Shown here piece after piece: positions 1 to 64,000 of a DNA stretch of 64,000 nt. The position numbers and the translations under genes are program-made. The DNA is from Zanthoxylum bungeanum (lineage: Eukaryota; Streptophyta; Magnoliopsida; Sapindales; Rutaceae), in NCBI GenBank assembly GCA_019454045.1, contig SKCR01041701.1, positions 24,474 through 88,473 on the forward strand, in the 5' to 3' direction. Numbering within the stretch: the stretch's first letter is position 1; each line of letters begins with the position of its first letter. Below the pieces are notes generated by a model. The model saw only the letters and a program-made list of their open reading frames with translations, was not told where the DNA came from and did no database searches.

Positions 1-592
1 TCTTTTTTATCCGGTACATATGTTGGCTTTGTGATGCATTCGATGCAAGATACATAAGAAAAGCTTCATAACATGTTACGCTCGGTGAAACATGATTTGA
101 AGAAATGGAATCCCATATTGTATCTCCATGGTGGAGTAAACTCTTCAAAGACTTCTAGGAAATCTAAGAATATTAAAATGGGAAATAAGAAGATATACTC
201 CAAGAAAAAAACTGTAAGACCGTGTGTAGCTCGTGATATATGTCTACATTGTCAGAAGTATGGGCAATGGAAACGTAATTTTCCAGAGTCGAAAGGAAAA
301 GCATGAACCCATGTACGCTTTGTATTTTTCCTATTATTGACATCTCATTAACCTTAGATGCAAATAATGGTTGGGTATTAGACACCGCTAGTCCCACTCA
401 TATTTGCAACTCCATGAAAGCCATGAGAGTTAAAAAAAGGCTAAACAAATGGGAGATCCAGCTTGGAGTTGGGAAAGATGAAACATTAGATGTCAATGCC
501 ATATGAACAATTATTCTAGATTTCTCCAATGGATATAAATTAATTTTAAATGACTGTTATTATGTACCCTTTCTTATCAGATAGATAATATA
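1..592 (+). pseudogene. Copia_B gag zinc knuckle and protease fragment
   Basis: Decayed piece of a Ty1/copia polyprotein. Around 220-300 it encodes a CCHC-type zinc knuckle (VARDICLHCQKYGQW; the usual GH is changed). After a stop at 304-306 another frame (about 303-506) gives a protease-like stretch with the motif WVLDTASPTHICNSM, then CYYVP followed by an in-frame stop at the place where the minus-strand copy at 33474 also has one. The two copies are clearly one family. The fragment enters from the left edge and is cut at 592 by an LTR beginning TGTAACATCC. It is not functional. Confidence 0.85.
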
Positions 593-2920
593 TGTAACAT
601 CCTCAATCCAGAAGATGTTACCGGTAGGGAATAGGCCGTATTATTCCCCTGAGCCTCAGTTTTTCTAACTATGAACTACACTATTACCATTTCCTCAATC
701 AAAATCTTAAGTATGGGACCAATGCCCAAGCTCGACAACATGAAAAATAAACTCAATATTAAGTACTATATACACATTAAAAAATGCTTAACAATGACTG
801 TCACAAGCAAAGACTAATACATGACTTCTTTTAACACTGACTGGACACCCACTGACTCTGACTTGAACTGGTGGACTCCATACCCTGTGACTGCATCAGT
901 ATCCGTCCTCCAGAGCTCGTCCTCCGAGAATACCTGTAAAATAAGGAAACTGGAAGTGAGGGTAGTTAGATCGTTGTACGATCTAAGTGAGTGGATGAAA
1001 ACTAAAATACTGATGTAAAACTTTTGGTTCTAAAACCGAAGTTTTAGAAATAACTTTATATGAAAGCTCTTTTTCTGAAAACTTTGTCTGAAATCTCTTT
1101 TATAAAACTTATATTTCTGAAATATGCTTTCTGAACACTGTTTCTAAAATCTATTCTCTGAAAACTGTTTTCTGAAAATCTGATATCAGGAAACTGGTAT
1201 GTATCCGAAAAACTTGACGTATGGGGGTGTTACGTATCGCCATCCCCTATACGCCTAACTAGAGTCAAGAATGCAAAACCACGACTTTGGGGCGTTACGT
1301 ATCACCGTCCCCCAAAGCATGCCACCCATGTCCCTGAAACTAGTGGTCTTGGGGCGTTACGTATCGCTGTCCCCCAAGCCACTGAACTAGAACTGGGGGT
1401 GCAGATATATGCTACCTTCCAAGAACTGAAACTAGGATCTAGGGGCATCTGTCATCCCTAGTCCTGAACTAGGATCTGGGGGCGTTACGTATCACCGTCC
1501 CCCTAGTCCTCTACATGTGTACATGTGTTGTCCGTCAATTTTATATCTGAATAAAGTTACACACTGAGGTGGATTTTTCCTTATGCCTTGAAAACATGAA
1601 AATCAAGCTTTGGAAAACATTTCTTTTCTAAATCATCCTTATTTGAAAAGCAACTGTAACAAAATTTTGGTTAACGTCCTATATGCTCAAAAGTAAGTCT
1701 GATATCAAATATTGTTAAATAAAAACCAGTTTGAGACAAGAGGTTCACTCACTGTCTTGGAGTTCCGCTATCATTTCTTCACTTTGCTGGTGAAACTTGT
1801 CATTCCTGCGATGATCTATCATCAGATAAACTAGATTAGAAATGGACTAAGAAACGCACTATGGAATCAGATTAAAATATGTTTATTCAAGTAAGTGTTA
1901 TCACTCTGAAGGTATTGTACAGATATCATGATGTATCATGAACATACGAGTTGATACGAGACTTATAGGGTAGCCCCTAACACGTTCGGGTGAAACTGAG
2001 ATGGTGTGAAACTGAATTGGGCAAATTTGTGACCACGCGTCGCAACGCAAGGCATTGAGCATCGCAACACGCGTCGTCTAGAAGCATTACCAAATTTTTG
2101 CCGTGCGCTTAGTGACCCACGATCCTTTCGCATCACGAAGCGACTTGCACCAGAAGCGTTTCTGGAAAAATTTTCAGATCGCGTCACGTCGCGAGGCTAT
2201 CTGTGTCACGACGCACGACCAATTTCTAGGCTTAAACTCATTCTTTCATTCTTTCATTCTTAGAATGTTCAATACTTTCCCTCATACAATCCACACAAGG
2301 ATATAGCCTCAATAACCAATCACAATACCACCAATATCCAAAATACAATCAACATCATTCTCAATGCCAAGTCATATCCAACCTAACATCTATTCTTAAT
2401 CTTATTTCCAAAATCTAACAAATTGAGGATTTTCAACAACCATTGTTTTCTCATCACTAAACCTATATAACCATCAATTGCTACAACTCAACAATATCAT
2501 CATTCAATAAATTATCAAAAATACCAATATCCAAAACTTGGGTTAGAGTTCTTTACATTCTTCATGTTTGGTTTACTTCTTCCTTTAAGCTTTATGGATG
2601 TAATTCTTCTTTTTGCTCATTCTTCTTCTTTCTTTCATCTTCTCTCATTTCCATTTTCTTCTCTTTCTTCTTCTCTTCTTCTTCTTCCTCTCATTTCACA
2701 CGTTTCTTCTCTCTCTCATTTTCTAAATTTTATGAAATGATAAATAGTGACTTCCTTTTATACTTGGGTTTGTTTGAAATTGTAAAAAATGGGAAAAATT
2801 GAGAGATTTGTAGAAACTTGAAGAATTCTCTAGAATGATCATCGGGTACTATTCATCCGAATTTTTGACCTGTATTTTCGACTCACTTCTGGTCTGAATT
2901 TAGAAATATATTCAATGCAA
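593..2920 (-). repeat. Gypsy_A LTR, truncated
   Basis: Homologous over most of its length to the intact LTR at 30497-33026: same terminus (TGTAACATCC, the 3' end of an LTR read on the minus strand), same TTTCTGAAAAC-rich stretch (about 1035-1200), same GC-rich GGGGCGTTACGTATCG units (1224-1505), same pyrimidine-rich stretch (2570-2720). The other end (TGTAACGACC on the minus strand) is missing; the match fades near 2910-2920 where a Copia_B-type LTR takes over. Small ORFs inside are chance. Confidence 0.8.
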
Positions 2921-5029
2921 ATCATGAGTCTTGGGAGACTTGTCTAGACGTGTAGGTGTTTATTTGATAAATATTGAATAACTCACCGAAGATTTCCTAA
3001 TAGATGGTACACCAACGCCAATAGGAATCTTCTCGAGTCAAGTAGCATAATGGTCATTCGACTTGAGATATCATTGTGGATATATGAGACATCTTCCACA
3101 CTTTGGTGGCGGTCACGTCACCGATCTATCTAGATCAGACCTTCGTCTGCTCGTTGGGTGTGGACTCATGCTCATGATATCCTGTGAGTATCAGATAGAA
3201 TCCGCCAGTCCTGTGTACATGGCATAAGTATCATGCACGTGTTTGCAATCTAGTAAATCCATGGATGTGGTACACTGCGGAAGCGAGTTCCGAGTGTTAT
3301 TTAGAGATCATAAATTTTTCAGTTGACTATATTATACCTTAGAGATTTTATGTTCCTATCTATATCCCCGGTATACTATCGATTGTCTGTGACAGAGGGA
3401 TTATACATATGCAATGACCTCGACTTGCATAGTTTAATGAGATTATATGTGGTCGTCATAATTACGAGTGGGTGAATTATAGACATGAAATTAGATTTCG
3501 TGACAGATAAACCTAAACTTAGAGAGTCCCACAATATGAAGTGTACTCGTTGAGCAATTGGGCAACGCGTTATGAATAATACAGATTATTCATTATAATT
3601 TATCTGATTAAATGAGTTAATTCGAATCGTTTAACAGTTAAATGAAAAATACATGCATATGGGCAATTTGGTCAATTAATAATTAATGTCTATTTGTATT
3701 TGATATAAAATTTGATTAGATACACATTAATCAATTGTCAAATGAGATTTTGACACATGTTATTAATATATGTATTTTTTTATTTAATGTAAAAAAAATA
3801 CATATATATATATATAGATATTTATATGTATTAATTATTTAATTATTTAATTATTAAATAATTAAGTAATTAAAAATAGAATATCCATAAGTCATAATTA
3901 GTATGATAAATGGTGAGATATTTTTGGCATGACATTTAAAGGTAGTAGTTATCAAATTAGATTTGATAACTTTTGCTAGAAATTTAATTTTGATTAAATG
4001 AATTATCAAATGACCATATTGTCCCCCCAAATTTCGGCCACCCTACTATATATAGTGAAAAAAATATTTTTTCTCTTTCATAAGCTAGTCATGGCCAAAA
4101 TCCTCTCCATATAGAGCTTCCAAAATATTTCTTGAGAGAAAGTGATCAAATCAAGAAGAAAGCTTTAGGAAATTTGGAGATTGTGAGGTTATCTTTAATA
4201 TTCTTAAGTTTAGAAAAAAAAATTTCTTGTTCTTGAGTATTTAGAATTGTTCTAGGGTTTCTTTCTTAAATTTTGGGGCTTTTTGATTTGGATGATGATT
4301 TAAGAGGCTAGATGCATGTGTGAAGTAAGATTGTGTAATATTAATGTAATAATAGTTCAATTTTATCATATGATGACTTGTTATCATTCTAGAGTGTTAT
4401 GACCACTCTTGTAATACCTAGAATTGTTCTTGAGTTCTTCATTGGTGGTGGCTTTGATTGGTGTAAATATTAATATGATTAATATTGAGAAAAATGAATT
4501 TAAGCATGAAAAATGATTATTTTTGCATCCATATCAGATTTGGAAATTCTGAAATTTTTTTGATGAAAAATATATTATTTAAATGTATTGGATGTGTATT
4601 GGGCATTGGAATAATTGTCGGAAATTATTTCGGAGTGAAAATACGCGAAACGGCGAAAAACGGCATTATCGGGTAACTTTTGAGCTAACTGTGTAACAGC
4701 TGCCCAAACAGTGAATTGGTCACTGTTCGGGCAGCCCATGAACTTTCCAAGTACTATTGGAGCTGACCTGGACAGCCTCCGTATGTATTGGTTGGTCGGT
4801 TCGGTCGAAAAATGCATTTTATGCTATTTTGAGGAAAAAAAACGTTTTCTTAAAAGTTTCGCGATATTTTCTAAATTATTTATATCGTTATTTGATATAG
4901 AATAATATGTTTAGGTGAGATATGAATGAATTATTCATATAGGATATTGAATAATTTATTCGGTAAATTTTAAAAAAAATTTAACTACGATTTCACCCGA
5001 ACCATACTTCCGCCGCGTAAAACCCAACA
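2921..5029 (+). repeat. Copia_B-type LTR, 5'-truncated
   Basis: Plus-strand relative of the LTR at 54093-56569. Shared blocks are the AGGAATCTYCTCGAGTC region near 3020-3060, the TCTTCCACACTTTG block near 3090, and the block around 3540 reading GTGTACTCGTTGAGCA. It ends in ACCCAACA at 5029, matching the CCCAACA end of that family. No tRNA-Met primer binding site follows, so it is a 3' LTR or a broken solo LTR. It may be the 3' LTR of the element whose gag/protease piece is at 1-592. The exact left boundary is uncertain. Confidence 0.65.
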
Positions 5030-5602
5030 GAGAGGAACTTACTAGTTACCAATCTTGTTTGGTTCACTTGAAAGAAACAACCACCCACTCTCAAGCTCCA
5101 ATTTGCCATGAAAAAAAAAAAGAGAAAATGGGGAAATTTTCGTAGGTTGTGGAAAGAAAAGGGTGAATAGCGAAGCCTTTAAATATGGGTCATTAAAAAA
5201 ATCACAATAAAATATTACTTTATTTTTGTTTTGTCACATTTCAAAAATCCATCTTATTCTCGTCACTATGTAGGGCAGCCCGAAAAATGCCCAAATTTAA
5301 CCTAATTCAGCCCCAACTTTAAGAAAATTCTTAACATGAAAGTTTTAAGTCTATGTCATAGCTTTCTGAAGGTACCAAGATCACTGAAAACGGATAATTT
5401 TGACTCAAGTTATATCTAAAATACCAAAGGTTGTTCATGGGGTTCTACTAACTGTAAAAGTATTGAAACTAAAAATTTTTCGCGAGCTTCCGGGTGGGTT
5501 TCAAAGATATCTAACCCACTAATACATTATTATATGTATGACGACATATTATGCTTGCAAATTAACTGTATTGTACCGGTCATAAATAACCAGGGTGTTG
5601 CA
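5030..5602 (-). repeat. LTR fragment of unclassified Ty3-type element
   Basis: The right edge reads as TGCAACACCCTGG on the minus strand, a typical start of plant Ty3/gypsy LTRs (TGTAACACCC). The stretch has an LTR-like leader composition (CTCAAGCTCCAATTTG near 5093) and no ORF. The left edge abuts the CCCAACA end of the previous LTR. Family unknown. Confidence 0.4.
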
Positions 5603-7260
5603 AAAATCTTTTAGCTTTAAGTTGGAAAAAGTTTAGAAATATTGAGTGGGAGGAGTTCGACGAATTGTCAACAAAGTACTCTCTTTGGGCCCAAATATTT
5701 TTTTTATTATTAATTGAGTCACTTATCATATAATTTTGAAATAATCTTTTACTATTTTTGGATAATTTTTGGATATCAAGTCATTTAACAAAAATTGAAT
5801 AAATCAAAATTAATGAAAAATATTAAGCGATAAAGATTAAAACAGTAGGGACAAAATGTTATTGTAGCCGTATATAAAACGATATCATTTATTAGTGGGG
5901 AGACTATTTGCACTTTAAAATTTACTTTTGATTCTCATATTTTGTGAAAAGTTTATAATGCTAAAACACCCTTAATGGAATTTACCATTTAGGACAGTTC
6001 GATAGAAGTAAATAATGTATCATTACTTTTCATACCCATTGATTAACATGTACCATCATCTTTTTAATCTCTAATATTTTCTCTATTAAACATCAAACTT
6101 AATTCAATATAAAAGAATGCGTTTGCTTAAACTGATAACACGAGTAATTTCATCAAAACTACGGTATGAATATGATTAGGGGTGGTAATTTAGGTCATGA
6201 TTCGTTTATTCGTTCGATTCGATTCGCTTTAAAGCGAATACGAGTTTGAAAAAATTGATTCGTTTAATAAATGAGTCAATTCGATTCGATTCGTTTATTA
6301 AACGAATCGAATATGAATTTAAACTCATTGATTCGTTTATTCGTTTTATTATTTTCTTTTACTAGTTATTGTTATTTTTCAATTAAGATTCGAAAAATTA
6401 TGGCTAATTACCAGAGAAAAAATATTTTCGATATTTGGTGAGGTATTTTTAATAAATATATTAATTACATATTTTATATGTATATATTTATGAAGAATTA
6501 ATGTAAATTAACTATGGTAAATTATGATATTAAATAATATCATGACTAAACGAATATTCGTATTCGATTCGTTTAATAAACGAATCAAATACGAATTCAT
6601 CACATTTTAATTTGATTCGTTTATGATTCGAAACAAATTCGATTCATTGATTTGTTTTGCCGTCATTGGTCTTTTGCTTTACAAATACGAGGCGGAAAGA
6701 AGAAAATGCTGATGAAGTGAAAGAAAAGTTGACGGAACAAAAAAAATATGGGAAGCAGAAAAAAAAAAGAACAAAATTAACTTAAAAACTATGTGCATAA
6801 TATGAAAAAAATTATAATTTGCAAGTTACAGAAAGTGGAAAAAAAAATGTGAGCGATATATTCAAGGAAAGAAAAAATATTTAATGATTATCATTATGAG
6901 TGTAAATACTAAATAGTAAACAAAAAGTTTAACAGAGGATAATTTTGGAAATCACTAGTGTGCCAAGTAAAAATTAATATTTAAAAATTAATTTATAAAG
7001 AGTATTGAATTTTTTAGAGTGAAAATAGTCAAATTGTTTATGGGCGGATAGAAGGATTGGGTTAAGAGGTTTCCTAAAGAAAGCTACTGTATAGAAAGAA
7101 TCGCCAGAAGGATATTCCAAAAAGAGGAAAGTGGTAGTGAAGGTGCCTTATAAACTGTAGCGCACAGCTGGCGTCATTGTGTACGCCAGCGATTACAGCA
7201 ATACCAACCAATTCCACTACCTAAATAAATCGGAATTAAAAAATTCATTAAATCCCCCAC
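5603..7260. other. AT-rich host DNA upstream of the bZIP gene, with a MITE-like block
   Basis: No gene seen. From about 6178 to 6665 there is a block built of GATTCGTTTATT/AATAAACGAATC units on both strands, opening with TAGGGGTGGTAATTT and closing near TTTTGCCGTC. This resembles hAT-type MITEs with TAGGGGTGGCAA-like ends, but I could not find a matching 8-bp target duplication. The rest is AT-rich intergenic sequence that probably holds the distal promoter. Confidence 0.5.
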
Positions 7261-7268
7261 TTGCTTCG

Positions 7269-7301
7269 ACCAATAGAAACCTATCCCCTTTCCCTATAAA
7301 A
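7269..7301 (+). promoter_or_regulatory. Core promoter of the bZIP gene
   Basis: A CCAAT motif at about 7270 and a TATA box (CTATAAAA, 7294-7301) in a C-rich context. Transcription would start near 7325-7335, giving a leader of about 530 nt. Long leaders are normal for group S1 bZIP genes, which carry translational control elements there. Confidence 0.6.
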
Positions 7302-7524
7302 TCCCCCTTCCATTGCTTCTATAGTCTTCTTTCGTCTCTCTTTCGATTAGCTCGCGTTTATCGTCAATCGTCTTTGCGTTTCGTTTCGTCTATAAGCATC
7401 AGCTAAGTTATCTTTTTCTCTCTTTCAGATCTGATCCAAATCTAGGGTTTTTTTGTGTTATTTTATATAACAATTTCTGCTTTCAATTAGATCTGGGTTT
7501 ATTGCGAAATTAGGGTTTTTTTTT

Positions 7525-7528
<4 letters not shown>

Positions 7529-7588
<60 letters not shown>
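7529..7588 (+). repeat. (TA)n microsatellite in the bZIP leader
   Basis: About 60 nt of nearly pure TA dinucleotides with one phase break (ATTATA near 7561). It lies between the predicted transcription start and the upstream ORFs, so it is either in the 5' UTR or in a leader intron. Confidence 0.95.
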
Positions 7589-7598
7589 AACAACACCA

Positions 7599-7627
7599 AT
7601 GATTCTTGATTTTCTATGAGTTATTAA
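7599..7627 (+). CDS. Two minimal upstream ORFs (6 and 3 codons)
   Basis: ATG at 7599 opens six codons ending in TGA at 7617-7619. An overlapping ATG at 7616 opens three codons ending in TAA at 7625-7627. Both lie before the sucrose-control uORF. Leaders of the bZIP11 class also carry several uORFs, so these could tune how often ribosomes start at the ATG at 7634. Their sequences are not recognisable and translation is unproven. Confidence 0.45.
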
Positions 7628-7633
7628 GTCCTC

Positions 7634-7729
7634 ATGAAGATAATTCGAATCCTTCACTCTTTATCGGTTGTTTTTCTTTACTGGTTCTACGTGTTTTCAT
7701 TGACTAGAAATCTCAAATCTCTGGCTTGA
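7634..7729 (+). CDS. Sucrose-control upstream ORF (SC-uORF) of group S1 bZIP
   Basis: This is a 31-codon upstream ORF in the leader of the bZIP gene, 130 nt before the main ATG. Residues 11-22 read SVVFLYWFYVFS, the conserved C-terminal core of the sucrose-control peptide found before AtbZIP11, bZIP1, 2, 44 and 53. In that family the nascent peptide stalls ribosomes when sucrose is high and so lowers bZIP translation. The start is fixed at 7634 because an in-frame TAA lies at 7625. Odd point: the family normally has a stop right after the final Ser; here TCA (7697-7699) is followed by TTG and the frame runs nine more codons (LTRNLKSLA) to TGA at 7727-7729. The N-terminal part (MKIIRILH) is shorter than in AtbZIP11. 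Confidence 0.9.
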   Translation: MKIIRILHSLSVVFLYWFYVFSLTRNLKSLA

Positions 7730-7859
7730 TCTCGATTTCTAATCTCTAATTATTTCGATCCATTTTCTTTTGTAATCCTTTATTTTTCAGTTGTAATTAC
7801 TTAATATTTATTAAATTAAAAAAAAAAGTCCCACTCCCCTAAGAAGGGAAAAAAAATCG

Positions 7860-8297
7860 ATGGCTTCGATTCAGAGGCAAGGAAGTTCGGGCTCCGACAG
7901 CGACCCGCGATATGCCAACGTTGACGAAAGGAAGAGGAAGAGGATGATATCGAACCGCGAATCTGCCAGGCGGTCACGGATGAGGAAACAGAAGCAGATG
8001 GAGGATTTGGTGAATGAAGTTAACCAACTGGAGAATGCCAATGCGATGCTTAGGCAGAACATTGATTCCTCTGTCCAACGCTATGTTGAGATGGAGTCCG
8101 CCACCAATATTTTGAGGGCTCAAGCTATGGAGCTGACTGATCGTCTGCGATCCTTGAATTCTGTCCTGCAGATATGGGCCGAGATCAGCGGCCTGAACGT
8201 GGAGATTCCTGATGTTCCAGATCCCCTCATGAAACCCTGGCAGCTTCCTTGTCCAATGCAGACCGTCATGGCTTCTCCGGACATGTTCCAGCATTAG
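7860..8297 (+). CDS. Group S1 bZIP transcription factor, bZIP53-like
   Basis: A 145-residue, single-exon nuclear transcription factor. Residues 24-45 are the basic DNA-contact region with the invariant N32-x7-R40 (NRESARRSR). The first zipper leucine is at 50, exactly nine residues after R40, and heptads continue at 57, 64, 85, 92 and 99, with Ser71 and Met78 replacing Leu. The N-terminal [18 protein letters not shown], the [11 protein letters not shown] block and the C-terminal [15 protein letters not shown] are hallmarks of bZIP53 and its relatives. Group S1 factors pair with group C bZIPs to control amino-acid, seed-maturation and low-energy genes. Length (about 145) and lack of introns fit the family. 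The motif usually read as LQIVEEISG is LQIWAEISG here. The leader carries the sucrose-control uORF at 7634, so translation is probably repressed by sucrose. Exact orthology (bZIP53 or bZIP44/11) cannot be settled by eye. Confidence 0.95.
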
Positions 8298-8754
8298 CAT
8301 TGATGGATTTCGGATTCTGACAATGCTTGATAAATGAAGAATTGGTCTTTGTAGGTGTCCTTTCTAGGGTTTGGAATGTTTTATTTTGTTTGAATTGTTA
8401 AGTTAGTTTCTGTTTGTATTGTGTTCTTGTCAAATGGGAGTGTCATTTTGAAGGAACTAGTTATGTTTATGTTTCAATAATCTATTGATGTGAATATGCT
8501 AGTCATTTTGTATTAATGGGATGTGCTTTTCTTTGCAATCGATTGTATTTTGGTTGCGCTGTTAGCCTGGCTACAGGGGTTATGTGCTTAATTTGAGGAA
8601 TGAATTGAATGTTTGACAGAGTCAGGATGAAATGTTTATCTGCTACATGTCTTTTGCTTTGATATTATATGAATGTGAATGCATAGGAGTGCGGGTGTTT
8701 TGACATATATTGCTTCATTAGCATTGTATCAAGCATTGGTTGGTTCTTATTCCT
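8298..8754 (+). other. bZIP 3' UTR and proximal downstream DNA
   Basis: T-rich non-coding sequence after the TAG stop at 8295-8297. A weak polyadenylation signal (CAATAATC near 8475) suggests an mRNA end around 8500-8530. A short piece at 8560-8625 (GTTAGCCTG, GGGTTATG, AATTGAATGTTTG) recurs near 10340-10405. Confidence 0.5.
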
Positions 8755-9430
8755 TATTGTAGCTGTGAAGTAGATACATTAAATGATTACTTTGCTTGGT
8801 TGTGCCATTGGATAGGATGTCAAATTCCATAGAGCATTAATAATTGTTTTTGAACGATTCAATCTACACATTTGATGTGCTATTTAACTTGATTATGAAT
8901 TAGGAACTCTTTCCAGTATTGTTCCTGTTGAAAGTTTTTGAATCTGTAGTGTGTTTTCTTGCTAACTATCTACATCTCTGGGGCTTCAGTACTCTCCAAA
9001 ATTAGGAGACAAATTCTCAAATGTATTTAGGTTACCTAGCAAGTTTTGAGACGCAAGTATTGGTTGGCGATCATGGCTGTTGTGTTGCCAACTCTCTTTT
9101 GGCCATTTCTTTTGTCTACTAATTTATTAAATTTTCGTCATCGTGTTTGCTTAATAAACAAAGGGCAATGCTGCTGAGTGCCGAGTACTGTACATGTATG
9201 TATGGTCCCTGGAAGATGATTGATTAATAATATTAGGATGAATAAAACACAAATATCACATTACCGTATGCCTTGCTTGACTGGGCTTAAGCTTATGGCA
9301 GCGGCCGCCGGTATTGCGTAAAATAAAGATTAATGAAAACGTGCTTTAGATAAAGTGCAACGTGGTGAATTTTTCAAAGCTCGCAGCATCAAGTCAAGAC
9401 AATCCATAGGCTTATTTTACTTACCTAGTA
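8755..9430 (+). repeat. Host flank, copy A of a duplicated segment
   Basis: Non-coding DNA downstream of the bZIP gene, found again at 59443-60059 and 63273-63850. Shared blocks include AAATGTATTTAGGTTA (9019; 59960), TAGCAAGTTTTGA, CATCGTGTTTGCTTAATAAAC (9144; compare 63316), GGCAGCGGCCGCCGGTA (9297) against GACAGCGGCTGCCGGTA (63716), and GCAACGTGGTGAATTTTTC in both. No ORF is conserved, so this is a segmental duplication rather than a gene pair. Confidence 0.75.
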
Positions 9431-10405
9431 AACTAAATGGCAGACGAATCAAATTCCTGTATAATATTAAACAAATCAATGACAATTTCGTATGCCGATT
9501 CGTTTCATAAATAAATCCTAATATTATAAGATTCGTATTTGATTTATTTAATAAATGAATATTTATACTTGATTTGTTTAATTTATTTAAATAAAATTAA
9601 ACAAATCGAATCATTTCAATTTTTTTAGATTAATTTAAACATAATTAAATGAAGGGAAAATGATTGTTGGACCCCAAAGTTCAGAGAAAATGACAAAAAA
9701 TTCTTAATGTTTCAAAAAAGACATATAACCCCTTATTTCTTAGCATATTTTATTTGTTTTAACAGTTAAATGATTAACATAACTAAATATATTTGATTAT
9801 ATATTTTTCTCATCTGAAATAATAATTTATTAATGAATGGATATATCTTTTTTGAAATATTATAATGTTTTATATCTCTTTTCCTAAACGTTGAGGTCCG
9901 AATATTCTTTTCTCTTATGCCAATAGAATTTTCTCTTAAGCGAATAGAATCAAATCTTGAATTCGTTTAATATTTTATTAGGAAAATTATCATTTTTCCA
10001 CCTAATAAAAAGGATAAGTACTATTTACCACGAAAATTTTGAAATTGTTCTCTTTTCCACTTAAAGTTTCAAATGTGTTCACTTTTTCAATTTTATGAGG
10101 TGGAAAACAAATATTTTTTCCTCAATTAAATGGGTAAGTTGTATAATTTTCCATTTTATCTTGTGAAAAAATGAATAATTTTTAAATTACAAATGCGTAA
10201 GAGATCAAATTCAAAATTTTCGCGATAAACGATAATTACGCTATTAAAATTATAGGTACGTCATTTCTACCTACATGTTACATTACATGTATCGCTATCT
10301 AAGAGCATCATTCTTTAGCAAGTTTCGCCGTTAAATTTGATGAGTGAATTGAATGTTTGCCAGAGTGATTTATAGTATTATCCTGTTAGCCTGACTGCAG
10401 GGTTA
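9431..10405. other. AT-rich intergenic DNA with an ATTCG-type repeat
   Basis: No gene. 9431-9640 is rich in AAACAAATC/GATTCG units like the MITE-like block at 6178-6665. Around 9660-10120 there are low-complexity blocks (CCAAAGTTCAG, TTTTCCACTTAAAG). 10335-10405 repeats the short segment at 8560-8625 with its two halves in the opposite order and stops at GGTTATG, where an LTR-like sequence begins. Confidence 0.5.
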
Positions 10406-11887
10406 TGTCACACCTCAAAACTTGAGCAAGTGGCAATTTTGAAGTTGCACAAGAAGTGAAAACTCTATGCTGTCAAATATATTATTTGAATAATTCGGTG
10501 TATACCCCCACAATATCATAATCACACCATTAAACATAAATTAATAACACTATAAATGAATTTAATGAAAATATGAAGTTCTGCATCATCATCATTAATA
10601 ATCAAAAAATGTAATGTGCCATATTTATTACATACTTATAAAGGAAATTTCCCAAGTCGCACACTAACCGAAAATACGAAAACAAGTCCAAGTATAAAAT
10701 TACAGTAAAAAGCTCTAAGCGACTGCCCATGACGTTTCCCAAAAGAGTCCCATAACTGGAACTATATGTGGAGGAAGTAGGAGGGTAGGTATTTGGAAAA
10801 ATCTTAATAGGAACTTGATTACCTATTTTAAAAATCTTTTTTCTTCAAAAATTACAACTATATGGTTAGTTTATCAAATATATATACATGTACAAAAATA
10901 TATAAAAATATATAGTGAGAAAATAGACAAAAGCCATCTCAATATCGTACACCAAAAAAAATCATGTAACTCACATACACGCACATAATCATATGTCACA
11001 ATACAAACATGAGACTGACTCTGACATCACATCCCAAAGTACTCCAACAATCCATATGGCCACGTGAAATAAATCAGAACACTTTACGGACTTTCACTAA
11101 GGGTAATATTGCCGCACTATCAACACAAGATTTACAGATGCAACATCGAAGGTGGTTCTTCCCACATAATCTCTAAGACTCATGCGAAGGTCTATTATCA
11201 TATCCCACATGGGCTTGAGAGCCCTCATATAATAACCCGCACATGATTTATGGCTTTAACTTATGGTGGTCATGCCTACCAATATCCAGGACTCTTGTGT
11301 GGTTAGACATCCAGGACATTTTACAAACAGTCACTGAGGGTAGTTCTAACACACTTTCCATATGTAATATAAACTTCCATGTAGTTGAATATCCAAGACA
11401 CTTTACGGACTTTCATCGAGAGTAGTCATGCCACACTTTCCAAATGGGGTTACAGACTCATATGTGGTCGAACATCCAACTCACTTTACGAACTTTCACC
11501 GATGATAGTTCTCACACACTTTCCACACAGTGTTACAGAATTCTGTGTGGTCGAACATCCAAATCGTGATGCAACGAGACAAACCTCACGTGTGACTTTA
11601 CAATATATAAGTAATGTATCCATCACAAAATACCCATGCAACATTTTAATTCACAATATCTGCAACATCATAATACTGACATATTTAAAAATATGTTTTA
11701 AATAATATTTAATAAAAAAATAATTATGAATATATACAATTAAAAACACGTAAAAAATCAGTAATCAACCCCTATCTCGATCAGATGATCTGATTACGAA
11801 ATAGATTCCACCACGAAGTTTGGTTCGCATGAGCTTGTCTCTTTCTTGCTCATATTCTATCTCGGGTCAGCTAGCACACACTTTAAG
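10406..11887 (-). repeat. Probable LTR fragment with internal imperfect repeats
   Basis: It starts TGTCACACCTC, which on the minus strand reads as an LTR end (GAGGTGTGACA). It breaks the host sequence that continues as GGGTTATGTGC at 8577. From about 11075 to 11560 a unit of the form CACTTTACGGACTTTCACYRAGGGTAGT...CACACTTTCC recurs at least four times. The expected other end and target duplication were not found, so the element is probably truncated. ORFs here are chance. Confidence 0.45.
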
Positions 11888-11895
11888 GTACACAG

Positions 11896-12713
11896 TATGG
11901 GTGAGCAAAACCTGTTTCGGTTCCGGTTCCACATGGAATCGAAACCAACCCAAAAAAAATTGGTTCCTAACTAAGTGGAACCAAAACCTACCCAATTAAA
12001 TAGGGTACCCTATTAATCGGTTCCAATTTGGTTCCGTGTGGAACCGGAACCTACCCAATTAAATATGGTACCTTATTAATCGGTTCCAATTCAGTTCCGC
12101 GTGGAACCGAAACCTACCCAATTAAATAGGGTAACCTATTAATCGGTTCTAATTTGGTTCCGGTCCGGTTATGATTTACCCTATTTATTTTTTATTGTCA
12201 AACTTTGAAAATATAATTATTTCTCACACTTGAATATTACATAATATTATTGACAACTATCCATACAAAAATAAAACAATAAATAAAACTGCATATTATA
12301 TAATATTTTTGACTCAATACATAATATTCTTATAGGAAGTGTCTGGGTTTAAATTAGATTTTAATTGGGTAAGAAATTGGGTTTTAAAACTGGTTATGAA
12401 ATTGGGTTTAAATTGGGCTTTAATTTGAGTTATGAAATTGGGTTTAAATTGTGTGTTAATTTGGTTCCGAAATTGATTCTAAATTCGGTTCCCAAAATAG
12501 GTTCTGGTTCCGGTTCCGAAAATCGGTTCCCAAAATAGGTTTGGTTCTGGTTCAAAAATTCGATTCCGGTTCCGACCATTTTTGGAATCAGAACCGGACC
12601 GGTTAAAATCGGTTCCTTCAATTTGGCACCGGAACCGATTCCGGTTCCAAACCTGAAAAATCAGTCCGGTTCCAACCGATTCCGGATAGAACCGAAACCG
12701 GTGCTCAACCCTA
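11896..12713. mobile_element. hAT-type MITE rich in GGTTCC units
   Basis: This 818-bp non-coding element is flanked by a perfect 8-bp direct repeat, GTACACAG (11888-11895 and 12714-12721), the target-site size of hAT transposons. Its ends are imperfect inverted repeats: the left end reads TATGGGTGAGCAAAACC and the right end, on the other strand, TAGGGTTGAGCACCGG, each followed by TTTCGGTTC. The interior is a degenerate array of GGTTCCGGTT/AACCGGAACC and CCTATTAATCGGTTCC units. No transposase is present. Confidence 0.85.
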
Positions 12714-12775
12714 GTACACAGGGGCCTATTTTTGACGTGGGTCACGCTATTCAGCTACTTTCAACAACCAAATTA

Positions 12776-14796
12776 TGTTGGACAATTATGGCCCATAGCA
12801 TCACTATTTGTACAGATCATGGTATTGTTGTACAAATTAACTATGTGACAAAGGAAATTGCCCTTTTATCATTTGTAATTAGATTACCAAGATGTATAAA
12901 TGATAGAAGGTCCATATGATTAGTTCCGGATTGAGATGATATGAGACAATATCAATCCACGAAAGTTTAATCATTAAATATCCCTAGTCGTAGTATTATC
13001 GAGATTGGACATCGATAATGCGGAATAGACTAGTATTACACTTGTGCGCGTTGTCGGAGCATAACGGCATAGTTCTCATATATTTGGGTATAAGATACTC
13101 ATGCAAGTGTAATAGGAGGTTATGTTTACCGATGGTACAGAAACAGCTTCGCTCTAGATAGACCCCTCGGAATTCCATTGGTAGTATGACTATGTGTCTA
13201 TGGAAGTCCGAATCAGGGTAGGTGTATTTGGTCTTAACCTGAGACTTGCACCGCTAATACTTGCGACAATCAATATACTTTGGTTTTGGTCGTCCAGGGC
13301 TTTAACAAGTTCTTTGTACGCCTCTTCTGGGTATATTGAGAATCGTAGTGTATTGGGTGTGATGTCAAGACGGAAGTATCACTCCAGTTATAGTGGAGAT
13401 GATGATCACGTAGGATACGGAACTGGTGCTCTTATGTACTGCAGTCATCGGGATAATATGACTAGGTCATGATTATCCGATTATAGAGACTAGTTACCAG
13501 AGATCCGATATGTGCTTCGTACGGGGCAGACAAACTTCCAGCCCCAGGCCTATCATGTGACATCTGATGCTGTATCGAAATACGCAATACTACGTATACT
13601 ACGCCTGATATAGATCACATATTCCAGTAAGAATATTTCTGGAGAATTGGGTAGGCACGATGCTTTGCTAGAAGCCAACCATATCTTGTAAATCGGTAAA
13701 AGCGTAGTACTAGGTACGTACGTATTCAGATAGTCCGACGACCGGATTTACTGCCAACATATCCGGGGATCTCATGGGTCGCTTCCCGAAGATTCACCGA
13801 TGACGTATGACTCGCACTTTATTAATCTGAGATTAATTAGTAGAGAGAGAAAATTAATCTGGGATTAATTGCGGAGATATTTTATCTGGGATAAAATATT
13901 ATTTAAAGAGAGAGAACGATTAATTTGGAATTAATCGATAAAATAATATATTCGATATATTATACGAAATTGGATTTCAACGCGGAATTGAAATTAGATT
14001 TTTATTCGGGCGAACGAGTTAATTTAGAATTAATTCACTAGCGATGTGAATAGTAATTTTGCTAGGCAAATTTATTTAATTGAATTTGATTTAATTATGT
14101 CGCAACGGAAAATTCGTTAATTCGGAATTAGCGAACCCGAGCGCGGGAGTGTTTGCGGGCGCACTCGCATTTCGAATTTAAGTGCGGCCCACAAGTCACA
14201 TCAAGCGTCAAATCACTAGTTAATCGATTGATGTGATGTCTAGTCACTTTGAGTGATGTGACAACTTGTCACTTGTGATTGATGGTGGTAGTTGGATGGC
14301 TTTAATGCCTTTGACTTTTGGAAATTTGAAGATGTTTTTGGTATTTGATTTTTGGAAAATCAAAACAATATACACAACACAAATTCTCTCTCTCTCTCTT
14401 TATCACACACACGGTTTGGAACCAATTTTTTCCTCCTCTCCCTCTCTCGGCTTTGAAGCCATTTTCTTCTCCATTTCTTGGCAAGTCCGAAAATAACAAG
14501 AAGAAAGAAGGAAGATTTGTGGCAAATCTTTCCATTGCTAGCACAAAAAGGGTCATCCAAGGTGATAGGGAAATCAACTTGTGAGCATGGAATCTCCATT
14601 TGCAAAGCTTGGAGCTTGGAGAATCCATGGAGGTGTTGACCGAATTTGGAGGACAACAAGGAGCAAAAACTGTGAGCTTCAAGGGAGCAAAAAGTTTTGT
14701 GTTCATCGCATCGCATAACCGATCAATGTAAGTATGATTCCGCCATGCTTCTTTGTTGTATTCACACATGATTTCTTGCTTGAAATTGATCTTGGG
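12776..14796 (+). repeat. Copia_A LTR, missing its last bases
   Basis: Closely related to the Copia_A LTRs at 16854-18766 and 24918-26820, beginning TGTTGGACAATTATGGCCC. It follows them to GATCTTGGGAC and then jumps to TAACTAGAACTGGG, which belongs to the Gypsy_A LTR. About 17 bp of the normal end (CATCTTAGAAACCCAACA) are gone. It is therefore a solo or partial LTR fused to Gypsy_A by deletion. It lacks coding content; the small ORFs are shadows. Confidence 0.85.
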
Positions 14797-16211
14797 ACTA
14801 ACTAGAACTGGGGGTGCGGATATATGCTACCCTCCAAGCTCTGAAACTAGGGTATAGTGTCCACTCACTGTGTTCAGAATCTGGCTGGAGTTATACCGCT
14901 TCGTCGAATGAGATTGCAACTCCTGCAATGGTCTATAGGTGATAACTTGATTAGACTAAAAACTATGAGATAAGTTTTAGAACTAGGCAAAACTACTAAA
15001 TTCAAGTACGTGATATCGTAACTTGGTATATTATATTTGTACTAAGATGTAATGTGTGCATACGAACTGATACGAGACCTTAAGGGTGGTCTCTAACACG
15101 CTAAGGTGGTACTGAGGTGGTTTCAAACTGATTCTGGAAAATTCTGTGCCACACGTCGCGACGCGCAACGTCCAGAAGCGTGCCATCATTTTCTTCTTGC
15201 GCATCGCGACGTAAAGCTCTTCAGCGTCGCGATGCGATATAGTTTTCCAGGATTCTATTTTGCTTCTCTAAGTTCATCCAATGTACAAAACATCTAATTA
15301 CACTTCATACTAACACTTACATACTAAAAACCAATACACAATTCATCATATTACACTCAATTTAGCATACACTAAACCACCAACTCATCAACAATTCAAC
15401 TTTTAATCTATAATATACACTTCCCAAAGTTATATCCAAAGCTCCACAAGTTGGGATTTATCAACATTCCTATTGTCTTAATGCCAAAAATCATACTATC
15501 ATCATCACAACCAAGCTCTCAACATAAAACAAATATTAACTCTTTAAACCTTAAAATTTCACAATTTGGGTCATGGATTCCTTACCTTTTTCTCTTGAAT
15601 TTCTTCATCCCTCAAGGATGCCAGGCTAAACTTGTTTCACATTCCTTCCTATCCTTCTTCTTTATTCTTCTTCCTTTCTTCTTCTCTTATTTTTCTTTCT
15701 CTTTTCTTTCTCCTCTTCTCCTCTTCCTCCATTCACGTTTTCTTCTTCTTCTTTTATTTCAATTTTTGGTATTTGTGAATAGTGTCTTCCTTAAATACTT
15801 GTTCATTTAAAAAAAAAGAAAAATGTAGAATTTTCAAGAAACTAGTTGAAATTACTAGAATGCATTCGGGTACTATTCATCAATAATTTTGATCTATATT
15901 TTTGACTCACATCTGGTCAAAATTTGGAAAAATATTAAACGAGAACATTGTCGATCTCGATCTCAGCTTTCCGATGATATAAAATTCATCAAAATCGGAG
16001 TTCGTATGAGAAAGTTATGGACCAAATACCATGGCTGTCCAAAATGGAATATCGTAGAATTTCGCATGGAAGTTTCGAAGAATTTACTGTTTATCCATAA
16101 AGTCGTTCTAAGAATGTAGGTATGTTCGGACATAATTTTATGTTACGTAACTCTCATCATGTGATGTAACCGTACTACAGACAACAGTAGTAGAGACCAC
16201 CGGTCGTTACA
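14797..16211 (-). repeat. Gypsy_A 3' LTR, truncated and internally deleted
   Basis: It matches the 5' LTR (30497-33026) from its minus-strand start (TGTAACGACC at 16211) to about 14870. There it skips roughly 320 bp (joint GGGTATA/GTGTCCACTC) and then matches again to 14797. The remaining 3' end of the LTR is missing where the Copia_A LTR abuts. Confidence 0.8.
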
Positions 16212-16226
16212 AATTATCCCCCCCTT
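16212..16226 (-). promoter_or_regulatory. Polypurine tract of Gypsy_A
   Basis: Read on the minus strand this is AAGGGGGGGATAATT, directly before the 3' LTR start TGTAACGACC. It is the plus-strand primer site of reverse transcription and fixes the element's orientation. Confidence 0.8.
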
Positions 16227-16853
16227 AAATATGATTCGTCCTCGAATCCTCTTTAAGCTTGGGATCTTATCTTAGATCACAAGATTTATAGGATCCTTAT
16301 AAATTACAGACTTAGACTGACTACAAACCCATCTTCTTTTATCCACTGTATCATTTCTCAATGATTTCCGAGTGCTACCAATATGCCACAAGATAATGTG
16401 ACGATCATACTGAACCTAGAATGTCATGGCTTCGAAGTTATAATTAGAGTTGTACACCAACTTGTTGGTGTGAACTTCTTACTTTACAATAACTATTCTG
16501 TATTAACGGGGCTTTTTTTTTACTTAACAATGAAGGTCTTTGCCTAGCTAATCACTCTCACTTGACTAGTAAACATATGAGATTCTTTGTCATTCTTAAT
16601 ATCTAACTTATGCCTCAAACCTTCAGTCATACTTGGGTAAACTGCTTCAGAGTTCGTGGCTTCGATAATTATTCCTTGAATACTTTACTGAGAGGTGTTA
16701 CCTTGTTCTCGTTTTCTAAGACTTTTATTGAGTATTCTTGACTACTTCTTTTCTGGACCTCTAGTGATGCTCATCATTCTTTATCTTCAAGGAATTCTCT
16801 TCATCTAGATCTTTAATTATACTTAGTAATTATTAGACTCGATTGGGTTTTTC
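16227..16853 (-). other. Gypsy_A interior, 3' part (decayed)
   Basis: About 630 bp between the polypurine tract and the Copia_A insertion. No open frame or recognisable domain; rich in A/G on the minus strand. Its last five bases TTTTC (16849-16853) are one copy of the Copia_A target duplication. Confidence 0.6.
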
Positions 16854-18766
16854 TGTTGGACAATTATGACCCATAGCGTCACTATTTGTAAAAGACATTG
16901 TGGTTTTTGTACAAATTAACTATGTGACAATGGAAATTGCATTTTATCATTTTGTAATTTGATTACTTAAATATATAAATGATAAAAGTCCTTATGATTA
17001 GTTCAGATTATTAGATATGAGACAATATCAATCCATAAAGGTTTAATCATTAAATATCCATAGTCTTAGTATTATCGAGACTGGACATCGATAATGCGGA
17101 ATAGGCTAGTATTACACTTGTGCGCGTTATGGAAGCTTAACGGCATAGTTCTCATATATTTAAGTATTGGATACTTATGCAAGTGTGATAGGAGGTTGTG
17201 TTTACCGATGGTACGGAAACAGCTTCGCTCTGGATAGACCCCGCATAATCTCATTGGTAGTATGACTTTGTGTCTATGGGAATCCGCATCAGGGTAGGTG
17301 TATTTGGTCTTAACCTGAGACTTGTATCGCTAGTACTTGCGAAAATCAATACGCTTTGGTTTTTGTCTTCCAGGACTTTAACAGGTTCTGTGTACGCCTC
17401 TTCTAGGTTTATTGAGAATCTTAGTGTATTGGGTGTGATGTGAAGATGGAAATATCACTTCAGTCATATGGAGATGATGATCACGCAGCGATACAGAACT
17501 GGTACTCTAATTGGTTGCAACCATCGGGATAATATGACAAGGTCATGATTATCCGATTAAAGAGACTAGTTTCTTGTGATCCGATATATACTTCGTACGT
17601 GGCAGACACTATTCCAGCCCCAGGCCTTGCATGTGACCATCCGATACTGGATCGTAATACGTAATACTACGTATACTACGCCTAACATAGATTATATATT
17701 CCTTTAAGAATATTTCTGGAGAATTGGGTAGGCACAGTGCTTTGCTGGAAGCCAACCATGTCTCATAAATTGGTAAAAACGTGGTACGAGGTACGCACGT
17801 GTTCGGATAGTCCGATGACCTGATTTACTGCCAACATATCCAGAGATCTCATGGGTCGCTTCCCGAAGATTCACCGATGACGTATGATTCGAACATAATT
17901 AATCTAGGATTAATTACGGAGAGATTTTATCTAGGATAAAATACTATTTGAAGAGAGAGAACGATTAATTTAGAATTAATCGATAAAATAATATATTCGA
18001 TATATTAAATGACATTAGATTTCATAACGGAATTAAAATTAGATTTTAATTCGGGTGAACGAGTTAATTTAGAATTAATTCGCTAGCGATGTGAATAGTA
18101 ATTTTACTATGCATAATTATTTAATTAAATTTGATTTAATTGCGTCGCAACGGAAAATTCGTTAATTTGAAATTAACGAACCCGAGCCCGGAATATGTTT
18201 GCGGGCCCACTCGGATTTTGAATTAAGTGGGTCCCACAAGTCACATCAACTTGTCACTTTGCCTAACTTTTTGTTGATGGGTTTAGGTGAGTTGTTGAAG
18301 ACTTGTAAAATACTCTAAGTTGATGGAATGAAAGACGACTACCTAATATTAGATATTTGGTATATCATTATTTTTTTGGTTTTTGAAATCAATTACACAA
18401 GTCTTTCACTTCATCTCTCCCTCTCTCATTCACACAAATCACACTCTCTCCCTCTCCCATTTGGCTTGGCCGAAACACACAAAAGAGAAGAAGAAAAATT
18501 GTGGCAATTTTTCTAAGTGCTAGCACATCAAAGAAATCATATCAAGGTGTTAGGGAAACCTATCCTTGAGCTTGGAATCAACAATAAAGCTTGGAGCTTG
18601 GATTTCAATTTAAAGGAGGAGCTTGGCCGAAACTTCAAGGAAGCAATTTTTGGTGTTCAATGCATCCAACATCCGTTCTTTGTAAGTATGATTCCGCCAT
18701 ATTTCTTATTGTATTCACATGAATTCATTGCTTAAATTGATCTTGGGACATCTTAGAAACCCAACA
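16854..18766 (+). repeat. Copia_A 5' LTR
   Basis: 1913 bp, TGTTGGACAATTATGACCC to GAAACCCAACA. Clearly similar throughout to the 1903-bp 3' LTR, with scattered substitutions and small indels, so the insertion is not very recent. Confidence 0.95.
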
Positions 18767-18767
18767 A

Positions 18768-18780
18768 TGGTATCAGAGCC
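18768..18780 (+). promoter_or_regulatory. Copia_A primer binding site
   Basis: TGGTATCAGAGCC one base after the 5' LTR, the standard plant copia site complementary to the 3' end of initiator tRNA-Met. Confidence 0.95.
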
Positions 18781-20960
18781 TATTTGAGCATGAAATTTGA
18801 TTATGGTTTATAAACTAAAATTTGGGTATTTTTGATTTGACCATGTTTTAATCAAATTGTTTGTTTGAGTATGCTTGAATGTTGATAACTTGGAGTTATG
18901 CATGATCAATTTGAAGAAAAAATTAATTGGATTAATTTTCCCCATTTTTGTGCCTTGGCCGAATGTATATGTTCCCTAAAGTCATGGTATTTTTTTTATT
19001 TTTTGATCATTGGATGAGTTTGAAAGACATGGATATATTGATTTGAGTTTCAATCGGATTGAAATCGGAATCGGATATTAAATCCCTACAATGCCGTGAG
19101 CTTCAAAATGCAAATGAGATGATTTTTTGTTTCAATAATGTTGGACATGTATTGATGATGAATAAGCATGATTAATTGATTAAATTGATATTTTGGAAAT
19201 GTTAATTTAGATAATTAATTAATGTAATACACTTTAATTATCATTATGAAATTTGGAATTTAGAATTTGATTAATTGGGCTTAATTTAGAATTGGGCTTA
19301 CAATGTTGTATTTGGGCCTAATGGGCTTGGTTGGGCTAAGTTGGTTTAGGTCAATTGGATTGGATCCAAATTGGGCCTAAACCATTCCATTAAGTCCAAA
19401 TATAACAAATGGGCCTTTTATGTTTAATTGGGCCTAATGGGCCGAAATTGGTTTCTTGGCAAATAGGGTGATTCCTTAATTGGGCTTTGGTATTTGGGTT
19501 TGACCCATATTGACCAAAGTCCATGCCTTAAGAAATTAATTGAAAGCCCATTGGACTTTAATTAAATGACATTGGATGTTAATTGGGCTTTGAGACCCAT
19601 TTAGATTAGATTTGGAATCTAAGTCGTAAATGCGCATTTAAAAGTGTAATTATTTAATTTGGAATTAAATATAGAATTAGTATTGAATACAAATTAAATT
19701 AGATTTAAATTGTAGTTCGATATAATTCAAGAATTCGTACTTTGAGTACTTATTCTTAAACGAGTTGGACTCGCGCAAATCAAATCGTTGTTTGAACATT
19801 GGATGATCACTTTATTCAAAGATTAATTAATTGGATTAGATGATTGAATAACATGCTTTGTGTGAATACATGGATGTGTTGAATGAATAATGTATATCAG
19901 ATGGATATTAGAAGGGAAAGGGCAATTTTGGAAATTATTGTAAATTTAGAATTTATTAAATTGGACCTGCTTGTCCAGCCTTATCTCTCGATTCTTTGTA
20001 ATTCTCTTCTCACCTAATTCCCCTCAATGTTAATGAGGTTTCTTTAATTGTATTATGTAATTGGGTAGAAGTTAGAATAGTGCTAGCCGGGAGAGGAAAG
20101 GGAGTGATTTGTTCTAGGAACAATCTGTGAGATATCCATCCGCATATCATTATTAATTTATTACCGCGCCTTATTATGCTTTTAGAATGCATGCTTAAGG
20201 GTGTATGATGAGACCTAACAAAGATAATAAATTGGTTGCCAATTTACGCGAAAAACCCTCAATAAATATTAAGCGTTTTCCTTCCATTGAGTGATTCATT
20301 CTCAAGATCCAAGATTGGCACTGGTTTGTTGGCCAAAGTCAAGACCTTTGTACATCGCGGATGTGTTTGAATCATGAAGGCTTTGTTCCATATCGTATGT
20401 CTTGTCCAAGTTGTGATTTGTTGGCCAAGTCAAGATCACTTCTTGTCCATCGACATCGATTACGAAGCTTTCCAAAGTCAATGGGTTCCGCTTAACTGGA
20501 ATCATTAAGCTTGTTGTGCCAAAGCCAAGGCTTAGTTGATTCAGAGGAAATAGGTTAGGAAAATATATTGTATATATATATATATTGTATATATGTTTCG
20601 GACTTGGAGGTCCACCTACCGGATCTAGGAATTGGATGAGATCCAATTGATCTTAGAGATCTACCTAGTTAAATATCATACAGCTTGTTGGCCAAAGTCA
20701 AGGTTGTGTGTATTTTTAACGGGATCCTAGCCCACTAGGAAACTAGGTTTCCCGAGTACTCAATAGAGGGTTAGAGGCTCGCCGAAAAATAGTGGGAGGC
20801 TAGTATTGAATTTGCAATTTTGTTCAAATACTTAGCTTTACGCGCTTTCAAATTATTTCGTCAATTAATTTATTAGTTGACTAATAATTTATTATTTTTT
20901 TGTAACAGTTAGACTGTACCCATACATCGTTAATTGAATAGTTGGACTATTGCAATTAAG
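18781..20960 (+). other. Copia_A leader, about 2.2 kb
   Basis: Non-coding leader between the primer site and gag. 19260-19600 is dense in GGGCC/TTGGGC motifs. The phrase TTGTTGGCCAAAGTCAAG recurs near 20325, 20410 and 20690. There is a short TA run near 20570. No conserved ORF seen. Confidence 0.7.
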
Positions 20961-21820
20961 ATGACAGAAAATTTAAGCATTAGGGATATTGTCATGGGCG
21001 ATAATGTCTTAATGGCACAAACTTTCAAGACTGGGATATGAATCTCAGGATTGTCCTGGGATCCGAGAAGTTGCTCTACACTATAGAGAGACCTCTTGGG
21101 CCTAAGCCCCGACCTGATCAGTTGCTTGAGCTAGAGCTTTGGAAGACTCATAGCGATGACAACTCGACTGCTCAATCGGTAATGCTTGCTGCTATGACTC
21201 CGCAATTTCGTCGTCAAAACAAGGGATTGGATCCCTATGAGATGATGGCGAAGTTGCATGATCTTCACCGATCTAATCTTAGATCGCAAAGATATGAGTT
21301 GCAGAAGAAGCTCTTCCGCGCTCGCATGTCAGAGGGTACGTCTGTTGAGTACCATGTGTCACAGATGATTGCTGACATTGAGCAGGTGGGACAGATGGGC
21401 AATATCTTCAAGGCTGAGATTTCAGTAGATTTGATCTTACAGTCTCTCCCCGACACTTGGAGTGGGTTCATCATGAACTACAATATGTTGAACCAAGACC
21501 AAACTCTTGGAGAGTTGATGTCCACACTGCGTGAAGCAAAAAAAGAGCTCCTAAAGGGCAAGAAGCGCGAGGCGCACTTCGCTTCAACATCTCAGACTCC
21601 GAGGGCTTGGCCCAATGCGACTGGAGGTGTAAAGAAGAAGAAGAAAAGAAGAAAGGCAAGGCCAAATCGTCAAAACCTTTGGGAAGGGCAAGGACAAATC
21701 CCAAGTGTTGCTATAGTGCGGTAAGCGGGGTCACTGGAAGCGTGACTGCCGCGAGTACAAGGCACACATGAAGGAAATCAAAGCGGGCAAGCACCGGCTT
21801 CATGTATGTTTTTTATAGAA
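20961..21820 (+). pseudogene. Copia_A gag, frameshifted
   Basis: The start codon is probably ATG at 20961, which gives 24 codons and then a stop; a one-base shift near 21030 moves into the long frame 21038-21724. That frame holds the copia capsid signature (NLRIVLGSEK, ELWKTHSDD, LMSTLREAKKELLK) and a Lys-rich tail. The zinc knuckle (CGKRGHWKRDC, about 21718-21750) lies in another frame with an upstream stop. Capsid function would need all of these repaired. Confidence 0.85.
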
Positions 21821-22380
21821 ATAAACATGTCTACTACTAGTTTTAAAAATTGGATTTTTGATTCTGGTTGTGGTACTCATATATGTACTGATGTGCAGGA
21901 TCTGTAGATTAGCAAGATACTGGCCTCATGAGAGATTGACCTCCGCGTTGGAAATGGGACACGAGTCGCCGTTTTGGCCGTTGGCACTTTTGTTTTGGAA
22001 CTGCCCTCGAGGCATGTACTTAAACTTACAGACTGTTATTAAGTACCTAGTTTGACTAGGAATTTTATTTATGTATCTATGTTAGCCCAATGTGGGTATA
22101 CTTTTGTATTTAGAACACTGGGGGTTTTATGTATAAAAATGATATGGAAATTTGCACTGCTGATGTAAATAATGGTTTTATATTTTGAATATAAATCAAT
22201 CTCAAACATATAATGTAACAAACAAAAGGCTTAAAGTAAGTAACAAAGATGAAACTTACATGTGGCATTGTCGTCTAGGACACATAAACAAGACACGTTA
22301 TCCACACTTTCGAAGAGTGGGTACTTGGACGGATTTGATCCAATTCATATGACGTCTGCGAATCTTGTTTATTAGGCAAG
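21821..22380 (+). pseudogene. Copia_A protease and pre-integrase remnant
   Basis: Around 21849-21905 one frame reads NWIFDSGCGTHICTDVQDL and then stops; the DSG triad is the aspartic protease active site. Near 22255 the motif MWHCRLGHINK marks the GAG-pre-integrase domain (H..H zinc-binding region). Stops and frameshifts separate these parts. Confidence 0.75.
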
Positions 22381-22990
22381 ATGCCTAAATCACCTTTTAG
22401 CGGTAAAGGTGCACGTGCCACCGAACTGTTAGCCCTCGTTCATAGTGACGTATGTGGGCCCATGTCTAGCCAGGCTAGAGGTGGATATGAATACTTCGTA
22501 ACCTTTACGGATGATGCATCGTTATGGTTATGTGTATCTTATGAGACACAAGTCGGAAACCTTTGAGAAATTCAAAGAGTTTCGACACGAAGTAGAAAAA
22601 CAGACCGGAAAAAGTATTAAGACATTACGGTCGGACCGTGGTGGCGAATACTTAAACAATGAGTTTCTTGATTACTTGAAAGAATATGGTATTCTTTCAC
22701 AGTGGACTCCTCCCGGAACACCGCAATTAAACGGTGTGTCCGAACGGAGAAACCAAACTTTGTTAGACATGGTAAGGTCTATGATGAGTCGCACAGAGCT
22801 ACCTATTTCCTTATGGGGATATGCATTGAACAGTGCAATACTTATTTTGAATAAGGTTCCGTCAAAGTCTGTTCAACAGACTCCGTATGAAATATGGACA
22901 GGAAAGAAACTGGGTTTCTCATTCCTGAAGATTTGGGGTTGCTGGGCATACGTCAAACGTTTGGAAGGTACCAAACTAGAACCCAAATAG
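22381..22990 (+). pseudogene. Copia_A integrase, frameshifted
   Basis: Two overlapping frames. 22381-22566 carries LVHSDVCGPM and YFVTFTDD (first catalytic Asp). 22511-22990 carries TLRSDRGGEYLNNEF (second Asp) and the GVSERRNQTLLDMVRSM block (catalytic Glu). The frame change lies near 22520-22560. Integrase normally inserts the cDNA into the host chromosome. Confidence 0.9.
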
Positions 22991-23303
22991 GATAAATGCC
23001 TATTTGTAGGATATCCTAGGGAAACCAAAGGATATTACTTCTATCACCCACAAGAGAACAAAATATTTGTGCTCTACATGCGGTTTTCCTTGAGAAGGAA
23101 TTCCTAAATGCAGTGATAAGTGGGAGGAAGTAGAACTCGATGAAAATCGGAGTGATACTATTCCTGGCACATAATCCTTAACGGTACATGAACAGTCCAT
23201 CAGGGATGAGACTGTACCACAATCTTCGAATACACAAGAACCGCGTAGGTCGGAGAGAGTCAGAAAATAACCTGAGAGGTATGGGTTTCTGATCTCACAT
23301 CAT

Positions 23304-24363
23304 GTGGAAATTAATCTTATTGAGGATAACGAGCCGGCTACGTATGAGGAAGCGATACAAGGTATTGACTCCGGTTTATGGCAAGATGCCATGAATTCCG
23401 AAATGGATTCCATGTACACCAACAAAGTTTGGACACTGGTTGATGCACCAGAAGGCGAAAGCCTATTGGTTATAAATGGGTCTTCAAGAAGAAGACAGAC
23501 ATGGATGGCAACATACAAATGTACAAAGCTAGGCTTGAAGCGAAAGGGTATCGTCAACGACACGGTGTCGATTACAACGAAACTTTTTCACCCGTTGCCA
23601 TGATTAAATCCATTCGGATAATTCTTGCTATTGCTGCATATTTCGATTACGAGATATGGCAGATGGATGTCAAAACCGCTTTCCTTAACGGAAACCTTTT
23701 GGAGGATGTTTATATGCAACAGCCTGACTTTTTTGTCGTACCAAGACTTGCAAACAAGGTTTGTAAGTTAAATCGATCCATTTATGGATTGAAGCAAGCA
23801 TCGCGTTCTTGGAACCAACGTTTTGATGAGATCATAAAAGAATATGATTTCATTCAAAACGAGGATGATCCTTTTGTATATAAGAAGGTTAGTGGGAGTG
23901 CACTGACATTCATTGTCCTTTACGTTGATGATGTATTGCTTATTGGCAATGACATTCCCATGTTAACGTCGGTGAAAGCTTGGCTTTCATTAAAATTCTT
24001 CATGAGGATCTGGGAGAAGCAACCTTTATTCTGGGAAAAAAGATCTACCAGGATAGATCTAGAAAGCTGCTTGGACTCTCCCAGAGCATGTACATTGACA
24101 AAGTGTTGAAGAGATTCAACATGGATCAGTCCAAGAGGGGACTGTTTCCAGTGTCACATGACGTCACTCTATCTAAGGATATGTGTCCTAAAACTAAAGA
24201 TGAGAGAGACAACATGAGTCGGATCCCGTTCGCCTCGGCAGTCGGATCGATCATGTATGCCATGATATGTACGCGACCTAATGTCTCGTATGCTTTGAGC
24301 ATGTGTAGTCGCTATCAGGCCGATCTAGATGATGGTCACTGGATGTCGGTTAAAATATCCTAA
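23304..24363 (+). pseudogene. Copia_A reverse transcriptase, frameshifted
   Basis: Three frames together make a copia RT. 23304-23490 holds the N-terminal ATYEEAIQG..LWQDAMNSEMDS block. 23501-24000 holds KARLEAKGYRQ, QMDVKTAFLNG and the catalytic YVDDVLLIGND. 23980-24363 holds the thumb region with LLGLSQSMYIDKVLKRF and RPNVSYA. Frameshifts are near 23480 and 23980-24000. Confidence 0.92.
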
Positions 24364-24889
24364 AGTATCTTAGACAACTAAGGATGCTTTCTTAATCTAT
24401 GGAGATGGAGAACTTGAGGTAATTAGGTTTACCGATGCAAGTTTCCAAACCGATAAAAACGACTGCAATTCACAATCTGGGTACATATTTTGTTTGAATA
24501 ACGGAGCAGTAAGCTGGAAATCGTCCAAGCAAGAGATTGTTGCCAATTCAACAACAGAAGCGGAGTACATTACTGCAGCTGAAGCAGTAAAAGAGGTAGT
24601 TTGGATCCGTAAATTCCTAATTGGATTAGGAGTAGTTCCGTTAGCAGCTGAGCCCGTTCAATTATATTGTGACAATAACGGGGCTATAACGCAGGCTAAG
24701 GAACCGCGGTCGCATCAACGATCCAAGCATGTTCTTCAACGTTTCCATCTGATTCGTGAGATCATACATCGTGGCGATGTGAAGATCGAGAAGGTCGCAT
24801 CAGAGGACAACATTGCAGATCCGCTGACGAAAGCTATTCCTCAGCAAAAGTTTGAGCGAGATGTATATAGTTTAGGTTCAGATGCCTGA
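24364..24889 (+). pseudogene. Copia_A RNase H domain
   Basis: The frame 24494-24889 carries AVSWKSSKQEIVANSTTEAEY, LYCDNNGAI and the C-terminal NIADPLTKAIPQQKF, all typical of copia RNase H. Upstream, at 24420-24480, the same frame family shows FTDASFQTDKND, with a break at 24361-24400. It would degrade the RNA strand of the RNA-DNA hybrid. Confidence 0.9.
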
Positions 24890-24903
24890 GTGATTGGCTA
24901 TAG

Positions 24904-24917
24904 GCCAAGTGGGAGAT
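24904..24917 (+). promoter_or_regulatory. Copia_A polypurine tract
   Basis: CCAAGTGGGAGATT directly before the 3' LTR, the common plant copia plus-strand primer site. Confidence 0.85.
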
Positions 24918-26820
24918 TGTTGGAAAATTATGACCCATAGCGTTACTATTTGTAAAAGACATTGTAGTTTTTGTACAAATTAACTATGTGACAATGGAAA
25001 TTGTATTTTATCATTTTGTAATTTGATTACTTAAATATATAAATGATAAAAGTCCTTATGATTAGTTCCGGATTATTAGATATGAGACAATATCAATCCA
25101 TAAAGGTTTAATCATTAAATATCCCTAGTCGTAGTATTATCGAGACTGGACATCGATAAAGCAGAATAGACTAGTATTGCACTTGTGCGTGTTATGGAAG
25201 TGCAACAACATAGTTCTCATATATTTAAGTATTGGATTCTTATGCAAGTGTGATAGGAGGTTGTGTTTACCGATGGTACGGAAACAACTTCGCTCTGGAT
25301 AGACCCCGCGGAATCCTATTGGTAGTATGACTATGTGTCTATAGGAATCCGCATTAGGGTAGATGTATTTGGTCTTAACCTGAGACTTGCATCGCTAGTA
25401 CTTGCGACAATCAATACGCTTTGGTTTTGGTTGTCTAGGACTTTAACAGGTTCTGTGTATGCCTCTTCTGGGTTTATTGAGAATCGTAGTGTATTGGGTG
25501 TGATGTCAAGACGAAAGTATCACTTCAGTCATATGGAGATGATGATCACGCAGCGATACAGAACTGGTACTCCAATTGGTTGCAACCATCGGGATAATAT
25601 GACATGGTCATGATTATCCGATTAAAGAGACTAGTTGCTTGTGATCTGATATATGCTTCGTACGGGGAAGACATTATTCCAGCCTCAGGCCTTGCATGTG
25701 ACCATCCGATACTGGATCGTAATACGTAATACTACGTATACTACGACTGACATAAATTATATATTCCTTTAAGAATATTTCTGGAGAATTGGGTAGGCAC
25801 GGTGCTTTGCTAGAAGCCAACCATGTCTCGTAAATCGGTAAAAACGTGCGTGTTCGGATAGTCCGGCCGTCGACTAGATTTACTGCCAACATATCCAGGG
25901 ATCTCATGGGTGGCTTCCCGAAGATTCACCGATGACGTATGATTCAACATAATTAATCTAGGATTAATTACGGAGAGATTTTATCTATGATAAAATACTA
26001 TTTGAAGAGAGAGAACGATTAATTTAGAATTAATCGATAAAATAATATATTCGATATATTAAATGAAATTAGATTTCATAACGGAATTAAAATTAGATTT
26101 TAATTCGGGCGAACGAGTTAATTTAGAATTAATTCGCTAACGACATGAATAATAATTTTGCTAAGCATAATTATTTAATTAAATTTGATTTAATTACGTT
26201 GTAACGAAAAATTCATTAATTTGGAATTAACGAACCCGAGCCCGGAATGTGTTTCCGGGCCCACTCGGATTTTGAATTTAGTGCGGCCCACAAGTCACAT
26301 CAACTCGTCACTTTGCCTAACGTTTTGTTGATGGGTTTAGGTGAGTTGTTGAAGACTTGTAAAATACTCCAATTTGATGGAATGAAAGACAACTACCTAA
26401 TATTAGATATTTGGTATATCATTATTTTTTTGGTTTTTGAAATCAATTACACAAGTCTTTCACTTCATCTCTCCTTTTCTCATTCACGCAAATCACACTC
26501 TCTCCCTCCCCTATTTGGCTTGCCCGAAACACACAATAGAGAAGAAGAAAAATTGTGGCAATTTTTCTAAGTGCTAGCACATCAAATGAATCATATCAAG
26601 GTGTTAGGGAAACCTATCCTTGAGCTTGGAATCAACAACAAAGCTTGGAGCTTGGATTTCAATTCAAACTAGGAGCTTGGCCGAAACTTCAAGGAAGCAA
26701 TTTTTGGTGTTCAACGCATCCAACATCCGTTCTTTGTAAGTATGATTCCGCCATATTTCTTATTGTATTCACATGAATTCATTACTTAAATTGATCTTGG
26801 GACATCTTAGAAACCCAACA
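24918..26820 (+). repeat. Copia_A 3' LTR
   Basis: 1903 bp, TGTTGGAAAATTATGACCC to GAAACCCAACA, followed by the TTTTC target duplication. Confidence 0.95.
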
Positions 26821-26825
26821 TTTTC

Positions 26826-29800
26826 TTGGCTGGCATCTTTGGCCCTCGCTAAAAGTACTGGTATCTCCATACTTATACTCAATACTCCTTTTGCTTGACT
26901 TGTCCAACTTGATCTTAATATTCTTTCTCATCACTTAGCTACTTAGTTTTATGTATTCTCCCTGCTAAACTTCTATTACTTATGATACCGCCTAGTGGTC
27001 CTCCTTAATTGGCTACATTTTCAGGCTTAACTACATGCACTTTAGTGCCTAGACTACAATCCCTACTATTAATATCGACCCTGGCGTTTTGGTCCTGGTT
27101 AAAGCTCACACTCTTTTTTACTTTGTTTTCAAGGGTTGTTACTCAAATACATGATAATATTTCGTACTTTGAGAATTCACTTGCTATGCCAATTACAATT
27201 TGCAATAACTTATCTCTTCGATTATGTACTTTAATACGAATCTACTAAACCACCCATACTCGTGGCTAAAACCGTCCCAAACCCGTAGTGGTTTGGTCAA
27301 ATTAGATTAGGGCTGGGTACTCATATGATTACCTGACCAAAATTACCTTGTCGTTACTTACTTTTATTTTTATTTAGTAGGGAATCTCTCCTACCGTCTT
27401 TGCACCTAAACAGCTTCACGCTCACAGTTTTTCCTTAGTATTCTTTTCACCTTCTACTATATGCTACCCTATATTGAGAACTTCCTTGGTCTATGTCTCC
27501 ATCTTCTTATTTTAGGAATGTCTTCTTTCTTTATACATCCTCTATATCATCAAACCGTGGTTCCTTGAAATCTTAGTCCTTGCTTGACTACTACTTTACT
27601 TCTGTACTGCTATATCTGAAGAACTTCTGTCCTGACTCCTTTACTCAGAACTGTCACTTACTTTTATTATGTTCTTAAACTATATCTGAAGGTCTTATGT
27701 TCTGGTTGTCCTTTACTATACTTTTAATGATTACTGGGAGTATCTTAAGGCGATCTACAAGGTCCATCTCTGCTGTTGTTATCTAACGGGATTGGGAGGG
27801 TGAGAGCTTATGCTGAGGCTTTATTAATTATAGTGACCTGGTCGTATATGCTATTTATCTATGAGCTTAGGACTCTCATTAATATATATACATAATGCCT
27901 CTCCCTTCACTAGGGCACGACTACTAAAAACTCTCTGGTTCGCTTTTTTTAACTTATTTCTGATCATTTTCAACTATCGAACACACTACCCCTTCCACAA
28001 AACTCCTATGGAGTCATGTTCTCTAAAAATTTCCTTGTGCAGCTTCTGCACTCCTTGTTATTTAATCTTTGTTGTCACGATCTAGTAAGGGTTGGGAGGG
28101 TGGGGTTCGATTTTGACACTTTCCTGATGGTGGTAATCTCATCCACTACCCATATTGTGACTGCGTGTCCTGTTCATCTATTAGTCTGAGACTCCCATGT
28201 TACTAGTTCTCGTTCCCACACTAAGATACTCCCACTAGGTACTATCTGAATTGTCTCATCTTTCAACTTCACTCTTGATTCGCTACCCGGCTATCGATTA
28301 TACTATCCCTTATCATGAGCCTTCTGTATAATCATGTTCTCTAATCACTTCATCATTTGCTTTTGTACCCCTTTCTTCTAGTTTCTGTTGCTTGTCCCTC
28401 TAAAGTCTTTATTCTTTCTCAAAATCCTGTTATACTCTATATGTTATTTTTCCTTACAAAGTCTACTCAGCTACTTAGATTTTCTTCTTATCTTAGTCCT
28501 TTAAACTCCTTATATTCTTTTTTTTTTTTCTGAAAACTCTATTAACTTCAATTACTCAGTATATCTTTTACAGAATCTTTAATTCAGGTACTACTCTTTA
28601 CCTAGTCTTTTCTTCTCACTTCCATGAGATTTTTTATAACTTATTTACTATACTCTTGTAAATCATTTTCCCTGCTCTCTTTGTACTTCTAAGTTCTTAC
28701 TTCTTTACGGATTCCTTAATTCGACGATGGCTTTTTGACTTAGTTCAACTTATTATAACTTCAAACTATTCCATTGCATATTCCTTATAATTCATTGAAC
28801 TCATTGATTTAGCCATCTAATCATCTCGCAATTCATTTAATCTCTCAATTGTCTTCTTTATTGGTTCTTTTCTTTTTTTGAGCTCTAAATTGGGAATGGA
28901 TACATGCCCACGTGTCTGGTTCGGTGTCTATATGCTTACTCGAATCAAAGTTTCCGAAAGGAAATGTCCTTATTCATTATGCAGGAAATTGGTCGACTAC
29001 TCTGTGTCTCGGGGTCCCATAACTACCATCAATTCTCTACATTACTATCTTCTCATTATGTTATTTTTATGCCTGAATGCTCTGAATTTCCTTATTACTT
29101 CTCGCGTTCCTCTTACCATTTGCATATCCTATTTCTTCGCTCTACAACTTGGTACTTAGTTTGCAGTGTTTCATTCTTCTAACTACTCCCTAGCTTTCTG
29201 CTCTCCGCTCTTGCTATAAATCACAACCATGACACTCTGTTCTAATGTCCATACTGATACTTTTACCACTCCCAAATGTCTCTAACCTCTTGAATTTATC
29301 CTTGTATACCTTCACGAATTCCTTCTAACTTAGGCTATTCCATAGGTTCTACTACATTTGGTCTATCTATGGACTCCTACTAATCTTTCAAACCTCTCTC
29401 TCACTTGCCTTAATCTTTGACCTTACCAGGTTCTCTTCTTTATGTCCTCGAAGACTTCCTTAATCTTTTTCTGAGTAACCTGCCTTTCGAGGTCTTTACA
29501 TTTCTTAAGATGAACTCTCATCGGCTCCTTACAGTCATCTATATCTATACTGGTAGGGACTAGGACAAACATAGTATATCTCGATGAGTTTCGATCTCCT
29601 CGTTCTGGTACTCTGTGTCCTGGTGGAGTCTATTTCTCATGTAAGGCAGGTATGAGCTAGATTCTATCAGGACATTTTCTTAACTAGTATTACTAAGCAG
29701 TGAAAGACTAGATAGTTCAAGATCTTGTCTTCATCGAATTTACTTAGGATAAGGTAACTATTCATTTCTGTTTATGACCTTTATTTGCCTGCTTATGGGC

Positions 29801-30480
29801 CTGGGTCTGGATTTGGAAATATGGGGTTCTCTAGGTCATTTTTGGCATCTTTTGCATGTAGGAACTTCCTAGACTAGCCTTGATCTCTTGTTTCTCTTAT
29901 GTTCTTGTCTATACCTCGTTACTTGGGGAACTTACTATCTACATGAAATACCCGAAGGCTATTAGATCATCTTGAATGAAATTTTCTGAGGAAGGAAATA
30001 ATCTAACATCTTCTAGGCACTCTATTACTTGCTCGGGCTTTTCCTACTCTTTCTCTACTATCATAGGATGGTATCCTTATACTTTCACTATCTTATTCTG
30101 TCTCTTTACTTTTCTTTATTTCTAGCTGCTTACAATTCTATAATCTTTTCTTACTTTCTTATAGCTTTCCTATCCCATTCTCTTTGGGTAACTTTCCTTA
30201 GAATCTTATTATCTGGTTTCATAGCTTTTTATACTCTTGGTAATATATCAGATTAGCTTCCGGGAAAATTCTTAACATGGATCTAGATTACAATTGTTCT
30301 CATAAGGGATACTATTCGAATAGTCTAGGAGGGCTTACTAACCTATTTATAGAACTTTGATGACGTACTCGAGGATCAGATTCTGGAGAGGTAGTGCCTT
30401 GCATACGAGTATCTCGGACATATTGCACATACAAAACCCCTAACACTCTACCCACTGCAGTCACTGACTCCTTAGACCAT
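26826..30480 (-). pseudogene. Gypsy_A interior, 5' part (decayed gag-pol)
   Basis: About 3.65 kb that should hold gag-pol of Gypsy_A on the minus strand. I found no frame longer than about 90 codons and no clear RT or integrase motif on either strand. The plus strand is unusually C/T-rich, so plus-strand ORFs here give Leu/Phe/Ser-rich chance peptides. It is either heavily mutated coding sequence or a large non-coding interior; I cannot tell which. Confidence 0.5.
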
Positions 30481-30492
30481 GCTTTGATACCA
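30481..30492 (-). promoter_or_regulatory. Gypsy_A primer binding site
   Basis: On the minus strand TGGTATCAAAGC, four bases after the LTR end; matches the tRNA-iMet type site with one change and shows that the element runs on the minus strand. Confidence 0.85.
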
Positions 30493-30496
30493 TCTT

Positions 30497-33026
30497 TGTA
30501 ACATCCTCAAATCTGGGAGATGCTACCGGCAGAGGATAGGCCGTACTAACCCTATAGCCTCTGACTCCTGACAACTGCTAATCTCATTCTATATACAATC
30601 TCATGCATGGGACCAAAACCCAATTTACCAAAATAATAATATAATTCACTACTCATTATTACTATTAAAACAAATGCAATCTACAACTTTGACTAATTCA
30701 AGCTATTAACTAATGCATGACTATACTATACTCTGACTGACTTGCACTAGTGGACGCCAACCATAGTGACTGCATCAGTATCCTCCTCTCGAGCTCGTCA
30801 TCCGAGAATACCTGCAACCACATAAAACTGAGAGTGGGGGTTTATATCGTCGTATGATCTAAGTGAGTGGACAAAAAACTGAAAACTGATATAAAAGCTT
30901 TTTGGTTCTAAAACCAAAATTCCAGAAATATCTTTATATGAAAACTCTTTTCTAAAAACTTCTTATGAAATCTCTTTATAAAACTTAACCTTTCTGAAAA
31001 CCGCTTTCTGAAAACTGTCTCCAAAATTTGATCTCTGAAAATTCTTTTCTGAAAATATGATATCTGAAAAGTCTTTTTCTGAAAATATGATGTCTAATTA
31101 CTGGTATGTATCTGAAAAACTTGACGTATGAGGGCGTTATGTATCACTGTCCCCCCATACGCCTAACTAGAGCCAGTAGTGCAAATCCATGACTTTGGGG
31201 CGTTATGTATCGCCGTCCCCCAAAGCATGCCACAACTGTCCCTGAACCTGGTGGTCCTGGAGCATTACGTATCGCCGTCCCCCAAACCACAAACTAGAAC
31301 TGGGGATGCAAATCTATGCTACCCTCTAAGCTCTGAAATTAGGGTATAAGGGTGTTACGTATTTCCGTCCCCTAGCCCTGAATTAGGATCTGGGGGTGTT
31401 ACGTATCGTCATCCACCTAGGCCTCTACATGTGAACATGTTCTCTGTCCGTCAATTCCAAACTGTATCAAGTTACATACTGGGGTGGGTAACCCCCATGC
31501 CCCGAAAAACATAAAACTCAAGTTCTGAAAATATTTCTTTCATAAATATAACTTAAAACCATGAACTTTTATGTAATAACTATAATAAAAATGAGCTATC
31601 GCCCTAAAGCATAAAAAGTAAGTCTGTTGTAACAACAACAAAATAAAAATCAATTTAAAAAGAGTAGTGTCCACTCACTGTGTTCAGAATCTGGCTAGAG
31701 TTATACCGCTTCGTCGAAGGAGATTGCAACTCCTGTAATGGTCTATATGTGATAACTTGATTAGACTAAAAACTATGAGATAAGTTATGGAACTAAGCTA
31801 AACTATTAAATTCAAGTACGTGATATCGTAACTTGGTATATCATATTTGTACTAAGATGTAATATGTGCATACGAACTGATACGAGACCTTAAGGTTGGT
31901 CTCTAACACGCTAAGGTGGATCTGAGGTGGTTTCAAACTGATTCTGGAAAATTATGTGCCACGCGTCGCGACGCAAACCCTTGCGCTTCGTGAAGCGCAG
32001 CATCCAGAAGCATGCCATCATTTTCTTCTTGCGCATCGTGACGCAAAGCTCTTCAGAGTCACGACGCGATCCGGTTTTCCAGGATTCTGTTTTCTTCTCT
32101 AAGTTCATCCAATGCATAAAACATCCAATTACACTTCATACTAACACTTCCATACTAAAACCCAATACATAATACATCATATTACACTCAATTTCACATG
32201 CACTAAGCCACCAAATCATCAACAATTCAACTTTTAATCTATCCTATACACTTCCCAAAGTTACATCAAAAGCTCCACAAGTTGAGATTTATCAACATTC
32301 CTATTGTCTTAATGCCAAAAATCATATTATCATCATCACAACCAAGCTCTTAAGATAAAACAAGTATTAACTCTTTAAAACTTAAAATTTCACAATTCGG
32401 GTCATGGATTCCTTACCTTTTTCTCTTGAATTTCTTCGTCCCTCAAGGATGCCAAGCTAAACTTGTTTCACCTTCATTCCAATCTTTCTTCTTTCTTCTT
32501 CTTCATTTCTTCTTCTCTTCTTTTTCTTTCTCTTCTTCTCATCTTCCTCCATTCACGTTTTCTTCTTCTTCTTTTGTTTCAATTTTTGGTATTTGTGAAT
32601 AGTGTCTCCCTTTTGGTAATTTAAAAAAAAATGAAAAATGTAGAATTTTCAAGAAACTAGTAGAAATTACTAGAATGCCCTCGGGTATTATTCATCCAAA
32701 TTTTTAATCTACATTTTCGACTCACTTCTGGTCATAATTTGGAAAAATGTTCAAAAGAAAGTTATAGATCTCTATCTCAGCTTTCCGATGATATAAAATT
32801 CATCAAAATTGGAGTTCATATGAGAAAGTTATGGCCCAAATACCATGGACTGTCCAGAATGGAACATCGTAAAATTTCACATTGAAGTTTCGAAGAATTT
32901 ACTGTTTATCCATAAAGTCATTCTAAAAATGTAGGTATGATCGGACATAATTTTATGTTACGTAACTCTCATCCCGCGATGTAACCGTACTACAGACAAC
33001 AATAGTAGAGACCACTGGTCGTTACA
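30497..33026 (-). repeat. Gypsy_A 5' LTR
   Basis: 2530 bp, reading TGTAACGACC...GGATGTTACA on the minus strand. It contains GC-rich repeated units GGGGCGTTATGTATCGCCGTCCCC (about 31133-31410) and a pyrimidine-rich stretch (32470-32570). Its outer end at 33026 cuts the Copia_B integrase. Confidence 0.92.
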
Positions 33027-33829
33027 TTCGTGAAAGTCACGAAGTATGTTGAACCATCATGAGCGACATGATTTAATGGACCACACACATCGTTGTGTAT
33101 TAGCTCTAATAAATCTCAGCACGGTGTCCAACACCAAGAAATGGGCCTTTGTCATCTTTCTTTGGATACATGACTCACAAATTGGATAAAGATCTAAGGT
33201 AAGATTTTCAATCAAACCGTCCTTTACCAATTTGGATAGACGTCTATCACCTATATCGTCTAATCTCATATGCCATAATTCAATATTATTTAATTCAGAT
33301 TTCATAGTTGTATTTTCCTCTACATTAAAGACATCTCTATATGTTTCAGAAACATAGTGACCGTTAGATAAAGAACATTCACATTTCAATAAGTCTTTAT
33401 AATATAAACATAAAGCTCCATCTTTAATGTTTATTTTATATCCCTCTTTATCTAATATTGACAGTGATATTATTTATCTGATAAGTGATGGTACATAATA
33501 ACAGTCATGTAAATTTAATTTACATCTATTGGGGAGATCTAGAACAACCGTTCCTATGGCCTTGACATCCAATGTCTCACCATTGCCAATTCTAAGTTGG
33601 ATCTCCCCTTTATTTAGCCTTCTTTTAACCCTCATGACCTGCATGGAGTTGCAAATATGAGTAGGAATGCTAGTGTCCAACACCCATCCATTATTTGCAT
33701 CTAAGGCTAATAAGATATCAATAATAGGAAAAATACAAAGCGTACCGGAAGGTCCATCTTTTCCTTTAAGCTCTGGACACTCTTTCTTCTAGTGCCCAGA
33801 CTTCTTACAATGTAGACATTGATCACGAG
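33027..33829 (-). pseudogene. Copia_B zinc knuckle, protease and integrase start
   Basis: Read from 33829 downward: a CCHC knuckle (DQCLHCKKSGH, then a stop in place of the next residue), the protease-like WVLDTSIPTHICNSMQ (about 33690-33640), CYYVPSLIR followed by an in-frame stop at 33474, then the pre-integrase motif LWHMRLDDIGDRRL and CESCIQRKMTKA (about 33290-33140), then, in a shifted frame, the integrase start with IHNDVCGPLNHV and YFVTFT. The Gypsy_A LTR cuts it at 33027. The WHMRLGH motif has become LDDIG, losing Gly-His. Confidence 0.88.
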
Positions 33830-35675
33830 TGGCCGGCGTAATCACACGTGTATAACGCAAGCGCACGTATCGTTCAAGTAGTATAAAAAATATCGATCCC
33901 ACGAGGATTTAATTTCTATTGTTGTTATTAATTATTGAATCTATTTATTTACATGTATCTAATTAAGGGAGAAGAGAATGATTGCTTTTGGTTGGTTGAA
34001 TGTGGATTTGATAAATAAAATAAATAAATAAAGATACAAAAGAAAATACTAAGGAAAATAAAAAAAGACTCAAATATCTAGGGTCGTGATTCCACACAAT
34101 ATTATTCTAAAGATGAATTGATTCTCTTATATATGTGTAATAAATCAGTTTGCTAACCTGGAACACGATGATATACAAAAGCCTCTTTCGATGGTCAGAC
34201 GCAAATACCCAGTATCATCCAATTAATCATATTCCTATGTTAATCAGATTACCTGAATTCATTAAGTTCAAATTCCAATTGTGGCTACCCCCGCCCGACA
34301 GGTATAATCATATCTTGTAAGGATATCTATTAAAAAGTTATCTATCATCAAGGAAGATCGTGAACTATTGAATCTAAGGCTGAAACCTAAAATCCATTTT
34401 CCAAGTTCATTTTAAGTTTACCAAATCAATCTTATTAATGGCTAGTTAACAAGAAGCATTAAGACTAAGACTTAATAAACAAACTAAAGAATTACCCATA
34501 AAAAGAAAATCAATTATTAAGTGTGTGGATATTGTGTTTCATCACTTCCCTAGAATAAAAATAAAATGTTGGGGGTTAGAGGATCCACATTTACTACTTC
34601 TAATTTAGAAATCTTCCTTATTATAATATGAAATTTATCAGTGATATTACCAACCGGCCATATAGGCGTATCCTCATTAAGTTAGATTTTAATTAAGTCC
34701 AACCGACCATAAATGCGGTATCATTATTTGTCCATAAACCAGCCATATAGGCGGTAATCATCTGTCACATAAAGACCGACCATATAGGCGGTGTCACATT
34801 ATTTCAAATAAATAAAACCAGCCATTAAGGCGGTATAACCTTTTAGTTTGAATTATAATTTCCATATTATAATTAAGGGAGATTAATCTAAATTAAAATA
34901 ATAAAAGCTTCACCCTTCCCCCCAGGGAAATTAACTACTAAACATAAAAGAAAAGAGAAGAAAAGAAACTACTATTATTACTGATAATAAAAGTACATAA
35001 TTTAAATTACAAAAATTAAACAAACAAGATGCAATCCTTAATTCCTTACAAAAACCTAAGGAAAACCTGAGAATTATAAATGAAATGGCTTGGTATTTAT
35101 AGGAAAATCTAAATGCTTCCACCAATTTCTCCACCAATCGCTCCACCAAACACTCCACCAAACACTCCACAAAACACTCCACCCAACACGCCACAAAACA
35201 CTCCACCAAATATGCTTGCATGGTTGGTGGAAGTTTGACAAATTTTTATATTTTTGATAATGACTTTAGTAATTAAACATAACATAATTTCGGATTGTTC
35301 ATCAATTTCGGTCATGCAATCTTCAGAATTCGAAATTACTTTATTCTTCAAAGTTGTATATCTTTGAGTCCTATTTAATCTGGAACTTGAATCAGCTCAA
35401 TCGGATATCGGATGAAAATGTTATGGCCAAAATATGAAACTTGCGCAAAATTAAAACTTAGGACTGCACTTCGTGACGCCTATAGTAAATTTCCATTTTC
35501 GCCATTTTTTTCTCCGGATTTTATCGTTTTAGCTCCGAGTTGATTCCATTAAGTCCCGATACTTTATTTATCTCTAAAACACATAAAAACACATCAAAAT
35601 GTTCATCAAACCCGAGAAACTAAACAAAATATTAGGTAAAAGGGTGGTAAATATTGATATATTTTCCGCTCATCA
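33830..35675 (-). repeat. 3' LTR of the LOG-bearing element
   Basis: 1846 bp, TG...CA (TGGCCGGCGTAATC to GCTCATCA on the plus strand). Very similar to 39596-41427. It contains a minus-strand TATA box (CCTATAAATACC, 35092-35103), several ACCGACCATATAGGCGGT-like units (34655-34830) and the short tandem array at 35113-35222. Confidence 0.95.
35113..35222 (-). repeat. 11-12-bp minisatellite in the LTR
   Basis: About nine imperfect copies of CTCCACCAAACA / CTCCACAAAACA. The 5' LTR has the same array at about 40878-40970 with fewer units, so the two LTRs differ by unit gain or loss. On the minus strand it lies just after the LTR TATA box, so it would be near the start of the element's RNA. Confidence 0.85.
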
Positions 35676-35690
35676 CACCCCCAAACCTAA
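35676..35690 (-). promoter_or_regulatory. Polypurine tract of the LOG-bearing element
   Basis: Reads GTTTGGGGGTG on the minus strand, touching the 3' LTR start (TGATGAGCGG). Sets the element's orientation. Confidence 0.85.
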
Positions 35691-36997
35691 CATTTTGCTA
35701 GTCCTCAAGCAAAACAACAAATTAAAATAAAACAAATAATTAAAATTAAACTAAGCCACTTTCGTAGGGATCACGGTTGCATTTAGCATATGCAACAAGC
35801 CTTTAAACCCATAGGTGTCCCTAGTGGACGAGTTGTAGTCTCGTGAGGGTTTACAGCGACGATACCCACAAACGTCTTATAAAAGTAAGAAGATAGTAAA
35901 ACTAATGCACACAAAAGAAAAAAGACAAGAGAATAAATAAGTTAGTGACTAAACATGTGAAACTTCTACTCCAAGTTAGTAGTTGTTTTCTTTATTTCTA
36001 AATTACTGAATAAGTAAATTCTCAGATTATTTTTATCATTCTTCATATACACAACCAATAGAATATTAATAAACTCATTTTACCCACAATAGTCACAAGT
36101 GCAGTTGAGAAGAGAGTAATATTTTTGTCCTAAAGTTTTATCAGAATTCACACCTTTTTGTAGCAATGGAATAATTTTTTCTAATTTTTTCTTTGATTTT
36201 TGATTTTTTTTTAATTTATATACAATATCTTCCGTCTATGTAGCGAGCTTTGGGCCAATTGGTTTTAGGGCACTAGGTGTTAAGACACCCCTACAGACTT
36301 AATTACTCAGACTTCAGATATATATATTTTTTGCAACATCTTCGATCTATGTAGCGAGCTTTGGGCCAGTGACTCCCAAACCAGTTGGTTTTAGGGCACT
36401 AGGTGTTAAAACACCCCTACGAACTTAATAACTCAGATCTCAGACATTTTTTTACACATTTTTTTCTTTTTCTATTTTTTTTATTCAATTGCTTTTTAGA
36501 TGCTTCCTCCAATTAAACTAGAGCACTGAATATTACAAAATTTTCAAATACATCTCATGGTTGTATGTTACCATGCATGTTGATAATACCTGTCAACTGA
36601 ACATATGAAGATCCATTTAAATCAGTATTATGGAGAATTTACAAATTAAATAATTCAAAAGGAAATAAACAAAAATTAACTTGTTTCGAAATAGGTTGAG
36701 ATACGTCTCAGGAGTGGAAATTCCTTACTCGGCTATCTCTTACACCAATTTCACCTGATTAATCAACATAAAATATAAAATATTTTTTTTTATTTTTGTA
36801 AAAAAATTTCAATTTTTTGGGATTTTTCGAAAATGTTAGACTAAAAATATAATAAAAATAACACAAAATAAACAAGATAATAATCAACTATTCTCTCCCC
36901 CAAACCTAAATGAGACATTGTCCCAAATGTCTTAAACAGTAGAAGAAGAGTTTAGAAGATCGTACCTGGTTAGCTGAAATTCTACGAAAAGAAATTA
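35691..36997 (-). other. Non-coding region between the LOG frame and the polypurine tract
   Basis: AT-rich, no ORF. It contains a direct duplication with a 111-bp offset (36228-36325 and 36338-36440) that includes TATGTAGCGAGCTTTGGGCC and GGGCACTAGGTGTTAARAC. This is the 3' UTR region of the element. Confidence 0.7.
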
Positions 36998-37651
36998 TTA
37001 CAGATTAAGATCTATGTCCAATTTACGCTTCTTACCACGATCACTATCTGACCAGTTCAACTTGAAAATAATGGGGTCGATTTTTGGTTCAAAGGCTAAG
37101 ATTTGGTCAATTAATTCTTCGGCCTTTGTTGCAGTCAGGAAAATATCTTGTACTGATTTTGTGACGAACTCATGTCTTTTGGCTTCCGCAAGAAATACAA
37201 ACAGAAAATCGAAAAAATGATCAATGTTAAGTAATCCAATGGGCTTCCGATGAATGTTCAAGTGCGCCAATGATGCCACTGTGAATATCTCTTCAAACGT
37301 TCCGAGCCCACCTGGTAAAGCAATAAACGCATCAGCAGTATTGACCATTTCAAGGAGTTGTTTAGACATCCCCGAGACAATGCGTTCATCCCCATTGGTT
37401 TTTCCGATGATGTGTTCGTCAGCCAAAATTTTTGGAATGATTCCCAAAACGTGACCGCCACCCTCCTGAACGGATTTTGAAATGCTTCCCATCAATCCAA
37501 GATTGCCACCGCCATATACTAGGTGCATATTACGTTCTGCCATGACTCTCCCCAATTCCCTTGCAGCCTCAATAAACTCTAGTTTATTACCAGAGTTGGA
37601 TCCACAGAAAACACAAATTCTCTTGACTCGCTGCTGTGAAGTTGCTTCCAT
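36998..37651 (-). CDS. LOG-family cytokinin riboside 5'-monophosphate phosphoribohydrolase-like protein
   Basis: 217 residues in one open frame, close to the usual length of plant LOG proteins (about 210-220), which release active cytokinin bases from their nucleotides in the cytosol and nucleus. Motifs: CVFCGS (13-18), the nucleotide-binding YGGGNLGLMG (46-55), and PGGLGTFEE (113-121) matching the family PGGxGTxxE. The fold core (VLGIIPK, DAFIALPGG, HRKPIGLLN) is complete. Odd: where canonical LOGs have MHQRKAEM this protein has MSKQLLEM (95-102), so the active-site Arg and Lys are gone. The C-terminus has KKRK (207-210) and LDIDLNL (211-217), resembling a nuclear signal plus an EAR repression motif. 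The first ATG is at 37651; the frame is open further upstream without an ATG. It lies inside an LTR element, in the same orientation, with no introns, whereas host LOG genes have several. Activity is uncertain. Confidence 0.92.
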   Translation of the reverse strand: MEATSQQRVKRICVFCGSNSGNKLEFIEAARELGRVMAERNMHLVYGGGNLGLMGSISKSVQEGGGHVLGIIPKILADEHIIGKTNGDERIVSGMSKQLLEMVNTADAFIALPGGLGTFEEIFTVASLAHLNIHRKPIGLLNIDHFFDFLFVFLAEAKRHEFVTKSVQDIFLTATKAEELIDQILAFEPKIDPIIFKLNWSDSDRGKKRKLDIDLNL

Positions 37652-37708
37652 TTTCTCTCTCTTATTTGGATGTTTATCTGGATGTGTCAAAGAGAGAAAT
37701 GTAGAGCT

Positions 37709-37722
37709 GAATTTATAGATAC
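37709..37722 (-). promoter_or_regulatory. Possible TATA box of the LOG-like gene
   Basis: Minus strand TATCTATAAATTC, about 60-70 bp before the ATG at 37651. A start 30 bp downstream would give a leader of about 35 nt. This may be a promoter carried along with the gene; alternatively the gene is read from the 5' LTR. Motif only. Confidence 0.35.
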
Positions 37723-38641
37723 TGAAAATAGGTGAGTAATAGTTGCACTAGTACCTACCAAATGACAATTATTAGATGAACGTTAAAATAAATCGTGAAA
37801 AGTCAAAAAGTTTAGATCTTGTTGGCGAAAATAAAGGAAATAAAAATAGAAAAGTAAATCAATGCAATTATTAAGGCAATAGAATTGTGTACGCAATACG
37901 CCACTCGCTTAGTATAAATTCATAAGGATGTGTCTCAAGAATTCATTCTTTATTCAGCCATCATAAATGAATTAGCTCTCTTCTTTGTGATTGCCAAACA
38001 CCATTCCTTCTGTCTTAAAATGCTTCGTTTGTGCTTTTCCCTTAAAAAATAACACACAAAATTAAAAACTCTACAACATGTATACACAAAATATGAAAAC
38101 AGAAATTACAACAAATTGCATGGGTTGCCTCCCTGCTAGCGCTAAATTTTTCGTCTTCAGCCAAACGTGACTGAAATCCATCTATCAAGGAGGTTTCAGC
38201 GTGGTTTTGGATGTCCGATTAAAGACAATCCCGTGTGCGTTGCTTTTGAAGGGTCTCTTCCAACGGTAAAGTGGCAAAAAGAGTTTTGTCCCATTCAGTG
38301 CTTGTGCCACCTTTTTTTTATCTTTGTTGCTCCAATGGTTCCTGAAAAAAAAGAAAGAAAATCAGGAGGTCTCGTATGGTGCTTGACTTGGAATGGAAAT
38401 TCTATTCTGTCAAGCTTCTGGTGATATCTCTGATATATACTCCCCAATACAATGATGTTTCCCATGAATACACTGGATCTTCAATAAGTTTAGACATTAG
38501 CTCTTTCTTTTGTTCCGGTTCCACCTTTTTTTCACATATGTATTTTAGGATTTCCTCGTTCAGTTCTTTATCTGTCATCTGTGAAATGCATGCTCCATAA
38601 GTATCAACCTAAGGATGTAAAAATGATTTTAGGTCTTTATC
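37723..38641 (-). other. Non-coding region between gag remnant and LOG frame
   Basis: No long ORF. At 38118-38143 the minus strand reads AGCGCTAGCAGGGAGGCAAC followed by CCATGC. As I recall, GCGCTTGTTGGGAGGCAACCC-like text follows the end of pol in many Athila-type elements. If so, pol has been deleted between here and the gag remnant at 38642, and the LOG frame lies in the position of the env-like ORF. Confidence 0.5.
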
Positions 38642-39460
38642 CTATGATATGACTGACTCATGTAGATCTTCTTCAAACATTTGTGCAATGGAAGCTCCAA
38701 GATCTTCATTTTGAGGACACAAAATTCCATCCTCAATTTTTGGTGCAGTCGGTACAAGTAGCTCAGCTTCTTCATCCTCGTCAGAATCTGAATAATAAAA
38801 GTCAAACAGAGACTTTGCTGGTTTGGGTTCCTGAACTGATACCTCTGGTTCTTGATATTGCTCAGCTTCTTTCTCTGGTAAGGTGTCACTGTGGAACTCT
38901 TGGTACTCAAAGGCTTCGTCAGTTTCATCTGAAAATGTTTCTTGAGGTATGTAGCTCTGGGTTTCTGTTAATTGTCTCGTTTGATCTTTCAATCTCTGAA
39001 TGGATGCTGATTGTCTCTGAATACTTTCGAATTGATTCTGGAATGTTTCAAGCATTGTATCCAACTTTTCGTCTTGTTTCTTGAACCAATCTTTGAGCAT
39101 GTTAATCATCTGATCTTCCTCCGTTGGTTCTGGTTCTTGTTGAAGATCGTAGATGGATGGTGGATAAGAAGGAAAATGTGGTTATGTTAAATATGCTGGC
39201 TCTTCATACCTTGATTGATTCTGATAATTCTGCCACTCTGAAATGTATATGTATTCATCGCTCGGGTGGTTACCATCGCATATCATACATCTCCCCATTG
39301 CGTTCTGATGAGCAAATGTAGTATTGCTTGGTTCTAGCATCCAGTGATAGTTGTTGGGCTGGACAACAGGCCTCAGAAAACCGGACTGTTGCTCCCTGAT
39401 TTGGGGTGTATCTTCTTCAAATAAAGATCGTAATCTTTCTATCTCCCAATAAAGATCCAT
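38642..39460 (-). pseudogene. Ty3-type gag remnant with zinc-knuckle-like motif
   Basis: One frame from ATG at 39460 to 38642, broken by a single in-frame TAA at 39182-39184. The first part has CMICDGNHPSDEYIY (about 39345-39300), like the CxxCxxxHxxxxC knuckle of Athila-type gag but with Tyr in place of the last Cys. After the stop the frame continues with a proline-rich linker and a Gln/Lys-rich segment (FKKQDEKLDTMLETFQNQ, IQRLKDQTRQLTE) that resembles the coiled gag tail of that group. It then becomes very acidic. The capsid part expected upstream is missing, since the ATG lies only about 110 nt after the primer site. Confidence 0.7.
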
Positions 39461-39572
39461 GTCAACCACCTGAAAAATAAAAGAAGGAAATAAAAATTAT
39501 AGATAAAAATAAAGAAAATTAGATACAAGTAAATTAGATAGCTTCAAAATTAATAACACAAGAAAAATAAGT

Positions 39573-39592
39573 CCTCGGCAACGGCGTCAAAA
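39573..39592 (-). promoter_or_regulatory. Primer binding site of the LOG-bearing element
   Basis: Minus strand TTTTGACGCCGTTGCCGAGG, a few bases after the 5' LTR end. It matches, with about two changes, the TGGCGCCGTTGCCGGGG site complementary to tRNA-Asp used by Athila-like plant Ty3 elements. Confidence 0.75.
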
Positions 39593-39595
39593 ACT

Positions 39596-41427
39596 TGACC
39601 GGTGCATAATCATACGCGTATAACGCAAGCGCACATATCGTTCAAGTAGTATAAAAAATATCGATCCCACGAGGACTTAATTTCTATTATTGTTATTAAT
39701 TATTGAATCTATTTATTTACAGGTATCTAATTAAGGGAGAAAAGAATGATTGCTTTTGGTTGGTTAAATGTGGATTTGATAAATAAAATAAATAAATAAA
39801 GATACAAAAGAAAATACTAAGGAAAATAACAAAAGACTCAAATATCTATGGTCGTGGTTCCACACAATATTATTCTAAAGATGAATTGATTCTCATATAT
39901 GTGTGTAATAAATCAGTTTGCTAACCTGGAACACGATGATATGCAAAACCCTCTTCCGATGGTCAGACGCAAATACCCAGTATAATCCAATTAATCATAT
40001 TCCTAGGTTAACCAGATTACATGAATTCATTAAGTTCAAATTCCAATTGTGGCTACCCCCACTCGACAGCCTATCCTGTAAGGAAATCTATTAAGAGGTT
40101 ATCTATCCTCAAGGAAGATCGTGAACTATTGAATCTAAGGCTGAAACCTAAAATCCCTTTTCCAAGTTCATTTTAAGTTTACCAAATCAATCTTATTAAT
40201 GGCCAGTTAACAAGAAGCATTAAGACTAAGACTCAATAAACAAACTAAAGAATTACCCATAAAAATAAAATCAATTATTAAATGTGTGGATATTGTGTTT
40301 CATCACTTCCCTAGAATAAAAATAAAATGCTGGGGGTTAGGGGATCCACCTTTACTACTTCTAATTTAGAATTTTTCCTTATTATTATATGGAATTTATC
40401 AGTGATATTACCAACCGTCCATATAGGCGGTATCCTCATTAAGTTAGATTTTAATTATGTCCAACCAACCATAAAGGCGGTATCATTATTTGTCCATAAA
40501 CCAGCCATATAGGCGGTAATCATCTGTCACATAAAGACCGACCATATAGGCGGTGTCACATTATTTGAAATAAATAAAACCTGCCATTAAGGCGGTATAA
40601 CCTTTTAGTTTGAATTATAATTTTCATATTATAATTAAGGGAGATTAATCTAAATTAAAATAATAAAAGCTTCACCCTTCCCTCCAGCGGAAATTAACTA
40701 CTTAACATAAAAGAAAAGAGAAGAAAATAAACTACTATTATTACTGAAAATAAAAGTACATAATTTAAATTACAAAAATTAAACAAACAAGATGCAATCC
40801 TTAAATTCCTTACAAAAACCTAAGGAAAACATGAGAATTACAAATGAAATGGCTTGGTATTTATAGGAAAATCTAAAGGCTTCCACCAATTTCTCCACCA
40901 ATTGCTCCACCAAACACTCCACAAAACACTCCACCAAACATGCCACAAAACACTCCACCAAACATGCTTGCATGTTTGGTGGAAGTTTGACAAATTTTTA
41001 TATTTTTGATAATGACTTTAGTAATTAAACATAATATAATTTCGGATTGTTCATCAATTTCGGTCTTGCAATATTCAGAATTCGAAATTATTTTATTCTT
41101 CAAAGTTGTAGATATTTGAGTCTTCTTTAATTTGGAACTTGAATCAGCTCAATCGAATATCAGATGAAAACGTTATGGCCAAAACATGAAACTTGCGCAA
41201 AATTGGAATTTAGGACTGCACTTCGTGACGCGTATAGTAAATTTCCATTTTCACCATTTTTTGCTCCGGATTTCATCGTTTTAGCCCCGAGTTGATTCCA
41301 TTTAGTCCCGATACTTTATTTATCTTCAAAACATATAAAAACACATCAAAACGTTTATCAAACCTGAGAAACTAAACAAAATATTAGGTAAAAGGGTGGT
41401 AAATATTGATATATTTTCCGCTCATCA
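39596..41427 (-). repeat. 5' LTR of the LOG-bearing element
   Basis: 1832 bp, partner of 33830-35675 with scattered substitutions and small indels. Carries the same minus-strand TATA box near 40856-40867, the presumed promoter for the element RNA and perhaps for the LOG frame. Followed by target duplication ACGAG at 41428-41432. Confidence 0.95.
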
Positions 41428-41432
41428 ACGAG

Positions 41433-42053
41433 CTACTTGCGGTTTTGCACCTTCACGCATCTTGGAGTTCTTCTTTGAAATCTTCTTCTTCCCTATTTTG
41501 ATTTTCTTTGACTTCCCATAAATCATTGAAGAGCTAGCTCCACCATGAAGGTACAAAGTGGGGTTACCTTTCCTCAAATCATGCTCTATCGTGCGTAACA
41601 TGTTATGAAGTTCTTCATAGCTGGCTTGATCGAATGCATGTGAAAGTTTAACACAAAGTCAATATAAGTTTCAGGCAAAGAAGACATAATCAAATTACGG
41701 CCTAGCCATTCATCAATCACAATGCCCTGTCATTCCAAATATTGAATTTGGTCGATCATGTTCAAAATATGAATGCTGACAACTTCTCATTCTTTGAGCG
41801 TAACATGGAAAAATTCTTAGATCTCTGATATATCTCGATTTCTTGATTTTCCTTGAACAACTCCTTGAGTGTTCGAATAATTCTCCAAATATCTGGTACC
41901 TCTATGTAATGTCTTAGCAAATCTGGAACCATTGATACTAAAATATAGGATTTCACCCTATGGTTAGCATCCTTCCATTTTTCAAGAACTTCTCGCTTTT
42001 CAGGAGTGGAGTCGGGATCGATTTCAACAAGCAATGGATTGATAGTTACATAG
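41433..42053 (-). pseudogene. Copia_B gag, middle part
   Basis: From 42053 downward the frame gives the copia capsid region (VEIDPDSTPEKREVLEKWKD, YILVSMVPDLLRHY, IIRTLKELF) to about 41762. It then continues in shifted frames to GKSKKIKIGKKKISKKN and QVARD near 41433, just before the zinc knuckle. It is separated from the N-terminus by the Tat-like element, whose CATAG target duplication lies at 42049-42053, and from the zinc knuckle by the LOG-bearing element. Across both insertion points the reading frame would be continuous, which shows that they hit a then-open gag. Confidence 0.85.
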
Positions 42054-45000
42054 TGTAGGAACACAGAAACTAGATGACGCATGCTGTCCCGGGCTCGCGG
42101 CCCGGTTGGGAGTACGGAGTAGCCCGCAGGGGACTAAACCGGAGAATAATGGAGTCGCCACCCGGTGTGAACCGGGAAAATGAGATTTAAGGCCGCACTC
42201 ACCCTTCGCAAGGGAAGACCTCAAACCGTTGGGTTCGGAATGGTCCCTTACTTATGTCACTTGTAATGAAAGGATTCGTGTAATAATTTAATCAAGCTTA
42301 AATAACACTTATTTCCAATAGTATCATGCTTCTAAATTCACATGCACAAAAATAAAACTTACACCTAAATTTGCATATATTTCACATCTAAGATTGCATG
42401 CTTGAAAGTACATCAAAGTAGCAACGAACATACAACTTCATTGGCATATTGTATTCATGGAAACACAAGCACACACTAACCACACAAGCACACATAAAGG
42501 CGAATCAAATAATGGCGAACATGTGATTTCATAGACATATCATAAACAAATAGCCATTACATGTCCATGCACAAATAAAAGAGTAAACTAAGTACATAAT
42601 GCAAAAAGACACATAAGGATGCAATTAGGCATTAAAGTGAGCATGCTATGACGTGGTGCAAAGGAAGATAACTAATATGGACACAAGGACACATGTGAGC
42701 ACTTTTCCAAGTGGTACGTGGAATTGTATCCCAAGTACAGACCGCACTACCGTCCATTCAGAATCGGCTACAGAATTTATATCTGGGTTTCCATCCGATA
42801 TACCACAAGAAATGATACTCAAATGCTATCATAACATGGATATATGAATTGTAATACGTTAAGCCAAGATAGGGATAGATGATGCAATCAATAGATGAAA
42901 GACACGGCAAATATCGTGGTAAAGGTAGCCTTTTAGGCTTTTCTTCCCCCAAATGGAGAACCTTTTAATCCAACACAATAAGCCCATGCGCCTTTCGTTA
43001 CAATGCGTACAAAGATAAAGATAACTATATGAAATTTCGTATACCCGATTGAATACATCTTACATTCAACCGAGTATATATCAACCGATGCGGCAAAACA
43101 TCGTGGTAAAGGATTTTAACCCCTCCAAATAGGGGACCTTCAATCCGAATTACTAAGCCCATGCGCTCGATCGCATCATGCATACAAAAATAAAGACAAT
43201 CATATCAAACTTAGTATGCCCGATTGAACATATCTTACATCCAACTGAACACACATCAACCGGCGCGGCAAAGCATCGTTGTAAAGGATTTTAACCCCTC
43301 CAAATAGGGGACCTTTAATCCGACTTACTAAGCCCATGCGATCGATCGCATTATGCATACAAAAATAAAGACAATCATATCAAACTTAGTATGCCCGATT
43401 GAACATATCTTACATCCAACCGAACACACATTAACCGGCGCGGCAAAGCATCGTGGTAAAGGATTTTAACCCCTCCAAATAGGGGACCTTTAATCCGACT
43501 TACTAAGCCCATGCGCTCGATCGCATCATGCATAAACAAGTAACATGCGGAATTCAAATGACGAAAAATAAATAAATCAAAGCAGCATGAAACAAAAGAA
43601 GGTGCCGTTTACTCAAGCAGTACATGGAGTTGTATCCCGAGTACAGATCATACTACCGTCCATTCGGAATCGGCTAAGAAATTTATTTCCGGGTTTCCAT
43701 CCGATATACCACGAGAGTTGACACATCTTTCATTTTATTCCAAAGCCACAACATACAATATTTCATAATACATGCATATTTATCTACTCAAGGGCCACAA
43801 CATGCATTTCCACATAACAATCATGCGAACAATACTAAATAAATAATGAAAATAAAACAGAAAACAAATGTGAAAAATACCCTCAGGTCTAACCTTTTAT
43901 GTCGACTTTCGGACTCGCGTTTCACGGCCGTCGGAAGGGCTATCACACCGTAACTTTTCTAGTTCACTGGTTTGCATTTTACCTTGCTGTTTCGCTGCTC
44001 AAGCTACTGTTTTGACCTCCATTTTGCTGCTGTTTCCTCGCGGTTTCACTGCCGTATTGTTGCTGTATTTTGGTCACTGTTTTTGGTGTTTTAGGCTACT
44101 GTTTTGGCTCGATTTTGGGACTGTTTTGGGCTAATCTGGGACTGTTTTAGGAGTGTTTGTGAGGGTAATATGCGGCAGTGCAAGATGGAGAGGCGTGCAG
44201 GTTTTAGCTAGGTTTGAAGGCTGCTTTATGGGGGCAGTTTCAGGGGTAATTTGGTGCGCTTATTTAAGTATTATGAGTGAGGCGTGGTTGCTGTGTTTTA
44301 TCGGTTAAGGGATTTTTGTTTCATGTGGCGTGAAGGGTTATAGCTTCATTCAGGGGGTGGTGAAGCAGTGTGGGGAAGCAACGTGCAGGGGCTACGTGGA
44401 GTTTGGTGATTGCGTGGAGTGAAGGCTAGGCAAATGTGTGAAAAGGGCGCTTGAGTGAGGGTTGTTGCGTGATCAGGGGGGTATACGTAAAGGACAAAGA
44501 CGTTAGGGGCAGTTACTTACGTGAAGGGCTGAGCGTGTGGCTTGGTATGTTATGCTTAGCGTGGGTGAAGGGTCCGTTCGATTGATGAAGGGTTATGCGT
44601 GTGGCTTGTGTGAGTGTAAAGAGTTGTGTTTTAATGGCTTGAGTGGCTGTTAACGTGAAGGGGCAATTGTTGGCAATGAGTTGTGGCGTTTAGCGTGAGG
44701 AGGCAGGTGTTGTTGATGTGTTCTTTAGGGAGTGGCGTGCATGGGTGGAAATGGATTTGTTAGTGGGTCGTAGCTCGGTTGAATGAAGGGGTAAAAGGGC
44801 GAGAGGGATGGATGAGAGAATAGGGTTTCTTTTTTGTGTGTATGCGTGTGAGAGAGAGAATTGGGCGTGAATTCAGAGAGAGGGCAGGCTTGTGTTTGGC
44901 TTTGTTTATATAGACGAGGGCTAGGGCTTCCTCTTGTCTCACAAGGAAGGGATTTGATTTTGTGTTGAGCAAGGAAAGTCAAAGATTGAGGGGGGAAAAA

Positions 45001-45632
45001 TTTGGTTTAGATTAGGAATGCATTATATTTAATTTTTTATGATTGATTTTAATTAGGAATGATATTTGTTAAGTTGGGTATATAATATATTTGATTTATC
45101 TTTATTAGGCATGCAATTTCTTTAATTTTTGTAAGTATTTTATTATTTTGGTAGGTGATTATTTAGATTTTATTTGTTTTATTTAATTACACATGTTGTT
45201 AAATATATATTTAATTAATTATTTTATTTAATTTGGTATATGATTTAATTAATTATTTTATTTAATTTGGGTTGTATTTTGAGGGCCTTGGGCGTGTGGG
45301 CTTCCCTTGGGCGTGAGTGGGCTTGGCTTGGTGGGTTTGGTTTGTGCGGGCTAGGTGTGTGGGCTTGCGGGGGTTTTAGGTTAAGGCCAAGGGGTTTGCG
45401 GGGGTTTTGGGCCGAGGTTTAGTGGTTTGCGGATTTTTTTAGGCTAAATGTGCTTTAAAACAGAGGTCCACTAGCGAGCCCGAAGCTAAACAAGCGAGTA
45501 AAATTCGACAAAGTACTGATTTCCATCTTTTCCCTTCCGACGTCCGTTTCCCGCGGCTTCCGTGACTTAAAAGGTAGTGCCTCCAAATGAGACTCATCAT
45601 CGGGTTTCACATGCAAAAATGCAATGCCTACA
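42054..45632 (-). repeat. 3' LTR of the Tat-like element
   Basis: 3579 bp, plus-strand ends TGTAGGAACACAG and AATGCCTACA. It has a minus-strand TATA box (TATATAA, about 44907-44913) and the 175-bp tandem repeats at 42880-43540. Confidence 0.95.
42880..43540 (-). repeat. 175-bp tandem repeats inside the Tat-like LTR
   Basis: Units begin at 43051, 43226 and 43401 (GATTGAAYAYATCTTACAT), with a more diverged unit before. Each holds ACATCGTGGTAAAGGATTTT, CCCCTCCAAATAGGGGACCT and TACTAAGCCCATGCG. The partner LTR has the same array at about 50460-51110. Confidence 0.92.
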
Positions 45633-45650
45633 GTCGCCCCCACTTTGATG
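45633..45650 (-). promoter_or_regulatory. Polypurine tract of the Tat-like element
   Basis: Minus strand AAAGTGGGGGCGAC directly before the 3' LTR start TGTAGGC. Confidence 0.85.
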
Positions 45651-45764
45651 GGACTTGTGCAGTGTGTGACTTTGAACATTTCTATCAAAGTTATGCAATG
45701 CATTTCTACTTACCTGGCTCGCCAGGTGTTGCTTAACTTACTTGTTATCCTGAGATGCTTTGAC

Positions 45765-46560
45765 CTTTGGGCTTTATTCCCGAACTGCGTTGAGAGAGAG
45801 CTTCATTCTCCTGGGCTGTGTTCCTGAACTGTTTCGTAAGTGGGCTTTATTCCTCTAGGCTTTTCTCGAACTATGTAGAGATATGGCTTTATTCCCCTGG
45901 GCCTTATTCCCGAGCTTGTGTTAAGATAGGGCTTTATTCCCCTGGGCCTTATTCCCGAACTACTTTGAAAGTGGGCTTTATTCCCTTAGGCCTTGTTCCC
46001 GAACTATGTTAGGATAGAGCTTTATTCCTCTGGGCTATATTCCCGAACTGTGTTAAGATAGGGCTTTATTCCTCTGGGCCTTGTTCCCGAACTGCTTTGA
46101 AAGTGGGCTTTATTCCTCTAGGCTTTTTTCCAAACTGTGTTGAGAGATGGCCTTATTCCCCTGGGCTGTATTCCCGAACTGAGAGAGAGCTTTATTCTCC
46201 TGGGCTGTATTCCCGAACTATACTGAGAGAGAGCTTTATTCCTCTGGGCTGTATTCCCGAATTATGTTGACTGTGGGCCTGGTTCCCGAACTGTACTGAT
46301 TGAAGGCTTTATTCCCTAGGCCTTGTTCCCGAACTGTACTGAATGTGGGCTTTATCCCCGAACTGAGCGGACTGTGGGCTTTGTTTCTGAATTGTACTGA
46401 ATGTGGGCTTTACCCCCGATCTGAGCTGACTGTGGGCTTTATTCTCGAACTGTGTTGGATGTGGGCTTTATTCCCTTATCTGAGCTGACTGTGGGCTTTA
46501 TTCCCGAACTGTGTTGAATATGGACTTTATTCCCCTGGGCCTTGCTCCCGAAACTGTTAC
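45765..46560 (-). repeat. Minisatellite of GGGCTTTATTCCC units
   Basis: A run of over 20 imperfect units such as GGGCTTTATTCCCCTGGGCC and TTRTTCCCGAACTGTGTTGA. Unit length varies from about 35 to 65 bp because some carry an extra GGCCTTGTTCCCG block. It lies in the element's 3' untranslated region, a place where Tat/Ogre-type elements are known to carry tandem arrays. Confidence 0.92.
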
Positions 46561-46840
46561 CGATGTAGTGGTCCTTCGACCTCAAACTGACGTGGGCCTC
46601 ACCCCAAAACTGATACTGACGTGGGCCTCGCCCTCAACTGATACTGATATGGGCCTCGCCCCCAGACTGATAATGATGTGGGCATCGCCCCCAGACTCGT
46701 CCCCAAGCTACTGATAATGACGTGGGCCTCGCCCCCAGATTGCCATATCCGGCAAGACTGATGTTGATGCTAATGGGCCTCGCCCCCAGAGTGCCATACC
46801 CAAAACTCAAACTCAAATGGGCCTCAACCCTGGGATTATT
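46561..46840 (-). repeat. Second minisatellite, TGGGCCTCGCCCCCAGACTG units
   Basis: About eight imperfect units of roughly 30-35 bp (GACGTGGGCCTCGCCCCCAG, ACTGATACTGA). It directly follows the first array, with a different but related GGGC-rich unit. Confidence 0.9.
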
Positions 46841-47471
46841 ACCCAAATCCGATATTGTGCTTTTTACCATTTCTGATTAACTTGTCCTTTGTCGCTTTCT
46901 CTTTTCTTCTTCAAAACTTGTGAACACAAAACAAAACAAACAAAAAAGGATGCAAAATGTGTTACATGTATGCATGCATGAATGTTCCTATCCCGTCGGG
47001 TTAGGTCTTCTGCCAATTCTCTTGGTGACTGCTCAGTCTTCTTTTCCTCAGGCGAGCCACTGCTTCAATCTATCTACGTTGATCGGCTTGGTGAACTAAT
47101 TCCCTTCCAAGTATGATATTCTTACTGCCCCCATTTCCCCATTTCTGAATGGCTACCTTATCTTTTCTGCTTGCTTATTCCGAGGATTCCCCGTGTTCTA
47201 AACATCACTGAATTTCATAGTACCAAGGTTGAATGATTTTCTCAAATATACTCATATTGCAGAAGAGATTCAGCGAAATGAACGTCTTTATTATCATTTA
47301 AGAAAATGGTTCGAACATGTAGACTAAATCAATGTCTATATTAAAAAAAGCAGGATCAAATAAACTAGGAGGAATAACTTCATCATTCGCAACATTGCCT
47401 TCTTCCTTGGCCTATGGTTCTTCACTGTTATCCCTTATCTCAATGCAAGAAGCTTGGGTGGTTGAGTGGCT
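46841..47471 (-). other. Interior of the Tat-like element between arrays and gag
   Basis: About 630 bp without a recognised domain. On the minus strand pol should begin here, but no protease or reverse transcriptase motif is visible. Confidence 0.5.
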
Positions 47472-48676
47472 TTATGGTTGAGGGTTCATGTGTGTGTTGG
47501 GTTGTTCTTTTTCTGGATTGGCTATTTTATGGGAGTCAATGAGGTTTTGGACCTCATGCCTAAGGCGGGTACAATTGTCGGTGTCATGGCCTTTTTCTTG
47601 ATGGAAGTGACAATACTGGTTTAGGTTGAGGTATGGTGGCACAGGGTTCGGAAATGGCCTAGGTTCCAAAGGTTTTAGAAGTCCTTGCATTTTCAGCTTT
47701 TCAAATACATTTGACAAAGGTCTAGCAAGATTGGAGAATCACCTGTTCTTGACGGTAGCGACCTCGGCAGTAGCGGGCTTGGTCTCAGAAGGCCCCCCAA
47801 AAGTTCTTCTATTCTGGCCATAAAACTTTCTGTTTTCAGCCTCTTCTTCCTCAATATCCATGATAGTTTCCCTCAATTGTCGAAAATCAGAAATCATCGA
47901 AGTCATCCTCCTTAGCTTACTATAAATAGAGGGTTTGGTGCCCTTGATGATCATTTTGATTTGGTCCTTCTCTGAGGGCCGAGTCTGCATTTTCAAAAGC
48001 TGACTTCTCCAGCGATCCACATACTCTTTGAAACTTTCCTCTGGCTTCTGCTTAGTGTTCTCCAAATCACGGAGTGACAAGTCAATCTCTAAGTCTGTAA
48101 CATACTGCTTCAGAAAAGCATCAGCTAGTTCCCTCCAATCTTCCTTAACCTTCTTCTCAAGGCTATGATAGCAAACCACAGGTGCCCCCTCGAGTGACAT
48201 CCCAAACATCTTTTGGACTTGGCGCTGTGATAGGCCTACTGAACTCATGACTGAGACATATTGCTGCAGATGGACTCTCTGGTCTCCATTCCCATTAAAC
48301 TTGGCCATGTTAGGCATTTTAAACTGAGCTGGCAGCTGTTCTCCGAAGGTCATTGCCTCATAATCTAACAACTCTTCATGTTTACCCCTTATTTTGCGGG
48401 TAACTGACTCAACCTGATCCCGAAGCTTCTGAAATTCTGCCTGAGACCCAATCATTTTGCCTGTCGCATACTCTGCCATGTCGTCATCAAAAGCGGGGAT
48501 ATCATCCCTCAACCCATTCGGAGGCTCCTCGCGCCTCACATTCTCAGAATTTCCCCCAGCACGGGGCACAGCCATATTTGCCATTGCAGTAGTCAGGGCT
48601 TGCAACTGTTCGGTAATCTTGGTGAATCATTTTCTAACTGATCTATCTGGGATACCTCGTTATCGGATGTACTCAT
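47472..48676 (-). pseudogene. Tat/Ogre-type gag, lightly broken
   Basis: The likely start is ATG at 48676 (MSTSDNEVSQIDQLEND). A one-base shift near 48615-48630 leads into the long frame 48602-47739, with the Tat-type capsid signature FKMPNMAKFNGNGD followed by HLQQYVSVM, then LADAFLKQY, then ESFKEYVDRWRS. A single TGA at 47739-47741 interrupts it, after which the same frame runs to 47472 through the knuckle-like YCHFHQEKGHDTDNCTRL and HEVQNLIDSHKI. Gag forms the virus-like particle; two lesions suggest recent decay. Confidence 0.9.
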
Positions 48677-49637
48677 ATCTTTTTACCGGTCTTTTAGTGA
48701 GTCTTCACTCTTCCCAACCCAACGGGAATCTATGATGGCATTTTAGAACACAATGGGTTAGCATGATGCATGTATGCATGAAATGTATGAGACGCATATG
48801 ATACAATGAATATATCAATTTATTAAAATTTTCATACAAATTGGCCCATCATCATTTTAGAAGCTTTTGGGCTAACTGTCATAGGAGTGAACTCGTCCTA
48901 GTTTAAATGGCCCAACAAGTTCACATCTCATGGCAAGAAGTCCAACCGTATCCAAATGATAATGTTCCTAAACATAAGCACAAAATGACCCATCAATATT
49001 TAGAAGTCTTTGGCCCAATCGTCATAAGATATGTTCTTGTCCCAGTTTAAATGGCCCAGCAAGTTCGCATTTCTGACGATAGTCCAACTGCATCCAAATG
49101 AGGATGGTCCATAAGCACATACTCAAGGAAATAATTGTTACTTTAACCATACAAACCCGGTCTATGGGTGGGTTCGCAAGAGTGTAGACAAAGGCTCTCA
49201 CCGGCGAAGGATGGCCCACAACTAGGCCTCCCCAATCAAGGGTTCGAGCAACCAAGTGAGCGCACCCTTTTTTATACACTAAGGTACGTGCCAATGAGCT
49301 ATGGTGTGTGACTGACTGTCAAATGGATTTCCCATTGTAGATTCCCCAGAGGGAGGGTGGAGCGAGGCTCTCTTAAGTACCCTAGCCTCTTAGGCTCTTA
49401 TCACTTGGTGACAGGAATAAACAACGAGTCCTCCAAATTAGTCCATCACAATAGGCTACGGGTAGATGGCTATATAGGTGCCTTCACAGCTTTTCCTTCT
49501 AGAAAGGTAGTGAATGAAGGAAGACACCAAACCATTACCTAGCCCGAAAATGCCTTTGATTAAACCCCCATTTTATCCACTATAGACACGGTCAATTAGA
49601 ACATAAATCCAAACATTACAAGACAATATTTTCGGGC
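48677..49637 (-). other. Leader of the Tat-like element
   Basis: Between the 5' LTR and gag. No ORF of note. The sequence ATGGCCCAACAAGTTC-type phrase occurs twice (48906 and 49050) in a duplicated block of about 150 bp. I could not identify the primer tRNA: the bases after the LTR read GCCCGAAAATATTG on the minus strand. Confidence 0.6.
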
Positions 49638-52600
49638 TGTAGGAAAACAGAAACTAGACGACGCATGCTGTCCCGGGCTCGCGGCCCGGTTGGGAGTACG
49701 GAGTAGCCCGCAAGGGACTAAACCGGAGAATAATGGAGTCGCCACCCGGTGTGAACCGGGAAAATGAGATTTAAGGCCGCACTCACCCCTCGCAAGGGAA
49801 GACCTCAAACCGTTGGGTTCGGAATGGTCCCTTACTTATGTCACTTGTAATGAAAGGATTCGTGTAATAATTTAATCAAGCTTAAGTAACACTTATTTCC
49901 AATAGTATCATGCTTCTAAATTCACATGCACAAAAATAAAACTTACACCTAAATTTGCATATATTTCACATCTAAGATTGCATGCTTGAAAGTACATCAA
50001 AGTAGCAACGAACATACAACTTCATTGGCATATTGTATTCATGGAAACACAAGCACACACTAACCACACAAGCACACATAAAGGCGAATCAAATAATGGC
50101 GAACATGTGATTTCATAGACATATCATAAACAAATAGCCATTACATGTCCATGCACAAATAAAAGAGTCAACTAAGTACATAATGCAAAAAGACACATAA
50201 GGATGCAATTAGGCATTAAAGTGAGCATGCTATGACGTGGTGCAAAGGAAGATAACTAATATGGACACAAGGACACATGTGAGCACTTTTCCAAGTGGTA
50301 CGTGGAATTGTATCCCAAGTACAGACCGCACTACCGTCCATTCGGAATCGGCTACGGAATTTATGTCTGGGTTTCCATCCGATATACCACAAGAAATGAT
50401 ACTTAAATGCTATTATAACATGGATATATGAATTGTAATACGTTAAGCCAAGACAGGGATAGATGATGCAATCAATAGATGAAAGACACGGCAAATATCG
50501 TGGTAAAGGTAGCCTTTTAGGTTTTTCTTCCCCCAAATGGAGAACCTTTTAATCCAACACAATAAGCCCATGCTCCTTTCGTTACAATGCGTACAAAGAT
50601 AAAGATAACTATATGAATTTTGTATACCCGATTGAATACATCTTACATTCAACCGAGTATATATCAACCGATGCGGCAAAACATCGTGGTAAAGGATCTT
50701 AACCCCTCCAAATAGGGGACCTTTAATCCGAATTACTAAGCCCATGCGCTCGAACGCATCATGCATACAAAAATAAAGACAATCATATCAAACTTAGTAT
50801 GCCTGATTGAACATATCGTACATCCAACCGAACACACATCAACCGGCGCGGCAAAGCATCGTGGTAAAATGATTTTAACCCCTCAAAATAGGGGACCTTT
50901 AATCCGACTTACTAAGCCCATGCGCTCGATCGCATTATGCATACAAAAATAAAGACAATCATATCAAACTTAATATGCCTGATTGAACATATCTTACATC
51001 TAACCGAACACACATCAACCGGCGCGGGAAAGTATCGTGGTAAAGGATTTTAACCCCTCCAAATAGGGGACCTTTAATCCGACTTACTAAGCCCATGCGC
51101 TCGATCGCATCATGCATAAACAAGTAACATGCGGAATTCAAATGACGAAAAATAAATAAATCAAAGCAACATGAAACAAAAGAAGATGATGTTTACTCAA
51201 GCGGTACGTGGAGTTGTATCCCGAGTACAGATCATACTACCGTCCATTCGGAATCGGCTATGAAATTTATGTCCGGGTTTCCATCCGATATACCGCGAGA
51301 GTTGACACATCTTTCATTTTATTCCAAAGCCACAACATACAATATTTCATAATACATGCATATTTATCTACTCAAGGGCCACAACATGCATTTCAACATA
51401 ACAATCATGCGAACAATACTCAATAAATAATGAAAATAAAATAGAAAACGAATGTGAAAAATACCCTCAGGTCTAACCTTTTATGTCGACTTTCGGACTC
51501 GCGTTTCACAGCCGTCGGAAGGGCTATCACACAGCAACTTTTATGGTTCACTGGTTTGCATTTTACCTTGCTGTTTCACTGCTCAAGCTACTGTTTGGCC
51601 TCCATTTTGCTGTTGTTTCCTCGCGGTTTCACTGCCGTATTGTTTCCGTATTTTGGTCACTATTTTTGGTGTTTTAGGCTACTATTTTGGTTCGATTTTG
51701 GGACTATTTTGGGCTAATCTGGGACTGTTTTAGGAGTGTTTGTGAGGGTAAAATCTGGCAGTGCAAGAGGGAGAGGCGTGTAGGTTTTAACTAGGTTTGA
51801 AGGCTGCTTTGTGGGGGTAGTTTCAGGGGTAATTTGGTGCGCTTATTTATGTATAATGAGTGAGACGTGGTTGCTGTGTTTTTTCGGTTAAGGGATTTTT
51901 GTTTCATGTGGCGTGAAGGGTTATAGCTTTGTTCAGGGGGTGGTGAAGCAGTGTGGGGAAGTAACGTGCAGGGGCTACGTGGAGTTTGGTGATTGCGTGG
52001 AGTGAAGGCTTGGCAAAGGTGTGAAAATGGCGCTTGAGTGAGGGTTGTTGCGTGATCAGGGGGTATGCGTGAAGGGCAAAGACGTTAGGGGCAGTTACTT
52101 ACGTGAAGGTCTGAGCGTGTGGCTTGGTATGTTATGCTTAGCGTGGGTGGAGGTTTCGTTCGATTGATGAAGGGTTATGCGTGTGGCTGTGTGTGAGAGT
52201 AAAGAGTTGTGTTTAATGGCTTGAGTGGCTGTTAACGTGAATGGGCAGGTGTTGGCAATGAGTTGTGGCGTTTAGCGTGAGGAGGCAAGTGTTGTTAATG
52301 TGTTCTTTAGGGAGTGGCATGCATGGGTGGCAGTGGATTTGTTAGTGGGTCGTAGCTCGGTTGAATGAAGGGGTAAAAGGGCGAGAGGGATGGATGAGAG
52401 AATAGGGTTTCTTTTTTTTGTTTATGCCGTGTGAGAGAGAGAATTGGGCGTGAATTCAGAGAGAGGGCAAGGCTTGGTTTGGCTTTGTTTATATAGAAGA
52501 GGGCTAGGGCTTCCCCTTGTCTCACAAGGAAGGGATTTGATTTTGTGTTGAGCAAGGAAAGTCAAAGATTGATGGGGGACAAATTTGGTTTAGATTAGGA

Positions 52601-53216
52601 ATACAATATATTTAATTTGTTATGATTGATTTTAATTAGGCATGATATTTGTTAAGTTGGGTATATAATATATTTGATTTATCTTTATTAGGCATGCAAT
52701 TTCTTTAATTTGTGTAAGTATTTTATTATTTTGGTAGGTGATTATTTAGATTTTATTTGTTTTATTTAATTACACATGTGTTAAATATATATTTAATTAA
52801 TTTTTTTTATTTAATTTGGTATATGATTTAATTAATTATTTTATTTAATTTGGGTTGTATTTTGAGGGCATTGGGCGTGTGGGCTTCCCTTGGGCGTGAG
52901 TGGGCTTGGCTTGGTGGGTTTGGTTTGTGTGGGCTAGGTGTGTGGGCTTGCGGGGGTTTTAGGTCAAGGCTAAGGGGTTTGCGGGGGTTTTGGGCCGAGG
53001 TTAAATGGTTTGCGGATTTTTTTTAGGGTAAATGTGCTTTAAAACGGAGGTCCACCAGCGAGCCCGAAGATAAACAAGCGAGTAAAATTCGACAAAGTAC
53101 TGATTTCCATCTTTTCCCTTCCGACGTCCGTTTCCCGCGGCTTCCGTGACTTAAAAGGTAGTGCCTCCAAATGAGACTCATCATCGGGTTTCACATGCAA
53201 AAATGCAATGCCTACA
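49638..53216 (-). repeat. 5' LTR of the Tat-like element
   Basis: 3579 bp, partner of 42054-45632. Includes the 175-bp repeat array and a minus-strand TATA box near 52485-52495. Ends at the CATAG target duplication. Confidence 0.95.
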
Positions 53217-53337
53217 CATAGCTTAACTTTTCGAACTCCAAGACAAAGTGAATGTTCTTTTCCCACTCAAAGTAGTTCTCGGCTCCTTTTAGTTTATTAG
53301 AATCCAAAAGCCATATCAATAGATTTGCTGCAGCCAT
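53217..53337 (-). pseudogene. Copia_B gag N-terminus
   Basis: ATG at 53337-53335 opens MAAANLLIWLLDSNKLKG and then NYFEWEKNIHFVLEFEKLS, the typical N-terminus of plant copia gag. It is cut by the Tat-like element at 53216 and continues at 42053. Confidence 0.88.
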
Positions 53338-54076
53338 CTATAAGATAATATTTTAAATAGTAGCAGAACATTTTTCATTTTCAAATAATAACACTAATTG
53401 ATTATGTAATTTTAAATCTGTTAGTGCCCTCCCACTACTTTACGTAATTTCGTAATCTCTCTAAACGGAAAAATAGAAACTTGACTATCACAATTTCATA
53501 GCGGGAAATGGATCCCATGAAATTTACTCCAGCCTCACACTAATGACGATCTTGGCCTTTATAAACCCATTAAGTAGACCTCTAAGGTCAATCATATTCA
53601 TGTAACTCCTAGTTTGGTCCTGAACCGTTTCTTATCCTCACACTAATGACGATCTCGGATTAAGACGTGTTCTAGGTGTATACTTGTCAATATGTACTAA
53701 TGAGCTTCGTATGTACATCCTCACAATAATGATGGTATTGGGTGACTGCGCTAACTCATCACGCTACATCTAATGTTATACCCTCACACTAATGAAGATC
53801 TTGGGCATAAGTAGTAAGAACTCATTCATCTCCGTATTGATAAGAAAGACCTTCCAATAAAGGCTCCAGCATTACTAATACTATTACTTAAAATAAAGTA
53901 ATCACCTAATCATGGAAGATTTATGACAATCAAGTCATTAACATAAATAAGTCAAAATTTTAATATAAAACATACAATACATTTCCAATATGACTTATGC
54001 ATAATTAAATTAAAATACAGAGGCATAGATTTAATTACATGTCAAACATGCAACATGTGTTGTGTGGTTAAGTCTT
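53338..54076 (-). other. Copia_B leader with a recurring 24-nt motif
   Basis: Non-coding leader between primer site and gag. The plus-strand phrase CCTCACACTAATGACGATCT occurs about four times with small changes (near 53535, 53637, 53728 and 53783), spaced about 55-105 bp. Confidence 0.7.
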
Positions 54077-54089
54077 GTTACTGATACCA
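54077..54089 (-). promoter_or_regulatory. Copia_B primer binding site
   Basis: Minus strand TGGTATCAGTAAC, three bases after the LTR end CCCAACA; a variant of the tRNA-iMet site TGGTATCAGAGC. Confidence 0.88.
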
Positions 54090-54092
54090 TTC

Positions 54093-56569
54093 TGTTGGGA
54101 CGGATGTGGAATCCCTAGGGTCGGATCGGTGCCCCATGTAGCGGAAGTGGGTCTAAACCATAGATGTATAGTATTGGTGTATTTTTAAAATATTTTATTT
54201 AACACTACATTTTGTTTCAAGTCCGTAGGACAAAACGGGGACCAAAACGGAGTTTGAAAACTCTGAAACGGAGAAAATGAATTTTCAGTATGTATTAGCT
54301 CTCCACGTCGTGACGCGAAATCTTGGGCGTCTAGACGCTCCAAAGTGCGAGAGCAACTACGAGAGATGAACGTCTCTGCATCGTGACGCGGAAAGGTGTG
54401 CGTCGTGATGCTCCTAGGTCTGATGCTCGGTGTCGCTACGCTGAGAGGTCAGAGTCGCGATGCTGCCCTAGGTAGTGAGCATTTTCTACTTTAAACTAAT
54501 ACTAAACACTTCCAATTTTCTCCTAACACTTCAAATACACCTAAAATCGAATTTTAGCTTCATAACCACCATCAACACATGTTATACAACTAGCATACAT
54601 GTATTCTAAATACTTATATGAATTTGTTTGAATCAAAACACAAACCAATCTAGAATCCCACTATGAAATGTCTCATTAACAATTCTAGTTCATCCAAAGG
54701 TGGTCAAGTGATTCTAGAATGGTTGCCATAGCTCTAAGTTTTAATCTAGAGTTCCAAACTCTTATTAATTGTTCGATGTCCAATATGAACATCTTTGACC
54801 TAATTAACAAGCATATTATGTTTATACTTCCAAAGCATCCTAACACAATTTATTAGCCTTATTTCAACTTTAAGCTATGTAATCATGTATCTAATACATA
54901 ATTCATCACTATATATCTCACTAATGAAGAACATAGCTTAGGAAAAGTTTAAACATTACCTAGTAAGCTTGATACAAAGATCCAAGCTCATTCTCTTGTT
55001 GAAATGGTTAGAGAACTTCCAAGGTTTGCAAGCTCGACTTCAAGATCCAATCTTGATTCCAATACTAGCAAGCTTCACTCCAAGATCCAATCTTGATTTC
55101 TCCTAGATGAAATATTGTAAAGATCTTATAAAGCTTCTCTAAATACTTCTGTAACTTAGGCTAATTTCTCCAAGAATTGCTTGTACTTAGCTTTCTCAAA
55201 CTCAATTAAAACCTTTCTCAAACTTGCTATTTATAGCAAAACTTAGGTAATTTTTAATTAATAAAAGTTCTAATCAACTTTTATGTGGGCTTAATCTAAT
55301 TTTTCCAAATATGTATAATTAGGTGTGACTAATCACATTTGTCTACTACTTTGATTTAATCTAATTTAATCAAGAAAATGATTAGTAAATGGATTAGTTC
55401 AATGTTTGACACTTTGATTTAATCCAATTAAATCAAGCCAAAAACACCTATAATTACATATTTGTATTTACCAAAATATCCTCAAATGTTAGATATATTT
55501 ATGAATTTACAATTAAGCCATTGTGTAATTATTAAATTAATCCAATTAGGTCAAAGTAAATAATCAATGTTATCCCATAACACTTAATTATCTTAGTTGA
55601 TAATTATAATATCGAATATTATCTTTTATAAAAAAATAATTAGCTACCCAAGTGCTCAACGAGTACACTTCAACATGAAACGACCTTTCTGAACTATACA
55701 AGTCGAGGTCATCACATATGTTTATCAATCCCTCTATCGTAGGCTATCCTAGTTGTGCTTAGGAAACATAGAATACACTGTCAAGTTTCCAAAGCGCACA
55801 TATCATGTCGACATGTCCATGAATCTTTACAAATGATGCAATCCACCCTAGGTGATCGGTTTGGACAAAGTCTTAAGAATCGTGACTTACTCACATGGAT
55901 ACCTAAACCCTTTATGGTACACATACGGGCCGACGGATCCTATCTTGATTCACACTTGATTAACGAGTGCATCGGTCCACACCCAACGAACATCTAGAGG
56001 CCAGACCATGAAAGGTTTCTGACATACATGGCATCAAAGTGTGGAAGATCTCACATAAAATCAATGTTATCCTATAGTCAAAGGATCACATATGCTACTC
56101 GACTCGAGGAGATTCCTATTGATGGTGGTGTGTACTTCCAACTATTAGGGAATCACATGTGTGTTATTCAGTATTCGGTCCAACCAATATCCACACGTCT
56201 ATACGAGCTTCCAATGCTCATGGTACATCATGTTAAACTATTGGAACTCCAATTCCAATATACAACATGTGCTAGTCTTGTAAGTTATAGGAATTTGACT
56301 GTATTCCAAAACCAACGACTATGAATATTTTCTTTAAGAATAGTTTATAACAGTAATACTTATCCAAATGTCAGACCACCTAGTGTCCATTATTACTACA
56401 TGACTATTATAAGGTCGATGTCATTCTTAGCATATTTATACATCAATCTAATATGCATAATGACAATACCATTAATAAGATATGAAATGAAAATGTAGTT
56501 ATTTTATCAATAAATAATAAACTATATAATACATTGTTCGGATTGGCCCTCCAAGCACTAACTCCAACA
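54093..56569 (-). repeat. Copia_B 5' LTR
   Basis: 2477 bp, reading TGTTGGAGTTAGTGC...CGTCCCAACA on the minus strand. It lies inside an older LTR of the same family: the older copy resumes at 56570 with ACACATGTTATA, which matches 54572 inside this LTR. Confidence 0.9.
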
Positions 56570-59442
56570 AACACATGTTATAAAATAAACATAAATATAT
56601 TTGAAATACATATATGTATTACTTTGAATCGAAATACAAACCAAATTAGAATCCCATAAAGAAGTGATTCATGAATAATTTTAGGTCACTTAAAGATGGT
56701 CAAGTGATTCTAGAATGGTAGCCATAGCTCCAAGCTTTCATCTAGAGTTCCAAATTCAAATTTTATGTTCCATATCGAACATGAACATATTTGACCAAAT
56801 TACAAGCATATTGTGTTTATGTTTCCAAAGCATTCTGACATGATCCAAGCCATGCATGGAGCATCAAAAGACATGACCTCAACATAATCAAAGGACTTGA
56901 CCTCAATGGAGCATTGCAAGTCATACCAGATGGACGCGCCAGTAATTCTGAAATCAAGCATATTTTTGACGAATGAAGCTGAATCAAGCCCAACACCAAA
57001 TATTCGAGTTATACAAAGCTTAATGGGTTTGAGACATATCATTTGGGTATTATAACAATGAGCCCACGAAATTTGGAGAATTTTGTGCAAAAGGGACGAT
57101 TTTGTCATTTTAGGAAAAGTTGCCTCTTTTGTTGACTTTTTGGATTTTTCATTGATTTGTTGACTTAGTTAGGTCATTTGTAACTAAGTTAGCTAAGTCA
57201 TGTAGTTAGTTTTGATTAGAACCAAATAGTTAGCAAAAAGGACCTAATAGGCATTATTGTAAAAGTTATGTCTTTTGTTGACTTTTTATTTTTGATCTTT
57301 TTGCCACTTGCATAAAGATCTTGGTGGGGATATTTGTAATATTTGGTAAATGACTACTTAGGGCTTTAGCTTTATGTAACCATTGGGTAGTTTTAGAACC
57401 TTTTGGTTTTTTTACCTTTTGAAGGGCATTTTAGTAAATTTGCCTTATCCTACATATTGTAAACTTTGTCTTCTTCAATAATAACTTACAAATTTCGAAT
57501 TTCTTCAAAGAAAAATGGCTATGGCCGAATTTCAAGCTTAAGGAGGGATTCCCCTTTGTTTCAGCTTTGACTTATCTAAGGCGTGGCAACCTTGGTGGCG
57601 TCTCCGTGCTAGCAGAATACTGCAAGGAATCATCTTAAGGGTTCTCAAAGATATGTTCTTTGTGGGTCTTCTTTGTGGCCTTGGAAGGGTTTTGTTCCTA
57701 CAAAATCAAATTCGCGGTGCTTGGGGTTCTATCCGTTGTGAGGGGTTTGCTTGGCCTTAAACATCCAAGTGAGTTCCGGTTCACATTCATACACAATTTA
57801 TTACCCTACTTCCAAATTCAAGCTATATTATTATGTATCAAATACAAAAACATAGCTTATGAGAGAATATCAAACTTACCTAGCAAGTTTGAACCAAAGA
57901 TCTAATCTCCTTCTCCTTGTTGAAAAATGTAGAGAACTTCCAATGCTTCTCTAAACGCTTCTTTAGGCTAATTTTTCTCAGGCTTTGGCTTAATGAAAAA
58001 CTTGCTCAAACTTGCCTATTATAGCCAAAGTTATGCAATTTTTAATTAATTAAATTTCTAATCAACTTTTATGTGGGCTTAATCCAATTTGACCAAATAT
58101 GCATTTTAGGTGTAACTAATCAACTTTGTCTACCACTTTGATTTAATCCAATTAAATCTAGACAAAGTTAACCATTTGATTAGTTCATTATCTACCACTT
58201 TGATTTAATCCAATTAAATCAAACCAAATACACCTATTATTATAAATTTTATAATTACCAAAATATCCTCCAATGGTAGAGATATTTATGAAATTATAAC
58301 AAAGTCCTTATATGATTTTGGATTAATCAAATTAATTCCAATAGGTCAAGTAAATAATTAATGTTATCCAATAATATTCAGTTACTTTGATTGATAATTA
58401 TAATATCAAACATTATTTATTATCAACTATTATCGGCTACCCAAGTGCTCAACGAGTACACTTCATATTGTGGGACTCTCAAAGTTCAGACATGTTCATC
58501 ATATAAGTCTAGCTCATATGTACGCAATTTGACCACCTTCGAATTTGCGAAGAACACGAATGACCTTTCTGAACTATACAAGTCGAGGTCATCACATATG
58601 TTTAACAATCCATCCATCGTAGGCTATTCGAGTTGTGCTTAGGAAACATAGATTACACCGTCAAGTTTCCAAGGTGCACATCTAATATTTTCGATGTGTC
58701 CACGATTCTTTACAACTAATCAGACCACCATTTCTGATATATATGCGATCAACCCTAGGTGATTGGCTTTGGCTAAATTTGTAAGAATCGTGACTTACTC
58801 ACACTGATACTTTAACCTGTTATGGTACACATACGGGCTGAAAGGATCCTATCTTGATACACACTTGATTAATGAGTGTAACGGTCCATACTTAACGAAC
58901 ATCTAGCAGTCAGACTATGAAAGGTCTCTGACACACATGACATCAAAGTATGGATGATCACATAAAAAATCAATGTTATCTTATAGTCAAATGATCACAT
59001 ATGCTACTCGACTCGAGGAGATTCCTATTGACAGTGATGTGTACTTCCAACTATTAGAAATCACATATGAGTCATTTAGTATTCGCTCCAATAAATACCC
59101 ACATGTCTAATCGAGCTTCCCTTACTCATGGTCCACTTGGTTAGACCATCAGGACTCCAATTCCAATATACGACATGTGCTAGTCTTATAGGTTATAGGA
59201 ATTCGACTGTATTCCAAAATCAACGACTATGAATATTTACTTTAAGAATAATTTATAATAATAATACTATTTTAAGGTCGATGTCATTCTCATCATATTT
59301 AAATATCAAACTAATATGCATTATGACATAATAATTACCATTAAAAAGGTTGAAATGGAAATGTAGTTATTTTATTAATAAATAATAAAATATAATGTAC
59401 AATATATTATTTGGATTGGCGCTCCAAGTTCCAACTCCAACA
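56570..59442 (-). repeat. Older Copia_B LTR, truncated and interrupted
   Basis: Matches 54572-56569 in the same order (CAAGTGATTCTAGAATGGT, ACTTTGATTTAATCCAATTA, AGTGCTCAACGAGTACACTTCA, GGTCATCACATATGTTTA and so on) but is more diverged. It ends ACTCCAACA at 59442 against host DNA. The part matching 54093-54571 is missing because the younger element inserted here. A solo LTR (56836-57783) interrupts it. Confidence 0.85.
56836..57783. repeat. Solo LTR of another family, in the old Copia_B LTR
   Basis: 948 bp, TGACATGATCC to CCGGTTCA, flanked by a perfect 5-bp duplication CATTC (56831-56835, 57784-57788). The host LTR sequence resumes exactly (CCAAAGCATTC / ACACAATTTATTA, compare 54832-54855). 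No coding. Family not identified; probably Ty3-type. Confidence 0.85.
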
Positions 59443-60059
59443 ATGGATACACTAGATGATTTCTTTGCTTGGTCAACTTTCTTAATAACCATTGGATGTG
59501 ATGCCAATTTCCATGGAGCATTGTTTATTGTTTGATTATCAGAGCTCATATGCCTTTAATCCTGAGTTTTTAAAATGATTAAAGTAGTTATGTATTCCTT
59601 TCCACTTTTACTATATTATTGAACTATGCTATTAAATGTCATAGGCGGTACTTGGACGACTTGAACTATCAAAACTCATTTTCCTGCCTACATACTTTTG
59701 ACAAGATAGCTAGTCGACCCGTCTTTTGACAACATAGCTAGCTGAACCACCCTTACACTGGTAAAAAACAATTATGTTGGGCGACGCTTGAACGGGTTGA
59801 ACTATCAAAATACTATATCCTGTTTACCACCATTGACAGCTTAATTGATCATGAAATAGGAATTGTACTTAGTATCGTTCATGTTGAAAATTTTTGTATC
59901 TCTAGTATGATTACTATCTACAACGCTGAGGCTTCATTGGTCTTTATAAAAGATACATTCAAATGTATTTAGGTTAACTAGCAAGTTTTGATATGCAAGT
60001 ATTGTTTGGTGATCTCTATTAGTCATTTCTTTCTAGTTTTTCTTGTCGGATATTATTGT
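59443..60059 (+). repeat. Host flank, copy B (first part)
   Basis: Second copy of the DNA downstream of the bZIP gene, matching 8767-9125 (GATGATTTCTTTGCTTGGT, CCATGGAGCATT, AAATGTATTTAGGTTAAC, CAAGTTTTGATATGCAAGTATT). An extra block at 59590-59850 with a repeated phrase about GACAAGATAGCTAG is not in copy A. The SIRE-like LTR cuts it at 60060. Confidence 0.75.
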
Positions 60060-63000
60060 TGTTGGTATAAGGATTTTGATGATACCAATGAAGTAAAAAG
60101 ACTCAAAGATAAGAAGGTCAAAGACATGGAGACTTTGACAAAGATGATCAAATATAGCGACTTGATTTCTATTGTGTCAAAACGTCTAAATATTAGCGAA
60201 TCAAGCTCGATGAGGCTAAAGAAGCAAAAAGATGATGATGAAGCCAAAATATTGATGAAGAGTCAAAATGAGCTAGAAGATGATTGTAGGAGCGAAGCAG
60301 GGTTTACCGCTATATCTATGACATTGGCGACCACTACACTATTGAAATCACAACTCGTAGAGAATATAGATTAGTCGGTGGGGGGACTAACTAGAGAATA
60401 ATGGAGTCACCACCTAGTATGAAACATTGTGAATGATTTAAGGCCGTACTACACTACTCGCAAGGTCCAAACTTAAACCCATTTGGGTTCGGAATGGTCT
60501 CTTACTGTGCCAGTATAATATCCACTCTAAAAGGAGGATCCACATGTCTTATAATGCAGTCACACATAAATATTTTATATGACACACAACAATTATAACA
60601 TCCATGAAAGCGGTAATAAAATGAATTAACAAATAGAATGCACTCGGCCAAATATATGTTGGATTCGGCCAATAATATATATTATCCCTTTATGTCCGAT
60701 CAGACTTGCAAGAAGTTTGGCTTGACTTACTACATAGTTAGGAGATTTGCAGAAGCGAGACTATATCCACATACATCCAAAGAACAATTATGATAATGCC
60801 AGAAATAAGGGAACCAATAAAATCATCATAACAATAGGCATCTAATCATGTTTCATCGGCCTGGTCTAGTAGAGACCTAGCCAGATATTTAAAGCAGGCC
60901 AGAATTATCTTATTTCCGGTCAGACTTAGTGTAAGTCAGGCTGGACGTATTGTGTATCTAGAAACACAAATTTAATCAGTTTTCAATAATAAATCATATG
61001 AAAATTAAACAACCAGAAATTAAACAACGATAATGGTAATGGAGAAAAGAAAGAAGCATGATAGACATAGAGGAAACAATGCATTAACGATGAAAGTAAC
61101 ATGAAAACCACTCGTTTTTGTGTAGTACGTGGAGTTGTATCCCAAGTACAAACTATACTATTGTCCATTCAGAATCGATTATGGAATCTACATCCGGGTT
61201 TCCATCCTAAATACCACAGAAATACAACGACCGGATGTGGCCAGATGCTTGGCTGGATTTACTGTTTGACAAGTGCACATCCGTCTGAACGTACTTTATG
61301 TCCGACCGGACATGCGGCGTCAGTTCAATGAACTACAAAACTTAAAAATAAAGATTTAAGGCCATCGAGTCTTACTCTTAGGTGTAGATTGGCTCCGAAA
61401 ATACCTTTGAAAGTTCATTTTGGTTGCTGGATCTTGCTGGGAGTTGGAGATTTAGGGTTATATTTTTTGCTTATTTGGTTTTTCCAAGGTAAGAAATTGC
61501 CGATCCTATTTTCAGTGATTTAGCCTCATTTTTATAGTGTCTAGGGTTTGGGTTAATAAGGAAGAGATATGGTCGTTTTGGAAGTTGGTTTTAATAAGGA
61601 AAGTGAAATTTGGCTAAGAATGAAAAATATCGTATCCTTCTGTAAAATTTGAAACTGATACATATCCGGTCTGACTTGTAGGATGTCCAGCCAAATTTAC
61701 TGTCGATGGCAGGCCGGACATAGAAGACATCCGGCTGGGTTTGGGTGGACAAGTCTGGTTGGATGTAGATGACATCCGACCCATTTTTGGCTATTTCTTT
61801 CTCATCCAATATTAAATTTTACAACTTTTCCAAACTTTTCAAGCGTGTTCTCATAATAGACTCATCATCGGGCTATGTCCAAGAATGCAGTGTCTATAAT
61901 GATCAAAAGAGCAAAGATGATAAAGAGCCATAAAGAGGATGAAAAAACCAAATCAAAAAGCTAAGCAAGATGAAAATCAAAGATGATGATTAAGAGCTAA
62001 GAATCAATGTAAGTGAGTTCTTATTCAAGTGTTTCTAAGCTCATATGAATCATGCATCATCATTTGAAGCTTTTAAGATCAAGTGTATTAAAGCCAAAAA
62101 TTATTTTCAACTTGTTTAAACATTGGAATAGGCATACCAGTCTCTGAAATTGGCATACCGGTTACCATATACTGGCATACTGTAACCATATCGGTAACTG
62201 GAAGAATAAGAGGTCTCTGGACATTTGCGTTCGAATGACATGACGAACGCTACTTGAACGTGAAGTCTCTGCATGGCGTCGTTCGAACAACATGAAAAAC
62301 GTGCCATAAATAAACTTAGTTCAAACCCGACTCAAACGGAAGATTCTAGCCTCTGTAACTGGCACATTGGCAACAAATCCAGAAAAACCAGCATACCGGT
62401 GCCATACCGGTCCCCATACCGTTGAGCCTACACTTTGCATAGTTACTGGAACCAGTAAGGCTCTATACCGTTCTCTGTACCGGTCAGTAATCCGGTAGGT
62501 TTCGTGTATTAAATGCTCAATGATAACTATTTAGTACCTGTTTGAATCAAATATTGGCATACCAGTATCTGAAAACCAGTATACCGGTCTCAGCACACAT
62601 AAACATGTCTGCTCAGATTTTTACCTATATATTAGACACTACTTCATTTTGAGAGTTCCTATGGATTTTAAGAACACTTACATTTTTGAATATCATTCTT
62701 ACAAAGTAAAAATTAAAGAGAGATTTAAATCTTCTTCATTCATTAACTCTCAAAATCAAAAGCTCATAATTTACATCTTCTCATTCATTTAGTGAGCTTA
62801 ATTTCATTTGGGTAATACACTCACATTCAAATCTTTGTAATCTTTTGTAAGTTCCCAAATAGTGTGTAAACATAATTTTCTTATTCAAACACTTGTGTGA
62901 AATTCTCTTGTGTTGAGTGGTGATTACTCTCAAGGGTGAAATTGTTGTAAAGGTTTGAGAGGAGTCTTGAAAGAAAGACCTCTCGGTGTAAAAGTTGTTG

Positions 63001-63267
63001 AAATTTAGTGGAACCTTCAAGCGATCTTGAAGAGAGTTTTCGTAGGCAAACGATTGGGCCGAACCACTATGAAATCGATTTTGTGTCTTTCTTCTCTAAA
63101 CTCATTTACTTTGCAATTTATAGCTTTAAATTTGTTGATTATAATATTCAGTAAAGTTTTTGTTATTCATAACTTAAAAACTGAAATAAAATTATTTTCC
63201 GTAATTATTTTTGAATACCCAATTCACCCCTGAATATAGATTATTTAAGTTCTTATAGGAAACTTCA
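60060..63267 (+). repeat. SIRE-like copia solo LTR
   Basis: It starts TGTTGGTATAAGGATTTTGATGA, the typical opening of plant SIRE/Maximus LTRs, and carries their usual 3' part (TTTTCGTAGGCAAACGATTG, GGCCGAACCACTATGAAATC, CCAATTCACCCCTG) before ending ACTTCA at 63267. Flanked by a perfect duplication ATTGT (60055-60059, 63268-63272). Without the nested LTR and its duplication it is about 1.59 kb. Repeated GGCATACCGGT phrases fill 62130-62600. The ORF at 59988-60374 runs across its start and is chance. Confidence 0.85.
60285..61898 (-). repeat. Tat-like solo LTR nested in the SIRE-like LTR
   Basis: 1614 bp, relative of the LTR at 42054-45632: shared GGGGACTAA...AGAATAATGGAGTC, GTTCGGAATGGTC, GTACGTGGAGTTGTATCCC and GACTCATCATCGGG blocks. 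Flanked by ATGAT (60280-60284, 61899-61903). The terminal CTACA has become CTATA. It lacks much of the long LTR's middle, including the 175-bp array. Confidence 0.85.
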
Positions 63268-63272
63268 ATTGT

Positions 63273-64000
63273 TTCTTAATCGTGTGGCTTAATGAACAAA
63301 ATCATTTCTTCATCGTGTTATTTGATGAACAAAGTGCAATGTAAGAACCTAGAATGGCACATGTTTGGTCCCTAAGTTTTTGAAATTTCTATACAATTTT
63401 ATAAAATATGTGACATCCTACTAATAAAGAGATGTTTTTGATTTTTTTATTATAATAAATATTATTAACTTTTTTAAGATATATGAGTGACTCCAATCGA
63501 TCGTTTGCGTCGACTATTCCTGACCATTTGAGAAGATAGCTTGATTAATTAGCGAAGGACTCGAGCTGAAACGATGAACAAACACTTAGTTAAATAATTT
63601 TGACTACAGTAGTGGTTTATAGAATTTTTCGACCACAGCCTATAACCATTTGGAATTTAATATCATTGTTGATAAAATTTACTCTTCTTAGTGCTTGACT
63701 GCTAGGCTAGCTGATGACAGCGGCTGCCGGTAAGTGCATAAAATACAAATAGTGGAAGATATGCTTTATTTAAAGAGCAACGTGGTGAATTTTTCAAAGA
63801 CTGCGTGTTCAAGACAATCTGTAGGCGTACTTTATCTAGTAAATTGAGAACTTATCAAGTTTGCCAATTAATATCTTCTAGAAGGTTCTATCCAATTTTG
63901 AATTTGTTTGGCGAGCTTTTGGTGAGCTGATTTGAAACTGGTACTTTTTTAAATAGGATGGACTTGCACGAATAAATTCAAGAAGAATATGATATACAGA
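63273..64000 (+). repeat. Host flank, copy B (second part)
   Basis: Continues copy B after the SIRE-like LTR and matches 9130-9440 in two blocks: 63275-63345 (CATCGTGTTATTTGATGAAC, itself in two copies) and 63693-63850 (GACAGCGGCTGCCGGTAAGT, GCAACGTGGTGAATTTTTC). 63350-63690 and 63860-64000 hold no gene that I can see. Confidence 0.7.

Follow-up and report, generated by a model that had tools for sequence, protein, structure and literature searches.

How a complete LOG-family frame came to lie between the long terminal repeats (LTRs) of a plant retrotransposon, and what such a frame would do there, is the question raised by a locus of Zanthoxylum bungeanum. The window analyzed in this work, that is, the whole stretch of 64,000 nucleotides from contig SKCR01041701.1, contains this locus on its minus strand. 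The original prediction proposed that a spliced LOG transcript had been captured by the element, and that the element can now spread a cytokinin-related gene. From the analyses described below we consider it probable that a non-autonomous element, inserted in a copia element, carries a LOG gene that was inherited from other elements, that has been under selection as an accessory gene, and whose product has a rebuilt pocket and is not an ordinary cytokinin activator.

Anatomy of the element and its insertion site

Table 1. Features of the LOG-carrying element and of its immediate surroundings, in window coordinates.
Feature	Position	Strand	Remarks
GAG-pre-integrase piece, copia element	33057..33389	-	left of the LOG element
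Target-site duplication ACGAG, left copy	33825..33829
LTR, 3' in element orientation	33830..35675	-	1846 nt, TGATGAGC...GGCCA
Polypurine-type tract AGGTTTGGGGGTG	35676..35688	-	adjoins the 3' LTR; by eye from the sequence
Short imperfect direct repeats, two families	36216..36447	-	spacing 111 + 126 nt; LOG-to-3' LTR interval
LOG-family frame	36998..37651	-	ATG at 37651, stop ends at 36998; 217 codons + stop, intron-free
LOG upstream flank	37652..37747	-	stop-free in the LOG frame; ATG-proximal part with homology to the extended N-termini of P0001 and P0005
TATAAAT, 66 nt upstream of the LOG ATG	37711..37717	-	candidate own promoter (weak)
Stop-free stretch, 179 aa (155-aa frame)	38642..39181	-	below Pfam cut-offs; gag remnant of the original prediction
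Stop-free stretch, 104 aa (95 aa from the first start codon)	39182..39496	-	without Pfam match
PBS-like stretch TGACGCCGTTGCCGAGGA, 6 nt past the 5' LTR	39572..39589	-	by eye from the sequence
LTR, 5' in element orientation	39596..41427	-	1832 nt, TGATGAGC...GGTCA
Target-site duplication ACGAG, right copy	41428..41432

The two LTRs (Table 1) aligned with 1738 matches, 89 mismatches and 24 gap columns (94% identical; K2P 0.0505), both have TG...CA termini, and the unit is bounded by an exact 5-bp target-site duplication; it is by this combination of an LTR pair, TG...CA ends and a short duplication that an LTR retrotransposon is recognized. The LTR pair, its TG...CA ends and the exact duplication, as well as the 217-codon LOG frame between the LTRs, had been described in the original prediction and were all re-measured with the same result. 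When the flanks were joined minus one copy of the duplication, an in-frame copia-type gag zinc knuckle (CLHC...GH...C) was recovered, with one stop inside. Because this joining restores the copia gag frame, the whole unit, including the LOG, is a single insertion. That a host LOG gene acquired two LTRs around it by chance is practically out of the question: the missing pol, and nothing else, would agree with it, and it is refuted by the exact duplication around the unit, the restored target frame and the absence of introns. Regarding orientation, the PBS-like stretch follows the right LTR and the purine tract precedes the left LTR on the minus strand; the LOG is therefore sense to the element, and the polarity of both tracts agrees with the previous claim that the frame lies in the element's own orientation. 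The PBS-like stretch resembles a PBS of the tRNA-Asp type and may be one. At the rice rate of 1.3e-8 per site and year, which is possibly an overestimate for tree species, the LTR divergence corresponds to approximately 2 million years.

The GAG-pre-integrase piece is probably part of the copia element that was hit by the LOG element. The LOG insertion divides this copia element into two halves, at 33057-33824 and 41433 to approximately 42080 (minus strand), and the right-hand frame at 41762-42082 gave no Pfam match.

Between the LTRs there are 24 stop-free stretches of at least 45 aa on both strands, a few of which cross the borders. The Pfam scan covered 21 of them, including all 13 on the element's strand; shorter broken frames escape a scan of this kind. 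At the curated cut-offs no gag or pol domain was detected in the 21 stretches scanned, the LOG being the sole match. The 179-aa stretch showed weak coiled-coil-type matches (best E 0.022), and given that its 155-aa frame and the neighboring 95-aa frame stayed under every curated cut-off, their designation as a gag remnant amounts to a guess. The gag and pol of an autonomous LTR retrotransposon were thus not found in the scanned stretches, and this copy looks non-autonomous. The element probably belongs to the Ty3/gypsy type and would fall in its Ogre/Tat/Athila group; the length of the LTRs, the TGATGAGCGG start and also the PBS-like stretch resemble those of the Athila/Tat group. The Athila ORF-1 domain PF03078 gave no match in the scanned frames, and most Athila elements also lack it. 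According to the accessible text of PMC6317226, this domain is present in 16% of Athila elements.

No match to the LTRs or to the inner part was found elsewhere in the window at 1e-5, a second LOG was not detected in the window (the matches outside the element were at chance level, with E 2 or more), and the Rfam scan gave no match. The GC content is 41% in the LOG, 34% in the other inner parts and 32% in the LTRs; the higher value of the LOG is compatible with a gene of other origin and by itself proves little.

Several other features were observed in the window. A bZIP53-like gene at 7860-8297 (plus strand) encodes a protein of 145 aa with an identity of 90% to Citrus and, over 92% of its length, to Melia, and of 86% to Xanthoceras, which points to a host from the Sapindales. 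One repeat is present in three copies, at 12776-14146, 16854-18191 and 24918-26245; frames for copia gag, integrase and RT lie between the second and the third copy, at 21005-24109, and the first copy may be a solo LTR. Direct repeats at 42054-45632 and 49638-53216 (spacing 7582-7584, pieces 93-98% identical over approximately 3.6 kb, with 175-nt tandem units) enclose a Ty3-type gag frame at 47739-48626, and the region 42054-53216 resembles a further LTR element, whose LTRs would be very long.

The LOG frame, its upstream flank and its relatives

The product of the LOG frame matched the Pfam domain Lysine_decarbox with E 3.3e-32 (111.9 bits, for a cut-off of 27), and it contains the sequence PGGLGTFEE at residues 113-121, in agreement with the PGGxGTxxE motif of the LOG family. 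Read in plus orientation, positions 36998-37651 contain 11 stops. The closest solved structures are those of AtLOG3 and AtLOG8. In line with this, a structure predicted from 36 aligned sequences (pLDDT 85.5, pTM 0.83) found its best counterparts in the PDB in AtLOG3 (2a33) and AtLOG8 (1ydh), with TM 0.93-0.95 by target length, and the predicted model shows that the protein has the LOG fold. The alignment with AtLOG3 is gap-free over residues 4-201; the frame is therefore without intron. The LOG genes of peanut mostly have 7 exons and 6 introns (accessible text of PMC13257298), which agrees with the statement of the original prediction that cellular plant LOG genes contain several introns. Since the frame is intron-free and the cellular LOG genes of peanut mostly have seven exons, a processed origin of the frame is likely.

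The part of the upstream flank that adjoins the ATG matched P0001 (E 2e-12) and P0005 (E 4e-11) in a search restricted to this window; both have the same stretch upstream of the ATG, which indicates that the LOG and its flank travel together. The TATAAAT in this flank is expected by chance between −90 and −35 in 2.4% of the cases by shuffling, for a stretch that was picked after the motif had been seen. At a similar place, the residues ..YKFS.. occur in four of eight non-cellular N-terminal extensions (P0001, P0005, and the Xanthoceras P0123 and P0124), which would fit TATAAATT; these residues are absent from P0130, P0097, P0020 and P0024, of which the last two are maybe too short to reach this place. 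A TATAAAT-like motif may recur in distant members of the clade described below, and expression of the LOG from its own promoter is possible. Transcription from an own promoter has been reported for Grande, according to a reference title in the accessible part of PMC7264820.

Two protein searches were carried out, one with the window LOG (best 120 of 7883 matches listed) and the other with a Xanthoceras relative (best 120 of 7999 matches listed), both of which scored the 7999 candidates with most words in common. A quick tree, without bootstrap, was built from those 178 of 190 rows that measure 175-300 aa or come from Arabidopsis, with 12 models set aside as shorter or longer, and in it a branch with an SH-aLRT of 100 separates 145 rows, including the window LOG, from 33 plant LOGs that include AtLOG3 and AtLOG8. 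In a second and more careful tree, for which 61 rows were selected and two bacterial LOGs served as root, a clade of 44 rows (99/99) stands beside 15 plant LOGs. As judged from these trees, the window LOG belongs to one diverse LOG clade apart from the sampled plant LOGs. A bacterial origin is disfavoured, given that the plant LOGs and the clade group together against the two bacterial LOGs (100/98). The window LOG protein had no match in the viral contigs or in the genome contigs, and the viral contigs gave no match with P0114 or with the 20-base LTR start; a search with an alignment detected a single locus there, with 38% identity, on a 45,672-base IMG/VR contig.

Among the matches listed, the members of the clade are 48-89% identical to the window LOG. 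Its kin in a 10-row subclade are 77-89% identical, and all of them come from ENA contigs under 1.5 kb. Named members of the clade come from rosids, namely Xanthoceras and Acer (Sapindales), Reevesia (Malvales) and Populus (Malpighiales), and from one asterid, Paulownia. For Reevesia pubescens, at least 13 locus tags, distributed over 9 contigs of 57-99 Mb, are among the matches listed, and all 13 listed tags fall in one subclade of the quick tree; for Xanthoceras there are at least 14 rows among the matches listed, with tags from several assemblies. It could be argued that the clade is an ordinary divergent subfamily of cellular LOGs that was picked up by the element, with the multi-copy plant genes as regular members of the family, in as much as the Populus and Acer members carry the names LOGL10 or cytokinin phosphoribohydrolase. 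We find this quite unlikely in view of the number of Reevesia tags and Xanthoceras rows just mentioned, and of the YgdH domain present in LTR-retrotransposon consensuses of Citrus and Populus (PMC9289625, accessible part). In public plant sets, the clade members named in this way are P0031, P0040 and P0137.

The scenario of the original prediction, a recent local capture of a spliced host LOG mRNA by an element that spreads an active cytokinin-activating gene, would account for an intron-free, complete, sense frame between LTRs, and gene capture by LTR elements is known, for instance in maize Bs1 (accessible text of PMC7264820). This scenario is very unlikely, given that the listed relatives in the clade are 48-89% identical and stand apart from the plant LOG7, LOG3 and LOG8, and that the changes of the catalytic Arg and of the Lys described in the next section are common to clade mates. 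The part of it that stands is the processed origin, which the intron-free sense frame makes likely; the fresh event does not agree with a diverse clade apart from the plant LOGs, and the LOG phylogeny, which the original prediction had itself put forward as a check, places the frame in this clade.

Active site and constraint

In CgLOG, Arg99 and Glu122 have been proposed to be catalytic, the adenine is bound through Lys100 and Glu121, and Met96, His97, Lys100, Glu125 and Trp129 line the prenyl site, as in AtLOG3; replacing the AMP-binding or catalytic residues by alanine left hardly any activity, with the exception of S19A (accessible text of PMC4979012). The motifs set each window residue at the CgLOG number minus 1. 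Under this correspondence, the catalytic Arg is replaced by Gln98 and the adenine-binding Lys by Leu99, the counterpart of Glu121 is Glu120, and the catalytic Glu is kept as Glu121, with the phosphate loop also intact; hence, of the residues by which a cytokinin-activating LOG is recognized, the Arg and the Lys are missing and the catalytic Glu is present. The prenyl site consists of Met95, Ser96, Leu99, Thr124 and Leu128, that is, it shows three changes besides the Lys.

At these positions, the 33 cellular rows show H, R, K, E and W without exception. Among the 145 rows of the clade, the position of the catalytic Arg is occupied by Arg in 132, Gln in 11, His in 1 and Cys in 1, and position 99 (Lys100) is Lys in 16 rows and L (58), I (37), M (32), F (1) or H (1) in the other 129. 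The 10-row subclade of the window LOG has Gln in 9 rows and Arg in P0006, four other rows of the clade are also without Arg, and Trp128Leu is almost private to the window copy. On the tree, the loss of Lys corresponds to one change and the Arg/non-Arg states to six; by this count, the rebuilding of the pocket came at an early stage, and some lineages lost the Arg afterwards. The wider clade, with Arg kept in 132 of 145 rows, may still be catalytic. It has been reported that some plant LOGs have a second activity, which yields the riboside from the riboside monophosphate, and that activity does not track phylogeny (accessible text of PMC11593424); the loss of these residues therefore need not end all cytokinin chemistry. 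The fact that the Lys was lost once, almost always to hydrophobic residues, while other columns are conserved, suggests a remodelled accessory gene and not a cytokinin activator. Because no pol was recognized in the window copy, it would be able to move with help in trans only; for this reason, and in view of the changes in the residues of hydrolysis known from CgLOG, the claim that the element can now spread a cytokinin-related gene could not be upheld.

The constraint on the clade was counted over 130 rows of 205-260 aa, with a tree length of 15.1 changes per column. Of the 213 columns, nine are invariant and 27 show the same residue in 98% or more of the rows, whereas a uniform-rate simulation of 3000 columns yielded none of either kind. 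This speaks for constraint on the clade, bearing in mind that a protein database by its nature contains open frames only (survivorship). For 31 cellular rows (tree length 2.06), 108 of 207 columns are invariant versus 24.9 expected; in these alignments the cellular LOGs are also conserved and far more constrained, but over much less change.

A less favorable reading is that the LOG is a dead passenger, useless to both the element and the host, with a frame that is open by chance. In 20,000 runs of neutral decay at the LTR rate, the LOG frame stayed intact in 25% and acquired no stop in 61%, and since a quarter of the neutral simulations keep the frame, the open frame in the window copy is no proof of function. 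The intact runs predict 11.3 residue changes since the insertion; in the window LOG, 12 residues are absent from 9 clade mates (a rough proxy for its own changes), one of them at a Trp conserved in 98%, so that the window copy may now be drifting. These results suit the window copy and not the clade, in which 27 of 213 columns are near-invariant, versus 0 in the simulation, and a hydrophobic residue takes the place of the Lys in 128 of the 129 rows; overall, we regard the dead passenger as unlikely.

Possible role of the LOG frame and comparison with known systems

In the reading that we favor, a LOG maintained as an accessory gene of elements, the founding event would have been the capture of a spliced plant LOG transcript. 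The gene of the window element, near the 3' LTR and in sense, would have been passed down from other elements, not captured afresh. The clade as a whole would be element-borne, as suggested by its dispersal and by what is in print for Citrus and Populus; an element was seen around the window copy only. The LOG would have been retained by selection in an accessory role; its product, with the base pocket rebuilt, would no longer be an ordinary cytokinin-activating enzyme. Most likely, the intact PGGxGTxxE loop would bind a nucleotide monophosphate, and the protein would act on, or merely bind, a ligand other than a cytokinin riboside monophosphate. A bolder version, which we put forward tentatively, is that elements have kept the LOG since before the rosid/asterid split (or that it went from plant to plant) and have turned it into a different protein, with the base and prenyl pockets rebuilt and the Arg gone in some lineages; this protein might bind or break a nucleotide-type signal of the host, or pair with host LOG subunits, and its gene might have its own TATA besides the LTR. 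If true, a LOG kept in elements across a broad range of plants and apparently stripped of its hormone chemistry would offer a tractable case, because structures and assays exist for the parent enzyme and its substrates are known. As a warning for annotation, the clade members named LOGL10 or cytokinin phosphoribohydrolase could inflate the counts of the LOG family.

The capture of LOG by plant elements was already known, and the window element is another case. Two Athila-like elements with LOGL4-like frames were reportedly described by Steinbauerova in 2011. In the accessible part of PMC9289625, LOG ("YgdH") domains are presented in consensus sequences of Ty3/gypsy elements from Citrus sinensis, C. 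clementina and Populus trichocarpa, and Steinbauerova et al. 2011 (Genetica 139:1543) is cited as the earlier report. Beyond these two reports no further paper on LOG in an element was found, in a literature whose subscription papers were mostly outside reach. Text searches did not find the word LOG in PMC7264820, PMC11728184 and PMC11963269, LOGL in PMC5408684, or "lysine decarboxylase", "LOG family" and "cytokinin" in PMC6317226. In general, the extra frames found in plant LTR elements show high divergence, only approximately one fifth of them match known domains, and whether they serve any function at all is an open question (accessible text of PMC6317226).

Compared with plant LOG enzymes, the window protein shares with AtLOG3 (2a33) and AtLOG8 (1ydh) the fold, the length, the PGGxGTxxE loop and the catalytic Glu, with 44% identity in the structural match; in contrast, its Arg is changed to Gln and its Lys to Leu, the His, Glu and Trp of the prenyl site are changed, and its gene has no introns. 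Among the elements, those of Citrus and Populus with YgdH are alike in having a LOG-family domain inside a plant Ty3/gypsy element, and Citrus and the host of the window element both belong to Sapindales; the window element differs in that pol was not recognized in it. The Gypsy_Pa_2799 elements of orchids also carry a host-related, enzyme-type extra domain in a plant Ty3/gypsy element, but in this case the frame encodes an m6A demethylase (2-ODD) and the elements are large, Ogre-like and provided with gag-pol (accessible part of PMC9289625). In Grande, Retand and others, an accessory frame is located between pol and the 3' LTR, and the LOG of the window is likewise near the 3' LTR; however, the frames of Grande and Retand are antisense, and that of Retand has no similarity outside elements, whereas the window frame is sense and LOG-like (accessible texts of PMC7264820 and PMC11963269).
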